Below, piece after piece: positions 1 through 64,000 of a stretch of 64,000 nucleotides of DNA. The DNA lies in NCBI GenBank assembly GCA_001899145.1, contig MKVF01000009.1, positions 1 through 64,000 of the forward strand, given 5' to 3'. Source of the stretch: Flavobacteriia bacterium 40-80 (GTDB taxonomy: Bacteria; Bacteroidota; Bacteroidia; Flavobacteriales_D; Crocinitomicaceae). The notes under the pieces are model-generated. The model did no database searches and was not told the DNA's origin. It saw only the letters and a program-made list of their open reading frames with translations. Every line of letters begins with the position of its first letter. The first letter of the stretch is position 1. Both the position numbers and the translations under genes were made by a program.

Positions 1-80
1 ATGTCTGGAAAATTACGGTTAAGAAAACAGGGGTAGATGATAAAGTAATAAGAACAGGATCGGTAACATTAGTACGATAA
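1..80 (+). CDS. C-terminal end of an unidentified protein (partial)
   Basis: The frame starting at base 3 is open from the window edge and stops at TAA 78-80, giving a 25-residue C-terminus (VWKITVKKTG...GSVTLVR). It is followed within 35 bases by a strong hairpin terminator that it shares with the convergent dapD. The alternating hydrophobic pattern could be the last strands of a beta-rich or T9SS-type domain, but this is too short to identify. The two other forward frames hit stops earlier. Confidence 0.5.
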   Translation, partial: VWKITVKKTGVDDKVIRTGSVTLVR

Positions 81-112
81 ACAGTGAATCTAGCTTAAGA
101 AATAATTAAAAC

Positions 113-150
113 AAAAATCCTCAGCAAATTGTTATTGCTGAGGATTTTTT
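113..150 (+). terminator. Bidirectional rho-independent terminator
   Basis: A perfect 15-bp stem (113-127 pairing with 135-149, core ATCCTCAGCAA/TTGCTGAGGAT) with a 7-nt loop is flanked by A-run and T-run on opposite sides. It can therefore end transcription of both the plus-strand gene on the left and dapD on the minus strand. Confidence 0.8.
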
Positions 151-168
151 ATGAATATGAAAAACAGA

Positions 169-978
169 TTAAACCGCTACATGATGCTCTCTTAAAGCAT
201 CATTCAGAGATGTTTTAAGATCCGTTGAAGCTTTACGTTTCCCGATGATCAGCGCACAGGGAACCTGAAATTCCCCGGCAGGGAATTTTTTGGTATAAGA
301 ACCTGGAATCACAACGGAACGTTCCGGAACATAACCTTTCATTTCCACCGGCTCTTCTCCCGTCACATCAATTATTTTTGTAGATTGCGTCAATACGACA
401 TTAGCACCGAGAACGGCTTCTTTTCCGACTCTGACACCTTCTACAACGATACATCTCGAACCGATAAAACAGTTATCTTCGATAATCACAGGAGCAGCCT
501 GAAGCGGCTCCAATACACCTCCGATCCCGACACCTCCGGAAAGATGGACATTTTTACCGATCTGAGCGCAAGAACCAACCGTCGCCCAGGTATCTACCAT
601 TGTTCCTTCGTCCACATAAGCACCGATATTTACATACGACGGCATCATGATAACTCCCGGAGCAATGAAAGCGCCATAACGTGCAACCGCATGAGGAACA
701 ACACGGACACCTAACTGCTTATAGTTGCGTTTTAATGCCATTTTATCATGGAATTCAAATGGTCCTACCTCAATGGTCTCCATCTGACGGATAGGAAAAT
801 ACATCACAACTGCTTTTTTTACCCATTCATTTACTTGCCATTCCCCGTTTTCCAGCGGTTCTGCTACACGTAAATTTCCTTTGTCAATGGCCTCAATTAC
901 TTCTTCAATAGCTGCAATAGTTTCTTTATCTTTCAAAAGCTCGCGGTTTTCCCACGCTTTTTCCACTTGTTCTCTCAT
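169..978 (-). CDS. dapD: 2,3,4,5-tetrahydropyridine-2,6-dicarboxylate N-succinyltransferase
   Basis: This cytosolic enzyme transfers succinyl from succinyl-CoA to tetrahydrodipicolinate in the succinylase branch of lysine/diaminopimelate synthesis, feeding peptidoglycan and lysine. The protein is 269 aa, the usual DapD length. The N-terminal half is alpha/beta. From about residue 95 it shows left-handed beta-helix hexapeptide repeats (GAFIAPGVIMMPSYVNIGA and onward, with VDTWATVGSCAQIG and NVHLSGGVGIGGVLEP), and the conserved block around GAYVDEGTMVDTWATVGSCA is typical of DapD. The ATG at 978 lies 20 bases after a TATTTTTG -7 element, which supports this start. It is apparently monocistronic and ends at a shared terminator. 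Confidence 0.95.
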   Translation of the reverse strand: MREQVEKAWENRELLKDKETIAAIEEVIEAIDKGNLRVAEPLENGEWQVNEWVKKAVVMYFPIRQMETIEVGPFEFHDKMALKRNYKQLGVRVVPHAVARYGAFIAPGVIMMPSYVNIGAYVDEGTMVDTWATVGSCAQIGKNVHLSGGVGIGGVLEPLQAAPVIIEDNCFIGSRCIVVEGVRVGKEAVLGANVVLTQSTKIIDVTGEEPVEMKGYVPERSVVIPGSYTKKFPAGEFQVPCALIIGKRKASTDLKTSLNDALREHHVAV

Positions 979-997
979 TGATCGAATGTTTAAAATG

Positions 998-1005
998 CAA
1001 AAATA
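998..1005 (-). promoter_or_regulatory. -7 promoter element of dapD
   Basis: TATTTTTG on the minus strand matches the Bacteroidota -7 consensus TAnnTTTG. It implies a start of transcription near 993 and a leader of about 15 nt. No good TTG -33 box is seen at the usual spacing. Confidence 0.5.
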
Positions 1006-1139
1006 GAAGATTATAAAGGAAATGATGTTTTCTCAGCAGGAATTATAAATTTAAACAGTTCATGAAAAAGCTATAATATCGGGTTTAGAAGCTGTTCCCG
1101 GATTCTGAGGGATATTTACTTTTTTGTTCTATCAATTTG

Positions 1140-1147
1140 TATCTTTG
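1140..1147 (+). promoter_or_regulatory. -7 promoter element of ruvX, probably leaderless
   Basis: TATCTTTG fits TAnnTTTG exactly and ends only 4 bases before the ATG at 1152. Transcription would start at or within a base or two of the start codon. Confidence 0.55.
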
Positions 1148-1151
1148 TTGT

Positions 1152-1559
1152 ATGGGGAGAAAAATTGCCATTGATTTTGGGTTAAAACGTACCGGAATTG
1201 CCATCAGTGATGAACTGAATATTATTGCTTCCGGCCTGACAACAGTGGACAGCAAAGAACTGATGAACTTTCTGGAAAAGCTGATTCCTGAAAAAAATAT
1301 CGATACGATCGTTCTGGGCGAGCCCAAAAAGCTGAACAACGAAGATGGGCATATTACTCAGAATGTACGGCTATTGCGCGAAGTGCTGGAAAAAAAATTC
1401 ACACAATGCCAGGTCGTTATGCTGGATGAACGTTTCACTTCCAAAATGGCTGTTCAGACAATGATTGACAGCGGACTCAGAAAGAAAGACCGCCGCAACA
1501 AAGCGCTCATTGATGAGATCAGCGCAACTATTCTCCTTCAGGATTACATGAACCGCTGA
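1152..1559 (+). CDS. ruvX: Putative pre-16S rRNA nuclease / Holliday junction resolvase-like RuvX (YqgF)
   Basis: RNase H-fold protein of the YqgF/RuvX family, implicated in processing the 5' end of 16S rRNA. The protein is 135 aa, normal for the family. The first strand IAIDFGLKRTGIAISDE carries the catalytic Asp, VLGEPKKLN the following strand, and MLDERFTSKMA the conserved DERFTS block. I start at ATG 1152 rather than the upstream TTG at 1137 because the family begins immediately before the IAIDFG strand and the -7 element TATCTTTG occupies 1140-1147. pabB begins one base after its stop, so the two are probably co-transcribed. Confidence 0.9.
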   Translation: MGRKIAIDFGLKRTGIAISDELNIIASGLTTVDSKELMNFLEKLIPEKNIDTIVLGEPKKLNNEDGHITQNVRLLREVLEKKFTQCQVVMLDERFTSKMAVQTMIDSGLRKKDRRNKALIDEISATILLQDYMNR

Positions 1560-1560
1560 C

Positions 1561-2769
1561 ATGTTCGAAACACTGGCATATTACTTTGACAAAGAAAAAG
1601 CGCTGCTTTTTGCCGGCAGGAAATCAATGTTGGAAGCCTCATCCGGACAAAGTCTGAAAGAACTACAACGTTATCTGGATGAACACCCCGGAACTTATAA
1701 AGCAATTGCTTTATCCTACGATTTAAAAAATGAGATAGAACGGCTCTCTTCTCAGAATAATGACCGCATTGGTTTTCCGGATCTGGCTTGCTGGGAACCG
1801 GAACATGTTTTTTCCTTTTCCGGAGAGAAATGGTCCGTAATTTCAACTGACGACTATGAACTGGCAGATGAATTTCTCACTTCTTTTTCACAGGAACTAA
1901 TTAACAACAACGGAGAACTTCCATCCATTTCATTTTTACCCACAGAAACCAAAGTCTCTTACCTGAATGCTCTGAAAGATGCTTTACACGAAATTCAGAT
2001 GGGAAACACTTACGAAATCAACTATTGCCAGGAATTTTTTGCAGAGCAGGTTCCCGATTTTTCTTCCTTTGATTTAATCCGGGAGCAGTTTGAGCTGACA
2101 CAAGCTCCGTTTTCTGCCTTTTTAAAATTTGATGAATTTGAACTTTTCTGCGGAAGCCCCGAACGCTTTCTGAAAAAAGAAAATAATAAGCTGATTTCGC
2201 AACCGATCAAAGGAACTATTGCCAGAGGAAAAACATCTGAAGAAGACGAACGGTTTAAATCACAATTGAAAAATTCCCAAAAAGACCGGTCCGAAAATGT
2301 TATGATTGTCGATCTGGTACGAAATGACTTGTCCCGCATTGCGGAAAAAGGTTCCGTAAATGTTGATGAGCTTTTCGGAATCCATTCATTTAACACAGTT
2401 CATCACATGATATCTACGGTTTCCTGTGAGCTAAAAGAAAATACGGATTTCACAGATATTTTAAAAGCTGCTTTTCCAATGGGATCGATGACCGGGGCAC
2501 CCAAAATATCAACGATGAACATCATTGAACGCCTTGAAAAGTTCAAGCGTGGCATTTACTCCGGAAGTGTCGGATACATTGAACCTAACGGTAATTTTGA
2601 CCTGAATGTTGTCATTCGTTCCATCATAAAAAACAACAAACGGAAAGTAATGTCCTGCGGTGTCGGCGGAGCGATTACTATTCAGTCAGATCCGGAAAAA
2701 GAATATGAAGAATGTATGGTGAAAATCAAAAAAACCCTGCAATTATTTGGCGAACAAAATGGGTTTTGA
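1561..2769 (+). CDS. pabB: Aminodeoxychorismate synthase component I
   Basis: Chorismate-binding enzyme that makes 4-amino-4-deoxychorismate for p-aminobenzoate and folate. The C-terminal two thirds hold the chorismate-binding fold: GSPERFL, PIKGTIARG, VDLVRNDLSRIA, MISTVS, FPMGSMTGAPK, and GSVGYIEPNG. PIKGT at residues 215-219 carries the active-site lysine of PabB (known for E. coli PabB; anthranilate synthase TrpE has PIAGT), which argues for pabB over trpE. At 402 aa it is slightly shorter than enterobacterial PabB. No glutaminase subunit (pabA) is nearby, so ammonia must come from a partner encoded elsewhere. Its end overlaps tilS. Confidence 0.9.
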   Translation: MFETLAYYFDKEKALLFAGRKSMLEASSGQSLKELQRYLDEHPGTYKAIALSYDLKNEIERLSSQNNDRIGFPDLACWEPEHVFSFSGEKWSVISTDDYELADEFLTSFSQELINNNGELPSISFLPTETKVSYLNALKDALHEIQMGNTYEINYCQEFFAEQVPDFSSFDLIREQFELTQAPFSAFLKFDEFELFCGSPERFLKKENNKLISQPIKGTIARGKTSEEDERFKSQLKNSQKDRSENVMIVDLVRNDLSRIAEKGSVNVDELFGIHSFNTVHHMISTVSCELKENTDFTDILKAAFPMGSMTGAPKISTMNIIERLEKFKRGIYSGSVGYIEPNGNFDLNVVIRSIIKNNKRKVMSCGVGGAITIQSDPEKEYEECMVKIKKTLQLFGEQNGF

Positions 2770-4027
2770 CTGGCAGGACATATTTCATGATTCAAAAGAT
2801 ACGCTTTACTTTGCAGCGTGTTCCGGCGGAGTGGATTCGATGGTGCTGTGCTACCTGATGCACAAGGCAGGTTTGTCATTTGAAATTTTACACGTTAATT
2901 ATCAGTTACGGGGAGAATCTTCTCTGAAAGACGAAGACCTGGTAGTTTCTTACGCTGCTTCCCTGAACAAAAAGGTTCATGTTCAACGTTATGATACTGA
3001 AAAACTACTGAAAAACGGAGGAAACCTGCAGCAACTCTGCCGTGAACTTCGTTATAACTGGTTCCGTATGTTTACGGAACAGCATCCGGGTTCTAAAATC
3101 GTTCTGGCGCATCATTTAGACGATCAGGTAGAGACATTCTATCTGCATTTGGCGAGAAACGCCGGAATTGCAGGCCTTTCCTCTCTGAAAGCTGTCAACG
3201 GAAATCTGCTCCGTCCTCTGTTACAGTTTACCAAAAAAGAGCTCTATGCTTTTGCCCGGACACACAACATTCCCTGGAGAGAAGATGCTTCAAACAGCAA
3301 AAATGATTACGCAAGAAATAAGCTGCGTAATGTTTTCCTGCCGTTTGCAGAACAGGAAATTCCTGATTTACGCTCATCCGTTTTGAATTTAATTGCTGTT
3401 TTTCAGAATAATTACAACGAATTGGAAACAGCATTAAAAACAGAAGTCGGGTTTTCCAAACATTTCGAATTGAATATTTTACAATTCAGTCAATGGCCTG
3501 CGGATAAGAAAAACGTGTTCTTACATCTGCTTGAAATCCGGAATACCGCTTTGGATGAGCTCGAAAAACTTAAAAGCTCGGATATCGGTAAATTTATCGA
3601 AATTGACAATTGGTTCATTTCCAAGAAAAAAGAGGTATTCGCTTTCGATCAGGGAGAAAATCTTTCACTTCCCGAGCTGCTTATTAAGCCAGTTACTGCC
3701 CTACCCGGGCATTTTTCAAAAGAAGAAATTTATCTGGATAAATCAAAAATCAAAGGTGAATTATACTTACGCAAATGGAAAGAGGGCGACCGCCTGGAAG
3801 CGATTGGTGTCAAGGGTTCAAAATTAGTTTCTAAGATTATTAATGAAGCCCGGCTTTCTGCTTATGAGAAGCGACGGGTCTTTGTATTAGCAGATGAGGA
3901 AAATATTCACTGGATTGTCGGTATTAAAGTCGGGAGAAAAGCGGTAGCTACGGCAAGCTCCACAGAAATAGTAAAAGTTTATTGTTTGAGACATTCCGAT
4001 CAGGATAATAAGATTGCCGTAGAGTAA
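2759..4027 (+). CDS. tilS: tRNA(Ile)-lysidine synthetase
   Basis: ATP-dependent enzyme that modifies C34 of the CAU anticodon of tRNA-Ile2 to lysidine, essential for AUA decoding. The PP-loop motif SGGVDS lies at residues 22-27. The N-terminal ATPase domain continues with VNYQLRGESSLKDEDLV and LAHHLDDQVETFYL, and DASNSKNDYARNKLRN is a typical TilS block. The C-terminal substrate domain follows (LRKWKEGDRL...KLVSKIINEARLSAYEKR). I prefer ATG 2759 over TTG 2747. It overlaps the pabB end by 11 bases, suggesting translational coupling. Length 422 aa is within the family range. Confidence 0.93.
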   Translation: MGFDWQDIFHDSKDTLYFAACSGGVDSMVLCYLMHKAGLSFEILHVNYQLRGESSLKDEDLVVSYAASLNKKVHVQRYDTEKLLKNGGNLQQLCRELRYNWFRMFTEQHPGSKIVLAHHLDDQVETFYLHLARNAGIAGLSSLKAVNGNLLRPLLQFTKKELYAFARTHNIPWREDASNSKNDYARNKLRNVFLPFAEQEIPDLRSSVLNLIAVFQNNYNELETALKTEVGFSKHFELNILQFSQWPADKKNVFLHLLEIRNTALDELEKLKSSDIGKFIEIDNWFISKKKEVFAFDQGENLSLPELLIKPVTALPGHFSKEEIYLDKSKIKGELYLRKWKEGDRLEAIGVKGSKLVSKIINEARLSAYEKRRVFVLADEENIHWIVGIKVGRKAVATASSTEIVKVYCLRHSDQDNKIAVE

Positions 4028-4069
4028 TTCCGATAACATAATTTTTCATTTATTCCTCAGGATAATGCT

Positions 4070-4077
4070 TATTTTTG
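4070..4077 (+). promoter_or_regulatory. -7 promoter element of the lipoprotein gene at 4094
   Basis: TATTTTTG matches TAnnTTTG, 16 bases before the ATG; the predicted leader is about 12 nt. Confidence 0.5.
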
Positions 4078-4093
4078 GTTCAAAGAGAAAAAT

Positions 4094-4975
4094 ATGAAGT
4101 TTTTTGTTGGGTTAATCGTTATTTCTGTGCTGGCTTCTTGTGGTTTAAAATATACACCGCAGGCAACTCCCGAATCCACCTTGGAAAAACGCAAAGCATT
4201 GATTGAAGAAACCATTGAAAAGGACTTCCTGCCAATGAAAAAAACATATACTCCGATCGGATATGGGAACAGTGTAAAGATTAAACCCGTTTCCTACCAG
4301 AAGCTGGATTCGCTGTTCGAACGAAAATACCAATTAGAACGGATCGGTAAAAGAGATGCCGATCTGGAAGAAGCTATTAAAATTCAGCAGATTGTTTGTC
4401 AAAACGATACTAATGAAATTTTATACCTGGAACGCCATGTTTTTACATTAGAAGGAGATAGCAGCGCAGAAATTCTTTCGGGAGATTTCTATATCAATAA
4501 ACAAAATGAATTAAAGGAGGTTAAATTCACAGAATCGTACTCTATTAATAAAAATTACATCAATTATTATATGGTGTATATCTTTGATCAACCCTTCTTA
4601 GGAGGTGAGTATCTTTCTGAAGACGAACAGAATTTTTATCGGATTTATAAAACTGAACTGCAAAACCGGCAAAATAAGGATGCATTTCTGGAACATACAT
4701 TGCAGCTGATGCAGATCGCATATTATAAAAGAACACTTGATTCCCAGACACTGCTCAAGGAGCTGACACGTAAAAAAGTGCATAATGACAGAACCAATTA
4801 CAGTGATGAAGTATTCATTAAAATCGAACAGATAACAGAAAATGGCCAGTTGGACAAATATGTCATTGTTTATCAAAGCGCAACAAAAACGCTGGACGGG
4901 GTCTTTACGAAGCGTTATCAACTGGAATTTGACCCTTACCTGATGCCTTTATCTGTACAGGAAATTCCTTTTTAA
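4094..4975 (+). CDS. Lipoprotein of unknown function
   Basis: The 293-aa product opens with a lipoprotein signal peptide (MKFFVGLIVISVLASCGLKY, lipobox LASC with Cys16), so it should be anchored in the outer or inner membrane facing the periplasm. The mature part is charged and mixed alpha/beta, with no motif I recognise. The stretch EILSGDFYINKQNELKEVKF and the end RYQLEFDPYLMPLSVQ look like beta-strands. It has its own -7 element and is convergent with comEC. Function unknown. Confidence 0.8.
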   Translation: MKFFVGLIVISVLASCGLKYTPQATPESTLEKRKALIEETIEKDFLPMKKTYTPIGYGNSVKIKPVSYQKLDSLFERKYQLERIGKRDADLEEAIKIQQIVCQNDTNEILYLERHVFTLEGDSSAEILSGDFYINKQNELKEVKFTESYSINKNYINYYMVYIFDQPFLGGEYLSEDEQNFYRIYKTELQNRQNKDAFLEHTLQLMQIAYYKRTLDSQTLLKELTRKKVHNDRTNYSDEVFIKIEQITENGQLDKYVIVYQSATKTLDGVFTKRYQLEFDPYLMPLSVQEIPF

Positions 4976-4995
4976 TTGTAAAATATTTATAATAA

Positions 4996-5020
4996 AATCG
5001 GATTTATTCCGATTATCTAT
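4996..5020 (+). terminator. Weak hairpin between convergent genes
   Basis: A 7-bp stem AATCGGA/TCCGATT with a TTTAT loop is followed by an AT-rich tract. It lies 20 bases after the lipoprotein stop and upstream of the convergent comEC end. Low GC and lack of a clean T-run make this tentative. Confidence 0.35.
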
Positions 5021-5070
5021 TATTAATTTTACATCATTATTCTAATTGGATGTTCCGGAGACAAGCAGAA

Positions 5071-7020
5071 TCAGGGGATTTCTAAATGAAAAGCACCTTT
5101 ATTCAGCTGATGGAAAACTGTTTCATCATTGAGAACCGGAGAAAGAATCACTCGTTTTTCACCAGCACTATACTTTGACTTTGTCGCCAGGAAATATTCC
5201 TGCTGACTCAATTTTACATTGTAACCGCCCCGGCCGGATTCTACTTTGAGCTGTAGCTGATCAATAGTAAGCTCAATAATTTTTTCATTGGACAGCAGAA
5301 TTGTGTCTTTTATTTCAGAAGGAAATACTTTCTGGAATGAAGAAACAAGCTGGTCTAAATGTTTTGGCTTCATTTTTTCAGGATCGTAGAATAAAAACAA
5401 GTGGCGATCTTTTTTTATGGCAAACAGTAATTCATTGTTGTTAAAAACGATGAATCTGGAGGTATTCATATTTCGGAAACGGGTATATACAATACTGACA
5501 ACAACTACCAGGGAAATACCAAGAACAGCTGTGAGCTGCCGGTAACGCCGGAGTATAAGCGTACGGTAAAATGCAGCTATAAGCACGTAAAGTAAAACGA
5601 CAATCCAGGCACTTACGGTAAAACCTTCTGAAATAGATTGCGGGAGACGATCTATAAACTGAATGATCCAAAGCATTGAAAACATTACCCAAAAAAGCAG
5701 AAATGCCGTTCCTTTACCGGCCAGCTTCCACCATCCCACACTGAACAATACGATTCCCAATATCAGGATAACATTGGAATAAGCCGCCAAAGCAATGTTC
5801 GTCAGCGCAAAATAGTTGGGAAACTGATTAAAATAGTACAATGAAATCGGAGTGGTAATCAGTTGTGCTGCAATTCCAAGGGCAGTTCCCTCCCAAAGGT
5901 TGTGAATCCATTTGTTTTTAAAATACAGCTGTTTCCGCAGATAAGGAAAAAACGTATAGATACCTATCATTGCGGCATAAGAAAGCTGGAATCCGATATC
6001 AAACAATGAATAAGGAGTAATAATCAGGATGATTAAAGCAGAAAACAATAATCCGTTAATGGGAGAATAATTCCTGTTTAACAGAACACTGCCTGAAACG
6101 ATTGAAAACATCCATGCCGCACGTGCCACGGAAGCGGAAAATCCGGTCATTAAGCAATAAGTCCATACGAAAACAAGAGAAATGACAAGCGCCTTCCTTT
6201 TGCTGATGTATTTCGGAAACAACTGAAGAAAATAGCTGAGCAGCTGAACTAAAATAGTTACGTGCATGCCGGAAACTGCAAGGATGTGCATTGCTCCCGT
6301 ATTTCCAAACATCCGGGTAGTTTCTCTTTCTATCGAGCTCCGGTCGCCTAAAATAAGCCCCTTTGCAACCGCAGCTTCCTGCCCGTCAAGGTAACGATCA
6401 ATAATTGCCGCAAGATAATCTCTGCAATTAAGGAAAATATTCAAAAAGGAAGGATTGGCCTTATAAAGCAAAATATAATTATTCTCCGGTACAAACGATT
6501 GGAGGTGAATCTCCTGATATTTCCAATAGCGTTCCGCATCAAATTCACCGGGATTATTCCTGTTGGAAACGGGATTTAAAATCGGCCGGACTAAAAATAC
6601 ATCGTTTCTTTCAATCGCTGTTGAATCCGTCTCGAAGTAAAGCAGCACCTTCCCGATAGTAGAGATAGTATCCTTTCCGGAAATTACAGCATTCACTCTA
6701 CCGATCGCTTTTGTGTAAATTGCTGATGAAGTAGGAGAAACATCTTCTGCTTCAACCAGCAACTGGTTTTCGGGGAGAAAAACATTTTCAAAATGAGCAA
6801 GCCTCAGGTCAGACTGCTGGAAATACAATTGAATACCTCCTGCGGCAAACCACAAAAGAAACACACTGATTGAAAAATAGCTCCTGAAAATACTGTCAGT
6901 CCTGTATCCCCAGAAAGTGATAATCAGCATAGTAAGCAACAGAAAGGACAGTTCCATTACTAAATCAGCAGCAGTGAAAAATTCGTCAAAGAAAGCAATA
7001 CCGGCAATATAGCCTGACAA
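5071..7020 (-). CDS. comEC: ComEC/Rec2-family DNA uptake channel
   Basis: Multi-pass inner-membrane protein of the ComEC family, the channel that moves single-stranded DNA into the cytoplasm in natural transformation. The ComEC core is clear: GQEAAVAKGLILGDRSSIERE, then GAMHILAVSGMHVTIL, followed by about ten hydrophobic segments (YCLMTGFSASVARAAWMFSIV, DIGFQLSYAAMIGIY, AQLITTPISLYYF). The C-terminal ~120 residues lack the HxHxDH metallo-beta-lactamase motif of longer ComEC proteins. The start is uncertain. The codon at 7020 is TTG, and the frame stays open upstream for 23 more codons with a matching hydrophobic sequence (KPLIIILSGYIAGIAF) but no ATG. The first ATG is residue 22. Confidence 0.85.
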   Translation of the reverse strand: MSGYIAGIAFFDEFFTAADLVMELSFLLLTMLIITFWGYRTDSIFRSYFSISVFLLWFAAGGIQLYFQQSDLRLAHFENVFLPENQLLVEAEDVSPTSSAIYTKAIGRVNAVISGKDTISTIGKVLLYFETDSTAIERNDVFLVRPILNPVSNRNNPGEFDAERYWKYQEIHLQSFVPENNYILLYKANPSFLNIFLNCRDYLAAIIDRYLDGQEAAVAKGLILGDRSSIERETTRMFGNTGAMHILAVSGMHVTILVQLLSYFLQLFPKYISKRKALVISLVFVWTYCLMTGFSASVARAAWMFSIVSGSVLLNRNYSPINGLLFSALIILIITPYSLFDIGFQLSYAAMIGIYTFFPYLRKQLYFKNKWIHNLWEGTALGIAAQLITTPISLYYFNQFPNYFALTNIALAAYSNVILILGIVLFSVGWWKLAGKGTAFLLFWVMFSMLWIIQFIDRLPQSISEGFTVSAWIVVLLYVLIAAFYRTLILRRYRQLTAVLGISLVVVVSIVYTRFRNMNTSRFIVFNNNELLFAIKKDRHLFLFYDPEKMKPKHLDQLVSSFQKVFPSEIKDTILLSNEKIIELTIDQLQLKVESGRGGYNVKLSQQEYFLATKSKYSAGEKRVILSPVLNDETVFHQLNKGAFHLEIP

Positions 7021-7123
7021 TATGATAATAAGTGGTTTCGTAGTAATCGCTTTTGGGAGTGCTAAATTATTCTTTTTTTGAGAAAACTAACAATAACACA
7101 CGGATTTTCCAATCGGGATTGTT

Positions 7124-7131
7124 TAATTTTG
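7124..7131 (+). promoter_or_regulatory. -7 promoter element of the 7152 operon
   Basis: TAATTTTG fits TAnnTTTG and lies 20 bases before the ATG at 7152, implying a leader of about 16 nt for the two-gene unit. Confidence 0.5.
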
Positions 7132-7151
7132 ACACGTTATAATTCTTCATT

Positions 7152-7625
7152 ATGAAAATAAGTCCTTGGGTATCGGTTCCGTTGATCAGCATTATATTGT
7201 TTATCGTCGCCTGGCTTTGTTACCCGCTCTTCGAAAAATTAATTAATTATCAGCTAAACTATTTGCCTCTGACGGTAGTGGAAAAGTCAACTCCTGTAAA
7301 GCTGAGGCTGTTATTTTCCGTTACATTTGCGATCATTCCGTTATTAACAGCAATGGTAAACTTTTTATTTCAGGCAAAAGGAAAATACAATTATTATGTT
7401 TACCTCTCCATGCTGGTATCAATGATTATTTTCAGTCAGTTTCGTGTGTACAGCGTCCGCAAGCTGATTGAAGAAGAACAGGCACGGTTCGGCGAATATA
7501 TCCGCGTTCAGTTTGCGGTAGAGAATCTTCAGATTGTCAGTTTTATGTTTATCGGGACAATGCTCGGTTGTATTGTCGGCGCTCTGTTCCTGAAACGTTT
7601 TCAAAAATTGAATAAACTAAAATAA
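7152..7625 (+). CDS. Small integral membrane protein of unknown function
   Basis: 157 aa with four likely membrane segments: VSVPLISIILFIVAWLCYPL, LLFSVTFAIIPLLTAMVNFLF, YVYLSMLVSMIIFSQF and IVSFMFIGTMLGCIVGALFL. An amphipathic EEEQARFGEYIRVQ stretch lies between the last two, and the C-terminus is basic. I recognise no family. Its stop TAA shares its last A with the ATG of the following MFS transporter (1-base overlap), so the two are translationally coupled and may act together. Confidence 0.8.
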   Translation: MKISPWVSVPLISIILFIVAWLCYPLFEKLINYQLNYLPLTVVEKSTPVKLRLLFSVTFAIIPLLTAMVNFLFQAKGKYNYYVYLSMLVSMIIFSQFRVYSVRKLIEEEQARFGEYIRVQFAVENLQIVSFMFIGTMLGCIVGALFLKRFQKLNKLK

Positions 7626-8821
7626 TGAATCAGACAACCTCTTCTCCCGCTTTAACGGTATATCCTGTCCTATTTGCAATTTGTCTGGCCCATTTTATCA
7701 ATGATCTATTGCAAATCGTGCTGATTTCCAATTTCCCGGAATTTAAAGAGAACTACGCTTTATCGTATGCGCAGATCGGAGCGATAACACTGACATTCCA
7801 GATCACCTCCTCTATTCTTCAGCCGTTTGTAGGTAATTACACAGACAAGCATCCGCAACCCTTTTCTTTCCTGATAGGAATGATATTTACTCTTATCGGG
7901 ATTATTTCCCTGTCATTTGCAGACAGCTATTCCTCCATACTTATTTCAGCAGTTCTGATTGGTTTGGGATCATCTGTTTTTCACCCGGAAGCCTCCAAAT
8001 TATCTTATTATGCGTCCGGAGGACGGAGAGGTCTTGCACAATCCATTTTCCAGATTGGCGGAAATACGGGAACTGCAGTTGGCCCGTTGCTGGTCACAGC
8101 AATTGTACTTTCCAGAGGTCAGCGTTATATCAGCGTATTCGCGATTTTCGCACTGATCGGAATCGCAATTCTGTATTATATCGGGAGATGGTATAAAAAT
8201 TACCTGATCCAGAACGAACGGCAAGTGAAAAAAGCCATGTCAATGGAGCTTCCGCTGCCAAAAAAACAAGTGGTGACAACGTTGATCGTTTTATTGATCC
8301 TGATTTTTTCAAAATACTTTTATACCGCTTCCATTACAAGCTATCTGCATTTGTATCTGATAGAAAAGTATCATTTTGAAGTGGAAACCGCACAGGGCTA
8401 TCTGTTCGTTTATCTTTTCGCGGTAGCTATGGGAACATTTATCGGAGGCCCCATCGGTGATAAGATCGGAAGGAAATATGTTATCTGGATCTCCATATTA
8501 GGAGCAGCACCATTTACCATATTGCTGCCTTTTGCGAGTCCGTTCTGGATGTTAATCCTGCTTGTTCTTATTGGTGTGATCATTTCTTCTGCTTTTTCTG
8601 CAATTTTAGTGTACGCCCAGGAATTGCTGCCGGGAAGAACAGGAATGGTTTCCGGGTTCTTCTTTGGATTTGCCTTCGGTATGGGAGGAATCGGAGCTGC
8701 TTCGTTGGGGAAATTAGCCGACTGGTACGGATTAGAGCAGGTTTTCCACTGGTGCTCTTATTTACCACTGCTCGGAATCTTAGCGATTTACATTCCCAAT
8801 TTGAAAAATGTTAAAAAATAA
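7625..8821 (+). CDS. MFS transporter, fosmidomycin-resistance (Fsr) family
   Basis: 398-aa major facilitator with about 12 membrane segments. The N-terminus (CLAHFINDLLQIVLISNFPEF), the GNYTDKHPQP loop, GLGSSVFHPEASKLSY and GGRRGLAQSIFQIGGNTGTAVGPLL are hallmarks of the Fsr/YfnC efflux group. The second MFS signature is GGPIGDKIGRKY. Family members export fosmidomycin and related small molecules, but the substrate here is unknown. It is coupled to the membrane protein at 7152. Confidence 0.88.
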   Translation: MNQTTSSPALTVYPVLFAICLAHFINDLLQIVLISNFPEFKENYALSYAQIGAITLTFQITSSILQPFVGNYTDKHPQPFSFLIGMIFTLIGIISLSFADSYSSILISAVLIGLGSSVFHPEASKLSYYASGGRRGLAQSIFQIGGNTGTAVGPLLVTAIVLSRGQRYISVFAIFALIGIAILYYIGRWYKNYLIQNERQVKKAMSMELPLPKKQVVTTLIVLLILIFSKYFYTASITSYLHLYLIEKYHFEVETAQGYLFVYLFAVAMGTFIGGPIGDKIGRKYVIWISILGAAPFTILLPFASPFWMLILLVLIGVIISSAFSAILVYAQELLPGRTGMVSGFFFGFAFGMGGIGAASLGKLADWYGLEQVFHWCSYLPLLGILAIYIPNLKNVKK

Positions 8822-8845
8822 ACAATCGTTGTGATTCTTTAAGTG

Positions 8846-8874
8846 TTGTTTTTATATTCCTTTTTCTATATTTG
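8846..8874 (+). promoter_or_regulatory. Promoter of the RRM protein gene
   Basis: A TTG -33 box at 8846-8848 and TATATTTG at 8867-8874 are separated by 18 bases, close to the Bacteroidota consensus spacing of 19-21. The -7 box ends 30 bases before the chosen ATG. The in-frame TTG at 8872 lies inside the box, which rules it out as a start. Confidence 0.6.
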
Positions 8875-8904
8875 TTGGATATATTATTTTTTAGGTTAGA
8901 ACGA

Positions 8905-9303
8905 ATGACAAACATTTTTATCGCTAATTTGGACTGGGACATTACCTCCGAAGATCTTCACACTACATTCTCTACATTTGGTACCGTTACTCTGGCACAT
9001 GTAGTCTATGATAATAAGACCAAAAAATCGAAAGGTTTTGCTTACGTGGAAATGGAGGAAGTGGAAGGTGCAATCGCTGCTATTCAGGCGCTGAATGGTA
9101 TGGAAATTAACGGTAGAAAGATAGATGTGAAGATAGCTTCACCAAAGACAAACCGGCCGCCGAAAAAAGAAGTGGTTGCTAAACCAAAAGCAACAGTTCC
9201 CGGAAAAAATTTCAAGCCAAGAAATAATAATCAAAGCGGATCCGGAAACCCGAGAAATAATAACTATAATAAATTTCAGAATAACAGAGGAAACCGCAGC
9301 TGA
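8905..9303 (+). CDS. RRM-domain RNA-binding protein
   Basis: 132 aa. Residues 1-80 form one RNA recognition motif with RNP2 (IFIANLDWD) and RNP1 (SKGFAYVEM), followed by AIQALNGMEINGRKIDVKIA. The tail after residue 85 is disordered and basic, with KPKATVPGKNFKPRNNN and repeated RNNN/NNYNKF/NNRGNR runs. Short RRM proteins with such tails are known in Bacteroidota and cyanobacteria and bind RNA post-transcriptionally. The targets here are unknown. The stop is separated by a single base from the end of the convergent gene, with no terminator between. Confidence 0.9.
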   Translation: MTNIFIANLDWDITSEDLHTTFSTFGTVTLAHVVYDNKTKKSKGFAYVEMEEVEGAIAAIQALNGMEINGRKIDVKIASPKTNRPPKKEVVAKPKATVPGKNFKPRNNNQSGSGNPRNNNYNKFQNNRGNRS

Positions 9304-9304
9304 T

Positions 9305-9751
9305 TCAAGGGTTGTTTACTCTCTGCTTAAATCTTGTATAAAGCCTGAATACACCTTTTTGTATTCTTGACTCTTTCAATATGATTTCAACAATAATTGT
9401 TGCACCGGAATAATTATATGAAACAGGTTTACCATCCCACCCGGGAGCTAATCCTCTTCTTATTTCTAATTCCTTAATTTTCCCCTGAATACCATATCCG
9501 TCTTCATAGGCCGGGATTTCGAAAAAAGGTGTTGAGCTGTCTTTTTCAATAACGGTAAAAAAGGTATTGTAAACGAGAATGCTGTCCAGTCTGTAGCCCG
9601 TGAAATTGACTAGTTGTATTTTAACGGGCGGATAATATGCTTTTGCTATAATAGCCTTTTCTTCTGTTTGCGCGAAAGAAAAAACAGAGCAGAATGCTAA
9701 CGCTGCCGAGAAGATGATTATTAAGAGGAAATGGGATGGACGATTCCCCAT
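9305..9751 (-). CDS. Secreted protein of unknown function
   Basis: 148 aa with a clear signal peptide (MGNRPSHFLLIIIFSAALAF...FSFAQ, cleavage likely after AQ near residue 28). The mature part is beta-rich and has no motif I recognise: PPVKIQLVNFTGYRLDSILVY, GYGIQGKIKELEIRRGLAPG, GATIIVEIILKE. It starts 5 bases after the ZIP transporter stop, so it is the last gene of a three-gene minus-strand run (methyltransferase, ZIP, this). Confidence 0.75.
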   Translation of the reverse strand: MGNRPSHFLLIIIFSAALAFCSVFSFAQTEEKAIIAKAYYPPVKIQLVNFTGYRLDSILVYNTFFTVIEKDSSTPFFEIPAYEDGYGIQGKIKELEIRRGLAPGWDGKPVSYNYSGATIIVEIILKESRIQKGVFRLYTRFKQRVNNP

Positions 9752-9756
9752 AATTG

Positions 9757-10509
9757 TTATAAATTTATAGAGATCGCCAGCATAATTCCAACGAGAATAC
9801 TGATCAGCTTCAACAAATTAAATTTATGATTCTCTGTTGATTCAAAAATGATAGTGGTAGAGATATGAAGGAACATACCGATAACGATGGCCAGAATATT
9901 CTGCATGAGGTACCCGTTGAAGTGTTCCCCGAAAAAGAATCCGAAAAACATTCCCAGCGGTGTCATCAGCGCGAAGATCATTAACACAATCCATGATTTT
10001 AAGCTGGAAAACTCACTGACTTTCAGCAAAGTCATCAAAGCAACCGCTACCGGGATCTGGTGCAGAATAATTCCAAGCAGATAGGATTCCGATGAAAAAT
10101 AAAGGTGATCATGCCCGTGATGAGAAATTTCGCCGGCGGAATTTATTGCAAGGGGAATACCTTCAATAAAGGAATGAATGCTTAGTGACAACAGCATAAC
10201 ATAAGGGAGCTTATTTCCTTTATGTGCGTGTACATGGCCGTGTTCAATACCACCGGAAAAAAATTCCAGCAACAGCTGAATGATAAATCCGAGAATAACG
10301 AATAACCCTATATTGGGAATATGGTTATGATAAAGTTCGGGAAGGAAATGATGGAAGGCTATTGCAAGCAAGAAGCCTCCGCTGAAGGATAGTAACAGCT
10401 TTATGACTTTTGACTGTTTTACAGAAGTAACTTTTGCCAGAATTGTAACAATTAACCCTCCGGTCACAACAGCTAAAATCAGTAAAAGTGTATTTATCCA
10501 GATCTCCAT
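9757..10509 (-). CDS. ZIP family divalent metal transporter
   Basis: Inner-membrane transporter of the ZIP family (zinc, iron or manganese uptake, or release from the cytosol in some groups). There are about eight membrane segments in 250 aa. The metal-site helices are visible: HSFIEGIPLAINSAGE (TM4, His and Glu) and HQIPVAVALMTLL (TM5). Histidine-rich loops occur at GIEHGHVHAHKGNK and SHHGHDHLY, and an early HHFLPELYHNH segment may also bind metal. ATG 10509 is used rather than the TTG six codons upstream, because it sits one base after the methyltransferase stop, an arrangement typical of coupled genes. Confidence 0.9.
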   Translation of the reverse strand: MEIWINTLLLILAVVTGGLIVTILAKVTSVKQSKVIKLLLSFSGGFLLAIAFHHFLPELYHNHIPNIGLFVILGFIIQLLLEFFSGGIEHGHVHAHKGNKLPYVMLLSLSIHSFIEGIPLAINSAGEISHHGHDHLYFSSESYLLGIILHQIPVAVALMTLLKVSEFSSLKSWIVLMIFALMTPLGMFFGFFFGEHFNGYLMQNILAIVIGMFLHISTTIIFESTENHKFNLLKLISILVGIMLAISINL

Positions 10510-10510
10510 A

Positions 10511-11245
10511 TTATTTTTTTGCAGCAATAAGAATTAAGCGGTCAGATGTTTTCTCGTCGAAAGCGGAAAGCTCGTAATCACCGTATTTTTTTTTCAAAGT
10601 GAAACCACCGACTTTCAGCAGCTCTTCAAAATCATCCAACGTAAGCGCCTGTACCCTTTCCGTAAACGAATGAAACTGCCCCATGTGACCGAAAGAGATG
10701 GTCTTAAAAATATGCCGGCCGTCAAACTGACGTGTTATTTCAAACTGAATACCATCAATAATTTTTGTTTCTTTCTCTGCCAGATTTGCTGCGGCTTTTA
10801 TCGCGTTCATGAAATCAATCACCAAGACACCTTTTTTGTTAAGCATTTCACCGCAGGCATTTAATACCTTTAGATTATCCGCTTTATCATCAAAGTAGCC
10901 AAAGCTCGTAAAAAGGTTCAGAATAGCGTCAAATTTCTCGTTTTTTAAAGGCTTCCGCATGTCCTGGACAATAAAGCGCAGCGTGTCATTTTCAAATTTC
11001 TTTGCCTGTGCAATGCTGTTTACAGATAAGTCCGAACCCGTAACATTGTAACCGAGCTTATTCAGTGTAATCGCATGACGGCCTTTGCCACAGGCTAAAT
11101 CCAGCACCTTAGCGGGTTTTTCTATATCCAGAACGTCCATTAATTTTCCAATGAAAACAGCTGCTTCTTCTTCGTTTCTGTTCTGATATAAAATATGATA
11201 AAATGGCGTATTGAACCACTCTTCAAACCATTCTGATTTTTCCAT
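10511..11245 (-). CDS. SAM-dependent class I methyltransferase
   Basis: 244 aa. Motif I VLDLACGKGRHAI binds S-adenosylmethionine. VTGSDLSVNSIAQAK is the post-I acidic strand, FDAILNLFTSFGYFD is motif II/III, and a C-terminal beta-rich region follows. The substrate is unknown. The longer reading from 11284 would add 13 residues, but a TAAATTTG -7 element at 11276-11269 places transcription start near 11264, and MEKSEWFEEWFNTPFYHILY looks like the genuine N-terminus of this family. I therefore start at ATG 11245. It heads a run with the ZIP transporter. Confidence 0.85.
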   Translation of the reverse strand: MEKSEWFEEWFNTPFYHILYQNRNEEEAAVFIGKLMDVLDIEKPAKVLDLACGKGRHAITLNKLGYNVTGSDLSVNSIAQAKKFENDTLRFIVQDMRKPLKNEKFDAILNLFTSFGYFDDKADNLKVLNACGEMLNKKGVLVIDFMNAIKAAANLAEKETKIIDGIQFEITRQFDGRHIFKTISFGHMGQFHSFTERVQALTLDDFEELLKVGGFTLKKKYGDYELSAFDEKTSDRLILIAAKK

Positions 11246-11268
11246 GACCTTTCGAATAAAGCGAATAA

Positions 11269-11276
11269 CAAATTTA
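11269..11276 (-). promoter_or_regulatory. -7 promoter element of the methyltransferase-ZIP run
   Basis: TAAATTTG on the minus strand matches TAnnTTTG. It lies inside the longest possible reading frame and therefore helps decide the start at 11245. Confidence 0.5.
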
Positions 11277-11340
11277 AGCATCAAAAATGTAACCTCACGA
11301 AGTTTTGTGTTTTTTTTAAGCTAATTTATTACTTCATTTC

Positions 11341-11348
11341 TATCTTTG
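11341..11348 (+). promoter_or_regulatory. -7 promoter element of coaE, probably leaderless
   Basis: TATCTTTG, identical to the ruvX and ileS boxes, ends 5 bases before the coaE ATG. The predicted transcript starts at about the A of the start codon. Confidence 0.55.
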
Positions 11349-11353
11349 AAAGC

Positions 11354-11944
11354 ATGAAGAAAATCGGTGTTACAGGTGGAATCGGTTCCGGAAAGACTTT
11401 TGTCTGTCATGTCCTGGAGAAAATGGGATATCCGGTATTCTATACCGATCTGGCAGCAAGAGATATTATGTCATCGGATCCGCTTTTGAAAGAGCAGATA
11501 AAAAAATTGCTCGGAGAATCTGCCTATTTTCAGGATGGAACGCTGAATAAAGAGCTTGTCGCAGCAGCAATTTTTTCTGACGAATCTATAAGGGTAAAGG
11601 TAAACAGCTATGTACATCCGGCAGTTTACAGAACTTTTGATCAGTGGACAGAACAACATATTTCCGATTTGGTTTTTATTGAATCGGCACTGATGATCGA
11701 AACCGGCTTTTACAAAGAGCTGGATAAAGTTATTTTAGTAGTGGCAGACGAAATAACCCGCCTGCACCGGGTAGCTCACAGGGATAATATCACTCATGAC
11801 AAAGTACAGGAACGCATGATGGTGCAATCAAATGATGAGCATAAAAAAACACTCGCCGATTTTGTTATTGATAATTCAGAGAATAAGCTTATTATTCCTC
11901 AATTAGCGGAAATTTTAAAAATCCTCGAAAAGGGGATCTGTTAA
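11354..11944 (+). CDS. coaE: Dephospho-CoA kinase
   Basis: Catalyses the last step of coenzyme A synthesis, phosphorylating the 3'-OH of dephospho-CoA. 196 aa, the normal length. The P-loop GGIGSGKT is at residues 8-15. PVFYTDLAARDIMSSD follows, VFIESALMIETGFYKELD is the CoaE core, and the lid/adenine region contains RLHRVAHRDNITHDKVQERM. DFVIDNSENK near the end is the family's C-terminal motif. The ATG lies immediately downstream of a TATCTTTG promoter box. Confidence 0.95.
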   Translation: MKKIGVTGGIGSGKTFVCHVLEKMGYPVFYTDLAARDIMSSDPLLKEQIKKLLGESAYFQDGTLNKELVAAAIFSDESIRVKVNSYVHPAVYRTFDQWTEQHISDLVFIESALMIETGFYKELDKVILVVADEITRLHRVAHRDNITHDKVQERMMVQSNDEHKKTLADFVIDNSENKLIIPQLAEILKILEKGIC

Positions 11945-11973
11945 CTGAATAAAGCTCTCGCTGTTTGCTTTTA

Positions 11974-12006
11974 AATAAAAAAGCCGTCCACAAACGGGAC
12001 GGCCAA
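11974..12006 (-). terminator. Rho-independent terminator of the broken surface-protein gene
   Basis: Read on the minus strand, stem GCCGTCC (12003-11997) pairs with GGACGGC (11989-11983) and is followed by a TTTTTTATTT tract. It sits 15 bases after the stop of the gene at 12022. Confidence 0.75.
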
Positions 12007-12021
12007 AAGAAACGTAAGTAT

Positions 12022-14211
12022 TTATTTTTTCAACGCTTTAATCTGCTGGGTTCCGTTGCCGGTTCTGATCATAAAAATGTAAACCCCTTCTTCCATATCA
12101 CTTGTCGGGATTTCCTGAATAGTATGATTTACAGATGTAATTGATTTCACAATCCTTCCAAGGGCATCAACAATTTGAATTTCCTGAATCTCATTGTCAG
12201 AAGTAATGTTTATAACATCTCCGAAAGGAACAGGAAATGCCGTAACAGCTGCCATCACCGGAAGATTAGAAACAGACAGGCCTGAATCAATACTTGTCGC
12301 GGTCAGTGTAATATTATCGTATCGGTTATTTCCGTTGGATGCCGTTGTATTGCCATCCCAGGTAATTTTGATTTTAAAGTTCGGATTATCATTTACCGCC
12401 AAAATCGAAGTAAAATCAAAAGTAAACAGCTGCCATTCCTCATTTCCGGCAACTTCCTGTGTATTATTTGTCAAACCGGAAGAAGAAAAAGTACTTCCAT
12501 CTACAGCATATTCCACGATATTATAGAGCATTCCCTGCCCTGAGCGCTGAACAGCATACTGCATTTTAAGCCCTTCCGCTCCTGTTGTCGGAACATCAAA
12601 AACCAGTGAACGTGTTGCTGACGGATTTCTCACCCTTGCAGAAGTTCCTTCATCCTCCCCAAGCCGGAGATTCAGAGAAGAACCGCTATTATAGAGGTCA
12701 ATATCTCTTTCTCCGGTAATAGGATCCGTATAAGTGAACTTCCCGTTTATCGATGAGAGAAAAGAATAATCTGCAATAATCTCTGTGACATCTGTTTCGG
12801 AAGTCATATTATTGAAATGCCAGTAATACAAAAGATGTTCTTCGACATACTCAGCTGCCTGGCCATTAAGATCGACGGTTACATTAGCCGCACCCTGAGA
12901 AGAAAGTGTAATGCTTCCTGTCTTTATACCTGCTGAAGCAGCATTCAGACGTATATAAACCGGGATATTGAGAATCATTCCGCTTGTCTGAGCGATAGCA
13001 AGCGAAGAACCGAATCCCGAGCCGCTTGTTAGTGAAATCTCATAATCACCGGTAACAGACAATGCTATATTATCCGTCAGATTTGCTCCGGAAACAATAA
13101 ATGTCTGCTCTGCCGAAGGAGCTCCCAATGTCTGATTAAATGCCAGAGATGTTACGGAAGTCTGAATGGAAGGATCCACAATAGCATTTGCATCCACCGT
13201 TATATTATCCAGGCGAAGATTTGGCCGGGAGCCACCGTCATTCGAAGCAATGAAATAATAAACCCAGCGCAGGTAGATTTCAGGCTGATTATTACATGCG
13301 GCAGGCAGCACAGTGGGCCCGAAATTTTCAAATTCTCCGTCAGTTTTGTTTGCATTTAAAAATTCAACCGGTCCCGGAACATCGGTCCAGGCAGCGCCCT
13401 GACCAATCTGGTACTGCAGACGAAGCCCGTAATAACGAGGAACAGGAACTCCTGCTCCCTGTGTTTCAAGTCCGCCTGTCCATGACACTTTAATGTTTTC
13501 TTTTCCCTGAGCATTAATTCCCAATACTGCACCCAAAGGAAAACCAGCTCCTGCAGAACCTGTTGCAATAAAGGAAACACCATAGCTTCCTAAACCATTA
13601 ATTCTTGACGCACTTGTCAGGTTGAACGCTCCTTCATAATTAGAGAGAGGTTGTTCGTTCAGAGCTACTTCGTCAGAATTAGCAACCCAAAAACGCATAT
13701 TGTCTGGGGAAGTATAAGCAGCGGAAGCAGCATTCCATTGTGTAAATGAATAAGCACCGGCTGAGAAATCATACAACGGCGGGTAAAGCGTCTGCTTTAC
13801 AATACCGGTAGCATTAACCGTCACAGTCGCTGCGCCTCCTCCTTCTATCGTAATAGCTCCTGTATGAATTCCCGGAGTTAATCCGCTGATCAGCTTTACA
13901 TAAAAAACTCCTGTCCCGGTGATAGTTCCAAGGTCGTAAGGAAGCGTTGCTGCTGATCCATAAGCAACATTATCTGTTGAAACCTCAAAATCAGCAGATG
14001 CCGTGATAGTTATCGTACCTGTTCCTGACAGATTCGCACCTGTTAAGGTAATGGGCTGCTGTACCGAAGGACCATTTCCTTCTATGTAAATAAATCCCGC
14101 TAAGCCGGCACTACTAGTAGTAATTACAGGAACACCCGCGATATAATCTGTAATAGTAATGTCATCGACATTCATTCTTCTGTCTCCGCTTGTTCCCGGA
14201 GAAGAAGTCAA
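12022..14211 (-). CDS. T9SS-sorted surface protein, 3' part after a frameshift
   Basis: 729 codons from a TTG that is really an internal codon. The true gene runs 14693 to 12022 and is broken by one missing base near 14240. After the N-terminal RRMNVDDITITDY piece come two copies of a beta-sandwich module, near residues 40-135 and 350-455 (each with a Gly-Ala-Asn-Leu, Y/FE-I/VS and G.HTG/GIKTGSIT pattern). Concanavalin-like segments surround and follow them. The C-terminal ~70 residues are a type A T9SS sorting domain (AFPVPFGDVINITS...EIQIVDALGRIV...GVYIFMIRT...IKALKK). The protein would be exported across the outer membrane and anchored. It has its own terminator. Ligand unknown. Confidence 0.8.
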   Translation of the reverse strand: MTSSPGTSGDRRMNVDDITITDYIAGVPVITTSSAGLAGFIYIEGNGPSVQQPITLTGANLSGTGTITITASADFEVSTDNVAYGSAATLPYDLGTITGTGVFYVKLISGLTPGIHTGAITIEGGGAATVTVNATGIVKQTLYPPLYDFSAGAYSFTQWNAASAAYTSPDNMRFWVANSDEVALNEQPLSNYEGAFNLTSASRINGLGSYGVSFIATGSAGAGFPLGAVLGINAQGKENIKVSWTGGLETQGAGVPVPRYYGLRLQYQIGQGAAWTDVPGPVEFLNANKTDGEFENFGPTVLPAACNNQPEIYLRWVYYFIASNDGGSRPNLRLDNITVDANAIVDPSIQTSVTSLAFNQTLGAPSAEQTFIVSGANLTDNIALSVTGDYEISLTSGSGFGSSLAIAQTSGMILNIPVYIRLNAASAGIKTGSITLSSQGAANVTVDLNGQAAEYVEEHLLYYWHFNNMTSETDVTEIIADYSFLSSINGKFTYTDPITGERDIDLYNSGSSLNLRLGEDEGTSARVRNPSATRSLVFDVPTTGAEGLKMQYAVQRSGQGMLYNIVEYAVDGSTFSSSGLTNNTQEVAGNEEWQLFTFDFTSILAVNDNPNFKIKITWDGNTTASNGNNRYDNITLTATSIDSGLSVSNLPVMAAVTAFPVPFGDVINITSDNEIQEIQIVDALGRIVKSITSVNHTIQEIPTSDMEEGVYIFMIRTGNGTQQIKALKK

Positions 14212-14219
14212 ACGAATTC

Positions 14220-14693
14220 TTAAGCGTATATTACCACTGAATTAACCGTTTCCTGAAAGGTTTGAACACTGGCCGTAGCTGTAAAAACAGAGCCGATCTG
14301 TGTCCAGGAAATCCCTTGGTCGGTACTGTATTCAACAGCCCATGGCTGCTGGTCTGTATCAGTGCTATAGCTTCTGTAAACAAAAGAAACAGTTCCCATC
14401 CCATCGGATTTGTCCTGCGTCATTGTCAGTGCAGAACCATCGCGTCCGCGAAGACGGGCGGAACGGTTACCGTTCTTAAAGTCATTAGAGGCTGTACCAA
14501 TCTGCACTTCAGGCCCTACCATCCAGTTCAAGCCTGAAAGGCTTACTGTTTCTGCAGGATAAGCAGAGCTTTCTTCTCCGGCACCTTCAAAATCTACAAT
14601 ATACTGAGCTTGTGAAATGGAGGAAAAAGAAACAAATAACAAAAACGCCGTTACAGCTTTTTTTGCCTTTTCCCATGTAGTTGTTTTTTTCAT
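14220..14693 (-). CDS. T9SS-sorted surface protein, 5' part before a frameshift
   Basis: 157 codons beginning with a signal peptide (AVTAFLLFVSFSSISQAQ) followed by a concanavalin-like/galactose-binding beta-sandwich: YIVDFEGAGEESSAYP, GTVSFVYRSYSTDTDQQPWAVEYSTD, WTQIGSVFTATA. The frame ends prematurely as ETVN-SVVIYA-stop. In the next frame the sequence continues smoothly as FSGNIRLRIRLTSSPGTSG, so adding one T/A at the 14240-14241 dinucleotide joins both parts into an 890-aa protein. Either a recent mutation or a homopolymer sequencing error. Confidence 0.8.
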   Translation of the reverse strand: MKKTTTWEKAKKAVTAFLLFVSFSSISQAQYIVDFEGAGEESSAYPAETVSLSGLNWMVGPEVQIGTASNDFKNGNRSARLRGRDGSALTMTQDKSDGMGTVSFVYRSYSTDTDQQPWAVEYSTDQGISWTQIGSVFTATASVQTFQETVNSVVIYA

Positions 14694-14743
14694 ATTAGTT
14701 TATTTGGGTAATTATTCTATAAATAATAAATCTTATCCGAAAA

Positions 14744-15805
14744 CTATCTGTCTTCCGCATCTATTCCTGTGAAAAACATTTTTCCATTTCGGATTACAGT
14801 TGTCGGAACAGTATTTTCAACGTACAGGCTTCCGGTTCCCAGTCCCTGATGTAAAACGGGCTCATAGTTTGAAACAAACTGTGTAATGGCATTCAATCCG
14901 ACATTTGACTCCAATGCTGAAGTGATCCACCATGGGATCGATAAAGAGGCAGCAAGATTGATCCATTCCTGACAACCTTTAATTCCACCGTGCAGGCTGG
15001 GTTTTAAAATAATGTACTGAGGCTGGATAGTTGTCAGCAGCTCTTTTTTTGAAGCCCAGTCGTAAATTCCGATCAGCTCTTCATCCAAAGCAATCGGGCA
15101 AGGTGTTGATTTACATAATAAATACATTCCTTCCCAATCCCCAGCTTTTATTGGCTGTTCAATGGAATGAATTTCCAGATCAGCAAGCTGTTTTAGTTTT
15201 TCCGGAGCTTCTGAAAGTGAAAACGCTCCGTTTGCATCCACACGTAAAGTAATCTGATCTTTCGGGTAGTTTTCTCTGATCACTTTCAGCAGTTTTATTT
15301 CGGTTTCAAAATCAATTGCTCCAATTTTCATTTTGATACAAGAGTAACCTTCCTGAAGCTTTTCTGAAATCTGCTCTTTCATGTAGATTTCATCTCCCAT
15401 CCAGATCAGCCCGTTAACAGGAATCCCTGTTTCTTTTCGGGTAAAAGGAGTATCGAAGAACAGCTGTTTTCCTCCGGCAATGAAATCATAATATGCTGTT
15501 TCCAATCCAAAGAAAAGCGATGGTTTATCAGCCCATCTATCAATGAATTCAAGATAGTTTTTTTCATTCAATTCCGCAGAATTCAACTCATAAATGCAGG
15601 TTTCAAGCCAGTTATTGTAGCTCTCAAGTGTGTCAAATTCTTTGGTCAGTCCGGGAATAATGCTTATTTCTCCCGTTCCATGGATTTCACTTTCCGATGA
15701 AGAAAGAGTCACGTACCAGGCTTGTTTTTCGGTTAAAATTCCCCGGCTGGTCCCGCTCGGACGCTTAAATTTTAACGGAGCATATTTTAAATCAAATCTA
15801 AACAT
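14744..15805 (-). CDS. menC: o-Succinylbenzoate synthase
   Basis: Enolase-superfamily enzyme that dehydrates SHCHC to o-succinylbenzoate in menaquinone synthesis. 353 aa. The enolase motifs are in order: CIKMKIG with the catalytic Lys, LRVDANGAFS (metal Asp), IHSIEQPIK (metal Glu), IALDEELIG (metal Asp), and YIILKPSLHGG with the second catalytic Lys. An N-terminal capping domain precedes them. ATG 15805 overlaps the menA stop by 8 bases, and the GTG four codons upstream is less likely. Close linkage to menA confirms the quinone role. Other men genes are outside the window. Confidence 0.9.
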   Translation of the reverse strand: MFRFDLKYAPLKFKRPSGTSRGILTEKQAWYVTLSSSESEIHGTGEISIIPGLTKEFDTLESYNNWLETCIYELNSAELNEKNYLEFIDRWADKPSLFFGLETAYYDFIAGGKQLFFDTPFTRKETGIPVNGLIWMGDEIYMKEQISEKLQEGYSCIKMKIGAIDFETEIKLLKVIRENYPKDQITLRVDANGAFSLSEAPEKLKQLADLEIHSIEQPIKAGDWEGMYLLCKSTPCPIALDEELIGIYDWASKKELLTTIQPQYIILKPSLHGGIKGCQEWINLAASLSIPWWITSALESNVGLNAITQFVSNYEPVLHQGLGTGSLYVENTVPTTVIRNGKMFFTGIDAEDR

Positions 15806-16727
15806 GATATAAAACACAGCTTAATGTAAATAATAAGCTCAGCAGAAATGTCGTCAGAGCAACTGTCTTCAGAAACGGGTCAAATTCCCGTTCGTTGTCA
15901 ATCTGACGAACTTTTTTCAAATGAACAAACAGTACTAAGAATGGAATTGCGAGAGAAATGAAAAAGTAATTTCCGGGTTGGAACAGCAAAATGTAAGCGA
16001 TCATGCTCACAACAGCTGACAGAATGATAACAGCATGGTACACTTTTGCTCCTTTCTTTCCTAATTTAACAACCAACGTGTTTTTTCCTACTTTTTGGTC
16101 GTTTTCCCGATCACGCATATTATTTAAATTCAGCACAGCCATGCTTAATGCCCCGATTGTTGTCGCAGGAAAAAGCAGCTTCCATTCAAAAGCAGTCAGT
16201 GAAATATTTTCCGGATATAAATAATACACACCAATGACACTTACTAATCCAAAGAAGATGAATACGAACACATCTCCCAAACCATTATAACCGTAAGCCC
16301 GTTTTCCCACAGTGTACATAACGGCCGCCAAAACACATAAAGCTGCTAAAACCAGATAGAATATCCAGAACGAAAGTCCTTTTCCGGAAGAGCTCACCGC
16401 AATTAATGACGCAGCGCTGATCAGAGATGCGATACTAATCACTATAACTGCATTTTTCATTTGCTTAATAGAAATAGCACCAGACTGAATCGCCCGTTCC
16501 GGCCCGATCCTGCCTTCGTTATCTGCTCCTTTCTGGGCATCACCCAAGTCATTTGCAAAATTGGACAGCACCTGAAAAAATAATGTAGTCAATAAAGCCA
16601 AACCGCAAATAACGCTGTTAAAAATACTATCCGTATAAGCAATGGCACTTCCGACGATAATTCCCGACAATGAAAGGGGAAGTGTCCGTAAACGCGCTGC
16701 TTTCAGCCATACTTTAAAACCTGCCAT
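15798..16727 (-). CDS. menA: 1,4-dihydroxy-2-naphthoate polyprenyltransferase
   Basis: UbiA-superfamily membrane enzyme that attaches the isoprenoid tail to DHNA, producing demethylmenaquinone in the inner membrane. 309 aa with about nine membrane segments. The first Asp-rich prenyl-diphosphate motif is NFANDLGDAQKGAD. The second region is NLNNMRDRENDQKVGKNTL, whose RDRENDQKVGK pattern is characteristic of MenA. The N-terminus AARLRTLPLSLSGIIVGS is also typical. It begins one base after the glycosyltransferase stop and overlaps menC, forming a three-gene operon. Confidence 0.93.
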   Translation of the reverse strand: MAGFKVWLKAARLRTLPLSLSGIIVGSAIAYTDSIFNSVICGLALLTTLFFQVLSNFANDLGDAQKGADNEGRIGPERAIQSGAISIKQMKNAVIVISIASLISAASLIAVSSSGKGLSFWIFYLVLAALCVLAAVMYTVGKRAYGYNGLGDVFVFIFFGLVSVIGVYYLYPENISLTAFEWKLLFPATTIGALSMAVLNLNNMRDRENDQKVGKNTLVVKLGKKGAKVYHAVIILSAVVSMIAYILLFQPGNYFFISLAIPFLVLFVHLKKVRQIDNEREFDPFLKTVALTTFLLSLLFTLSCVLYHV

Positions 16728-16728
16728 A

Positions 16729-17601
16729 TTACTTTTTCAAAATATAATTTCTGTACGTAGTATCCCAGCCAATTTTCTTCAGAAGCCGCTTCGCTTTTTG
16801 TTTAAGCGATTCACGGTTAAAGCTGATATCATAGTCAAACTTCCAGTTGACCTTATCAATACGTTCCTGCATTGCTTTCGGATGAGAACCTGTAAATCGC
16901 TTCAGTGTATCAATATTGCTGAAGTAGTCGAACTCTTCTACTTTCGGGATATTTTCTTCCATCCATTCATCATTGTGCCAGAGCTTGTGAAAATGCTCCT
17001 GTTTTGCCTGCATAACACGGGGATCTTTTACCCAGCCGTAATGATTAATATATGCAGGAATCGCAACAACATTCAGCATTTTATCATTGCCTTTTCTGAA
17101 TCCCTGAGCATCCCGGAAAGAATAGATTGACTTGTTGTTTCTCACCACTCTGATCTCATTCAGATACCATCTGAGCGAGCTTCCGACATAATCATAAGAG
17201 CCAAAGAAATGGCGATACTTAAATAACAGGCCGTCAATTTCTTTTCTGTTCAGATTTTTCTCCATTGCGGCTCTGATGACAGGAAGATCTTCTTCATGTA
17301 CAACCTCATCGCCCTGAATATAAAATGCCCAGTCGTATTCTTCAGGAATAGCCTGGAACGCTTTGTCTGTCTCAACTGCCAGCACTCGTCCCCCTTCTCT
17401 CAGAGAGTCGTCCCAGACGGTTTCAATAATTTTAATTTTGTCACTGTTAATCGACCGGATCAACGACAGTGTTTCATCTTCTGATTTTCCGACAGCAATT
17501 ACAAAAATATCACAAATCGACAGAATCGACTGAATCGCTTCCACGATCGGATAATCATATTTTAAGGCATTGCGGACAAAGGAAAAACCTGCAACTTTCA
17601 T
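16729..17601 (-). CDS. Glycosyltransferase family 2-like protein
   Basis: 290 aa. The N-terminus VAGFSFVRNALKYDYPIVEAIQSIL, then DIFVIAVGKSEDETLSLI, resembles the nucleotide-binding half of GT-A glycosyltransferases. YDWAFYIQGDEVVHEEDL would carry the metal-binding acidic residues in place of a classic DXD. The C-terminal part is aromatic and basic (HFFGSYDYVGSSLRWYLNEIRVVRN, YGWVKDPRVMQAKQEHFHKLWH). There are no membrane spans, so it is probably a cytosolic or peripheral sugar transferase; donor and acceptor are unknown. First gene of the operon with menA and menC. Confidence 0.75.
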   Translation of the reverse strand: MKVAGFSFVRNALKYDYPIVEAIQSILSICDIFVIAVGKSEDETLSLIRSINSDKIKIIETVWDDSLREGGRVLAVETDKAFQAIPEEYDWAFYIQGDEVVHEEDLPVIRAAMEKNLNRKEIDGLLFKYRHFFGSYDYVGSSLRWYLNEIRVVRNNKSIYSFRDAQGFRKGNDKMLNVVAIPAYINHYGWVKDPRVMQAKQEHFHKLWHNDEWMEENIPKVEEFDYFSNIDTLKRFTGSHPKAMQERIDKVNWKFDYDISFNRESLKQKAKRLLKKIGWDTTYRNYILKK

Positions 17602-17664
17602 TAGCGATTTGATCTATTTTACACGATTTACCCACCCCGAATTTATTCAACGGGATGTACAGGG

Positions 17665-17672
17665 CAAATATA
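17665..17672 (-). promoter_or_regulatory. -7 promoter element of the glycosyltransferase-menA-menC operon
   Basis: TATATTTG on the minus strand matches TAnnTTTG exactly and lies 64 bases upstream of the ATG at 17601. Confidence 0.45.
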
Positions 17673-17747
17673 CCGTATAATTTTTAACCGCTTTGATGTT
17701 ATGTGTGCATAATTCCATATCTTAGATTCATAAATAAATCGGGAAAT

Positions 17748-18227
17748 ATGGCAGATGAAAATTCACCTTTGTTAAAGAAACTGCGCTGGAAGCTGTTCTT
17801 GTTGGGAACGTTTAAAATTCCGATGCTGGGAAGACTCCGGCCCGGACTTGAGGTGATTAATGATGAAAAAGTACAGCTGAAAATAAAACTGAAAAAGCGC
17901 TCCAAAAACCATTTAAATTCAATGTATTTTGCTGCTTTGGCAGCAGGTGCGGATTGCGCAGCCGGCTTACACGCTTTTTACTATGCGGAAAAATACAACC
18001 GGAAAATCTCTTTCGCCTTTAAAAGTATGCAGGGACAGTTTTTAAAAAGAGCGGAAACAGATACTACTTTTACCTTTAACGGTGGAAAAGCAATAGAGGC
18101 AGTTATTTTAAAAAGCATGGAAACAGGCGAACGCTTCAATCATATATGTGATGTTGAAGCATATAATACGGAAGGTGAGATTGTTGCTACATTTAAAATG
18201 GAAGCATCCGTGAAAGTAATTCCTTAA
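17748..18227 (+). CDS. DUF4442 / hotdog-fold thioesterase-like protein
   Basis: 159 aa. The pattern GRLRPGLEVINDEKVQLKIKLKKRSKNHLNSMYFAALAAGADCAAGLHAF matches DUF4442-type PaaI-like hotdog proteins, with the conserved N-H-x-x-S-M-Y and A-G-A-D-x-x-A-G helix. The second half gives the beta-strands SFAFKSMQGQFLKRAETDTTF and GERFNHICDVEAYN. Likely a cytosolic acyl-CoA thioesterase or acyl-binding protein, substrate unknown. ATG 17748 is chosen over the upstream ATG-like codons because MADENSPLLKKLRW looks like a natural N-terminus. Confidence 0.8.
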   Translation: MADENSPLLKKLRWKLFLLGTFKIPMLGRLRPGLEVINDEKVQLKIKLKKRSKNHLNSMYFAALAAGADCAAGLHAFYYAEKYNRKISFAFKSMQGQFLKRAETDTTFTFNGGKAIEAVILKSMETGERFNHICDVEAYNTEGEIVATFKMEASVKVIP

Positions 18228-18251
18228 AAGACTGGTTGCTGTAAGCAGCGC

Positions 18252-19382
18252 TTAAAGTATAAAATCCAGATAATTATCCCTGTCAATAACCGTAAACGGG
18301 GCATCCGGATAGGCAGCAGCAAATTGCGTGGGAATTTTATGTTTCTTATCTGCCCATTTATATTCAAATGCTGATATCTTTTGATTTTTTTCTTCTATCC
18401 GGTCAATTTCCTGTTGCGTGTGTGTTCTCCAGAAATAACTGTTCACGTTCATTTGTTTGTAATGAAGTAGTTTATTCCTTTCGGAATTCAGGTAATTTTC
18501 CCAGAGTTGTCCCACATCCGTCCGGAGATTCAATGGAGAAAAATTACTTATTAACGTATTACGGATACCATTATCTACGAAATACCATTTTTTCATTTTT
18601 GTTATCTCGTTGTCTCGATTCTTACTGAATCCACTGACATCATAGATTATGAAAACTTTCTTGAACAAATCAAGGTACTTCTCAACAGTATTTTTACTTA
18701 TCCGAAGTTCATTTCCCAATGCCTCAAGAGAAACTTCACTACCGTTCCGGAATGCCAGCTTTTGTAAAAGAGACATGATTACATCGCGTTTTTTTATTCC
18801 CTCAAAAGTCAATATGTCTTTCAGCAGATAAGAATGAACAAGTTCTTTTAAATAAATTTCCTTATCCTGCAAGTTATTCAAATGGAGCAATTCAGGATAA
18901 CTTCCGTAGATCAGCCGCTCTTCCAGCTTTCCATACGTTTCTTTTAAATTTTCTATCGCGGAAAATTCCATTTGCGCAACAGGAAACAATTGAAAAGTGT
19001 ACATTCTGCCAACCAGCGGCTCTCCGATCTGGTTATTAAGCTCAAAGGCAGAAGAGCCGGAAACCAATATTTTTAATCCGGGAATGTTATCAACCATTAA
19101 TTTGAGCTTCATACCGATATCACTTATTTCCTGAGCTTCATCAATGACCAGAAAACGGCAGTCTCCGAGGAGTCGGTTATAATTCTCCAGGCTTCTTTTT
19201 TCTAAAAGATTGTGCGTTTCAATATCATCACCGGTGAAAAAAAGAACTTTTTCTCCACAGGATTCAATAATGCTTTTTATCAGCTCGGTTTTTCCGACTC
19301 TTCTTGCACCAATGAGTAAAACAACTTTGTTCGGAACCAGCTTATCTTTTATAGCCTGTTCCTGTATTCGTTGGATAATCAT
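18252..19382 (-). CDS. AAA ATPase with DUF4143 domain
   Basis: 376 aa. Walker A is IGARRVGKTEL (around residues 24-34), Walker B is CRFLVIDEAQEI, and the sensor-like strand is LKILVSGSSAFEL. The DUF4143 part begins near residue 175 (ELVHSYLLKDILTFEGIKKRDVIMSLLQKLA), includes a winged-helix-like segment (EVSLEALGNELRISKNTVEKYLDLFKKVFIIYDV), and ends with the nuclease-fold-like block QQEIDRIEE...AFEYKWADKKH. Such ATPases are abundant and patchily distributed in prokaryotes, and their function is unknown. The promoter lies within an array of three 32-bp repeats, which suggests specific regulation, perhaps by itself. Confidence 0.85.
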   Translation of the reverse strand: MIIQRIQEQAIKDKLVPNKVVLLIGARRVGKTELIKSIIESCGEKVLFFTGDDIETHNLLEKRSLENYNRLLGDCRFLVIDEAQEISDIGMKLKLMVDNIPGLKILVSGSSAFELNNQIGEPLVGRMYTFQLFPVAQMEFSAIENLKETYGKLEERLIYGSYPELLHLNNLQDKEIYLKELVHSYLLKDILTFEGIKKRDVIMSLLQKLAFRNGSEVSLEALGNELRISKNTVEKYLDLFKKVFIIYDVSGFSKNRDNEITKMKKWYFVDNGIRNTLISNFSPLNLRTDVGQLWENYLNSERNKLLHYKQMNVNSYFWRTHTQQEIDRIEEKNQKISAFEYKWADKKHKIPTQFAAAYPDAPFTVIDRDNYLDFIL

Positions 19383-19397
19383 TCTTTTATTTTTCAG

Positions 19398-19428
19398 TAA
19401 AGGTATAATTTTTTTGAAATTGCGTCAA
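19398..19428 (-). promoter_or_regulatory. Promoter of the DUF4143 ATPase gene
   Basis: On the minus strand a TTG at 19428-19426 (inside the promoter-proximal repeat) is followed after 20 bases by TACCTTTA at 19405-19398, a one-mismatch match to TAnnTTTG. Predicted start near 19393, leader about 10 nt. Confidence 0.5.
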
Positions 19429-19509
19429 CAAAATGACGGAATTTAATATAATTGCGTCAACAAAATGACGGAATTTAATATAATTGCGTCAACAAAATGA
19501 CGGAATTTA
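19418..19509. repeat. Three tandem 32-bp repeats, each with a CGTCA/TGACG inverted repeat
   Basis: Copies begin at 19419, 19451 and 19483 (period exactly 32). Each contains ATTGCGTCAACAAAATGACG and then GAATTTA, with the arms CGTCA and TGACG separated by 6 bases. The copies are identical except where the third runs out after 27 bases. They fill the gap between polA and the divergently read promoter of the DUF4143 ATPase. Confidence 0.9.
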
Positions 19510-19556
19510 GTTAAAATAAATTAACTAATCTATATATATATTTGATTTTAAAATAT

Positions 19557-22364
19557 TTAGTGCGCTTCGAGCCAATTCGAAGCGAATTTTGCTTCCACTT
19601 CTAAAGGAACAGCAAAATGAAATGCCTCTTCCATTGCTTTTCTGACAATTTCAGCTGCCTTTTCCGCTTCTTCTTTTGGAACATCAAAAACCAGCTCGTC
19701 GTGTACCTGCAACAGCATTTTTGCTTTTAAATTATTTTCTTTTATCGCTTTGTCCACTCTGATCATCGCCAGCTTGATGATATCCGCTGCTGAGCCCTGA
19801 ATTGGCGCATTAATGGCATTTCGTTCAGCAAAGCCACGCACGACTGCATTAGCTGAAGTAATATCCGGAAGATAGCGGCGACGTCCGGAAATAGTTTCTA
19901 CATATCCTTTTTCCCGTGCTTCCAGAATAGCGGTATCCATATAGGTTTTAATTGTAGGATACTGTATAAAGTAATTGTCTATAATTCCTTTTGCTTCCGT
20001 TCTGGAAATATTTAAGTTTTGTGCCAAACCAAATGCGGACTGGCCGTAAATAATTCCAAAGTTAACAGCTTTCGCCGCAGCACGCTGATCTCTTGTAACT
20101 TCTTCTAAAGCTACGTTAAATACTTTCGCTGCCGTAGCACGGTGAATATCCTGCCCGTCTTTAAAGGCCTGTATCATATTTTCGTCTTTGCTGAGCGCCG
20201 CGATGATGCGCAATTCAATCTGTGAGTAATCGGCAGAAAGCAGCAAGTGATGTTCATCCCGTGCAACAAATGCTTTTCGGATCGCTCTCCCCCTGTCGGT
20301 ACGAATCGGAATATTCTGAAGATTCGGGTTGTTTGAGCTCAAACGGCCTGTTGCAGTGACCGTCTGCATAAATGTGGTATGCACACGTCCGTCTCTTGGA
20401 TTGCACAGCTCCGGAAGCGGATCAATATAAGTGCTTTTTAATTTTTTCAATTGCCGGTAATCCAAGATCAGCGGGATGATAGCATGATCATTTTTAAACA
20501 TTTCCAGAACATCTTCGGAGGTCTGATATTGTCCTGTTTTTGTTTTTTTCGCTTTTGCGGAAATTTTCATGTGATCAAACAGAACTTCGCCGAGTTGTTT
20601 CGGGGAATCCACATTGAAGCTTACTCCTGCGATCTGGATAATCTGCTCTTGCAATTTGATCAGCTCTTCCGCAAATTCAACAGACATGTTTTTCAGATAG
20701 GGCGTATCGATTGCGATACCTTCATTTTCCATTTTTTGCAAAATAGGCATCAGAAGCATTTCCATATTTTCAAACAGCTCCGTTAAACCATGCTCCTGAA
20801 TTTCTTTCTCCAGCTCTTTCTTTAGCTGTAATGTAATATCTGCATCTTCACAAGCATAATCGCTGATCTCTGAAGGTTGCAGGTCACGCATGTTCTTCTG
20901 TCCCTTCCCCTTTTTTCCGATCAGGTCTTCGATAGAAACCGGACGGTAATTCAGGTATAGTTCCGCCAGATAATCCATTCCGTGTCTTGATTCCGGCTGA
21001 ATCAGATAATGAGCGATCATGGTATCAAACATTTTCGCTTTCACTTCACAATTGTAATTTGCCAGTACCTGTAAATCGTATTTCAGGTTTTGCCCGACAA
21101 TTAATTTGTCCGTAGCTTCAAAAACCGGACGGAACTGATTTACAATCTCCTGAGCAGCGCTTCGATCCTCCGGAATAGCCACATAAAATGCTTCTTTCTT
21201 TTTATAGGAGAAAGACATTCCCACTAATTCCGCGTCCAGCGAGTCAATATTTGTTGTTTCCGTATCAAATGCGAATTCAGATTGCTGCAGCAATAAGTCA
21301 ATTAATTCCTTACGCTCTTCCGGCAACGTTATCAGATGATAGCTCGGCCGTTCGGTAACGATCGTTTTAACTGACGAGGTAGGAATCGCATCCTGATCCT
21401 CAACCAGGCTCTGTGTGGAAAATAAATCCAGCTGGCTTGCGGAAGCCGTCACCTGCACCTGGCCTATAACGATCTCTTCCCCGATAACACGTTTTGACAG
21501 ATTACGGAATTCCAGCTCTGTGAAAATTTCTTTGACAGCTTCAATATCAGGTTCACATACCTTAAAGTCCTCTTCGTGGATTTCTACGGGTGCATTGATA
21601 ATAATTGTTGCCAGCTTTTTAGACAAAAGCCCCTGCTCTGTGAAATTTATAATATTCTCACGCATTTTCCCTTTCAGCTCATCTGCATGAGCGATAACAC
21701 CTTCTACAGAACCATATTCCTGGATTAGCTTTTTGGCCGTTTTCTCTCCGATTCCGGGAATTCCGGGAATATTATCCGAAGCATCGCCCCATAAACCAAG
21801 GATATCAATCACTTTCAAAGGATCATCCACTTCAAACTTTTCACAGACTTCCTTTATACCCAGCAGGGTTGCTCCTTCTCCGCTGCGGCTGGGACGGTAA
21901 ATGATCGATTTTTCAGTTACCAGCTGCCCGAAGTCTTTATCCGGAGTTACCATATAAGTAATAAATCCGTCTCGTTCCGCCTGTTTGGAAATTGTTCCGA
22001 TAAGGTCATCCGCCTCATAGCCTTCTTCCTGTAAAATAGGAATGTTCATGGCACGTACAATTCTCTTTATCGGTTCAATCATTGCACGCAGATCTTCCGG
22101 CATTTCCTGGCGATTTGCCTTGTAAGCGGCAAAATCCGCCTGTCGGTCCACAGAACCTCCCGGCCCGTCAAAAACTACCGCTAAATGAGTAGGTTTCTCT
22201 TTTGTCAGGACTTCCAGTAATGCAGTCGTAAATCCGAAAGCTGCTGAAGTATTCTGCCCTTTTGAATTGATTCTCGGATTTTTTGAAAATGCAAAAAATG
22301 CTCTGTAAATCAAGGCATAGGCATCTATTAAAAAGAGTTTTTTATCGGATTCAACGGTAAGCAT
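19557..22364 (-). CDS. polA: DNA polymerase I
   Basis: 935 aa, three-domain Pol I for Okazaki-fragment maturation and excision repair. Residues 1-290 form the 5'-3' exonuclease (LFLIDAYALIYRAFFAF, VVFDGPGGSVDRQ, ILQEEGYEADDLIG, LWGDASDNIPGIPGIGEKTA). Residues ~355-560 form the 3'-5' exonuclease, which looks active, with FAFDTETTN (Exo I) and YACEDADITL (Exo III). The polymerase domain has motif A LLLSADYSQIELRI (~710), motif B RAAAKAVNFGIIYGQSAFGL (~765) and motif C LLQVHDELVFDV (~888). Transcribed alone; the downstream 170 bases hold the repeat array. Confidence 0.97.
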   Translation of the reverse strand: MLTVESDKKLFLIDAYALIYRAFFAFSKNPRINSKGQNTSAAFGFTTALLEVLTKEKPTHLAVVFDGPGGSVDRQADFAAYKANRQEMPEDLRAMIEPIKRIVRAMNIPILQEEGYEADDLIGTISKQAERDGFITYMVTPDKDFGQLVTEKSIIYRPSRSGEGATLLGIKEVCEKFEVDDPLKVIDILGLWGDASDNIPGIPGIGEKTAKKLIQEYGSVEGVIAHADELKGKMRENIINFTEQGLLSKKLATIIINAPVEIHEEDFKVCEPDIEAVKEIFTELEFRNLSKRVIGEEIVIGQVQVTASASQLDLFSTQSLVEDQDAIPTSSVKTIVTERPSYHLITLPEERKELIDLLLQQSEFAFDTETTNIDSLDAELVGMSFSYKKKEAFYVAIPEDRSAAQEIVNQFRPVFEATDKLIVGQNLKYDLQVLANYNCEVKAKMFDTMIAHYLIQPESRHGMDYLAELYLNYRPVSIEDLIGKKGKGQKNMRDLQPSEISDYACEDADITLQLKKELEKEIQEHGLTELFENMEMLLMPILQKMENEGIAIDTPYLKNMSVEFAEELIKLQEQIIQIAGVSFNVDSPKQLGEVLFDHMKISAKAKKTKTGQYQTSEDVLEMFKNDHAIIPLILDYRQLKKLKSTYIDPLPELCNPRDGRVHTTFMQTVTATGRLSSNNPNLQNIPIRTDRGRAIRKAFVARDEHHLLLSADYSQIELRIIAALSKDENMIQAFKDGQDIHRATAAKVFNVALEEVTRDQRAAAKAVNFGIIYGQSAFGLAQNLNISRTEAKGIIDNYFIQYPTIKTYMDTAILEAREKGYVETISGRRRYLPDITSANAVVRGFAERNAINAPIQGSAADIIKLAMIRVDKAIKENNLKAKMLLQVHDELVFDVPKEEAEKAAEIVRKAMEEAFHFAVPLEVEAKFASNWLEAH

Positions 22365-22474
22365 ACGTGCAACTTTTATTTTTTGAAGTTCTAAAAATAA
22401 GGAAAAAAGATCTTCTTCAGAACATTTGGAAGTTCAATTCTTTAAATACCAAAGAAACCGTAAAAAGTAGTTGT

Positions 22475-23128
22475 TTAATAAACGGCCGTCATTTCCATAT
22501 CGATCGTCATTCCGGATTGGACAGATCGGAGCCGGATATCGTTTTTTGTAAATTCCAGCACTGTAAATACAACTGTCATGCCGGACCCCGAGTAATCGTA
22601 AACCAATTCCGTATTGTTATTCTCAAAATGCCACGTACCGCTGTTTCCGTTTGTGTCCGTCCATGTCCCGTCAGAGTTAATTGTTGAAGTAACCACGTAC
22701 GATTGGGGAACACCATTGATACTATATCCTGTCATCAACCATTTTTTTGAACCGTGCCCGCAAAGTAATTGCGTTTGTGAAGGACGGCTTATTGTAATGG
22801 TGTAATTATTATTCACACCAGTATATTGAGTTGAAATAAACTCACTCGTTTTTTCTCCTTTTTGAACAAGACAGATAATTGTATTCGTTGTATTTTCAGG
22901 AAGCACTGCAATTCCGTTCTCATTACTTTGAAACATACTGACAGCATTCGTGTCCGCGATTAAATCCGAAACAGAAGCAAAGATTTTTACGCTGGCGTTA
23001 CTCTCTTTTTCTCCGTTTTCATTTTGTACTGTAATTTGTTTCTGATTACCGGTCAGGTCGGTCTGTTTTTCTTTTTTACAGGCAACACTCAGCAGTGAAA
23101 CAATAAATAACAATAATAACTTTTTCAT
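22475..23128 (-). CDS. Lipoprotein with lipocalin-like C-terminal domain
   Basis: 217 aa. The lipoprotein signal MKKLLLLFIVSLLSVACKKE gives a lipobox with Cys17. Residues ~35-120 look like an extracellular beta-sandwich or carboxypeptidase-regulatory-like segment (ASVKIFASVSDLIADTNAVSMFQSNENGIAVLPE). Residues ~125-217 have the lipocalin-like strand pattern common in Bacteroidota lipoproteins (KKWLMTGYSINGVPQ, DGTWTDTNGNSGTWHFENNNTELVY, VLEFTKNDIRLRS). Function unknown; probably a surface or periplasmic accessory protein. Not obviously co-transcribed with its neighbours. Confidence 0.75.
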   Translation of the reverse strand: MKKLLLLFIVSLLSVACKKEKQTDLTGNQKQITVQNENGEKESNASVKIFASVSDLIADTNAVSMFQSNENGIAVLPENTTNTIICLVQKGEKTSEFISTQYTGVNNNYTITISRPSQTQLLCGHGSKKWLMTGYSINGVPQSYVVTSTINSDGTWTDTNGNSGTWHFENNNTELVYDYSGSGMTVVFTVLEFTKNDIRLRSVQSGMTIDMEMTAVY

Positions 23129-23238
23129 AATTCGTTAAGGTTAATCAGGTGCAATTCTAATACATATTCCATTAACCGGCAATCACTTAAAAAAGGTATT
23201 TTGAAGAGATTAACTATTTCAGATTCGTCAGGTGCCAG

Positions 23239-24192
23239 TTAATCCAGCGTTACTTTTCCCCTGAAAGGAATAAATCTCGGAACTTTTTTCTGATACTGCG
23301 CATACTTCGGATATTTCTGAGCCGAAATAGCTTCTGAGAAATCGGAGCTTCCTTTAAACAGAATGATCAGCAACAGGCAGCCCGCGATCGACCAGTTGAT
23401 CCACTCACCTGTTGCGACAACGCTGAAAAGATAAAAAACAATCCATATTGCCTGCTCAGACGCATAATTCGGATGGCGTGAATACGCCCACAAACCTGTA
23501 GAAATAAATCCTTGCCCGTATTCTTCCAGCGGCAGGTTATTATTGATACGGCGGTGTTTCTCCGTCTGAAAAATATGTTGCTGCTGATCGGCGATAAATT
23601 CCGTTACAACGAAAAATATAAAAACGGCTGCAAGCAAGTAATCAATGGGCTGAATCGGAGAAGCATCCGTTCCGAGAGAAGTCAGTACCGGAAGCGTGAA
23701 AAGAAATATCAAAATATTCTGATAACCGCAGATAAAGAACAAGTTGAACAGCGTCCATACAAAGCGATTGCTGAAACCCGGGCGTTTTCTTAAAATTTCC
23801 CAGCGATAATCTTCTTCTCCCGTCCAGAATTTCCAGGAATAAGCGCCTTTTCTGGCAAAATTAAATGTCAGCCTTGCTCCCCATATTGTGACAAGCACAG
23901 ACATCAGCACCATCCGTTCGTGCATTCCTCCGAGGTACGTCATATACCATACATAAGCAATCGGGACAAGACTCCACAGCTTATCCACTTGTGAATTATT
24001 GTTGGTCAGCTCACCGACAATAAAGCAATAAGCAATCACGCCTGCAACGATATAGAGTGAAGAATAAAGAATGTCTGTCTGCAAGTCATTCAGAGGTGTC
24101 CCGAAAAAGAAAGAGGTAACAGGTACTACAATTACGGTGAAAATAAGTAAAAGTATTGTTGCTAACATATTTTTTAGAATATAAAGGTTCAT
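23239..24192 (-). CDS. DUF1295 (steroid 5-alpha reductase-like) membrane protein
   Basis: 317 aa with about seven membrane segments. DKLWSLVPIAYVWY, TIWGARLTFNFARKGAY, WTGEEDYRWEILRKR and the C-terminal LWAYSRHPNYASEQAIWIVFYLF are the family signature. RHPNYASE is the predicted NADPH-binding region shared with steroid 5-alpha reductases and isoprenylcysteine methyltransferases. The substrate is unknown. Start alternatives are ATG 24192 (given) and ATG 24168 (MLATILLL). A TATCTTTA element at 24207-24200 would start transcription about 3 bases before 24192, so either a near-leaderless message or the second ATG is used. Confidence 0.85.
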   Translation of the reverse strand: MNLYILKNMLATILLLIFTVIVVPVTSFFFGTPLNDLQTDILYSSLYIVAGVIAYCFIVGELTNNNSQVDKLWSLVPIAYVWYMTYLGGMHERMVLMSVLVTIWGARLTFNFARKGAYSWKFWTGEEDYRWEILRKRPGFSNRFVWTLFNLFFICGYQNILIFLFTLPVLTSLGTDASPIQPIDYLLAAVFIFFVVTEFIADQQQHIFQTEKHRRINNNLPLEEYGQGFISTGLWAYSRHPNYASEQAIWIVFYLFSVVATGEWINWSIAGCLLLIILFKGSSDFSEAISAQKYPKYAQYQKKVPRFIPFRGKVTLD

Positions 24193-24199
24193 TCAATCG

Positions 24200-24207
24200 T
24201 AAAGATA
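24200..24207 (-). promoter_or_regulatory. -7 promoter element of the DUF1295 gene
   Basis: TATCTTTA on the minus strand, one mismatch from TAnnTTTG, 8 bases before ATG 24192 and 32 before ATG 24168. Confidence 0.4.
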
Positions 24208-24330
24208 GTATAAAATCAGATTTGAAAGTTATCCGGGAAGCTATCAGAAAACGGATTTAAAATTATGATATTTTTTCTGCTTTAATTTTTAGTATTTTGT
24301 AAAATATTACTGCGATTTTCCGGCAAGCAG

Positions 24331-24338
24331 TATATTTG
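24331..24338 (+). promoter_or_regulatory. -7 promoter element of the NAD(P)HX repair gene
   Basis: TATATTTG matches TAnnTTTG exactly, 40 bases before the ATG at 24379. Confidence 0.5.
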
Positions 24339-24378
24339 GCTTACTGATTTTTGGAGAATAATTTAAAGCGTATAATCT

Positions 24379-25911
24379 ATGAAGATCCTTTCAGCAGCAC
24401 AGATAAAAACAGTCGATCAGCGTACTACGGAACGCCAGCATATTTCTTCAGCAGATCTGATGGAACGTGTGGCAGTATTGTGTACAGAAGAAATTGAAAA
24501 GCGGATTTCAGAGCAGGCGGAAATCGTAATTTTCTGCGGAAAGGGAAATAACGGAGGTGATGGCCTGGCGATTGCGCGATTACTTGCAGAAAGAGATTAT
24601 ACTGTTACAGTTGTCATTGTTCACCACAGCGAAGATTTTTCCGGAGATGCCCAAATTAATTTTGAACGGTTAAACCAGCAGAACAAGGCAGGATTAACAG
24701 AGATTTTCGGCGAAGATGATTTTCAGAAAATTTCAGTAAAAGAAAAAACGATTGTCATTGATGCCCTGCTCGGAACCGGGCTCAACAAACCGTTGGAAGG
24801 TTTATTGGAAACAGCCGCCGAATTCATAAATAAGAACAGTCATTTCACTATCAGCATTGATGTTCCGAGCGGGCTGTTTGCAGATGAATTTACGCCGGAT
24901 GAAAATACCTGTGTTCACGCAAATTTAGTATTGACCTTACAAATACCAAAGCTGGCTTATCTGTTTTCTGATAACAGTCAAAATGTCCCGGCTTTTAAGA
25001 TCATAGACATCGGATTGGATCAGCAGGCTATTTCAGAGCAGGTGTCTTCTCATTATTTTTCCGAAATTGAAGATATTACAACACTGCTTTTACCAAGAAG
25101 TAAATTTTCCCACAAAGGAACCTACGGACATGGCCTGCTGATCGCAGGAAGCAAAGACACGCGGGGAGCAGCGATAATTGCCGCAGAAGCATGCCTGAGA
25201 AGCGGAGCAGGACTTCTGACTGTCCATTCAACAAAGAACGTAACAGATGCGCTGGCTATCCGGTTACCGGAAGCGATGAGCAACACCGACCAAAATGAAG
25301 CATTTATTTCTGATAAAACATCTCTGGACAAATACCGGGCATTAGGTTTTGGTCCCGGTACGGGAACAGCAGAGGAAACAGCAGATGTTCTGAAATATAT
25401 TATCCAGAATTACCAGGGAAAGCTGATTATTGATGCAGATGGACTGAACATTCTCTCCGAAAATAAAACCTGGCTGGAATTCCTTCCGAAGGAAACGATT
25501 CTGACACCACATCCGAAGGAATTTGAAAGGTTGGCAGGAACTTTTGAAAATGATTTTGACCGGCTTCAAAAAGCAAAATTATTTGCCATAAGGCATCAGG
25601 TCATTTTAGTTTTGAAAGACGCCTATACGGCAATTTGCCTGCCTGACGGAAGTGTTGTTTTTAATTCAACGGGAAATCCGGGGCTGGCAAAAGGCGGAAG
25701 CGGAGACGCGCTGACAGGCGTTATCCTCGGATTGCTGACAAGAGGTTATTCTCCTGCCAAAGCAGCCATCTCCGGAGTGTTTATCCATGGTTATGCAGCC
25801 GATCTTTGTTCGCGGGAAATAAGCATGGAAAGTATGCTGATCACAGATGTTATAAAGCTGCTTCCGAAGGCTTTCAGATATATTGAGCTTAAGAGAGCTG
25901 AACTCGGATAA
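24379..25911 (+). CDS. nnr: Bifunctional NAD(P)H-hydrate epimerase / ADP-dependent dehydratase
   Basis: Cytosolic metabolite-repair enzyme that converts damaged R- and S-NAD(P)HX back to NAD(P)H. Residues 1-215 are the YjeF_N epimerase: IFCGKGNNGGDGLAIARLL near 51-69, VIDALLGTGLNKPLEG, SIDVPSGLFADE. Residues ~230-510 are the YjeF_C/carbohydrate kinase-like dehydratase: HKGTYGHGLLIAGSKDTRGAAI, RALGFGPGTG, LIIDADGLNIL, ILTPHPKEFERLAG and the ATP-site GGSGDALTGVILGLL near 440. Domain order and 510-aa length match the fused bacterial Nnr proteins. Monocistronic. Confidence 0.95.
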   Translation: MKILSAAQIKTVDQRTTERQHISSADLMERVAVLCTEEIEKRISEQAEIVIFCGKGNNGGDGLAIARLLAERDYTVTVVIVHHSEDFSGDAQINFERLNQQNKAGLTEIFGEDDFQKISVKEKTIVIDALLGTGLNKPLEGLLETAAEFINKNSHFTISIDVPSGLFADEFTPDENTCVHANLVLTLQIPKLAYLFSDNSQNVPAFKIIDIGLDQQAISEQVSSHYFSEIEDITTLLLPRSKFSHKGTYGHGLLIAGSKDTRGAAIIAAEACLRSGAGLLTVHSTKNVTDALAIRLPEAMSNTDQNEAFISDKTSLDKYRALGFGPGTGTAEETADVLKYIIQNYQGKLIIDADGLNILSENKTWLEFLPKETILTPHPKEFERLAGTFENDFDRLQKAKLFAIRHQVILVLKDAYTAICLPDGSVVFNSTGNPGLAKGGSGDALTGVILGLLTRGYSPAKAAISGVFIHGYAADLCSREISMESMLITDVIKLLPKAFRYIELKRAELG

Positions 25912-25960
25912 ACATAAGAATCACCACTTAACATTTTATTTTTCCATCTGTAATTCCTTG

Positions 25961-25977
25961 TTACTTATAATAAGTAA
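25961..25977. promoter_or_regulatory. 17-bp palindrome upstream of sppA
   Basis: TTACTTATAATAAGTAA is a perfect 8-1-8 inverted repeat, 39 bases before the sppA ATG. It is a plausible operator or, given its AT richness, a chance structure. It is not followed by a T-run, so it is not a terminator of the upstream gene. Confidence 0.35.
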
Positions 25978-26015
25978 AATGGCTTTTCTTTGTTTTAACT
26001 TAAAACTATCTGAAT

Positions 26016-27806
26016 ATGGCAGACAATAATGTTCGTAAAGTATCATTCTGGAGGATTTTCTTCCCTTCACTGATCGCTTTATTAGTGGGATCAATCATCT
26101 CAATTATTTTCTTCTTCTCGACGTTAGCGGGATTTATGAATAAATACTTCGGCAAAAACGAAGAGACTTCCCTGAAGGATAAAACATTTCTTCACATGGA
26201 TTTCAACCAGATGATCGGAGATGTCGGTTACAAAACTTTTAACTCTTCCAGCTTTTCAATGGAGCATCAGCACGGTTTGGGTGAGATCATTTATGGTCTT
26301 GAAAAAGCAAAAACCGATAAGAATGTGAAAGGAATTTTTATTGAAGTATCACAGTTGACAGTTGGCTATGGAAATCTTTTTGAATTGCGTGAAGCTATTA
26401 AGGATTTTGAAAAGTCCGGTAAAAAAGTGGTTATTTATGCACAAGGTGAAGCAGTCACTTTAAAATCTCTTTACCTGACGACAGCTTTCAAAGACAGCTA
26501 CATCTTCCCGGAAAGTAATGTAGAATTCCTGGGATTGAGCTCTGAAGTGATGTTCTATAAGAATCTTCTGGACAAATTTGACATTGATGTGGAAATCATC
26601 CGCGGAAGTGATAACGAGTTCAAAAGCGCGGTTGAGCCGTTCTTCAGAACAGAGATGAGCGACTCCAGCAGATTACAGGTACAACGTATTATTGACGGAA
26701 TCTGGAGCAAAATGCTGACAGATATTTCCAAAGAAAGAAGCGTTTCAGTTGAACAATTGAATGCGTATGCTTCCGAAGCTAAAATTCTGAATGGTAAGGA
26801 CGCTGTACAGTATGGTTTGGTAAGTGCGACGAAATACCGGGATGAAGTCCTGGATCTACTTAAGAAATACGCAGGAACTGCTAAGGATAAAGAAGTGGAA
26901 TTGTACGCTTTCGAAAAATATGCACGCGACAAATACAAAGAGGAGGTAAAATTTGAGGAAAAGAAAGAATCCATCGCTTTAATCTTTGCAGAAGGTGACA
27001 TTACTACAGGCGGAAATGGTATTGCGTCCAGCAAAACGTGTAAATACATCCGTGAAGCAAGAACAAATGACAAGATAAAAACCATTGTACTTCGTGTAAA
27101 CTCTCCTGGTGGTTCTGCACTTGCTTCCGAAGAGATCTGGCGTGAAGTGAAGCTGGCAGCGGATAAGAAAAAAGTATATGTTTCTATGGGGAACTTAGCA
27201 GCATCCGGAGGATATTATATTTCCTCAGCAGCGACACGTATTTTTGCAGATCCGACTACCTTGACAGGCTCTATCGGGGTTTTCGGAATGATTCCGAACT
27301 TCGGAACTGCTTTAAACAAGCATCTGGGAATTACGTTTGACGGTGTAAAAACAAATAAGTTCGCGAACATCTCGCTGACAAGAAAGCTGACACCGGAAGA
27401 GCTGGCAATTGTTCAACGCGAAGTGGATAATATCTACGACCAGTTTATCAACCGTGTCGCGGATGGCAGAAAATTATCCGATGCACAGGTGCGACGCGTG
27501 GCAAAAGGCCGTGTATGGTTAGGTGCTGACGCCGTAAACATCGGATTGGTGGATGAGATCGGAGGTTTGGTTACGACTTTAAATTACGCTAAAAAACAAG
27601 CAGGTGATCTGCCGATCACAGTTTGGCCGAAAGTGAAAGAAAATGATTTAAGAGATCTTCTGGAAATGTTTGATGAGCAGGAGCAAAGTAATGAAGATGC
27701 TTCTGTAAAGATTTCCGAAGAAGTATTGAATTATTACAAAGAAATCCAGAAACTGGAAGATAAATTCGGTATTCAGATGAGAATGCCTTACGAGCTGAAG
27801 TTTTAA
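26016..27806 (+). CDS. sppA: Signal peptide peptidase SppA, 67K type
   Basis: Inner-membrane serine protease that degrades cleaved signal peptides. 596 aa, the double-domain (67K) form. A single N-terminal membrane anchor (IFFPSLIALLVGSIISIIFFFSTLAGF) is preceded by a basic cytoplasmic stub. In the tandem S49 domains the catalytic Lys is expected in DNEFKSAVEPF (about residue 201). The Ser is in NLAASGGYYISSAA (about 396), matching the Lys/Ser dyad spacing of E. coli SppA (209/409). RVNSPGGSALASEEIW and TGSIGVFGMIPNF are also conserved. Followed by a strong terminator. Confidence 0.95.
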   Translation: MADNNVRKVSFWRIFFPSLIALLVGSIISIIFFFSTLAGFMNKYFGKNEETSLKDKTFLHMDFNQMIGDVGYKTFNSSSFSMEHQHGLGEIIYGLEKAKTDKNVKGIFIEVSQLTVGYGNLFELREAIKDFEKSGKKVVIYAQGEAVTLKSLYLTTAFKDSYIFPESNVEFLGLSSEVMFYKNLLDKFDIDVEIIRGSDNEFKSAVEPFFRTEMSDSSRLQVQRIIDGIWSKMLTDISKERSVSVEQLNAYASEAKILNGKDAVQYGLVSATKYRDEVLDLLKKYAGTAKDKEVELYAFEKYARDKYKEEVKFEEKKESIALIFAEGDITTGGNGIASSKTCKYIREARTNDKIKTIVLRVNSPGGSALASEEIWREVKLAADKKKVYVSMGNLAASGGYYISSAATRIFADPTTLTGSIGVFGMIPNFGTALNKHLGITFDGVKTNKFANISLTRKLTPEELAIVQREVDNIYDQFINRVADGRKLSDAQVRRVAKGRVWLGADAVNIGLVDEIGGLVTTLNYAKKQAGDLPITVWPKVKENDLRDLLEMFDEQEQSNEDASVKISEEVLNYYKEIQKLEDKFGIQMRMPYELKF

Positions 27807-27820
27807 TTAGCAATCAGAAT

Positions 27821-27862
27821 ACAAAAGCTCTCTGGATTAAATCCAGAGAGCTTTTGTTTTTA
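27821..27862 (+). terminator. Rho-independent terminator after sppA
   Basis: A 17-bp perfect stem (27821-27837 with 27841-27857, ACAAAAGCTCTCTGGAT and its complement) with a 3-nt loop is followed by a T-run. The minus strand also reads into T-rich sequence, so it may serve the convergent gene at 27927 as well. Confidence 0.85.
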
Positions 27863-27926
27863 TAGAAAAATCCGAAACAACCTGATTTTAAAGATATTTT
27901 TAAAATAAGTTGAAAATGAACGAAAC

Positions 27927-28994
27927 TTACTTCTGTAAAAGATCAATATCCGGCATCATGGCCTTCCACCAGGCGGAGAAAGAATGCTCTTTCGCTTTTA
28001 AATCTATCTGTTCACCAATTTTTGGTGTCAAAACAGCAAGACCTTCCTGCTGTGCTAACGTATAAGTTTCTTCCAGCGGTTCATACCACGGATGATCCGA
28101 CAATTTGAATTTAGAATGATGAACCGGAAGAATCTGCTTCGCCTGTAATTCCCTTGATTCCTGAATGACCTGCTCAGGAAATGAATGAATATAAGGCCAC
28201 TTTCTATTATACTGACCGCATTCCAAAACAGCCAGATCAAAAGTACCGAACTTCTCTCCTATCTCTTTAAAATGTGTTCCATACCCGCTGTCACCACCGA
28301 GAAAGAGCTTTTGACTCTCGCTTTCCAGAACAAAAGAAGTCCATAAAGAGCTGTTTCGCTTTAGTCCCCTTCCGGAAAAATGCCGGGCAGGTGTAAAGGT
28401 TATTTTCAGATAGGCACCTAACACAACTTCTTCCCACCATGCTTTTTCCGTAATTTGATTCGGGTTCCATCCCCAGTACTCGAAATGTTGTGCCACACCT
28501 AAACAACAAATAACCTGTGTATGCTCATTCTTCAATTTCTGAATGGTCTTAAAATCCAGATGGTCCCAATGATCATGGGTAATCAGCAGGTAATCAATTT
28601 CGGGAAAATGCTGAACCTGATAAAAATCACTTCCTTCAAATGCTTTCAAGGAATTAGGAATCGGTGAGGCATTTCCGCTGAAAACAGGATCTATCAGAAA
28701 GGTCTTTCCGGAAATTTTAAGGAAATACGAGCTGTGCCCGAACCAGATCATCGTGTCCTCTCCCGGATGCAGATTCTTCAAATCTGTTTCCACAAACGGA
28801 ACAGGTGAATCCGGAACCGTATAAGGATGCTTCTGAAAAAATTCAAACAGCAGCTTTACCATATTTTCTCCTTCCGCCAGGGCCGGAGTAGAAATTAAAT
28901 TTTGAAATTTTCCCTTTTGGTAAATAGGAAGCTCACCAAATTTTTGCCTGCGCCGCGCATCAGGTAATTTTCCGAAAGAAGTTAAGAATGACAT
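27927..28994 (-). CDS. Metallo-beta-lactamase-fold hydrolase, NAPE-PLD-like
   Basis: 355 aa, cytosolic, no signal peptide. Metal ligands: THDHWDHLD (HxHxDH), a later GGDSGYGTHF (Asp) and LPVHHSKFKLSDH (His). The stretch ITFTPARHFSGRGLKRNSSLWTSFVLE and WFGHSSYFLKISGKTFLIDPVFSG closely resemble the N-acyl-phosphatidylethanolamine phospholipase D / UlaG-like group. Bacterial members probably hydrolyse phosphodiesters or lactones, possibly of lipids, and the actual substrate here is unknown. A TATCTTTA -7 element precedes it. Confidence 0.85.
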   Translation of the reverse strand: MSFLTSFGKLPDARRRQKFGELPIYQKGKFQNLISTPALAEGENMVKLLFEFFQKHPYTVPDSPVPFVETDLKNLHPGEDTMIWFGHSSYFLKISGKTFLIDPVFSGNASPIPNSLKAFEGSDFYQVQHFPEIDYLLITHDHWDHLDFKTIQKLKNEHTQVICCLGVAQHFEYWGWNPNQITEKAWWEEVVLGAYLKITFTPARHFSGRGLKRNSSLWTSFVLESESQKLFLGGDSGYGTHFKEIGEKFGTFDLAVLECGQYNRKWPYIHSFPEQVIQESRELQAKQILPVHHSKFKLSDHPWYEPLEETYTLAQQEGLAVLTPKIGEQIDLKAKEHSFSAWWKAMMPDIDLLQK

Positions 28995-29019
28995 CTTGGA
29001 TTACAGAATTATTTAAGGT

Positions 29020-29027
29020 TAAAGATA
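29020..29027 (-). promoter_or_regulatory. -7 promoter element of the MBL-fold hydrolase gene
   Basis: TATCTTTA on the minus strand, one mismatch from TAnnTTTG; predicted leader about 20 nt before ATG 28994. Confidence 0.4.
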
Positions 29028-29176
29028 TTTATCCGCAGCAGATCTCCTGCTAAATAATTCGTTAAGAAAACCTATCGCAACCTGACGGGCATCATAAACG
29101 CTCCCGGGCTTCTTCCCATTGCTAAACATTTCCGGGCTTTCACATATTTTATACTTCATGAATGAAAGGCTTTTTA

Positions 29177-29184
29177 TACCTTTA
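29177..29184 (+). promoter_or_regulatory. -7 promoter element of the A2M gene
   Basis: TACCTTTA, one mismatch from TAnnTTTG, 17 bases before the ATG at 29202. TATAC pentamers at 29150 and 29175 are spaced 25 bases apart, faintly recalling the TATAC repeats (24 apart) upstream of the duplicated genes downstream. Confidence 0.35.
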
Positions 29185-29201
29185 AGTCAAATTTTCAGAA
29201 C

Positions 29202-32200
29202 ATGCGAAAGAACCTTCTTTTATTGCTATCTTTTTTTGCTTCATTTTTTTCAGTTGCCCAAACATTACAACAGGCAGATTCTTTAACAAATACAGGCTTA
29301 TATCGTGATGCCTCCGAGATGTATCAGCAGCTGATGGTAAAAGCAATTGCACAAAATGATGCCGTTAGTTTCTACCAGGCAGCGGACAAGCAGACAGCTG
29401 TATTTTTTGAAGCAGGTTATGAGTTCAAAGAAATCGTGGATTACATCAACCGGTTTCCGGAAATGACTTCTCAGTCACCGGAATTAAAGGCACTTATAAC
29501 TCATTTCCAATTGTTATTTCTGATCAATTTTTATTCAACTGTTTCTGTAGAAGACGAAACAGCGGAACTTCGTTTAAAAATTGACAACAAAAATCACACG
29601 GTGGATTTTGCCAATAAAGCTTACAGGGAAAATCTGCGTAATTATATTGATTCCACAGCCTATTCTTCTATTCAGAAAGCAGAGCTATTCCGAAATGACC
29701 CTGCAAATAAGTTCATTCAGAAGGAGAATATCAATCCGGAAGTTTTTCCTAATTTTTCCATATACCTCCTGGATGAAATCAAAAATTTTGCTTTTGCCAC
29801 AAATCTTTACTCTGAGAAAGTATATACTAAAGTTGAAGATATCCTGAAAGCACAGAAAAATGACAATAGCTATATTATCTGGCATTTGGAAAAATTAATG
29901 TACACTTCAGATAATCAGGACACTACTTTTATCAGAACACTTGAAAAATTCTATAATGAGTATTCTGCCAATAAAAATGCTTTAGGAATTCAGCTGGAAA
30001 TCAACCGGCTTAAGCAATATCAACCTGAAAATCAATACGATTTCAAAACAAATAAAAACCTTCATTTTCAGGAGCAGTCTTATCATCTGATTGATTCTCT
30101 GATAAAAAAATCCCCTGAAAGCTACTACAAAGAAGCGGCTGAAAGGTTCCTTTCTGAAATGAAAAGAACAGGATTTTCCGCACGTATTAACCGTCTGGAC
30201 AACAATCACAAAAAAGCGTTCTTGTCTGTTAATTATAAAAATCTGGAAAAAGTATTCCTGCATATTTATAAGAAAGATAATAAAGGAACACAACAATTCT
30301 CCGGAGAATCTTACTCCGAAGTATATTCGGAAACATTGCAGCTGGAACAAAACGGGAAGTACAATACTCATTCAAAAGCGTTCATCATTCCGGACTTCAT
30401 CTCCGGAGAATACCTTTATCTCCTTGTCAGAGATGACCGGTTCATTGACTCCGTAAAAACGGACCTTTACTTCGATATGAATGATAATGATACAGGATGG
30501 AATTATACTACCGCGGTAATGAAACTCGATGATTTCGGCTATTATTCTTCCACTTATAATGGCAGCATTTATATCAGAACCTTCGATATCATTTCCAACA
30601 AACCCATTCAGGGCATAGAGCTGAAACAAGAGGATAAGGAAGGCCGTTTTCAGACGCTCGCAACAACCGATAAAAATGGCGAATTGACCTATACTTTCCC
30701 TGAAACCACCAATTACAGGTACTACAACAATTTGCAATTAGTAAGAAAAAACAGCTCTCCGCAATTTATTTCCATTTATTCCGGAAAAACAACTACCAGG
30801 CAGGTTGAAAACATCAAAATCATTACCGACCGGAAAATATATCGTCCGGGAGAGCAGGTTTCATTTAAGGCCTACGTTTACAATCAGGAAATCTGGAATG
30901 TGAAGCCGGTAACCGAAACATCTTATACGATCACTGTCAAAGACCTTAACAACAAGGAGCTTTATTCAGGAACAGCAACGACCAACGAATACGGGACATT
31001 AGCCGGAAACTTCACACTTCCTAAATCGGGATTCAGCTTCGGGAGTATCCGTTTATTGGTTGGAGAAAGGGCTTCTTATTTTACAGTAGAAGAATATAAA
31101 CTGCCTGCCATTCAGATTGAAGCTGGATTTGATAAAGCTTCGTATGCCTATTCCGAAAAGCTTCAATTGAAAGGGACTGTCAAAGCTCTTGCAGGATATA
31201 TGATTCCGAATGCCAAAGTTAATCTTTCCATTTCTGAAAGTTCATTTTACTGGAGATATTATGAAAAGGACAGTGCTACGGACACTACTATTTTTACAGA
31301 TGAAAAAGGGCTTTTTCACTTTGAATTTAACGTGGATTCCACTGAACGCTTTGGGAAAAATATCCTGGCAACGATAGAAGTGGTCAGTGAAAACGGGGAG
31401 ATCTTTACTTCTTCCGCAACTACTTTCGCAGGGAAAAAACAGATGGACTGGTCTGTCGAACTGGCGGAAATGTTATATTCTGATCAGCCGAATATTCTGA
31501 AAATAAAATCGGAAGATACAACAGCACGTTTTGAAATTGACATCGTACTGGAAGATTTCCAGAAAAAGGAAATCGTGTATGCTCCGGAATTTGCTGCTTT
31601 CAGTGAAAAACAATTTGAAAAAACATTCGGAAACTGCAGGTACCTGAAAGAATATAAGCCAATCGAACTGAAAACAGTAATAAGTAAAAAGATAACTTCT
31701 AAGGACTCCATCCTGCTAAACGAGCTGATCTCCGAAAGCGGCGATTTCTTTGTGCATGTTAAAAATCTTTCGGATGACGAAGAGAAAGAACTGCGTTTTA
31801 CATTCATCAACATTAAAGAAAAGCAGGCCAAAGTGGCGGATAAGCTTTGGCTGACAGCCGAAAAAGAGGTGCTGGAAATCAATGAGAAATTAAAATATCA
31901 AATCGGAACAAGTGCGAAAAAAATGCCGGTAACGATTTTATTATTCAACGAATCCGGGCTAATCTCAAAACAAGCATTACAGCTAAAAGGAACCAAAGCA
32001 TTTGAATACCAGCCAACAGAAAAGGATTTAACCGGAATTACCGTTCAGGTAACCGGAACGTTGGACGGAGAAGTATTTACAAGAGAAAACAAAATTACTT
32101 TCTCCGGAAACCGTAAGAAATTAGATGTGGAATGGATCACCAGACGTTCTGTTCTGCTCCCCGGTGCAAAAGAAGAATGGCAGTTCGGGCTTAATAATGT

Positions 32201-34793
32201 AACGGAAGCGGAAATGCTCGCTTTGCTGGTCGATCAGGCCAATCTGAGTATGAGCAACAACAATATTGAGTGGAACCCTTATAACAATCGCAGCATTTAT
32301 CTGAGAACGGACAAAAGCGAGCCGGTCAATACATTGGATTTTAATGGATACTACAATAATTATTACTATTTAGATGACGAAACTACCTATTTTCTTCCTA
32401 CGGTTATCAGTAATGATATGGCAGAAACCCCTCCTCCTTCGTCTTTTGCAGACAAAGAAGTCACTTTATCCAGTCAGGAGGCATTTAACGGAACTGGCAA
32501 AAAGAAATTTAAAACAGTCAGCAGCCCTTCTTTCGGAGAAGGAGAAGGAAGTGGAAACGGAACAAATGAACAAACCCCACCTCAGATCCGCAGCAACTTT
32601 AATGAAACCGCTTTTTTCTACCCGCAGCTCCATGCCAAGGATGGGAAAATAAGCTTTAATTTCACCTTGCCGGATGCTGTTACCAGCTGGAATTTTCAGA
32701 CATTCACACATACAAAAGAGTATAAGCTGAATTACTTTACAGCAAGCATTATCGCAAAAAAAGAAGTAATGGTGCAACCTAATGTCCCTCGTTTTTTCCG
32801 GCAGAAGGATAAAATGGAACTGACAGCAAGTACGGTAAATCTCTCCGAAAAAGAAGTATCCGCAACAGCTTCGGTTGAATTTTTCAACCCGGTCACCAAC
32901 GGAATTTTTACAGAAATTCCTGCCCAGACACGAAATTTTAACCTCGCTTCCAATGAAAATAAAATCGTTGGCTGGAATATCGAAATTCCTACAACAGAGC
33001 TTCCTGCGATCGGTATCCGTTATTCAATAAAAGCAGGTACGCATACGGATATTGTGGAGCGTGTAATTGTGGTTTTATCCAATCAGATGACGCTTTCAGA
33101 GGCGGTTCCCTACACATTTAATACTCCCGGAACTCACCTCATGGACGTAAAAGCCCTGACCGGAAAATCAAAAACACAGCAAAACAAGCAATTGACCATT
33201 GAATACCTGGGAATGCCGGAATTATTCGTGCTGAACAGCATTCCAACAATGATGGAAGAACAAAATGAAGACTTTTTTACATTACTGAATAAATATTACA
33301 TCAACGGTATTGCTGAAAAACTGATCGTCCAAAATGCGGATCTGAAGAAACGTGTGAATGATAATTATCAGTGGGAAAGCCCTTATTCCAAATTCAGCGA
33401 CGAAAACATCCGGAATACGCTTCTGGAGGAAACTCCATGGGTTTTGGAGGCAAAAAACGAGCAACAGCAATGGGCGAAGCTCGCAGCATTCTTAAATGAC
33501 AATCAACGTATTCAAAATAAAACCACTAACTGGACAAAATTACAATTGCTGCAAAATTCCGATGGAAGCTTCAGCTGGTTTGCAAAATCAAAAGGATCAG
33601 CCTATCTGACACTGGTGTTTGCAGAGCGTCTGCAGAAACTCGGAGAAACATCCGGTGAGTCTTATAAAAAAGCCATCGCTTATCTGGACAGCGAAGTCGA
33701 TAAACATTATCAACAGTACAAAAAAACAATCGCCGGAGATTATTTTAGTCCTTATCTGATCAAATGGCTGAGAATTACAAACCAGAATTCAGGAGAATCC
33801 TATAAATATTATCTGGAACATTTCAAAACCAACTGGTTAAAATACAATCTGAGCCTGCAGGCGGAAATCGGTTTGCTCATGACAGAAAAAGGAGAAAAAG
33901 CAACTGCGGAAATCATCTGGAAATCCATCGACAACCGAAAATCAGGCAATACAACCCTTGGTACTTACTGGCAAAAACCAAAATACTGGTGGAACTGGTA
34001 TGAGAATTATTTTACAACACATGCAAACATACTGGAACTGTACCAGAAGCTGAACAAGGACAGAGCACAAATTGCCGCTATCCGTCAATGGCTGATTAAT
34101 CAGAAACGCGGTCAGCTATGGGAAACATCCAAAACAACAGCAGACATCTGCCAGGTACTTTTAGTAAACGGAAGAACGTCACGAACTTCTTCCTCCACGC
34201 ATCTTTCAATCGGAGCGGAACAAATTCAGCTGAGTGAAAAACCATTCAGCTATTATAAAACCGTTATCGATCACCCTGCGACAACTTCTCCAAATATAAT
34301 CGTGGAGAAAAAAGACAACGAGCCGGAATTCGCCCAGATTCAGCTGATCTATTCCGATGATATCGCAAATATCACTTCTAACACAGCCGGGTTAAAAATT
34401 GAAAAACGACTTTACCTCGTTGAAAACGGAAAAGAAACAGAGATCACAGGCGGAAAAATAGAAAAATCTTCAAAAATCCGGGTGAAGCTATTCATAAACA
34501 CCGACCGGGATCTGGAATTCGTTTACGTAAAAGACTTGCGCGGACAGGGATTGGAACCGCTGACAGCGCAGAGCGGATATCAGTCATCAGCAACGATGTG
34601 GTATTACCAGACTTCGAAAGATGCGAGCACAGAATTGTTCATCGAACGATTGTCGAAAGGAAATCACCAGGTAAGCTATGATGTGATTGCAACTGTAAAA
34701 GGAACCATCCAGTCAGGGTTCGCGACAGCAGAATGTTTATACGCACCGGAATTTAAAGCAAATACGGATTCAAAAGTGATTCAGGTGGAATAA
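29202..34793 (+). CDS. Alpha-2-macroglobulin family protein lacking the thioester cysteine
   Basis: 1863 aa with signal peptide (LLLLLSFFASFFSVAQ), periplasmic or surface-exposed. Residues ~20-330 are helical, TPR-like. A carboxypeptidase-regulatory-like segment lies near 460 (FDIISNKPIQGIELKQEDKEG). The MG2-type domain begins near 540 (DRKIYRPGEQVSFKAYVYN). The A2M core lies near 1135-1200 (LPDAVTSWNFQTFTHTKEY, IAKKEVMVQPNVPRFFRQKDKM). A thioester-domain-like helical region follows 1340, and a terminal domain ends the protein. Where homologues have C-x-E-Q, this reads MMEEQ at 1350-1354, so the thioester bond cannot form. Bacterial A2Ms are thought to trap proteases. The 3' end has been copied into the tandem duplication downstream. 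Confidence 0.9.
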   Translation: MRKNLLLLLSFFASFFSVAQTLQQADSLTNTGLYRDASEMYQQLMVKAIAQNDAVSFYQAADKQTAVFFEAGYEFKEIVDYINRFPEMTSQSPELKALITHFQLLFLINFYSTVSVEDETAELRLKIDNKNHTVDFANKAYRENLRNYIDSTAYSSIQKAELFRNDPANKFIQKENINPEVFPNFSIYLLDEIKNFAFATNLYSEKVYTKVEDILKAQKNDNSYIIWHLEKLMYTSDNQDTTFIRTLEKFYNEYSANKNALGIQLEINRLKQYQPENQYDFKTNKNLHFQEQSYHLIDSLIKKSPESYYKEAAERFLSEMKRTGFSARINRLDNNHKKAFLSVNYKNLEKVFLHIYKKDNKGTQQFSGESYSEVYSETLQLEQNGKYNTHSKAFIIPDFISGEYLYLLVRDDRFIDSVKTDLYFDMNDNDTGWNYTTAVMKLDDFGYYSSTYNGSIYIRTFDIISNKPIQGIELKQEDKEGRFQTLATTDKNGELTYTFPETTNYRYYNNLQLVRKNSSPQFISIYSGKTTTRQVENIKIITDRKIYRPGEQVSFKAYVYNQEIWNVKPVTETSYTITVKDLNNKELYSGTATTNEYGTLAGNFTLPKSGFSFGSIRLLVGERASYFTVEEYKLPAIQIEAGFDKASYAYSEKLQLKGTVKALAGYMIPNAKVNLSISESSFYWRYYEKDSATDTTIFTDEKGLFHFEFNVDSTERFGKNILATIEVVSENGEIFTSSATTFAGKKQMDWSVELAEMLYSDQPNILKIKSEDTTARFEIDIVLEDFQKKEIVYAPEFAAFSEKQFEKTFGNCRYLKEYKPIELKTVISKKITSKDSILLNELISESGDFFVHVKNLSDDEEKELRFTFINIKEKQAKVADKLWLTAEKEVLEINEKLKYQIGTSAKKMPVTILLFNESGLISKQALQLKGTKAFEYQPTEKDLTGITVQVTGTLDGEVFTRENKITFSGNRKKLDVEWITRRSVLLPGAKEEWQFGLNNVTEAEMLALLVDQANLSMSNNNIEWNPYNNRSIYLRTDKSEPVNTLDFNGYYNNYYYLDDETTYFLPTVISNDMAETPPPSSFADKEVTLSSQEAFNGTGKKKFKTVSSPSFGEGEGSGNGTNEQTPPQIRSNFNETAFFYPQLHAKDGKISFNFTLPDAVTSWNFQTFTHTKEYKLNYFTASIIAKKEVMVQPNVPRFFRQKDKMELTASTVNLSEKEVSATASVEFFNPVTNGIFTEIPAQTRNFNLASNENKIVGWNIEIPTTELPAIGIRYSIKAGTHTDIVERVIVVLSNQMTLSEAVPYTFNTPGTHLMDVKALTGKSKTQQNKQLTIEYLGMPELFVLNSIPTMMEEQNEDFFTLLNKYYINGIAEKLIVQNADLKKRVNDNYQWESPYSKFSDENIRNTLLEETPWVLEAKNEQQQWAKLAAFLNDNQRIQNKTTNWTKLQLLQNSDGSFSWFAKSKGSAYLTLVFAERLQKLGETSGESYKKAIAYLDSEVDKHYQQYKKTIAGDYFSPYLIKWLRITNQNSGESYKYYLEHFKTNWLKYNLSLQAEIGLLMTEKGEKATAEIIWKSIDNRKSGNTTLGTYWQKPKYWWNWYENYFTTHANILELYQKLNKDRAQIAAIRQWLINQKRGQLWETSKTTADICQVLLVNGRTSRTSSSTHLSIGAEQIQLSEKPFSYYKTVIDHPATTSPNIIVEKKDNEPEFAQIQLIYSDDIANITSNTAGLKIEKRLYLVENGKETEITGGKIEKSSKIRVKLFINTDRDLEFVYVKDLRGQGLEPLTAQSGYQSSATMWYYQTSKDASTELFIERLSKGNHQVSYDVIATVKGTIQSGFATAECLYAPEFKANTDSKVIQVE

Positions 34794-34844
34794 TTCCGCT
34801 CAACAGCAATAAAAGTTAACCGGAAAAATTATGCAAGCATATAA

Positions 34845-34915
34845 TTAGGTATTTATACCTAATGAAAAAACAGTATTTATACTCTTGCATGAAACTTGAT
34901 CAAAACCTATATTTA
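34845..34915 (+). promoter_or_regulatory. Operator and promoter of the first duplicated gene pair
   Basis: The palindrome TTAGGTATTTATACCTAA (34845-34862) is perfect with a 2-bp centre. A further half-site GTATTTATAC (34873-34882) runs into TTGC at 34885-34888. After 19 bases comes TATATTTA (34908-34915), a near match to the -7 consensus. The same elements with identical spacing occur upstream of the paralogous pair at 37952-38022, so this is conserved regulatory DNA. The position upstream of and abutting the -33 box suits an activator. Confidence 0.65.
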
Positions 34916-35065
34916 TATATAAATTTTAAACAATAAAATGAGTCATTATGCTGCAAATCAAACATTAAATACCTAGAAACCAAGCCATCACATACACTGA
35001 GAGTAATTGGATAATTTCAGAGTCATAAAAAGCTTTGAAAAACAAAAAGATTAAAATCAATTATT

Positions 35066-35842
35066 ATGAAAAAATTACGTTTAATATTCGTTTTTTTCAT
35101 TGCTGTAAGTGTTGGAGCCCAGACAAAAATCAAAGATGGAAGTGTATCCGGAGGTTCTTTGATCCCTAATGCCAACTCTATTTTAGAGCTGGAAAGCAGC
35201 AATAAAGGGCTATTATTACCTCGTGTAAAGCTGGACAGTACTGGTTTACCCTCACCTCTTTCTTCCCATATAGAAGGAATGACTGTTTACAATATCCGGG
35301 AAACGGCGGATGTATCACCCGGTATGTATTACAATGACGGCAGCAAATGGAGAGCATTGTCCGTACACAAACCTGTGCAGTTTTCAACAGACTCTGTTGT
35401 CAGCCTGAAGGCCGGAGAAAATTTTATTTACTATAAAAAAGATGTACCTCTGAATCCTTCCAGCCCTTTGCTTCGGAATCATTTTTCAGATGTACCTGTA
35501 TTGGAAGGACTTCGACTGGAAACTTTCTATTACGACAATACTTATTATATTCCCAGATGGTATAATGTATCAGGCACTACGCAAAAATACACTTATACTT
35601 CCGTGTCTACTCTCACGAACAATTATGACGAAGCGAACAAGGAACTCCCCGGCGGCGCATTTGAAAATGTAGATGGGGATGGCATCGTTTATTGCAGCCC
35701 TTCCTCTTCTGAAACAGTTACAGCAGACTTACTGATCAATGATAAATGGTACCGGATAATATGGTATGTATTTATTGACAGGAGCATTAATATAAACAAC
35801 ACTGCCTATACCGTACGTATTTCTATTACACGTTTACATTGA
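35066..35842 (+). CDS. Secreted KIKDG-type protein, copy 1
   Basis: 258 aa with signal peptide (LRLIFVFFIAVSVGAQ). The mature N-terminus TKIKDGSVSGGSLIPNANSILELESSNKGLLLPRVKL resembles the opening segment found in many Bacteroidota surface and phage-tail-like proteins, followed by GMTVYNIRETADVSPGMYYNDGSKW. The rest (NHFSDVPVLEGLRLE, YYIPRWYNVSGTT, FENVDGDGIVY, WYRIIWYVFIDRS) is not a family I know. There is no T9SS sorting domain. A same-length paralogue lies at 38164. Followed after 32 bases by its partner T9SS gene, so probably an operon. Confidence 0.8.
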   Translation: MKKLRLIFVFFIAVSVGAQTKIKDGSVSGGSLIPNANSILELESSNKGLLLPRVKLDSTGLPSPLSSHIEGMTVYNIRETADVSPGMYYNDGSKWRALSVHKPVQFSTDSVVSLKAGENFIYYKKDVPLNPSSPLLRNHFSDVPVLEGLRLETFYYDNTYYIPRWYNVSGTTQKYTYTSVSTLTNNYDEANKELPGGAFENVDGDGIVYCSPSSSETVTADLLINDKWYRIIWYVFIDRSININNTAYTVRISITRLH

Positions 35843-35874
35843 ATACAATAACACAGTGCAAATAAAGAGTTGTT

Positions 35875-37431
35875 ATGAATGCTATTTTTAATCTGAAAAA
35901 TATTCCTACCCTGATAACGGGAATCATACTATTAATAACAGGGCCTATACTCAGTCAAACCGGTGCAGGAACAGCTATTACAGCTAACGGTCAGCGGATC
36001 GTAAGCGCTTCCGATACAGTTTTTGAATATGCGGAGACGTTTTATATAGGGCCTGCCGCTCAATGGGAAATAGCAGGAGTACTTGTCATATACAGTAAAA
36101 ATGTCTGGATCGCTCCTTCCGCAAAAATCACAGGCACGGGAAAGCTTATCATTGCAGCACCGGGAAGTAATCCTTTATATACAGGTACAGCTCCCACCAT
36201 TATTGACGGGAATAACGGTAACTATATTACCCTTAATATCGAACATAAAAATCCCGCGAATATTCTCCTTTCAGACATTTCAGATCCGGGTTATAATGTG
36301 GAGAACCCGACCTATGAAAAAGCGGCAGCACTCAATATCGGTGCGGATTTCTCATTTGAAGCTGACGGAGCAGATGTTCTGTTGAACGGCAATGACTTTT
36401 TATTTAATGAAAATGCCACTATCCGCAATTTCAGCGCGCAACGGATGGTTGTTACAAATAATACAGTGAATGGTCATTTGATAAAGCAAAACAGCAATCC
36501 GGAAACATTTGATTTTCCTATAGGGATCGCAGAAGGTGATTATACTCCTGCCTCTATCACCGGAAGCAATACTTATTACGTGAGCGTTACGGATTATTCA
36601 TTTATTGATTCTTTTATCACGGCACCGGAAAAAGGAATGGACAGAGCATGGCATATATACGGCGGAACGGCAAATTCTATGACATTGCAGCATAATTCGT
36701 CCTTAACAGACGGCTCACATTATATTGATGAGAAAGCCTCCATAATACAGCACCTGGGAAACGGCGTATGGAGCAGCTTCACGGCAACGGACTATGTAGC
36801 TTCAGGTGTACATTCCAATACAGCAAACATTCCTTCTGCCATTCCTGACTTTGACAAAGAATCAGCATGGTTCAGCAAAGCAAATAATGTCATTAATCCT
36901 TTGCTTATAGGATTGCTCAATTTCGACGCGTACAGGAAAGATGAAACGATCGAATTACAATGGAGCACGATTACAGAACACAATTGTAAAATATTTGAAA
37001 TCGAACGCAGCAAAGACTGTGAAATATGGAACAAGATCGGATTCAAAGAATCTTTGTCAGGAGGAGAGAACGGGCACCAAAAACTGGATTATACATTTAT
37101 TGATTTGCAACCAATTACCGGATACAATTATTATCGTCTGAAACAGATTGACCAAAACGGGAATTTTACTTACAGCATTATTTGCTCAGCCTTGTTTGAC
37201 AAGCTTATCACCTATCCTTCACCGGTAAAAGATAACCTGTATATTTCAGGGCTTTCAGGAAAAGAAACTATCCATATCCGGAACATGACCGGGAAGCAAA
37301 TCAGGGAAGCCCGTGCGGAAGATTTTACCATCAGCATTAATCTGAACGACCTTAGTGACGGAATATACCATATTGATGTAGTGTCCGATAATGATATCCT
37401 TCTTTCCAGAAAGATAATCATTAATAAATAA
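35875..37431 (+). CDS. T9SS-sorted surface protein, copy 1
   Basis: 518 aa with an N-terminal signal (IPTLITGIILLITGPILSQ). A repetitive beta-rich middle, possibly a beta-helix, includes FEYAETFYIGPAAQWEIAGVLV, VWIAPSAKITGTGKLII, VLLNGNDFLFNENATI and MVVTNNTVNGHLIKQN. A fibronectin-like region common in T9SS cargo follows near 345 (LLNFDAYRKDETIELQWSTITEHNCKIFEIERSKD, YNYYRLKQIDQNG). A type A sorting domain ends the protein (ITYPSPVKDNLYISG...DGIYHIDVVSDNDILLSRKIIIN). Paralogue at 38970. Ends at a hairpin terminator. Confidence 0.85.
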   Translation: MNAIFNLKNIPTLITGIILLITGPILSQTGAGTAITANGQRIVSASDTVFEYAETFYIGPAAQWEIAGVLVIYSKNVWIAPSAKITGTGKLIIAAPGSNPLYTGTAPTIIDGNNGNYITLNIEHKNPANILLSDISDPGYNVENPTYEKAAALNIGADFSFEADGADVLLNGNDFLFNENATIRNFSAQRMVVTNNTVNGHLIKQNSNPETFDFPIGIAEGDYTPASITGSNTYYVSVTDYSFIDSFITAPEKGMDRAWHIYGGTANSMTLQHNSSLTDGSHYIDEKASIIQHLGNGVWSSFTATDYVASGVHSNTANIPSAIPDFDKESAWFSKANNVINPLLIGLLNFDAYRKDETIELQWSTITEHNCKIFEIERSKDCEIWNKIGFKESLSGGENGHQKLDYTFIDLQPITGYNYYRLKQIDQNGNFTYSIICSALFDKLITYPSPVKDNLYISGLSGKETIHIRNMTGKQIREARAEDFTISINLNDLSDGIYHIDVVSDNDILLSRKIIINK

Positions 37432-37458
37432 TTTTCTATCTGTAACAACAAAAACCAG

Positions 37459-37495
37459 AGATCCCGTATATCGATGATTTACGGGATCTTTATTT
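37459..37495 (+). terminator. Terminator of the first duplicated pair
   Basis: A 10-bp stem AGATCCCGTA (37459-37468) with TACGGGATCT (37480-37489) and an 11-nt loop is followed by TTATTT. Confidence 0.75.
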
Positions 37496-37533
37496 ACAAA
37501 CGACCAGCCTTTTCCCAGGAAATTATTTTACAA

Positions 37534-37551
37534 TAAATAAACATTTATTAA
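37534..37551. repeat. 18-bp sequence repeated at the end of each duplication unit, copy 1
   Basis: TAAATAAACATTTATTAA, containing the inverted repeat AATAAA-CA-TTTATT, is identical to 40675-40692. It lies at the right end of each copy of the ~3-kb unit, and weaker similarity continues for about 20 further bases. Confidence 0.75.
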
Positions 37552-37584
37552 TTTAAGAAACTTGTATTTAAACGGAGAAGCCGG

Positions 37585-37820
37585 TACTTTTTTGGAATCG
37601 CTGACCTCACAGAGTGGATACCAGTCATCTGCAGCAATGCGGTATTATAAGACTTCGAAAGATGCGAGTACAGAACTGTTCACGAACGATTACCAAAAGG
37701 AATCATCAAAGCTACGAGGTGATTTCAACAGTAAAAGGAACTATTCAGCCAGAGTTTACAATAGCAGAAATACATATGACTGATTTTAAGCGGAATAAGG
37801 ATTATAAAATAATTAAATAG
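37585..37820 (+). pseudogene. Decayed 3' fragment of the A2M gene
   Basis: The frame at 37562-37783 contains LESLTSQSGYQSSAAMRYYKTSKDASTELF, aligning to the A2M C-terminus at 34550-34640 (LEPLTAQSGYQSSATMWYYQTSKDASTELF). After an indel the other frame continues SYEVISTVKGTIQPEFTIAE, matching SYDVIATVKGTIQSGFATAE of A2M. There is no start, signal peptide or upstream coding region, and at least one frameshift. It is therefore a relic marking the left edge of the second duplication unit, not a gene. Confidence 0.9.
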
Positions 37821-37951
37821 AATAAAATAATCCATCATCATATCCTAATCACATAATGGTACGTTGTGTGATTTAAAATACTTGATTTCTATTTATCTAG
37901 AATCAGCAAATACCTTATTCACTGTATACTTTCTTGCTTCAAATCACAATG
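37821..37951 (+). other. AT-rich spacer between the A2M relic and the second operator
   Basis: No open reading frame of note, no strong hairpin with T-run and no promoter box that I can support. It is longer than the corresponding spacer in copy 1 and contains an imperfect CACATAATGG...TTGTGTG inverted element around 37850-37870. Confidence 0.5.
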
Positions 37952-38022
37952 TTAGGTATAAATACCTGATTTAAAAAGGGTATTTATACTCTTGCCCGGC
38001 TTTAATTTAATTTATAAAATTG
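37952..38022 (+). promoter_or_regulatory. Operator and promoter of the second duplicated gene pair
   Basis: TTAGGTATAAATACCTGA (37952-37969) is a near-perfect palindrome. GTATTTATACTCTTGC at 37980-37995 is identical to copy 1, again exactly 28 bases after the palindrome start. After TTGC and 19 bases comes TAAAATTG (38015-38022), one mismatch from TAnnTTTG. The sequence between these blocks has diverged, so the blocks appear selectively kept. Confidence 0.65.
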
Positions 38023-38163
38023 TTTTAATTAATAATTGCTTTTGAAGATTCCTGAACTGTATCAGTTTAAGAATCTTCAAAATACAGATTAATTGGTGTT
38101 ACAACGATGTTTAGAACAACAAATTTTAAAATAAAGTAAATAATACCCATAAAATCAATTATT

Positions 38164-38940
38164 ATGAAAAAGCTTAGCTTAGCATTTTTTTCTGTTGCTA
38201 TCATAGCATTCAGTATTACAGCACAAACCAAGATCAAGGACGGAACCGTTCCCGGAGGCTCACTGATTCCGAACGCAGATGCCATATTAGAGTTGGAAAG
38301 CAGTAATAAAGGCCTACTCTTACCTCGTGTAGAACTGGACAGTACCGGCTTGCCCTCTCCTCTTTCAAGCCACGTACAGGGAATGACTGTTTATAATACA
38401 AAAAAAACAGCAGACGTATTGCCCGGAATCTATTACAATGACGGGAACAGCTGGAAAAGTTTAATCACAACTAAAGTAATAGTAGACACAGTCGTAATCC
38501 TGAATGTCGGAGAAAGCTTCGTTTATTATAAGAAAGACGTACCTTTAACTGCTGCCAAACCTCTGTTGCGAGATCACTTTTCTGATGTACCTGTATTAGA
38601 AGGGCTCAGGCTGGAAGCATCTTACTATGCTGATCAAAACTTCTATATACCCAGATGGTATAATGTTTCCGGTACTACAAAAAAATACACCTATACCTGT
38701 ATCTCTGGTGCAACAGTCAACTATGATGAGGCTAATCAAACATTATTGAACGGACAATTTGAAAACGTAGATGGAGATAATATTGTCTATGCCAGTGCTA
38801 CCGCTGCTGAAACTGTTACAGTCGATCTGATTATCAATGAGAAGTGGTACCGGGTATTATGGTATGTGTTTAAGGACAGAAGTGTTAATGCAACAAATAA
38901 CAGCCTTACCGTCCGCATTTCCATTACACGTTTACATTAA
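38164..38940 (+). CDS. Secreted KIKDG-type protein, copy 2
   Basis: 258 aa, the same length as the copy at 35066, with long identical runs (LELESSNKGLLLPRV, LDSTGLPSPLSSH, HFSDVPVLEGLRLE, YIPRWYNVSGTT, RISITRLH). The signal peptide (LSLAFFSVAIIAFSITAQ) and the middle region around residues 105-125 have diverged most. No catalytic motif or sorting domain is visible. The ATG follows the same AAAATCAATTATT leader sequence as copy 1. Likely co-transcribed with the T9SS gene 29 bases downstream. Function unknown. Confidence 0.8.
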   Translation: MKKLSLAFFSVAIIAFSITAQTKIKDGTVPGGSLIPNADAILELESSNKGLLLPRVELDSTGLPSPLSSHVQGMTVYNTKKTADVLPGIYYNDGNSWKSLITTKVIVDTVVILNVGESFVYYKKDVPLTAAKPLLRDHFSDVPVLEGLRLEASYYADQNFYIPRWYNVSGTTKKYTYTCISGATVNYDEANQTLLNGQFENVDGDNIVYASATAAETVTVDLIINEKWYRVLWYVFKDRSVNATNNSLTVRISITRLH

Positions 38941-38969
38941 TTGAATATTAATACGTTAAAATCACTTTT

Positions 38970-40535
38970 ATGAATAATTCTATTCTTAATCGGATAAACA
39001 TTCCTGTTTTGATAGTAGTCTTAACATTACTCATAACAGGAACGGGAATCAGTCAGACAGGAGTAGGAACAGCTGTTGTAGACAACAGCCACCGCAGCAT
39101 AAGTTCCGCAGATACTGTCTTTGAATATGTTGAATCTTTTTATATCGGACCGGCTGCTAAATGGGATATCTCAGGAGTACTTGTTTTGTACAGTAAGAGT
39201 GTATGGATCGCCCCCTCAGCAACTATTACGGGAAACGGGAAATTGGTCATTGCATCACCGGGAAGCAATCCTTTGTATACAAGCATGGCAGGCAGCACAA
39301 TCATTGACGGCAACAATGGACAACATATCCTCCTTGATATCCAACATAAAAATCCCGAAAATATTCTTCTGTCAGATGTTGCTGATCCCGGCTATGGCAC
39401 CATTAATCCTTCAGCAGAAAAAGCGGCGGCGCTGAATATCGGAGGAGATTTTTCGTTTGAATCGGACGGCGCTGATGTCCTGTTAAACGGGTATGATTTT
39501 CTATTCGGAGAAAATGCTACACTAAGCAATTACAGCTCACAGCGGATGGTTGTGACGGGAAATACTGTAAATGGTCATTTGATAAAACAAAACAGTATTC
39601 CGGCTGCATTTACCTTCCCTGTAGGAATTGCCGAAGGAGATTATACTCCCGCTTCCATTACAGGAAGTAGTGAGTATCACGTTAGTGTCACCGACTATTC
39701 CTTTATCAATTCGCTGGTTACAGCTCCGGAAGAAGGAATGAACAGGGCATGGCACATATATGGGGGAACGGCTGCTTCTCTGACCTTACAGCATAATACT
39801 CTTTCCAACGGATTATCTTATGTTGATGCAGATGCTTTTATAACACAGCATCAGAGTAGTGGTGTATGGAGCAACATACCTTCTGCAGATTATGTATCCT
39901 CAGGAGTACACTCTAATACAACCACAATTCCCTCTGCTATTCCTCCTACATCCACGCCCTCTTCATGGTTCAGTAAATCAAATGATGTAGCCAGTCCACT
40001 TCCTATCGGACTGCTGACTTTCAATGCAGAAAAACAGGGAAGAACCGTTGAACTAAAGTGGATCACTGTCACTGAGCACAATAACAACTTGTTTGAAATT
40101 GAAAGAAGTGAAGATGGAAAAACATGGGATAATATAGGAAAAAAAGCTTCTTTGTCAGGAGGATCAGACGGACATCAGCAATTAAATTATAATTTTTTTG
40201 ATTTAAAGCCAGTCATCGGATATAATTATTACCGCTTAAAACAAGTTGACTACGACGGAAAATACTCTTATAGTCCTGTACGTTCCGTCTTATTTAATGA
40301 ACTTGTTATCTATCCTGTTCCAACAAAAGATTTTCTCCATATTTCAGGTCTTTCAGGAAAGGAAATTATTCGTATCCGGGATCTTACCGGAAGAGAGATA
40401 AAGAGCATGAGCAACACTAGTTCTACGATAACTACCAATATCAATCTGAATGATCTTAGTGATGGAATATATTACATTGACATATTCTCTGACAATACGA
40501 TCGTTTTGTCACAAAAAATAATGGTTACTAAATAA
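38970..40535 (+). CDS. T9SS-sorted surface protein, copy 2
   Basis: 521 aa, paralogue of the 518-aa product at 35875 and collinear with it throughout: signal segment (IPVLIVVLTLLITGTGISQ), beta-rich middle (VWIAPSATITGNGKLVIASPGSNPLYT, ADVLLNGYDFLFGENATL), fibronectin-like block (LPIGLLTFNAEKQGRTVELKWITVTEHNNNLFEIERSEDG) and type A sorting domain (YPVPTKDFLHISGLSGKEIIRIRDLTGREI...DGIYYIDIFSDNTIVLSQKIMV). Both copies are intact, so the pair has probably been kept by selection. Ligand unknown. Confidence 0.85.
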   Translation: MNNSILNRINIPVLIVVLTLLITGTGISQTGVGTAVVDNSHRSISSADTVFEYVESFYIGPAAKWDISGVLVLYSKSVWIAPSATITGNGKLVIASPGSNPLYTSMAGSTIIDGNNGQHILLDIQHKNPENILLSDVADPGYGTINPSAEKAAALNIGGDFSFESDGADVLLNGYDFLFGENATLSNYSSQRMVVTGNTVNGHLIKQNSIPAAFTFPVGIAEGDYTPASITGSSEYHVSVTDYSFINSLVTAPEEGMNRAWHIYGGTAASLTLQHNTLSNGLSYVDADAFITQHQSSGVWSNIPSADYVSSGVHSNTTTIPSAIPPTSTPSSWFSKSNDVASPLPIGLLTFNAEKQGRTVELKWITVTEHNNNLFEIERSEDGKTWDNIGKKASLSGGSDGHQQLNYNFFDLKPVIGYNYYRLKQVDYDGKYSYSPVRSVLFNELVIYPVPTKDFLHISGLSGKEIIRIRDLTGREIKSMSNTSSTITTNINLNDLSDGIYYIDIFSDNTIVLSQKIMVTK

Positions 40536-40579
40536 TAAACGTTTTCTACTCAAAAACAACAAATCAAGAACAAATGTAC

Positions 40580-40614
40580 AACCCCGAAAGCAATGATTTT
40601 CGGGGTTTGCTTTT
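40580..40614 (+). terminator. Terminator of the second duplicated pair
   Basis: A 10-bp stem AACCCCGAAA (40580-40589) with TTTCGGGGTT (40598-40607) is followed by TGCTTTT. The sequence is unrelated to the copy 1 terminator although its position is equivalent. Confidence 0.75.
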
Positions 40615-40674
40615 AAACAATAAAAACTCTTCTGTCCCTTAAATTCAGCATTATCATCAACAATATTTCCTGAT

Positions 40675-40692
40675 TAAATAAACATTTATTAA
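40675..40692. repeat. 18-bp sequence repeated at the end of each duplication unit, copy 2
   Basis: TAAATAAACATTTATTAA, identical to 37534-37551; it marks the approximate right edge of the second unit. Confidence 0.75.
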
Positions 40693-40722
40693 CTTGATAA
40701 GTTTGTGTTCGGATAGTGAAGC

Positions 40723-40736
40723 GTATAATTTTATAC
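40723..40736. promoter_or_regulatory. Palindrome upstream of the 3-hydroxyacyl-CoA dehydrogenase gene
   Basis: GTATAATTTTATAC is a perfect 6-2-6 inverted repeat, 77 bases before the ATG. TAACTTTA at 40793-40800 could be the -7 element. The GTAT...ATAC ends loosely recall the operator at 34845, but the spacing differs. Confidence 0.3.
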
Positions 40737-40813
40737 TTATAACATATTCGATATAAATAGTACGTGTCGAGTGGTTTTAATACTTGAAAAAATAACTTTA
40801 AAACACGAAGAAT

Positions 40814-41710
40814 ATGAGCTTCAAAAATGTAACAGTGGCAGGTAGTGGCGTTTTGGGATCACAAATTGCATTTCAATCTGCATTTCATGGATTTAATGTT
40901 TGTGTTTATGATATCAACGACGACATCCTTGAAAAAACAAAAGAAACGTTTAAAAAACTTGCCGAGGCCTTTAAAAAAGATCTCCATGCAACTCAGGAAC
41001 AAATTGACAAAGCATTTGCCAATTTGAGAACAACATCGGATCTGGAAAAAGCGGTAAGTGAAGCAGATCTTTTAATCGAAGCCATTCCTGAAAACCCATC
41101 AATAAAAACGGCATTTTATCAAAAAGTATCACAACTGGCTCCAAAAAAAACGGTATTCGCAACAAACACATCTACATTGATGCCGAGTACCTTTGCAGAA
41201 TCAACAGGAAGACCGAAACAATTTCTTGCCTTACATTTTGCAAATGAAATATGGAAGCATAACACAGCCGAAATTATGGGACATCCGGGAACTGATAAAG
41301 GCGTTTTTAACAGTGTTGTCGCCTTTGCAAAAGAGATAGGAATGGTCGCTTTGCCTTTACACAAAGAACAACCCGGTTATATTGTAAATTCATTATTAGT
41401 CCCTCTTCTGTCCGCTGCGACAAATTTACTGGTAAATGGTGTTGCAGATGTAGAAACAATCGACAAAACATGGATGGTTGCAACCGGAGCGCCGTTAGGG
41501 CCTTTCGGAATCCTGGATGTTGTTGGTATTACAACTGCCTACAATATCAACAAGATGTCTGCCGAACAAACAAAAGATCCTCTGAAAATTAAAACAGTGG
41601 AATACCTGAAAGAAAACTTTATTGACAAAGGAAAACTCGGCACTGCAACCGGCGAAGGGTTTTATAAATACCCAAATCCCTCCTACCTGAACAAGGATTT
41701 TTTAAAATAA
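40814..41710 (+). CDS. 3-hydroxyacyl-CoA dehydrogenase (3-hydroxybutyryl-CoA dehydrogenase-like)
   Basis: Cytosolic NAD(P)-dependent oxidoreductase of fatty-acid beta-oxidation or butyryl-type metabolism. 298 aa. The Rossmann motif VTVAGSGVLGSQIAFQSA, with DIND at the end of strand 2 binding the ribose, is at the N-terminus. The catalytic His is in LALHFANEIWKHNTAEIM, where most homologues have HFFNP; FATNTSTLMPSTFA precedes it. The C-terminal domain has GYIVNSLLVPLLSAATNLL and GPFGILDVVGI. The altered HFANEIW motif suggests a divergent subgroup. It has its own promoter; the HdeD-like gene starts 35 bases later. Confidence 0.9.
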   Translation: MSFKNVTVAGSGVLGSQIAFQSAFHGFNVCVYDINDDILEKTKETFKKLAEAFKKDLHATQEQIDKAFANLRTTSDLEKAVSEADLLIEAIPENPSIKTAFYQKVSQLAPKKTVFATNTSTLMPSTFAESTGRPKQFLALHFANEIWKHNTAEIMGHPGTDKGVFNSVVAFAKEIGMVALPLHKEQPGYIVNSLLVPLLSAATNLLVNGVADVETIDKTWMVATGAPLGPFGILDVVGITTAYNINKMSAEQTKDPLKIKTVEYLKENFIDKGKLGTATGEGFYKYPNPSYLNKDFLK

Positions 41711-41744
41711 CTTTAAATCAGAATTTTAACTTAAATCTTCAATT

Positions 41745-42377
41745 ATGGCAACAATTATGAAAAGTCTTACCAACACAGTCAAACATTGGTATATTCCACT
41801 TGTTATTGGTATTATTTTTATCTTTTTGGGAATCTATTCCCTCACGGTTCCGTTAGCAACTTACCTCACGCTTGCAACATTATTCAGCCTGTCTTTCATT
41901 GCATCAGGATTATTTGATATTGTTTTCTCCCTGCAAAATAGTAAAAATCTTCATGGATGGGGCTGGTACCTGGTAAGCGGAATCCTGACACTTCTGATAG
42001 GAATATATTTGTTTATACTTCCTCCTCTATCTGTAGGATTGCTTCCTTATTTCGTAGGTTTCACAGTACTGTTCCGGTCATTTCAGTTATTGGGATTTGC
42101 CTTTGACCTTAAAGAACTCAGGTTTACCAATTGGGGCAATGTTGCATTAGTCAGCATCGGCGGAATTATTTTATCCATCCTGTTGCTAATCAATCCGGTA
42201 TTTACAGGTTTTTCACTCGTAACATTAACAGGACTGGCTTTTTTAGTAGCCGGAATTTCGTCTGTGATTCTCGCTTTTAGCCTAAGAAAATTAAAAAATT
42301 ATCCGGATAAGCTATCGAATGAGCTGAAACATAAAATTAAAACCCTTCAGGAGGAAATTGATGAACATCTTAAATAA
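41745..42377 (+). CDS. HdeD/DUF308-family membrane protein
   Basis: 210 aa with six membrane segments arranged as helical pairs, e.g. WYIPLVIGIIFIFLGIYSL, LATLFSLSFIASGLFDIVF, GWYLVSGILTLLIGIYLFILPP, VALVSIGGIILSILLLINP and LVTLTGLAFLVAGISSVILAF. The recurring G-x-x-x-I/L-x-G-I-Y pattern typifies HdeD/DUF308 proteins, some of which are linked to acid stress in enterobacteria; the role here is unknown. The C-terminus is a charged helix (DKLSNELKHKIKTLQEEIDEHLK), probably a coiled coil in the cytosol. A strong terminator follows. Confidence 0.85.
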   Translation: MATIMKSLTNTVKHWYIPLVIGIIFIFLGIYSLTVPLATYLTLATLFSLSFIASGLFDIVFSLQNSKNLHGWGWYLVSGILTLLIGIYLFILPPLSVGLLPYFVGFTVLFRSFQLLGFAFDLKELRFTNWGNVALVSIGGIILSILLLINPVFTGFSLVTLTGLAFLVAGISSVILAFSLRKLKNYPDKLSNELKHKIKTLQEEIDEHLK

Positions 42378-42379
42378 AA

Positions 42380-42412
42380 AGAAACAGGACGGTTAACCGT
42401 CCTGTTTCTTCT
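42380..42412 (+). terminator. Rho-independent terminator after the HdeD-like gene
   Basis: A perfect 13-bp stem AGAAACAGGACGG/CCGTCCTGTTTCT (42380-42392 with 42397-42409) with a TTAA loop begins 2 bases after the stop. Confidence 0.8.
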
Positions 42413-42435
42413 ACAATTATTTGAAATATAAATCT

Positions 42436-42443
42436 TACTTTTG
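42436..42443 (+). promoter_or_regulatory. -7 promoter element of the five-gene cluster
   Basis: TACTTTTG fits TAnnTTTG and lies just after the terminator at 42380. It would drive the tightly packed genes from 42501 to 50925, with a leader of about 50 nt. Confidence 0.5.
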
Positions 42444-42500
42444 TTTATAGCCTGAGGAATTTTGGAACGATTTTTTAGGAAGCGTACAAAAAAGAAAAAT

Positions 42501-42977
42501 ATGAACTGTTATTTGCTGTTTATTCTGTTTACATTGAACACGCTGACATTAAGTGATGCCCGGCAGCTGTTCGGAAATGCCGGTTCAGATGAATCAGCAG
42601 CAGATAAATTCTTTGAGTCAGCGGAAAAATATAATGGAACCAATACTACGCTTCTGGCTTATAAAGGTGCTGCTTATGCAATAAAAGCAAAATTCTCCAA
42701 AGGATTAATGGACAAAAAGGAATTATTTAAAACAGGAGCCGGGCTTATTGAAAACAGTGTAAAAAAAGAGCCGGGCAATTTTGAGATCAGAATGATCCGC
42801 CTTGGCATCCAGGTTAATGCGCCCAAAATCACCGGCTATCAATCCAACATTTCCGAAGATAAAGCTTTCCTGCTGAAAGAATATAAAAATCAACCCGCTG
42901 ATTTAAAGAATTTGTTCAAAGATTTTACGAAAAAAAACGATATTTACACTCCTGAAGAACTTAAAATGATCCAATAA
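42501..42977 (+). CDS. Secreted protein of unknown function, first gene of the lipid/glycosyl cluster
   Basis: 158 aa. Signal-peptide-like start (MNCYLLFILFTLNTLTLSDA). The mature part is helical, and ADKFFESAEKYNGTNTTLLAYKGAAYAIKAKFS with NSVKKEPGNFEIRMIRLGIQ suggests TPR-like repeats. ATG 42501 is preferred to TTG 42462 because the longer reading would put a basic stretch (RKRTKKKN) before the signal core. It begins the run of genes to 50925; the next gene starts 3 bases after its stop. Small proteins of this kind accompany GT2-DUF2062 and MMPL genes in other Bacteroidota as far as I recall. Confidence 0.7.
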   Translation: MNCYLLFILFTLNTLTLSDARQLFGNAGSDESAADKFFESAEKYNGTNTTLLAYKGAAYAIKAKFSKGLMDKKELFKTGAGLIENSVKKEPGNFEIRMIRLGIQVNAPKITGYQSNISEDKAFLLKEYKNQPADLKNLFKDFTKKNDIYTPEELKMIQ

Positions 42978-42980
42978 CAG

Positions 42981-44153
42981 ATGAGTGTTGCCGAAGAAAT
43001 CCGCCAACTTTTCGTACAGACCAACACCTGCGTGATTATTCCCACTTACAATAATCACAAAACATTGCGTCGTGTAATTGACAACAGCCTGTTATATACC
43101 GACCGTATCATTATTGTAAATGACGGCTCAACAGATTCGACACGGGAAATTCTCGGAGATTATCCGCAGCTGGAAATTATCCATCTGGAAAAAAATCAGG
43201 GAAAGGGTAACGGAATCAGGACAGGATTCAAAAAAGCAAAAGAACAGGGTTATCAGAACGCGATCACCATTGATTCGGACGGACAGCATTTTCCCGAAGA
43301 TTTTATTGCCTTCCTCCGGGAGATCAGAGAAGCCGGAGAACCTGTCTTACTGATCGGCTCAAGAAATATGGACAGCGAAAATGTTCCGAAAAAGAGCAGC
43401 TTCGGGAACAAATTCTCCAATTTTTGGTTCAAAGTAGAAACGGGGATCAAGCTCAACGATACCCAATCAGGTTTTCGCTCCTATCCGCTGAATTTCATCC
43501 CGAAACGGTTTTTCACTAAAAAGTTTGAATTTGAGATCGAAGTTATTGTCCGTACAGCATGGAAAGGGATTCAGGTAAAAAATATTCCCATTAAGATCCT
43601 GTATGATCCTTCGGAGCGTGTCAGCCACTTCCGCCCTTTCAAGGACTTTACACGCATCAGCATCCTGAACACAGTGCTGGTGCTGATTACATTTTTATAT
43701 ATTCATCCGCGTAATTTCCTCCGAAGCTTTAAAAAAAAAAGCTTTAAAAACTTCATAAAGGAAAACATCCTCCAGGCAGACGCTTCTAACCTGAATATCG
43801 CACTTTCCATTGGCTTGGGCTTACTGATCGGGCTTTCGCCGTTATGGGGATTTCACACCTTTCTCGCTATTTTTCTTCCACATGTCTTAAAGCTCAACAA
43901 AGCGCTCAGCTTTGCAGCTTCTAACATAAGCATTCCTCCGATGATTCCGTTTATTATCATTGGCTCTCTTTACACAGGTTCCGTTTTTACCGGTGATAAT
44001 GCCGCTCTTCATCTGCCCGATAAGCTGACAGTTGAATATGCAAAAAACCACCTGACAACCTACCTTATCGGAAGCTCTGTACTTGCAATATTCGTCAGCA
44101 CCATTACAGCTTCACTTATTTATTTAATTTTGCTGGTTTCCAAACGAAAATAG
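42981..44153 (+). CDS. Glycosyltransferase family 2 fused to DUF2062
   Basis: 390 aa. Residues ~15-230 are a GT2 domain (CVIIPTYNNHKTLRRVIDN, IIIVNDGSTDSTREIL, GKGNGIRTGFKKA, ITIDSDGQHFPEDF with the acidic DSD motif, DTQSGFRSYPL), of the dolichol-phosphate mannosyltransferase type. A basic linker (RSFKKKSFKNF) leads to a DUF2062 membrane domain, residues ~265-385 (ALSIGLGLLIGLSPLWGFHTFLAIFLPHVLKLNKALSFAASNISIPP). It probably transfers a sugar to a lipid carrier or lipid product at the inner membrane. Directly abuts the MMPL-PlsC gene: stop at 44151-44153, next ATG at 44154. Confidence 0.9.
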   Translation: MSVAEEIRQLFVQTNTCVIIPTYNNHKTLRRVIDNSLLYTDRIIIVNDGSTDSTREILGDYPQLEIIHLEKNQGKGNGIRTGFKKAKEQGYQNAITIDSDGQHFPEDFIAFLREIREAGEPVLLIGSRNMDSENVPKKSSFGNKFSNFWFKVETGIKLNDTQSGFRSYPLNFIPKRFFTKKFEFEIEVIVRTAWKGIQVKNIPIKILYDPSERVSHFRPFKDFTRISILNTVLVLITFLYIHPRNFLRSFKKKSFKNFIKENILQADASNLNIALSIGLGLLIGLSPLWGFHTFLAIFLPHVLKLNKALSFAASNISIPPMIPFIIIGSLYTGSVFTGDNAALHLPDKLTVEYAKNHLTTYLIGSSVLAIFVSTITASLIYLILLVSKRK

Positions 44154-47100
44154 ATGCACCGTCTTTTCATTCATATACACTACTTCATTGAAAAACGTAA
44201 ATGGCTTTTCTATTTGTCACTGATTGCTTTCCTGGTATTTTGTCTCTTCTTTGCAAGGCGATTGAAATTTGATGAAGATATTACACGGATTCTTCCCCGG
44301 AATGAGAACACGAACATCACCGCAAAAGTCTTAAAACAGCTCAGCTTCAATGATAAGATCACTGTACTGCTTGAGCGGAAAAATGCTTCTGTGGATGAGT
44401 TGAGCGAACAGGCGAGCGTACTCGCAGATTCTTTGAGAAACATGACAAAATACGTCAAAGAAATTGAGGGAATCTTACCTGAAGAAACACTTTTTGAAAC
44501 CTATGATTTTACAAAAGACCATTTACCGTATTTCTTTTCTCCCCAGGAGCTGAAATCATTAGAAGACAGCATCACCCATCAAAACGCGGCGCAAATTGTT
44601 GAAGGGCATTACCGGCAACTTTGGAATCCAACCAGTATTGTGACCAAGCAATTTATGTTTTCCGATCCGTACCAGCTGGTTTTAACAGCTGTCAAAAAAT
44701 TCCAGAACCTGAATATAAGTGATGATTTTCAACTGATAAACGGCTTTTTATTCACTAAAGATTCTTCTCAGCTGCTGTTCTTTATCCAGCCGGTTTTCGG
44801 AGGAAGCGAAACGGAAAACAACACATTTTTTGTGGAGCAATTACAACAGCTGGAAAATGAATTTAATGCAAGATATCAGGCGAAAGTCAGTGTTTCTTTC
44901 TTCGGATCCTCGTTAATCGCGGTCGCTAACGCCAAACAGATAAAGCATGATATCTGGACAACCGTTGCTATTTCCACAACTGTCCTGATGCTGTTGTTGA
45001 TCTTTTTCTATCGTAAAATCTGGATTCCGCTGATCCTGTTCATTCCTACTATTATTGCCGGAATCATCGGAATGGCATTTCTTGCGCTGGTCAAAGATTC
45101 CATTTCAGCCATTTCACTAAGCATCGGAGGAATTCTGATCGGAATTACCATTGACTACGCGCTGCACATTCTGACACATTACAAAACAAATTCCAATATC
45201 GAAAAGCTTTACAAGGACATCACACAACCACTGCTGATGAGCAGCACTACAACTGCTGCCGCTTTTGTCTGTCTGATCTTTGTAAAATCAAACGCGTTAA
45301 AAGATTTAGGTGTTTTTGCCGCAATCTGTGTGCTACTGTCAGCGATTTTCTCTCTGATCTTAATTCCACAGCTATACCGCCCAAAATCCACCATTGAAAT
45401 CGCAAAGTCCAACCTGATCGAGCGGTTTGCCGGCTGGTCATTCGAAAAAAGCAAAGTATTGATCTTTGTCAGCTGCGCTTTAATTCTGGTGAGCTTTTTC
45501 ACATTTAACAAGGTCGGATTTGATAATAATCTTTCTAAGCTGAATTTTATTCCTGATAATTTAAAAGCAGTTGAAAAGAAGCTGGAAGAAAGAACCAGCC
45601 TGACAGACAAATCCATTTACCTGGTCAATTACGGTAATACGCTGGATGAAGCATTGGAAAACAGTGCGCTTTTAGCGGAAAAGCTGAAGCATAACAAAGA
45701 TTTACAGCTCATTAAAAATTACACCGCTATTTCAGAAATTATTCCGGACAGCAAATCGCTGGAGCAACGCGCGGAAAACTGGAATACATTCTGGAACGCA
45801 CAACGTACGGATTCGCTCCGAAACGCGTTCGAAAAGGCTTCTTCTTCCGTAGGCCTGAAAAAAAGCGCTTATGATAAATTCTTCAACAATATAGACAACT
45901 ACCAAACGCTCTCAATAGGTGATTTTCAGAATTTAAAAAGTATTCCTATCCGGGATTTCATCAGTGAATCCAACGGCTTTTATACTGTTTCGACACTGGT
46001 AAAAGTCGATCACGATTCAACAGAACGCTTTGTACAGCAGATCAAAAACAGCAAAAAGCTTGTGGTTGTTGACAGGCAGGAAATGAACGAAAACTTCCTC
46101 GGGCAGCTGAAAGACGATTTCAATAACCTCATCAATTATTCAACAATTGCGGTTTTTGTGATCCTGTTCCTGTTCTTCCGCAGAATAGAGCTGGTGCTCA
46201 TCGCCAGCGTACCGATTCTGCTGACAGCATTGGTCACTGCCGGAATTATGGGAATGCTGCACATTGAATTCAATATTTTCAGCCTGATTGTTACAACATT
46301 AGTATTTGGACACGGTGTCGATTTTTCCATTTTCATGACCAGCGCATTACAAAAAAAACAAACCACAGGAGAAGACGATCTGCGGATCTTCAGAACTTCT
46401 ATTTTGCTCGCTGTTCTGACAACCATTCTTGCTATCGGAGCATTGATCTTCGCAAAGCATCCGGCACTTGTTTCAATTTCTTCTATTTCACTGGTCGGCG
46501 TCAGTGTTGCGGTGCTCATTACTTTTGTTTTTTATCCGCTGCTGTTCAATTTTTTTATCCAGAACAGAACCGAAAAAGGCAAATCTCCCGCAACATTGCT
46601 GGTTTTTGTAAATTCATTGATCTCTTTTTTCTATTACGGCTTCGGATCGCTGATCCTTACTTTCTTCGCGGCAATCTACATTTATCTCTTACCGGGAAAT
46701 CGCAATAAGAAGAAGTACCATTTTCAAGTGGTGATGTCTAAATTCTTTTACACGGTAATGCGTTCCGTTCCGTTCGCCAAACTGAAAGTCAGTCCTTACG
46801 ACAAAAAGATCTTCGATGAACCAGCCATTATCATCGCGAATCACACTTCTTTCCTTGACACACTGAGCGTAGGAATGCTAAGCCCGAAAATCAAATTTCT
46901 TGTCAACGATTGGGTCTATAACTCACCCTTCTTTGGCTGGGCAGTAAAAATCCTTGGTTTTTATCCGGCCTCGCATGGTGTTGAAGGCGGTGTTGAGCAT
47001 CTTCGCCCGCTAATTGAGCAAGGGTATTCATTTGTAGTTTTCCCTGAAGGGACGCGTTCATACACCAATGATATCCAACGTTTCCACAAAGGAGCATTCT

Positions 47101-47762
47101 ATCTTGCGGAAAAGCTGAATTTACCAATTCTACCGATCTACATTCACGGCCAGTCGGAAGCACTTCCGAAAGGCGATTTTATGATTTATCATGAAAAAAT
47201 CACGATTGTGATCGGTGAGAAAATCCCACGGAAAGCACTCGCCGGAAAAGAAATCCGTGAACAGGCGAAGTACGTTTCAAAACTATTTAAATTAAGGTTC
47301 CGGGAATTACGAAACGAACTGGAAGATACCGATTATTTCAAAAATATCGCATTGCTTTCCAATCTGTTCAAAGAACAGGAAGTCCGTAATCTGGCAAAAG
47401 CTGATTTTGAAGCAAACGCAAAACGTTACCTCGAAATCAACAGATGCTTACCAACCGAAGGAAGAATAGCAGTTATCGGAGAGGAAATCGGCAATCTGGC
47501 ATATCTTCTCGGATTAGACAGCCCGAAACGCAGGATCACAAGTTACATAGAAAACGAAGAACATTGCGCTATCGCAACATACAACTATCTGACGGTAAAG
47601 TATGAACTAAAATTTGAAAATCGGAAGATTGAAAGATCAGAAGAATTCATTGCACATTCAGCTGAATTCGATTTTATAATTTCATTGAAAAAGGGCTTGA
47701 GTTTTGAAGCTTTTGAAACGGTGAAAAAAGGTAACGGTTTTACGATTTACAGCACGAAATGA
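44154..47762 (+). CDS. MMPL/RND lipid exporter fused to a PlsC-type acyltransferase, with a methyltransferase-like tail
   Basis: 1202 aa. Residues 1-850 form an RND/MMPL transporter. N-terminal helix YLSLIAFLVFCLFFARRL, a periplasmic loop, a helix bundle (ISLSIGGILIGITIDYALHIL), a second loop, and a second bundle (VTTLVFGHGVDFSIFMTSAL). Both GxxxDY/F-type TM4 motifs are present. Residues ~870-1050 form a 1-acyl-glycerol-3-phosphate acyltransferase domain with NHTSFLD (~896-902) and FPEGTRS (~962). The last ~150 residues (RIAVIGEEIGNLAYLLGLDSPKRRI, HCAIATYNYL) look like a degenerate methyltransferase fold. The fusion suggests acylation coupled to export of a lipid. Overlaps the next gene by ATGA. 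Confidence 0.85.
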   Translation: MHRLFIHIHYFIEKRKWLFYLSLIAFLVFCLFFARRLKFDEDITRILPRNENTNITAKVLKQLSFNDKITVLLERKNASVDELSEQASVLADSLRNMTKYVKEIEGILPEETLFETYDFTKDHLPYFFSPQELKSLEDSITHQNAAQIVEGHYRQLWNPTSIVTKQFMFSDPYQLVLTAVKKFQNLNISDDFQLINGFLFTKDSSQLLFFIQPVFGGSETENNTFFVEQLQQLENEFNARYQAKVSVSFFGSSLIAVANAKQIKHDIWTTVAISTTVLMLLLIFFYRKIWIPLILFIPTIIAGIIGMAFLALVKDSISAISLSIGGILIGITIDYALHILTHYKTNSNIEKLYKDITQPLLMSSTTTAAAFVCLIFVKSNALKDLGVFAAICVLLSAIFSLILIPQLYRPKSTIEIAKSNLIERFAGWSFEKSKVLIFVSCALILVSFFTFNKVGFDNNLSKLNFIPDNLKAVEKKLEERTSLTDKSIYLVNYGNTLDEALENSALLAEKLKHNKDLQLIKNYTAISEIIPDSKSLEQRAENWNTFWNAQRTDSLRNAFEKASSSVGLKKSAYDKFFNNIDNYQTLSIGDFQNLKSIPIRDFISESNGFYTVSTLVKVDHDSTERFVQQIKNSKKLVVVDRQEMNENFLGQLKDDFNNLINYSTIAVFVILFLFFRRIELVLIASVPILLTALVTAGIMGMLHIEFNIFSLIVTTLVFGHGVDFSIFMTSALQKKQTTGEDDLRIFRTSILLAVLTTILAIGALIFAKHPALVSISSISLVGVSVAVLITFVFYPLLFNFFIQNRTEKGKSPATLLVFVNSLISFFYYGFGSLILTFFAAIYIYLLPGNRNKKKYHFQVVMSKFFYTVMRSVPFAKLKVSPYDKKIFDEPAIIIANHTSFLDTLSVGMLSPKIKFLVNDWVYNSPFFGWAVKILGFYPASHGVEGGVEHLRPLIEQGYSFVVFPEGTRSYTNDIQRFHKGAFYLAEKLNLPILPIYIHGQSEALPKGDFMIYHEKITIVIGEKIPRKALAGKEIREQAKYVSKLFKLRFRELRNELEDTDYFKNIALLSNLFKEQEVRNLAKADFEANAKRYLEINRCLPTEGRIAVIGEEIGNLAYLLGLDSPKRRITSYIENEEHCAIATYNYLTVKYELKFENRKIERSEEFIAHSAEFDFIISLKKGLSFEAFETVKKGNGFTIYSTK

Positions 47763-49279
47763 CGGCCCGAAAATATGACATAGTAATTATCGGAAGCGGT
47801 CTTGGCGGACTCGTTTGCGGTGTTGTTATGGCAAAAGAAGGGAAAAAAGTCTGTGTGCTGGAGAAGAACATTCAATACGGGGGAAATCTGCAAACATTTT
47901 CCCGGAACAAGGCTATTTTTGATACTGGCGTCCACTATATCGGCTCTTTGGAAAAAGGGCAGAATTTACACCGTTATTTTGAGTACCTCGGCATTATGAA
48001 AGAACTGAAGCTGCTTCAGATGGATAAAGACGGCTACGATCTGATCACCTTTGATGACGATGAAACAGTTTACAGACACGCGCAAGGTTTTGAAGTATTC
48101 GGACAATCGCTGGCGGATCAGTTTCCGGAGGAAAAAGAAGCAATAGAAAAATACGTAAAAAAACTTGTTGAAACCTGCGAATCGTTCCCGCTTTTCAAGC
48201 TGAAATTTGATACAAATTACAATCCTTCGATTATGGAGGAAAGTGTGTCAGATGTACTGAACAGCCTGACAACAAACGAACGACTGAAGGTTGTTTTACT
48301 TGGTTCCGGATTTCTGTACGGCAGTGTCAAACCTAATACGCCCTTTGCCGTTCATGCGCTTTCTGTCGGTTCGTATATTCAAAGTGCATGGCGCTGTATC
48401 AATGGCGGAAGCCAGATCACCAAAGCGCTGGTGAAGCAGCTGCGCAATCACGGCGGAGAAATTTACAAACGTACAGAAGTAATTCGCGCAGAAGTGGAAA
48501 ATGAGCGGCTGAAAGCAGTTTTCGATCAAAACGGGAATCGTTACGAAGCGGAAACATTCATTTCTAACATTGATCCGAAGCTGACTTTAAAGATCATCGG
48601 AAAGCAACATTTCAAAAAAAATTATATCAACAGGATTGAGAATCAGACGCCGTATATTTCTGTTTTCAGCTTGTATATTGTTTTCAAAAAAGAAGCTTTT
48701 CCCTACCGCAACCACAATATTTATCATTTCCGGAATCAGGAAAATGTCTTGGCAGCAACAAATTATACGCCAGCCGAATGGCCTGAAAATTATATGCTTT
48801 CATTTGCTCCTTCTCATAAACAAAAGGATTCTGCAGAAAGCATGACGGCTTTGACCTATATGCACTTTGACGAGGTCAAAGAATGGGAAGCAACTTTTAA
48901 TACTGCCGCAGACGAAAACATCCGTTCGGAACGTTATCAACAATGGAAAAACGAAAAAACCGAACAATTTTTGCGGAAAATTGAAAAAAAATATCCGGAT
49001 ATCCGGGAAAAAATTCTTTCCATCGATGCTTCCAGTCCGCTGAGCTACAGGGATTATATCGGTGTGGAAAACGGATCACTTTACGGCTATGAAAAAGACG
49101 CTTCCAACCCGTTCCGCACGATGCTTACTCCGCAAACAAAAATTCCGAATTTATGGTTGACGGGGCAGAGCATTAATATGCACGGAATTGTCGGTGTGAC
49201 GATCGGTGCAATGCTGACCTGTAAATATCTCCTTGACGAACAGGAATTTCTCGCTAAACTCACTGCAACAGCACCATGA
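47759..49279 (+). CDS. NAD(P)/FAD-dependent oxidoreductase, CrtI/carotenoid isomerase-like
   Basis: 506 aa. The N-terminal dinucleotide motif IVIIGSGLGGLVCGVVMAKEG with VLEKN, then QTFSRNKAIFDTGVHYIGSLEKG, is characteristic of the phytoene desaturase / carotenoid isomerase / all-trans-retinol saturase group. The C-terminal FAD-binding segment is WLTGQSINMHGIVGVTIGAMLT. Such enzymes occur in carotenoid, flexirubin and aryl-polyene clusters and saturate, desaturate or isomerise polyenes. The substrate here is unknown. Coupled by 4-base ATGA overlaps to genes on both sides, so it works with the MMPL-PlsC and C45 products. Confidence 0.88.
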   Translation: MTARKYDIVIIGSGLGGLVCGVVMAKEGKKVCVLEKNIQYGGNLQTFSRNKAIFDTGVHYIGSLEKGQNLHRYFEYLGIMKELKLLQMDKDGYDLITFDDDETVYRHAQGFEVFGQSLADQFPEEKEAIEKYVKKLVETCESFPLFKLKFDTNYNPSIMEESVSDVLNSLTTNERLKVVLLGSGFLYGSVKPNTPFAVHALSVGSYIQSAWRCINGGSQITKALVKQLRNHGGEIYKRTEVIRAEVENERLKAVFDQNGNRYEAETFISNIDPKLTLKIIGKQHFKKNYINRIENQTPYISVFSLYIVFKKEAFPYRNHNIYHFRNQENVLAATNYTPAEWPENYMLSFAPSHKQKDSAESMTALTYMHFDEVKEWEATFNTAADENIRSERYQQWKNEKTEQFLRKIEKKYPDIREKILSIDASSPLSYRDYIGVENGSLYGYEKDASNPFRTMLTPQTKIPNLWLTGQSINMHGIVGVTIGAMLTCKYLLDEQEFLAKLTATAP

Positions 49280-50925
49280 AAAAAATCATCAGTCTTTTTT
49301 TGGTTTTACAGTTACTGGCTGCATGCGGCGTTAAAAAATCCCTGCAATACATTCCGGATTTATCGCAATACGACACAATTCTCCACGATTCACTGAAAAC
49401 CCAAAATGGTTTAAGAACGCTCGGAGAGAGCTCCGTTTATAAAAACGAATTCGGATTACACGAATTAATCTCCAAAGGAAATCCGTATCAGATTGGCCAG
49501 GCACAATCCTTACTTCTGGATACTTTCAAGCAGCAGCAGGAAAAATATTTTTTTGATCGTATTCAGGAATTCGTTCCCGACGAGAAAAAGCTGAAAACAA
49601 TGCTTGGATTTTTAAGGTTTTACAACCGGAACCTGATCAGTTATATCACACCGGAATATCAGGCAGAATTGTATGGAGGAGCAGTTAATATGTCTCCGAA
49701 ATACGATTTCATGGCAAAGTCGTTCATTCGTTCTGCCTATATGCACGCTGCCCATGATATCGGGCATGCGATGCAGGATCTCATGCTGGTCGGCTGCTCT
49801 TCTTTCGCGCTTTGGGGCAATCAATCTGCTGACGGAAAGCTGCTCATCGGCCGCAACCTGGATTTCTATCTGAGCGATGATTTTGCGAAAGAGAAAGTCA
49901 TTTACTTCGTCCAGCCGGAGAAAGGCTACAATTACATGAGCATTTCCTGGCCGGGATTTACCGGAATTTGTTCCGGAATGAACGATCAGGGACTGACAGC
50001 AACTATCAATGCCGGACGTTCCAAAATTCCGTTCTCCGCAAAAACACCTATTTCCTTACTGGTGCGTGAAATTGTCCAATATGCGCCCACCATTGAAGAA
50101 GCTATTGCCATTGCAAAATCACGAAAAGTATTTGTGTCAGAATCCATTCTCGTCGGAAGCGCCAAAGACAAACGCGCCGTTATCATTGAAGTTTCTCCGA
50201 AAAAATTCGGCGTTTATGAAGTTAAAGAAGGGCAGCCGCTGATCTGTACCAATCATTTCCAGAGTGATGCTTACAAAAAAGACAAGCGCAACAAAAAACA
50301 AATTTCCGGCAGCCACTCACAGTACCGTTATGAACGTTTACAGCAATTGCTCAACATACAGGCTGTTTCTCCCGAAAAAGCAGTGGGAATTTTACGAACA
50401 ACCACGGGTCTGAACAACGAAGATATTGGCTGCGGAAACGAGAAATCACTAAATCAGCTTATTTCTCATCATGGAATCATATTTCAGCCGGAAGACCTGA
50501 AAGTATGGGTATCTGCCAATCCGTACCAGCTGGGAACATTTGTCTGCTACGACTTGAAAACTGTTTTTGCTTCACCGCGAAAAGACACCATTGCTCTTTT
50601 CTGTGATACGATTCAACGTTCTGATTTTCTGGCTACAAAAGCGTATAAAGATTATGAGCTGTTCAAACAGAAAGTAAAAGAAATTGACGGTGCAATAAAA
50701 CAACAGCAGCCGCTTTCGGGTTTTAATCCGGAAACTGACTTGATTCCATTAAATCCTCATTTATGGTTCGCCCATTACAAAGCAGGAAAGTATTTCTATA
50801 CGTTCGGTAATTACGAAAAAGCGAAAAACTGTTTTGAAAAAGCATTGTCCATGGAAATTTCCTCTGTCGGGGAACGGGAAATGGTGAAAGATTATTTAAA
50901 GAAGAGCAGAAAGAAGTTGAAATAG
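49276..50925 (+). CDS. C45/NTN-hydrolase-type amidase lipoprotein with C-terminal TPR
   Basis: 549 aa. Lipoprotein signal MKKIISLFLVLQLLAACG (Cys17). The region from VGCSSFALWGNQSADGKLLIGRNLDFY, with Cys174 directly after Gly173, matches the active-site start of choloylglycine/acid-ceramidase/C45 NTN hydrolases, which usually self-cleave before that Cys. Further family blocks: SWPGFTGICSGMNDQGLTATINAG, and TNHFQS with an Asn. Residues ~490-549 form one TPR-like helix pair (LWFAHYKAGKYFYTFGNYEKAKNCFEKALSM). Probably an amide or acyl hydrolase/transferase on the periplasmic or surface side acting on the exported lipid. Last gene of the cluster. Confidence 0.85.
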   Translation: MKKIISLFLVLQLLAACGVKKSLQYIPDLSQYDTILHDSLKTQNGLRTLGESSVYKNEFGLHELISKGNPYQIGQAQSLLLDTFKQQQEKYFFDRIQEFVPDEKKLKTMLGFLRFYNRNLISYITPEYQAELYGGAVNMSPKYDFMAKSFIRSAYMHAAHDIGHAMQDLMLVGCSSFALWGNQSADGKLLIGRNLDFYLSDDFAKEKVIYFVQPEKGYNYMSISWPGFTGICSGMNDQGLTATINAGRSKIPFSAKTPISLLVREIVQYAPTIEEAIAIAKSRKVFVSESILVGSAKDKRAVIIEVSPKKFGVYEVKEGQPLICTNHFQSDAYKKDKRNKKQISGSHSQYRYERLQQLLNIQAVSPEKAVGILRTTTGLNNEDIGCGNEKSLNQLISHHGIIFQPEDLKVWVSANPYQLGTFVCYDLKTVFASPRKDTIALFCDTIQRSDFLATKAYKDYELFKQKVKEIDGAIKQQQPLSGFNPETDLIPLNPHLWFAHYKAGKYFYTFGNYEKAKNCFEKALSMEISSVGEREMVKDYLKKSRKKLK

Positions 50926-51124
50926 AATTATTTATTTACACAATTTTATTTTTAGCTTATCAATTTTCATTTACCGCAGAAATTCAGGTTTTATTAATAA
51001 TCTCTGTGCATCTATAGTAAATCAATAAAATCTGGTAGTTTACTCATAAATTCCGTCGTAGATTGTTCAACCCTATACCCCGTTATCCCTACAATCAAAT
51101 CATCCGTTTTTCAACTTTTAGAAT

Positions 51125-51132
51125 TATCTTTG
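51125..51132 (+). promoter_or_regulatory. -7 promoter element of ileS
   Basis: TATCTTTG, exact TAnnTTTG match, 26 bases before ATG 51159 and inside the longest reading frame. It argues against the upstream start at 51063. Confidence 0.55.
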
Positions 51133-51158
51133 CAGGTTATCAACAAACTGACAAAGTA

Positions 51159-54100
51159 ATGAGTTCAAAATATCAAGAGTACAAAGGATTAAACCTGCCG
51201 AATGTAGCGGCGTCTGTAATGGAAAAATGGGATGCGGAAAGCATCTTTGAAAAATCCGTTGAAACACGCGAGGGAAATCCGCCGTATGTGTTTTTTGAAG
51301 GACCACCGTCCGCGAACGGACTACCGGGAATTCACCACGTAATGGCCCGCTCTATCAAAGATATTTTCTGCCGTTACAAAACCCTGAAAGGATTCCAGGT
51401 AAAACGCAAGGCAGGCTGGGATACACATGGTCTTCCTGTGGAATTAGGGGTTGAAAAGGAATTAGGCATCACGAAAGAAGATATCGGTGTAAAAATCTCT
51501 GTGGATGATTACAACAAAGCGTGCCGTGAAGCGGTGATGCGTTATACCGACATCTGGAACAAGCTCACAAAAGACATGGGGTATTGGGTGGATATGGAAC
51601 ATCCGTACATTACCTATGAATCCAAATACATGGAAACAGTGTGGTGGCTGTTAGCTCAATTGTACAACAAAGACATGATGTACAAAGGCTACACCATTCA
51701 ACCGTATTCTCCTAAAGCGGGAACAGGGCTTTCTTCCCATGAATTAAATCAGCCGGGTTGTTATCGTGATGTGAAAGACACAACAATCGTAGCGCAGTTT
51801 AAAATGGCAGATGGTCAAAAAACACCTTTCGGCATAGACAAAGATGTTCATTTCCTTGCTTGGACAACTACTCCGTGGACACTTTCTTCCAATACGGCGC
51901 TGGCGGTCGGGCCGAACATTGATTATGTTCTCGTAAAGTCATTCAACCAATATACCCATCAAGCAATTAATGTTGTTCTGGCTAAAAACTTAGTGAGCTA
52001 CCAGTTCTCCAAGGTTTACACCGCTGTTGAAACAGTAGAGGCGCTTGCAGCTTATACCGCAGGGGACAAAACTATTCCGTATTTTATTGCAGGTGAATGT
52101 AAAGGCAGCGATCTGGTCGGTTTGAAATATGAGCAACTATTACCGTACGCATTACCATACGAAAATGCAGACAAAGCATTCAGAGTAATTCCCGGAGATT
52201 TCGTAACTACGGAAGACGGAACCGGAATTGTTCATATTGCGCCTACATTTGGTTCAGATGACGCAAAGGTGGCTGCTGAAGCAGGTGTTCCTGCCATGCT
52301 CGTGTTAGACGAAACAGGCAAAGCAGTTCCATTAGTAGATCTTCAGGGCAGATACCGTCAGGAAATGGGAGAATATGCCGGAATGTATGTTAAAAATGAA
52401 TACTACGATGTCGGGCAGGAACCTGAAAAATCAGTGGATGTTTTGATCTCTATTCAACTGAAAACGGAAAACAAAGCATTCAAAGTGGAGAAATACGAGC
52501 ACAGTTATCCGCACTGCTGGAGAACGGACAAACCGGTATTGTACTATCCGTTGGATTCTTGGTTCATCAGAGCTTCCCGTGTAAAAGAACGTATGATGGA
52601 ATTAAACAATACCATCAACTGGAAGCCGGAAGCGACGGGTTCGGGGCGTTTCGGAAAATGGCTGGAAAATGTCAACGACTGGAATTTATCACGTTCACGC
52701 TACTGGGGAATTCCTATTCCTATCTGGGCAACGGAAGAAGGAGATGAGCAAATCGTAATAGCTTCTGTGGAACAATTAAAAGCGGAGTGCGATAAATCCG
52801 TAGCAGCAGGGCTGATGGATAAAAATCCGCTGGCAGATTTCGTACCGGGTGATATGTCCAAAGAAAATTATGACAAAGTAGATTTACATAAAAATTATGT
52901 GGACAAGATCGTTTTGGTTGCTCCTTCCGGGAAACCAATGAAACGTGAAGCCGACCTTATCGACGTCTGGTTTGATTCGGGTGCAATGCCGTATGCACAA
53001 TGGCATTATCCATTTGAAAACAAGGAGATGATCGACGAACACAAAGGGTTTCCGGCAGATTTTATCGCAGAAGGTGTTGATCAGACACGTGGCTGGTTCT
53101 ACACACTTCACGCTATCGGAACCATGGTTTTTGACTCAGTTGCTTATAAAAACGTTGTTTCAAACGGTCTCGTACTGGACAAAAACGGTCAAAAAATGTC
53201 CAAGCGTTTGGGGAATGCAATTGATCCGTTCACAACACTGGAAAAATACGGGCCGGACGCGACACGCTGGTACATGATTACCAATGCGCAACCTTGGGAC
53301 AACCTGAAATTCGACCTGGACGGAATCACGGAAGTACAGCGCAAATTTTTCGGAACGTTGTATAACACCTATTCGTTCTTCTCCTTATATGCGAATATCG
53401 ACGGATTCAACTATTTCGAAGCGCAGGTAGCTCTTTCTGACCGGCCGGAAATCGACCGCTGGATTTTGTCAAAGCTGAACACGCTGATCAAACAGGTAGA
53501 TGAAGCTTACGAAACGTACGAGCCGACTAAAGCAGGACGCCTGATCCAGGATTTCGTAAATGATCAGCTTTCTAACTGGTATGTGCGTTTATGCCGCCGC
53601 CGCTTCTGGAAGTCGGAAGATTCACGGGATAAGCTTTCTGCTTATCAGACCTTGTACACGTGCCTGGAAACAGTAGCTGTTTTAGGTTCTCCGATTGCTC
53701 CTTTCTTTATGGATCAGCTGTTTACAGACTTAAACAATGTCACCAAACGTCACAATGTAACTTCCGTTCACCTTGCGGATTTCCCGAAAGTGGATGAGAC
53801 GATCATCAACGAAGAGTTAGAAGCTCAGATGGAAATCGCACAAAATGTTTCTTCACTGGTACTGGCATTACGTAAAAAGGAACGTTTAAAAGTACGCCAG
53901 CCGTTACAAAAAATTATGGTTCCGGCATTGAGCGAGCAATTTGCAAAAAACATCCGCCACGTTGCCGATCTGATCCTGTCAGAAGTAAATGTGAAAGAGC
54001 TGGAACTACTGGAAGAAGGAAACGGAATGCTGGTAAAATCCATCAAGCCGAATTTTAAAACGATCGGGCCGAAATATGGCAAACAAATGAAAGCGATTGC

Positions 54101-54557
54101 CGCGTTAACAAGCCAGTTCACACAAGAAGATATTTCTTCCATTGAAGCTGGAAACGGCTGGAAAGGTGAAATTGAAGGTGTAGCAGTTGAATTGGACCTG
54201 AATGATTTTGAAATTGCCGCACAGGATATCCCGGGCTGGCTGGTCGCCGCCGAAGGTGGCTTGACGGTTGCTCTGGATATTACCATTACAGAAGACCTGA
54301 AAAACGAAGGAATTGCGCGTGAGCTTATCAACCGTGTACAGAATCTCCGCAAAGATTCGGGACTCGAAGTAACAGATAAGATCGTCCTGACAGTGGACAC
54401 TTCTGATATAATCAAGTCTGCTATTGAAGCCAATAAAGAGTATGTTGCTAATGAAGTACTGGCGACAGCTATTGAATTTAAACCATTAAACGGTGAGTCA
54501 ATAAATGCAGACCTGATAGAAGAAGGCGATGCGAAAATTGCAATTACCAAGTCATAA
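51159..54557 (+). CDS. ileS: Isoleucyl-tRNA synthetase
   Basis: Class I aminoacyl-tRNA synthetase charging tRNA-Ile. 1132 aa. The HIGH-equivalent is in FEGPPSANGLPGIHHVMARS and KMSKR is at residues 679-683. Editing (CP1) domain: LAWTTTPWTLSSNTALAVG, GTGIVHIAPTFGSDDAKVAAEAG. Catalytic-domain blocks: DVWFDSGAMPYAQWHYP, EGVDQTRGWFYTLH. The anticodon-binding domain and a long C-terminal region with no CxxC zinc knuckles follow, the form called eukaryote-like IleS. I start at ATG 51159 because MSSKYQEYKGLNLPN is the family N-terminus and the promoter box lies upstream of it. Confidence 0.97.
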   Translation: MSSKYQEYKGLNLPNVAASVMEKWDAESIFEKSVETREGNPPYVFFEGPPSANGLPGIHHVMARSIKDIFCRYKTLKGFQVKRKAGWDTHGLPVELGVEKELGITKEDIGVKISVDDYNKACREAVMRYTDIWNKLTKDMGYWVDMEHPYITYESKYMETVWWLLAQLYNKDMMYKGYTIQPYSPKAGTGLSSHELNQPGCYRDVKDTTIVAQFKMADGQKTPFGIDKDVHFLAWTTTPWTLSSNTALAVGPNIDYVLVKSFNQYTHQAINVVLAKNLVSYQFSKVYTAVETVEALAAYTAGDKTIPYFIAGECKGSDLVGLKYEQLLPYALPYENADKAFRVIPGDFVTTEDGTGIVHIAPTFGSDDAKVAAEAGVPAMLVLDETGKAVPLVDLQGRYRQEMGEYAGMYVKNEYYDVGQEPEKSVDVLISIQLKTENKAFKVEKYEHSYPHCWRTDKPVLYYPLDSWFIRASRVKERMMELNNTINWKPEATGSGRFGKWLENVNDWNLSRSRYWGIPIPIWATEEGDEQIVIASVEQLKAECDKSVAAGLMDKNPLADFVPGDMSKENYDKVDLHKNYVDKIVLVAPSGKPMKREADLIDVWFDSGAMPYAQWHYPFENKEMIDEHKGFPADFIAEGVDQTRGWFYTLHAIGTMVFDSVAYKNVVSNGLVLDKNGQKMSKRLGNAIDPFTTLEKYGPDATRWYMITNAQPWDNLKFDLDGITEVQRKFFGTLYNTYSFFSLYANIDGFNYFEAQVALSDRPEIDRWILSKLNTLIKQVDEAYETYEPTKAGRLIQDFVNDQLSNWYVRLCRRRFWKSEDSRDKLSAYQTLYTCLETVAVLGSPIAPFFMDQLFTDLNNVTKRHNVTSVHLADFPKVDETIINEELEAQMEIAQNVSSLVLALRKKERLKVRQPLQKIMVPALSEQFAKNIRHVADLILSEVNVKELELLEEGNGMLVKSIKPNFKTIGPKYGKQMKAIAALTSQFTQEDISSIEAGNGWKGEIEGVAVELDLNDFEIAAQDIPGWLVAAEGGLTVALDITITEDLKNEGIARELINRVQNLRKDSGLEVTDKIVLTVDTSDIIKSAIEANKEYVANEVLATAIEFKPLNGESINADLIEEGDAKIAITKS

Positions 54558-54577
54558 GATATAAATCTGAAGCCTAA

Positions 54578-54612
54578 TAAAAGCAGCAGGGTTTCCTGCT
54601 GCTTTTATATTT
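54578..54612 (+). terminator. Rho-independent terminator after ileS
   Basis: A 13-bp stem TAAAAGCAGCAGG/CCTGCTGCTTTTA (54578-54590 with 54595-54607) with a GTTT loop is followed by a T-rich tract. It is symmetric enough to serve the convergent ORF6N gene, whose stop touches it. Confidence 0.8.
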
Positions 54613-55124
54613 TATTCTTTTTTAAAACCGATTCGCTCACGTTCTCTTTGTTCAGTCATATTCTGATTCTTTTGCAAAAGATAATTGATTGCATCATATA
54701 CATCTTTGAACTGCTTATTATATGTAGCTTCAATTTCTTTTAATTTATTGGAAAGCTCAGCATAACTTAACACAAATTCTTTCAATGCAATGAACGCCCG
54801 GACAATTGAAACACTTGTTTGCCTGGCCTTTTTACTTTTGAGAACATTTGCCAGCATTGTAACTCCATGTTCTGTAAAAGCTAGTGGCAGAGCTGTTTTT
54901 GGACGTTTTTCAGGGTATGTCATCACAAATTGTGATGACATACCTTCCCATTCCCCTAGAGTTAACCGGAACATAAAATCTTCCGGGAAGACATCAATAT
55001 TCCGCTTTACAGCTTGGTTTAACACACGCGTTTCCACTTCATATAATTCCGCTAAATCAAAATCCAGCATCACTCTTTGTCCACGACATTCATAAATCTT
55101 ACTTTGAATATTTTGCAGGTACAT
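54612..55124 (-). CDS. ORF6N-domain DNA-binding protein (KilA-N related)
   Basis: 170 aa. The ORF6N domain covers residues ~5-90: SKIYECRGQRVMLDFDLAELYEVETRVLNQAVKRN, then FPEDFMFRLTLGEWE, and a typical LPLAFTEHGVTMLANVLKSKKA. A helical, coiled-coil-like tail follows (YAELSNKLKEIEATYNKQFKDVYDAINYLL). The domain originates in phages and large DNA viruses and is found as single genes throughout Bacteroidota. No phage or transposase genes flank it here, and its GC content is like that of its neighbours. The role may be DNA binding or defence-related; unknown. Confidence 0.85.
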   Translation of the reverse strand: MYLQNIQSKIYECRGQRVMLDFDLAELYEVETRVLNQAVKRNIDVFPEDFMFRLTLGEWEGMSSQFVMTYPEKRPKTALPLAFTEHGVTMLANVLKSKKARQTSVSIVRAFIALKEFVLSYAELSNKLKEIEATYNKQFKDVYDAINYLLQKNQNMTEQRERERIGFKKE

Positions 55125-55272
55125 CCTGTTTAGTTTTAAAGGTTTGTTACTTTAAGATAAGAAAATTTTTGAGTTTTAATAATGGGGTGATTCAGAAAAA
55201 AAGAATAACATTGTAACAGCATTTTTTATACTGATGATGAACTAATCATCTCTTTTAAAATTTATTCTTCTG

Positions 55273-56994
55273 ATGAAAAAGCATTTAACAGTTCTTCTAC
55301 TTAGTATTCTCTCTATCTTTCACTGTTTTGGTCAACAACGCCCTTTTATTACTCACTGGAAAGCCAATGAAGAAGGAAAAATAAAAATCAACACTTTTTC
55401 CGATCCTCAATATGTAAATACCTACATCTATAATTATTCCATCACCTGGAAGAGCCTTACTAACCCCTCGCTGCAGGGTTCCACAACAAGTCAGCATTAT
55501 AATTACACAATTACCGGGTTAATTCCGGGTGACTCAATAGAAGTTGCTATTACAGGAGTATTTCCAACTATGCGAATGGGAGCTGATAATTTTGAATATA
55601 CTGACAAATTATATAAAATGATCCAATGGGGAGATATTGAATGGCTGGATCTCTCTTATTTTTTCAAAGATTGTATCAACATGGAATATTTTGCTGAAGA
55701 TATTCCCATTACATCACAGGTCAAAAATATGGAATGCATGTTTTATAACTGTAAAAAATTCAATGGTGATCTTAATTCCTGGGATGTGTCGAAGGTAACA
55801 ACACTTTATTCTGCATTTTTCAATGCAGAAGCTTTTAACGGAAATATTACCGGGTGGAAGGTTTCGAAAGTCATAATTTTCAGAGAATGCTTTTTCGGAG
55901 CAGCATCTTTTAATCAGGATATATCCAACTGGAATATTTCCGGATCAATTAGCTCTTCAGCAATGTTTTATGGAGCATCTTCTTTTAACCAGGATATAAG
56001 CAAATGGAAATTCAATACTAAAAATATATTTGATCAGATGTTTGTGAATGCCTCCAGTTTTAATCAGAATCTGGGTTCATGGAATGTAAGTAAAAGCGCC
56101 GACTTCGACGGAATGTTTGTAAATTCAGGGATGAGCTATTGTAATATTGATAACACATTAAGAGGCTGGATTAATAATGGAATAAAGCAGGGTTCATATT
56201 TTGGAAATATTTCAGCGTATTCGGATCAATCATTGCTGGATTACCTGATTACTAACAAAGATGCTTCTATTTACGGGACCAGGGTTGATCCTCCGGAAAT
56301 CAATCTGAATATCAGTTCTGTCAATGTCTGTGGAGGGAACTCCATCCATCTGGATGTTTCAACAACACTAAACACTACTATTAACTGGAATATTCAGCAA
56401 TTAACCCCGGATCTCAGCCAATCTTTTACACCAGATCACTCACAATATATCATTGTTTCACAGGTTTTTCAGGATGGTTGTGAAATTTCTGATTCTATCT
56501 TTATTCATGTTCTTCCTGAGCTTCAGATCAGAACTTCATCGGATGTTATTTGCTCCGGAGACGAAGTTATCATAATTGTTTCAGGAGCAGAAACGTATTT
56601 ATGGAACAATGGAATTACGGAAAATACAATTACAGATCGTCCTGAATCTTCCATAATATATAGCGTTACAGCAACAGCTGAAGATGGTTGTACTTCCGTC
56701 ACTCCCATTCCTGTCACAGTCAATGATTGTCTGGAATTTGATGATAGAAAGGCTCAGCGGGAAATCGTGATTTATCCGAATCCTGCAAAAACCTCGTTTG
56801 CTATCTCAGGAGAAAATATCCACACTGTGTTTGACAAGTACATCATCTTTGATTTGACCGGTAAAGAAATTACTTCCGGAAATCTTATTACCGATAACCA
56901 GACAATCTCCGTTGATCTGCTGAACGACGGAATTTATTTCATCCATTTGACCGGAAGTACAAACCAAAACTTCCGGTTTGAAATACATAAATAA
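55273..56994 (+). CDS. BspA-like (DUF285) repeat surface protein with T9SS sorting domain
   Basis: 573 aa with signal peptide (HLTVLLLSILSIFHCFGQ). Residues ~115-310 carry at least five DUF285/BspA-like repeats with the pattern MF-x2-A-x-SFNQDIS-x-W (e.g. FFGAASFNQDISNWNISG, FYGASSFNQDISKWKF, FVNASSFNQNLGSWNVSK). An Ig-like segment follows (ICSGDEVIIIVSGAETYLWNNGITENT...SVTATAEDGC), and the C-terminus is a type A sorting domain (VIYPNPAKTSFAIS...FDLTGKEI...DGIYFIHLTGS). BspA-like repeats are found in adhesins. Exported by T9SS to the cell surface; partner unknown. Stands alone. Confidence 0.88.
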   Translation: MKKHLTVLLLSILSIFHCFGQQRPFITHWKANEEGKIKINTFSDPQYVNTYIYNYSITWKSLTNPSLQGSTTSQHYNYTITGLIPGDSIEVAITGVFPTMRMGADNFEYTDKLYKMIQWGDIEWLDLSYFFKDCINMEYFAEDIPITSQVKNMECMFYNCKKFNGDLNSWDVSKVTTLYSAFFNAEAFNGNITGWKVSKVIIFRECFFGAASFNQDISNWNISGSISSSAMFYGASSFNQDISKWKFNTKNIFDQMFVNASSFNQNLGSWNVSKSADFDGMFVNSGMSYCNIDNTLRGWINNGIKQGSYFGNISAYSDQSLLDYLITNKDASIYGTRVDPPEINLNISSVNVCGGNSIHLDVSTTLNTTINWNIQQLTPDLSQSFTPDHSQYIIVSQVFQDGCEISDSIFIHVLPELQIRTSSDVICSGDEVIIIVSGAETYLWNNGITENTITDRPESSIIYSVTATAEDGCTSVTPIPVTVNDCLEFDDRKAQREIVIYPNPAKTSFAISGENIHTVFDKYIIFDLTGKEITSGNLITDNQTISVDLLNDGIYFIHLTGSTNQNFRFEIHK

Positions 56995-57029
56995 AAAGCC
57001 AGCAAAAGAAAATTTCTATTTCCAAAGCA

Positions 57030-59444
57030 TCACTTCCTGTTTTTCACATGCTCTTCCAGCCATTGGTCCTGTTCCCACAATAAATGAAGAATAGATTCTT
57101 TGGCAGCATATCCATGGCTTTCTTTCGGTAAAACTATATAGCGTACGGGCGCTCCGAAACCTTTCAACGCCTGAAAGTAACGCTCGCTCTGAATCGGGAA
57201 AGTCCCGGGGTTATTGTCATCCGCACCGTGGATCAGCAGCATAGGTGTCTTCATCTTGTCAACATAATTAAACGGCGACATTTTATCATACACTTCCTTT
57301 GCTTCCCAATAATTGCGTTCTTCTCCCTGGAAACCGAATGGTGTGAGTGAACGGTTATATGCTCCGCTTCGTGCAATTCCGGCAGCAAACAAATCGGAAT
57401 GTGTCAACAGGTTCGCGGTCATAAATGCACCATACGAATGTCCTCCAACCGCAACGCGTTTTCTGTCAACATATCCCAGACTATCCACAGCATCTATCGC
57501 CGCTTTTGCGTTAGCAACCAATTGTTCAATAAATGTATCATTCGGCTCCTCGTCGCCTTCTCCTACAATCGGAAAAGCAGCATCGTCCAGAATGGCATAT
57601 CCCTTCATCACCCAGTAAATCGGGGAACCGTAGTAAGGGTAAATAAATTCATTCGGGTTGGAAGTATTCTGCGCAGCGCTGTTCTTATCCTTAAATTCCT
57701 GAGGATAAGCCCACATTACCATTGGCAGCTTTTCCTTTTTGGTTTTATCATATCCGGCAGGGAGGTATAATGTCGCTGTCAATTCCAGTCCATCCGCACG
57801 TTTGTAAGAAATCACCTCTTTACTGATTCCTGCCAGTTTTTCAAACGGATTTTTGAATTGAGTTATTTTTACCGGTTCTGTCTTGCTTCCAATTTTTCTC
57901 AGATAATAGTTCGGGTACTCGGAAGGTGCCTGAATGTTCACCAGCAATTCACCTTTTTTCACATCCAGAACAGCGCTGATGGCTTCTAATTTATCGGTGT
58001 ATTTAGAACGGTAAAGCGTCTTTTTTGCTTTCGTTTTCAGGTTGATCTGATCTACAAACGGAAACTGGCCTTCGGGCGTGAATCCTTCTCCGATAAGGTA
58101 AGCGGTATAGCCGTCCAGTAATAAAACTTCTCTGTTATACTGGTTTTTAGTTGTCTGAAAATCTCCGGGATCTGCATATTTATCCTGGTAATTCCTGTCA
58201 AACAGCACAACCGGAGCTACCGACGGATCAGAAGGATTGAAAATATATGTTTTGATATTACGTGTATTGTACCAGTAATCATAGGCAACTGCCAGATCTT
58301 CTTTTCCCCATTCTATTCCTGAATAACGCTGTACAAACCGAAACAATGATTTTTCTGTTCCCGGCTTGAACGGAGCTTCCAGCGCGAATAACTCATCGCG
58401 AAAATCGGCTTTCTTTTCCGGATCTCCGCCATCCAGCGCAATCACATAGGTCAATGTCGCCGGCTTATCTTCTCTCCATGAAACAGCACGTTTGTACTTG
58501 TGCGTCGCCATAAATCCTTTCGGAAGGTTATCGGACGCAGGGCGGTTTTCAATTTCCTGTATTAATTTCCCTTCTTTGTCATATACTACAGTCTTTTCCG
58601 GGAAGCTCGACCACGGAACAAGGTAGGAAAAGGGTTCCTCAATTGTCGTGATGATCACATATTCTCCATTGGGAGAAAAGCTGGTTCCTTTATACAGCGC
58701 AGCCGGCTTCCAGAAGGACTTCGTTCCGTTCAGATCAACTTTATACAATTCACTTCGCGCAAGTGTCCTGAAATTTTCTTCATCCTCTTTACTTTTCAAC
58801 AAATCAGGATATGTTCTGTTTTGTGCTATTGTGCCGTCACTTATCAATACAGACGGACCGTTCGGAACAGCCTGCAATACATCAATGTATTCTTTCTTAC
58901 CTTTTGGCAAGGTTCTTACCAGCAATGATTCGCTGTTTGGAAACCAGGAAAATGCATTTCCGAGATTCAGGTTCAGATTTCCTTCGGTTAATTTCTTCGC
59001 TTCCAGCGTTTCGATATTGATCACCCATAATTCAACACCATTTTCCACGATGTTTCCGCAGGCAATGTATTTATCATTCGGTGACCAGGCCAGATTGATC
59101 AGCTTTAGATCAGCCGGAAACCCTTTGACAGCCTGAAGCGCTCCTGTTCTGTTCTTCTGAATTTCAATTCTTGTATAATACCGTTGCTTCGAACGGGCAT
59201 TGATCTTCGGATTGATCCGCTGTCCCGCAATTTTTAACTCTGCTTCCGATACTTCTTCAATAGACTGATACATGGATGTGTACAAATAAACCAAGGTTTG
59301 TTTTTTGCTGTCCATGGACACAATTGGTGCGCGTTCCACATCTACCAGCTCTAAAATTTCCTGAGAAGGCTTCTGGTAATTCAAACTTTGCTGAGCTAAT
59401 AACAATCCGGGAAGGAGCAAAAGTGATAAAAACAGTTTTTTCAT
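57030..59444 (-). CDS. S9 family (prolyl oligopeptidase-type) secreted peptidase
   Basis: 804 aa with signal peptide (LFLSLLLLPGLLLAQQ). Residues ~40-540 form a beta-propeller (LINLAWSPNDKYIACGN, FSWFPNSESLLVRTLPKG, TSFSPNGEYVIITT). The C-terminal alpha/beta-hydrolase domain has the catalytic triad GGHSYGAFMTAN (Ser ~670), LLIHGADDNNPGTFPIQSER (Asp ~746) and KESHGYAAKES (His ~776). It resembles glutamyl endopeptidase-like S9 enzymes of Bacteroidota and plants. Periplasmic or exported peptide degradation is likely. No T9SS domain. Monocistronic. Confidence 0.92.
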   Translation of the reverse strand: MKKLFLSLLLLPGLLLAQQSLNYQKPSQEILELVDVERAPIVSMDSKKQTLVYLYTSMYQSIEEVSEAELKIAGQRINPKINARSKQRYYTRIEIQKNRTGALQAVKGFPADLKLINLAWSPNDKYIACGNIVENGVELWVINIETLEAKKLTEGNLNLNLGNAFSWFPNSESLLVRTLPKGKKEYIDVLQAVPNGPSVLISDGTIAQNRTYPDLLKSKEDEENFRTLARSELYKVDLNGTKSFWKPAALYKGTSFSPNGEYVIITTIEEPFSYLVPWSSFPEKTVVYDKEGKLIQEIENRPASDNLPKGFMATHKYKRAVSWREDKPATLTYVIALDGGDPEKKADFRDELFALEAPFKPGTEKSLFRFVQRYSGIEWGKEDLAVAYDYWYNTRNIKTYIFNPSDPSVAPVVLFDRNYQDKYADPGDFQTTKNQYNREVLLLDGYTAYLIGEGFTPEGQFPFVDQINLKTKAKKTLYRSKYTDKLEAISAVLDVKKGELLVNIQAPSEYPNYYLRKIGSKTEPVKITQFKNPFEKLAGISKEVISYKRADGLELTATLYLPAGYDKTKKEKLPMVMWAYPQEFKDKNSAAQNTSNPNEFIYPYYGSPIYWVMKGYAILDDAAFPIVGEGDEEPNDTFIEQLVANAKAAIDAVDSLGYVDRKRVAVGGHSYGAFMTANLLTHSDLFAAGIARSGAYNRSLTPFGFQGEERNYWEAKEVYDKMSPFNYVDKMKTPMLLIHGADDNNPGTFPIQSERYFQALKGFGAPVRYIVLPKESHGYAAKESILHLLWEQDQWLEEHVKNRK

Positions 59445-59525
59445 AACGATATTATTGTTGTTTGCAGCCCGAAAATAGGGATAAAATTTTAATGTAATCA
59501 GAGATGGTTGCTGAAAAGCGTTCTC

Positions 59526-60536
59526 TTATTCCTCCACTTCTATTTTGATAAGATTATCTGTTCGAAACGGATTATTTCCTTTCCAGAGAATATCATCTAC
59601 AAAATCAAGGTTATTCAGAACATTCTGAGTGGTTTTGATAACTGAATCGCCATGAACGGCGTTTTCAAATGTTATCAGCTTAGCCCTGGACGGGTCTTTT
59701 GTAATATTCTGAATTTTATCGAACATTTCAACAGACTGGATATACGGAGAAACATTATCTGCTGTTCCATGCACAAAAAGCATCCGCGGAACGCTCGTCG
59801 TAACGTAGTTGATCGGATTTGCACGGAATGTTTGCTCAGGATGCAATTGTACGTCAAATCCCATCAGAATAGTAGCTGCTTCTATCCCCTGTCCGCTCAG
59901 TTTTGTCAAATCGGAGATTCCATACCAGGAAACGACTCCCTGAACTTTGCTCGAATAATTTTTCCAGCCGTATTTCAGGTCTTCAAATTCGGTATAGCCA
60001 TTCGTTGTCGCCAGCATTTGCGCAATATGTCCTCCGGAAGATGCGCCCCAAACAACAATTTTATCCGTATCCAGCTGGTATTTTTTCGCATGAGCTCTCA
60101 AAAAGCGAATTGCTGTTTTCGCATCATGTAGCTGCGCCGGCCATTGTTTCTTCCCGGACAAGCGTACATTTACACTGACAACCGCATATCCTTGTCCCAA
60201 TGCCTGAAAAATGGATTTGAGTGTTTCCGACCGCTTATCTCCGAACATCCATCCTCCGCCATGGAAAAGAACAATACATTTATAAGGTTTGGTGATATTT
60301 TCATTGCAGGGATAAATAATATCCAATACCTGATCTTTCGTCGGAGTTTGTGTATAAGGAACATCCAGCTGCTTCTCATAAAACTGATCCAGGTTGATGG
60401 AACGGTCATTTCCGTCCTGATACAGCTGAAAGTCGTTTTCAGAACCGGAGTCAACCACTTTCGCATTTTCATTAATCTCGTCCTGAACGCAGGCAGCAAA
60501 AATAAACAGAACAGCAATAAATAATATCTTTTTCAT
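59526..60536 (-). CDS. Alpha/beta-hydrolase lipoprotein (carboxylesterase/BD-FAE-like)
   Basis: 336 aa. The lipoprotein signal KKILFIAVLFIFAACVQDE gives a lipobox with Cys16. Oxyanion-hole motif VLFHGGGWMFGDKRSE (~90-105), nucleophile elbow VWGASSGGHIAQML (Ser ~164), and acid and His in MLFVHGTADNVSPYIQS and FENAVHGDSV. The HGGGW motif places it with carboxylesterases/feruloyl-esterase-like enzymes acting on acyl esters. It is membrane-anchored, probably periplasmic or on the surface. It starts 4 bases after the sugar-transferase stop, so the two are likely co-transcribed, hinting at a role in polysaccharide de-esterification. Confidence 0.87.
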   Translation of the reverse strand: MKKILFIAVLFIFAACVQDEINENAKVVDSGSENDFQLYQDGNDRSINLDQFYEKQLDVPYTQTPTKDQVLDIIYPCNENITKPYKCIVLFHGGGWMFGDKRSETLKSIFQALGQGYAVVSVNVRLSGKKQWPAQLHDAKTAIRFLRAHAKKYQLDTDKIVVWGASSGGHIAQMLATTNGYTEFEDLKYGWKNYSSKVQGVVSWYGISDLTKLSGQGIEAATILMGFDVQLHPEQTFRANPINYVTTSVPRMLFVHGTADNVSPYIQSVEMFDKIQNITKDPSRAKLITFENAVHGDSVIKTTQNVLNNLDFVDDILWKGNNPFRTDNLIKIEVEE

Positions 60537-60540
60537 ACCC

Positions 60541-61128
60541 TCAATTTATCATTTTACGAAATGTCAGCCACATTAATTTCAAATCATGGGAAAATGTCGG
60601 ATCCGACAGGTATTTTTTATTTAATTCCAGCTTCGCCGGCATAATTTCCTGAATATAGGTCTCTCTCGGATTTGAAGACAATCCGAGTAAACGGGCCTCA
60701 TCAAAATATTCGATAGAAGCGTAATCTGTAATTCCGGGACGGACATCCAGAATCTTTCGTTGCTCAGAAGTATAAAGGTCCACATATTCCTTTACTTCCG
60801 GCCGTGGCCCGATGATGCTCATATCGCCTTTCAGAACATTTATAAATTGTGGAAATTCGTCCAGCTTATATTTCCGGATGAAATACCCGGTTTTCGTGAT
60901 CCGGGGATCTTTCATTCCCACTGTTAATTTTCCGGATTTATCGGAATTTATTCGCATAGACCGGAATTTCAACAGGTAAAATGGTTTTCCGAAGCGCCCT
61001 ATTCGTTCCTGTTTGTAAAAAGCAGGGCCTTTATCTTCTATAGCAATACAAACAGCTATGATTAAACCAAAAGGGAGGAAAATCAGTAAGAAAACCAATG
61101 AAAACAATATGTCGAAAAGGCGCTTCAC
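60541..61128 (-). CDS. Polyprenyl-phosphate sugar-1-phosphate transferase (bacterial sugar transferase)
   Basis: Initiating glycosyltransferase that loads the first sugar phosphate on undecaprenyl phosphate for surface polysaccharide or glycan. 195 aa, the short PglC-like form without the WcaJ N-terminal domain. Membrane helix LFDILFSLVFLLIFLPFGLIIAVCIAIE, then GPAFYKQERIGRFGKPFYLLKFRSM, RKYKLDEFPQFINVLKGDMSIIGPRPE and RPGITDYASIEYF. I start at GTG 61128 (VKRLFDI). The TTG 17 codons further up lies in a terminator hairpin, and a TATCTTTA box sits between. No other polysaccharide genes are in the window. Confidence 0.88.
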   Translation of the reverse strand: MKRLFDILFSLVFLLIFLPFGLIIAVCIAIEDKGPAFYKQERIGRFGKPFYLLKFRSMRINSDKSGKLTVGMKDPRITKTGYFIRKYKLDEFPQFINVLKGDMSIIGPRPEVKEYVDLYTSEQRKILDVRPGITDYASIEYFDEARLLGLSSNPRETYIQEIMPAKLELNKKYLSDPTFSHDLKLMWLTFRKMIN

Positions 61129-61142
61129 GATTTTTTTTGAGA

Positions 61143-61150
61143 TAAAGATA
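61143..61150 (-). promoter_or_regulatory. -7 promoter element of the sugar transferase-esterase pair
   Basis: TATCTTTA on the minus strand, one mismatch from TAnnTTTG, 15 bases before GTG 61128 and directly after the yqeY terminator. Confidence 0.45.
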
Positions 61151-61151
61151 C

Positions 61152-61184
61152 AAAAAAAGAAAAGCTTACGTTTCCGCAAGCTTT
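61152..61184 (-). terminator. Rho-independent terminator after yqeY
   Basis: On the minus strand AAAGCTTGCG (61184-61175) pairs with CGTAAGCTTT (61170-61161), with one G-T wobble and a GAAA tetraloop, followed by TCTTTTTTTG. It separates yqeY from the sugar transferase. Confidence 0.75.
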
Positions 61185-61236
61185 CCTAATAACAAGTAAT
61201 CATCTGTAAGAGATGTGTTTATTTATTTGAGGTAAT

Positions 61237-61683
61237 CTAGCTAAGTAATTCCTTTACAATGGAAGAGATCACTTTTCCATCCGCTTTGCCGGCCAGCTTA
61301 GAAGTCAGAACTCCCATCACCTTGCCCATTTCTTTAGCTGAAGAAGCTCCTGTTTCCGCAATAGCAGCTTTTACTTCTTCCCGGATTTCATCTTCCGACA
61401 GCATTTTAGGCAGGTACTCTTCAATGATCTGTGCCTGTAATAATTCTTCCTGCGCCAAATCCTCCCTGTTTTGCTGCTTGTATAATTCGTATGTCTCCAT
61501 ACGCTGCTTGTGCAGCTTCATACAAATTTTAAGCGCCGTCTCATCACTCACTTCTCCACCGTTTCCGGAAGTCGCTTCCAGCAGCAATTTGGATTTAATG
61601 TCTCTGAGAGCAGCTAATTTTTCCTTTTCCTTTGCTAACATCGCTGCTTTAATGTCAGCATTTATTCTGTCTGTGAAACTCAT
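61237..61683 (-). CDS. yqeY: GatB/YqeY domain-containing protein
   Basis: 148 aa, the standalone YqeY form. The pattern INADIKAAMLAKEKEKLAALRDIKSKLL, RMETYELYKQQNREDLAQEELLQAQIIEEYLPKMLSEDEI and the C-terminal GKVMGVLTSKLAGKADGKVISSIVKELL matches the helical tail domain of GatB and YqeY. It is presumed to bind tRNA, but the exact role is not established. It lies 97 bases after the ftsZ stop on the same strand, an arrangement (ftsA-ftsZ-yqeY) I recall as common in Bacteroidota, and ends at its own terminator. Confidence 0.92.
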   Translation of the reverse strand: MSFTDRINADIKAAMLAKEKEKLAALRDIKSKLLLEATSGNGGEVSDETALKICMKLHKQRMETYELYKQQNREDLAQEELLQAQIIEEYLPKMLSEDEIREEVKAAIAETGASSAKEMGKVMGVLTSKLAGKADGKVISSIVKELLS

Positions 61684-61780
61684 CTGAATTTAGATTTTAG
61701 GACTCTGTGACTTTAGAATATTAAGACTTCAAGACGGCAGAACATCAGGATTGGTGTTTTCCTGATGTCCACACTGTCAA

Positions 61781-63370
61781 CTAATCTACGTTATCGTGCA
61801 AGAAAGAGTTGTTTCCTCTTAATGTATTATTATCGTTATCGTTTGAAACCGAGAACCTGGATGTGTTATTGTCTTCGCTTGGTTTTGTATTATCCAGATC
61901 TATATTTCTTCTCAGGTAAGCCGGTTCTTTCTCATATTTGGAAAGCCCGTCCGCTTGTCTGATAGACGATGTATATTTTCTGATCTGCTCCAGTCTTTCC
62001 ACAGACATTCTGCTTTGTTCTTCTGCTGAAACAGTGCGCTTTTCAACGTTATTTGACGAAGCATCACTTAATTCACCGTCCAGATTATAGCGTGTAACTT
62101 TCGGCTCTTCAACAATATTTTCTTCTTTGGCATCCAGCTCAAAAACAAACTGATTGGAAGATGATGCTGATTGGGAACGATCTTCCTGAACCTGGTTTTC
62201 TTCCTGCGCTTTTACTGCTTCAAAGGAAGGCACATTACTCACTGTTTCTTCTTTTATAACTTCCGTTGTCTTCAGATACATATTGAACTCTTCGCTTTTT
62301 TCAACTGTCTCAGTTGGTCTTACAAGCGGTTCCGTGATTTCATTTTTCGGAGTATCATCCAACACTACTTTCGTCTTTTGAGGCGCTTTAGCGTATTCTG
62401 TAAACGGCGTTGACTGGAAACCTGTCGCAATCAAAGTTACGCTCAGCTGAGAACCTAAAGTCGGATCGTATCCGTGTCCGAAGATGATCTCTGCCGTGTT
62501 TCCTGCCTGATCCTGAACATAATCCGTAATGGTTGTGATCTCGTCCATTGTTACCTCAACATCACCGTAAGTAATGTTCAGTAATACGTAATCAGCACCT
62601 GTAATATCGTTGTCGTTCAATAACGGGGACTGCAGCGCTGCTTCCACACATTCGATCGCTCTGTTGTCTCCTTCAGAAACTCCTGAACCCATAATTGCGA
62701 CTCCTGAATCTTTCATTACTGTTTTAACGTCGTTGAAATCCACGTTAATCGTACCGGTAGCTGAAATAACATCCGCAATACTTTTCGCAGCTGTTGAAAG
62801 CACACCGTCCGCTTTGGAGAATGCGTTTGTCACGGTCAGATTACCTGTGATCTCTCTCAGCTTTTCGTTGTTAATCACTAAAAGTGTATCGACGTACTCA
62901 CGAATCTGCTCAAGGCCTGATTCTGCCTGCTGTCTTCTTTTTCTACCTTCAAAGGCAAAAGGAACAGTAACAATACCTACAGTCAGAATTCCCATTTCTT
63001 TTGCTACCTGAGCAATAATCGGAGCCGCACCTGTTCCGGTACCACCGCCCATTCCTGCAGTAACAAACACCATTTTCGTATTTCCTGAAAGAAGGTTTTT
63101 AATTTCTTCAATTGTTTCCATTGCCGCTTCACGGCCAATGTCGGGCAATGAACCCGCTCCACGGCCTTCTGTCAGCTGGGAACCCAACTGGATTTTCAAA
63201 GGCACCGGAGAAACATCCAATGCTTGTTTATCTGTATTGCATACGATGAAGTCAACACCTTTAATACCTAAATTGTACATGAAGTTAACGGCGTTGCTAC
63301 CACCACCACCAACACCAATTACTTTGATGATTGATGATACATCTTTTGGCATATCAAATTCCATACTCAT
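61781..63370 (-). CDS. ftsZ: Cell division protein FtsZ
   Basis: Tubulin-like GTPase that forms the division ring. 529 aa. GTPase domain: VIGVGGGGSNAVNFM, signature GGGTGTGAAPIIAQVAKE (~105-122), NEKLREITGNLTV, and T7 loop INVDFNDVKTVM. The C-terminal domain has GADYVLLNITYGDVEVTMDEI. From about residue 325 there is an unusually long, acidic, Ser/Asn/Glu-rich linker of roughly 190 residues, then the tail ending NSFLHDNVD, which probably binds FtsA. Enterobacterial FtsZ is about 380 aa; long linkers are normal in Bacteroidota. Starts 36 bases after the ftsA stop. Confidence 0.97.
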   Translation of the reverse strand: MSMEFDMPKDVSSIIKVIGVGGGGSNAVNFMYNLGIKGVDFIVCNTDKQALDVSPVPLKIQLGSQLTEGRGAGSLPDIGREAAMETIEEIKNLLSGNTKMVFVTAGMGGGTGTGAAPIIAQVAKEMGILTVGIVTVPFAFEGRKRRQQAESGLEQIREYVDTLLVINNEKLREITGNLTVTNAFSKADGVLSTAAKSIADVISATGTINVDFNDVKTVMKDSGVAIMGSGVSEGDNRAIECVEAALQSPLLNDNDITGADYVLLNITYGDVEVTMDEITTITDYVQDQAGNTAEIIFGHGYDPTLGSQLSVTLIATGFQSTPFTEYAKAPQKTKVVLDDTPKNEITEPLVRPTETVEKSEEFNMYLKTTEVIKEETVSNVPSFEAVKAQEENQVQEDRSQSASSSNQFVFELDAKEENIVEEPKVTRYNLDGELSDASSNNVEKRTVSAEEQSRMSVERLEQIRKYTSSIRQADGLSKYEKEPAYLRRNIDLDNTKPSEDNNTSRFSVSNDNDNNTLRGNNSFLHDNVD

Positions 63371-63405
63371 CTCTTTTTAATATCTTAATTACTCTTACTT
63401 GTTAT

Positions 63406-64000
63406 TTACTCCTCATCTTCAAACAAACGCCCGAAGGTCTTTCCGATTCCATCTTTGATCTTATCAAAATAGCCTCCTTTAATTGTTCCTTTCGAATGTT
63501 CTTTTATTGTTTTTGTCCGTTCTTCCGCCAGTGTTTCGTTGGTATTTTCCACTTTCACCTGCTTTCCGGGACGGTTATTTTTAAAGCCCATCAGCACCAG
63601 TCCGATACCTGTTGAATAAATAGGGCTCGTCAGGTTCTCAATTGTGTTCGTGCTTGCCAGGTGCTCTGTCGGATACCCCACTCTGGTATCAATGCCTGTC
63701 ACATATTCACATAATTGTGTGATATGTTTCAATTGAGCGCCACCTCCGGTCAAAACGATCCCGGCATTTAATTTTCTTTCAAAACCGGATTTTTTGATCT
63801 CAAAGTAAACGCATTCCAGAATTTCTTCCATTCTCGCCTGAATAATTCTGGCAAGATTTTTTACGGAAATCTCTTTCGGCTCACGGCCTTTGAAGCTTGG
63901 GATACATACAATCTCATGCTCCTGTGTCTCGCTTGCCAAAGCGCAGCCAAACTGTACTTTTAATTTTTCAGCATGTCCTTTCAGAATGCTGCAGCCGTCT
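63406..64000 (-). CDS. ftsA: Cell division protein FtsA (partial, 5' end outside the window)
   Basis: Actin-like protein that tethers FtsZ to the membrane. About 198 C-terminal codons are present and the frame stays open to the window edge (DGCSILKGHAEKLKVQFGCALASET, typical of FtsA domain 2A). The internal TTG at 63939 is not the start. Conserved pieces: ISVKNLARIIQARMEEILE, NAGIVLTGGGAQLKHITQL (adenosine-binding motif) and RVGYPTEHLA. The tail GTIKGGYFDKIKDGIGKTFGRLFEDEE contains an amphipathic helix likely to bind the membrane. ftsZ follows 35 bases later, so ftsA-ftsZ-yqeY are likely co-transcribed. Confidence 0.93.
   Translation of the reverse strand, partial: DGCSILKGHAEKLKVQFGCALASETQEHEIVCIPSFKGREPKEISVKNLARIIQARMEEILECVYFEIKKSGFERKLNAGIVLTGGGAQLKHITQLCEYVTGIDTRVGYPTEHLASTNTIENLTSPIYSTGIGLVLMGFKNNRPGKQVKVENTNETLAEERTKTIKEHSKGTIKGGYFDKIKDGIGKTFGRLFEDEE

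What the first reader, a model, noticed from the sequence alone, without database searches (positions are those of the whole stretch)
34540..40712. Tandem duplication of a secreted-protein pair that carried along the 3' end of the A2M gene
Seen directly: the 258-aa and ~520-aa genes at 35066/35875 recur in the same order and lengths at 38164/38970. A decayed copy of the last ~80 codons of the A2M gene (frameshifted) sits at 37585-37820 exactly where the second unit begins, and the same 18-bp AT palindrome ends each unit (37534, 40675). The unit was therefore roughly 3 kb: A2M 3' end, operator, secreted protein, T9SS protein. Both protein pairs remained open while the A2M fragment decayed, so the pair rather than A2M was kept. 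The two proteins may form a secreted two-component surface module.
Basis: seen in the sequence. Interest (0 to 1): 0.7.

Follow-up and report, generated by a model that had tools for sequence, protein, structure and literature searches.

The report
Duplicated secreted gene pair, shared operator
A bacterium of the Bacteroidota carries two diverged side-by-side copies of a complete two-gene unit for secreted surface proteins; both copies keep the same DNA control element, which elsewhere in the genome stands before an injection machine, toxin-like genes and a sensor-regulator pair, so the duplication is real but ordinary and the shared control element is the interesting part.

Summary
The duplication is real. 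A1/B1 (35066-37431) and A2/B2 (38164-40535) are paralogous pairs (71% and 66% amino-acid identity) in head-to-tail units, 34551-37591 and 37592-40732. Each unit holds a 3' piece of the A2M gene, a tandem-palindrome operator, A, B and a terminator hairpin. Three additions. (1) Dating does not fit 'A2M fragment decaying since the pairs split': A/B synonymous sites are saturated (dS 1.7-1.9), whereas the fragment has dS 0.73 and omega 0.13, so it diverged mostly as working coding sequence. Either unit 2 came from a diverged relative, or a whole second A2M was lost late. (2) A-B is a conserved module: loci fetched with A alone carry a B homologue downstream in Pedobacter and Siphonobacter. (3) The operator (two GTATTTATAC palindromes, 23-24 bp pitch) survives in otherwise unalignable DNA and has 12 genomic sites against 0 in the control. 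Strict sites stand beside the dispersed eCIS_core gene, TcA-like, phospholipase/peptidase and lysine-oxidase genes and two kinase/LuxR-regulator operons; a looser site precedes the contractile-injection (eCIS) operon. The pair is thus predicted to belong to an antagonism regulon. What A and B do is unproven; a surface adhesin or fibre module is my best guess.

The parts
29202..34793 (+). A2M gene (bacterial alpha-2-macroglobulin, 1863 aa); its last 81 codons are the left end of unit 1
   Evidence: Pfam bMG10, A2M, MG2, A2M_BRD
34551..37591 (+). unit 1 of the tandem array (3041 bp)
   Evidence: limits of similarity to unit 2
34845..34888 (.). operator 1: two GTATTTATAC palindromes, 24-bp pitch
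   Evidence: conserved between units above shuffles; 12 genomic sites of the type, 0 in control
35066..35842 (+). A1, 258-aa secreted protein
   Evidence: 71% identical to A2; signal-peptide-like N-terminus by eye
35875..37431 (+). B1, 518-aa T9SS cargo
   Evidence: PF18962 E 2.9e-11
37457..37491 (+). terminator-like hairpin of unit 1
   Evidence: -19.3 kcal/mol, z -5.6
37534..37551 (.). 18-bp AT element, copy 1
   Evidence: identical to 40675-40692; no other exact copy in the genome
37592..40732 (+). unit 2 of the tandem array (3141 bp)
   Evidence: limits of similarity to unit 1
37592..37825 (+). A2M 3' remnant, frameshifted
   Evidence: 83% identity over 178 nt; coding-like divergence
37952..37995 (.). 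operator 2
   Evidence: 84% identical to operator 1
38164..38940 (+). A2, 258-aa secreted protein
38970..40535 (+). B2, 521-aa T9SS cargo
   Evidence: PF18962 E 4.2e-12
40580..40607 (+). terminator-like hairpin of unit 2 (different stem sequence, corresponding place)
   Evidence: z -4.0
40675..40692 (.). 18-bp AT element, copy 2

Best explanation
The locus holds two diverged copies of one complete transcription unit: operator, A, B, terminator. A is a protein with an export signal; B is a type IX secretion cargo carried to or through the outer membrane. Together they form a two-gene surface module (inferred: B the anchored beta-rich scaffold, A the exposed or binding subunit). Shown: the duplication, purifying selection on both pairs, A-B linkage in other genera, operator conservation. 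Inferred: a LuxR-type response regulator, encoded with a kinase beside the eCIS locus and itself preceded by the same operator, switches on both pairs together with the eCIS and several scattered toxin-like and lytic proteins, so the module is deployed during antagonism or contact with other cells. Unit 2 probably carries the 3' end of an A2M gene that was still working after the two units had separated, either because it came from a diverged relative's same locus or because a larger A2M-A-B duplication lost its second A2M late.
For: Paralogous pairs at constant spacing; dN/dS about 0.12 for both genes; hairpins at both unit ends; B relatives downstream of A in seven loci fetched with A alone and A-type domains beside B in loci fetched with B; operator conserved where surrounding DNA is randomised; 12 operator sites against 0 in control; both eCIS_core genes of the genome lie in operator-bearing units; kinase/GerE operons preceded by the operator; coding-like divergence of the A2M remnant.
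Against: The eCIS promoter's own site is a loose match (16 sites against 7 in control at that tolerance). Some operator genes are not obvious weapons (DUF6088, HSDR_N). A-B loci of other genera lack the operator. The adhesin role rests on context: A's model is poor and B's N-domain has no significant structural match. The A2M dating rests on 57-72 codons.
Confidence: 0.62

Rival explanations
1. Simple in-place tandem duplication of a 3-kb segment with one breakpoint inside A2M, followed by neutral decay of the A2M piece while the pairs were kept.
For: Clean head-to-tail layout and a single junction near 37591/37592; similar base composition of both units.
Against: The A2M piece has omega 0.13 and lower synonymous divergence than A/B (P = 0.004-0.009); an untranslated piece as old as the A/B split should be near saturation.
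Confidence: 0.15
2. Unit 2 was imported from a diverged relative's same locus (homology at one end, illegitimate joining at the other), so the pairs are xenologues rather than paralogues of a local duplication.
For: Explains coding-like divergence of the A2M piece and its recent frameshifts, and different depths of divergence of A2M and A/B if the pair's alleles are older.
Against: No donor known: no close relative of A or B in any searched collection; GC of both units is the same as the genome.
Confidence: 0.4
3. A whole A2M-A-B unit (about 8.6 kb) was duplicated, both A2M genes worked for long and were kept similar by conversion, and the second A2M was later deleted except for its 3' end.
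For: Explains omega and the lower dS of the A2M piece; junction position fits a later deletion.
Against: Needs an extra deletion; no trace of the 5' part of a second A2M in the genome.
Confidence: 0.35
4. The tandem palindrome is the site of some general regulator unrelated to antagonism, and its presence beside eCIS and toxin-like genes is incidental.
For: Some targets are not weapons (DUF6088, HSDR_N, 488-aa protein); related genomes have sparse sites near other kinds of genes.
Against: Both eCIS_core genes, two TcA-like ORFs, Tle1-like phospholipases, peptidoglycan hydrolases and LodA lie beside such sites, as do two kinase/GerE operons, one of them next to the eCIS locus.
Confidence: 0.3

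Closest known systems
Type IX secretion cargo with type A sorting domain (PF18962 / TIGR04183)
   Same: B1 and B2 end in the domain above the curated cut-off.
   Different: The 310-residue N-domain of B is not in Pfam, NCBIfam or PDB sequence searches; Pedobacter relatives end differently, at least one in what looks by eye like a type B sorting domain.
GerE (LuxR-type) regulators beside eCIS loci (Geller et al. 2021, PMC8213781)
   Same: A kinase plus GerE response-regulator operon lies beside the eCIS operon, and eCIS_core (DUF4157) proteins are present.
   Different: Here a candidate operator and a dispersed regulon are seen, including T9SS cargo and the A-B pairs; the passages of that paper that I read describe regulators adjacent to eCIS operons only.
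Pedobacter/Siphonobacter A-B neighbourhoods (uncharacterised)
   Same: A-type N-terminal domain gene followed within one or two genes by a B relative; in Siphonobacter aquaeclarae directly adjacent and full length.
   Different: Pedobacter A proteins are much longer and often have collagen-like repeats; no operator of this type in those loci.

Membership tests
Simple tandem segmental duplication | Head-to-tail copies with a junction joining the right end of one to the left end of the next | tested here: met
   Units 34551-37591 and 37592-40732
Simple tandem segmental duplication | All parts of the unit equally old, with an orphaned gene piece decaying neutrally | tested here: not met
   A2M piece dS 0.73, omega 0.13; A/B dS 1.7-1.9
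T9SS type A cargo (B) | C-terminal sorting domain above cut-off | tested here: met
   43.9 and 46.6 bits, cut-off 27
T9SS type A cargo (B) | Export through the outer membrane by T9SS | not testable with these tools
   Needs proteomics with and without T9SS
Conserved A-B gene module | Linkage of both genes outside this genome | tested here: met
   Seven of 43 loci fetched with A; L177 and L178 among five B regions
Conserved A-B gene module | Physical interaction of A and B | not testable with these tools
   No complex prediction or binding data
eCIS-linked GerE regulon | Kinase/GerE operon beside the eCIS locus, with the operator in front of it | tested here: met
   L055 8609-11169
eCIS-linked GerE regulon | Operator in front of the eCIS operon | tested here: inconclusive
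   Site 93 bp before the Pvc16_N gene, but with 3 mismatches to the strict pattern
eCIS-linked GerE regulon | Regulator binds the operator and controls A/B | not testable with these tools
   Needs DNA-binding and expression data

The most novel reading that the evidence does not exclude
A kinase/LuxR-type regulator pair beside an eCIS locus controls, through a tandem-palindrome operator, a genome-wide antagonism regulon that couples the contractile injection system with type IX-secreted proteins, among them a duplicated and diversified A-B surface module that helps the cell hold or recognise its target.
Probability: 0.4. Interest if true: 0.72.

Novelty: new variant of a known kind. Interest (0 to 1): 0.52.

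Why it matters
The duplication itself is ordinary. Because its two copies have diverged to saturation, it acts as a natural footprint that exposes one conserved 44-nt operator, and that operator leads to a predicted regulon joining eCIS, toxin-like proteins and T9SS cargo in one species. GerE regulators are known to sit beside eCIS loci; a candidate operator makes their target genes directly testable. The A-B linkage also defines an uncharacterised secreted protein family spread over several genera of Bacteroidota.

Tried and rejected
Neutral decay of the A2M remnant since the pair split, and gene conversion onto an already truncated remnant, were judged unlikely from codon-position and omega tests. 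The empty-site test failed: none of the A2M relatives has the downstream dehydrogenase gene next to A2M within the DNA held, and no other genome of the genus was among the relatives. A genome-contig scan with B found nothing; B relatives in named genomes came only through A neighbourhoods. The 18-bp AT element as a genome-wide repeat was rejected. Structure: A model poor; B N-domain model moderate (pTM 0.66) without significant PDB match; no PDB sequence relatives. Plasmid records gave only weak or sorting-domain-level matches to B. The operator in related genomes is sparse and mostly at 22-bp pitch, near other kinds of genes. Two literature searches for an eCIS operator or regulon in Bacteroidota found none.

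Full report
Observation. The window is the start of contig C9 of a 3.52-Mb, 32-contig genome, the only one of its genus among the relatives searched. It contains two copies of a gene pair. A1 (35066-35842) and A2 (38164-38940) are 258 aa each and 71% identical; B1 (35875-37431) and B2 (38970-40535) are 518 and 521 aa and 66% identical. Ungapped direct repeats lie at 3095-3107 bp spacing across both genes. A remnant of the last 81 codons of the A2M gene lies at 37592-37825 and matches 34551-34793 (83% over the best 178 nt) with frame-breaking indels. An 18-bp AT element is identical at 37534 and 40675. The limits of similarity define units 34551-37591 and 37592-40732; the exact right end of each unit is soft, because the 40 nt after the AT element are not above shuffles in local alignment.

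Unit anatomy. Each unit is a complete transcription unit: a 44-nt operator-like tandem palindrome, A, B about 30 bp later, and a strong hairpin followed by a T-rich stretch (37457-37491, z -5.6; about 40580-40607, z -4.0). The two hairpins sit at corresponding places but have different stem sequences. In the DNA upstream of A only the operator and the last nucleotides before the ATG remain alignable: the operator alignment scores 53 against a maximum of 38 in 1000 dinucleotide shuffles, and with these pieces removed similarity falls to shuffle level (P = 0.31). The operator was therefore conserved while its surroundings were randomised.

Selection and age. A and B have dN 0.21 and 0.23 with saturated synonymous sites (dS 1.74 and 1.94, NG86; fourfold identity 35/74 and 59/143), so dN/dS is about 0.12: both pairs are under purifying selection. 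The A2M remnant differs. Its differences by codon position are 10, 2 and 18 in 57 codons; dN 0.097, dS 0.73, omega 0.13 (bootstrap 0.04-0.31; extended to the stop codon 0.07-0.40). Had it been untranslated since the split, omega between the remnant and the constrained A2M gene should be near 0.5 (inference: one neutral and one constrained branch), and its synonymous divergence should not be lower than that of A/B; resampling gives P = 0.004-0.009 for the latter. The remnant therefore diverged mainly as part of a working A2M gene and was frameshifted later. That fits import of unit 2 from a diverged relative's same locus, or a larger duplication whose second A2M was lost late. Base composition does not distinguish the units (GC 0.398-0.405). 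No second intact A2M exists, and synteny outside the genus is not kept, so the choice stays open. The caveat is the small remnant.

A conserved module. A has no Pfam, NCBIfam or PHROG match. Its first 95 or so residues belong to a domain common in Pedobacter and other Bacteroidota, often at the head of long collagen-repeat proteins; the C-terminal half has almost no relatives. B ends in a T9SS type A sorting domain (PF18962, E 3e-11 and 4e-12). Of the 43 loci fetched with A alone, many of which end soon after the match, seven carry a B homologue downstream on the same strand: six Pedobacter loci (40-50% identity over the N-domain) and Siphonobacter aquaeclarae, where A is followed directly by a nearly full-length B relative. 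In the reverse direction, B homologues are rare (9 of 295 class genomes including this one, several weak), and of five B regions examined, L177 and L178 have an A-type domain within about 3 kb of B and L180 has one on the same strand several kb upstream. A third, distant A-B pair in the same order lies on contig C18 (L051: A3 7219-8082, B3 5641-7185, minus strand). This supports a functional two-gene module. Whether the products bind each other is untested.

The operator and its predicted regulon. The pattern GTAWNNWTRC-N12-15-GYAWNNWTAC has 12 sites in this genome and 0 for the reversed control; among 149 genomes searched no other shows more than 5. The genes beside the strict sites are: A1-B1 and A2-B2; an eCIS_core (PF13699) protein; two TcA-like ORFs (one with TcB-binding and ABC-toxin domains, the other running off a contig end with a similar N-terminus); a PG_binding/Peptidase_M15 protein followed by a Tle1-like phospholipase; L-lysine epsilon-oxidase (LodA) divergent from a histidine kinase/GerE response-regulator operon, with two operators between them; a second kinase/GerE operon; a DUF7379 protein; a DUF6088 protein; and an HSDR_N protein. 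Looser sites precede the eCIS operon (Pvc16_N, sheath and further genes), a 488-aa lipoprotein-like gene, a Tle1-like gene divergent from a T9SS-tailed amidase, and a 577-aa protein. The eCIS operon, the 488-aa gene and the DUF7379 gene all begin 92-93 bp from the start of the motif. The genome has exactly two eCIS_core genes, one in the eCIS operon and one dispersed with a strict operator. Geller et al. 2021 (PMC8213781) report GerE regulators beside 25.8% of eCIS loci, 9% of those with a kinase gene upstream, which agrees with this layout. The weak points are the eCIS promoter's own site (3 mismatches to the first pattern, where 16 sites stand against 7 in the control) and the lack of any binding or expression data.

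Mechanism, with the status of each step. Shown by sequence: duplicated operator-A-B-terminator units, selection on both pairs, sorting domain on B, conserved operator, operator at the eCIS-linked regulator genes. Inferred: the GerE-type regulator binds the tandem palindromes and acts on the pairs together with the eCIS and toxin-like genes; A and B form a surface adhesin, fibre or recognition module; divergence of the copies gives two variants of that module. The AlphaFold model of B's N-domain is all-beta with moderate confidence (pTM 0.66) and has no significant PDB match; the A model is unreliable, so the adhesin reading rests on the company these genes keep.

Verdict. The finding is real and the duplication is ordinary. 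The most useful outcome is the operator and the predicted antagonism regulon that includes this pair.

Noticed in passing
L123 8060-19001, L165 and the start of L055 (G000 contig C16, about 68-96 kb): A complete-looking eCIS operon (Pvc16_N, sheath, tube-like, further structural genes, an eCIS_core protein) with a kinase/GerE operon a few kb downstream.
   Followed up: partly
L120 1-1348 (start of contig C6) and L124 1-9319 (contig C18): Two TcA-like ORFs with similar N-termini, each preceded by a strict tandem-palindrome operator about 330 bp upstream; the L124 one has TcB-binding and ABC-toxin domains.
   Followed up: partly
L052 about 9432-9856: The leader between an operator-like site and a 577-aa gene seems to hold a decayed start of a gene resembling the N-terminus of the TcA-like ORFs; it was not read further.
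   Followed up: no
L126 7815-12376 (contig C22): A Tle1-like phospholipase gene divergent from a 981-aa Amidase_2/CUB protein with a T9SS sorting domain, with a loose operator between them.
   Followed up: partly
L051 5641-8082 (contig C18): A third, distant A-B pair without the operator; its A protein has collagen-like repeats.
   Followed up: partly
window 37534-37551 and 40675-40692: The 18-bp AT element is fully conserved between the units although the DNA on both sides has diverged; its role is unknown.
   Followed up: partly
L156-L164 (G033, G004, G037, G039, G113, G008): Related genomes have sparse GTATTTATAC tandem palindromes, mostly at 22-bp pitch, some before secreted proteins or near response-regulator genes (L158, L160), which suggests a wider family of such operators.
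   Followed up: partly
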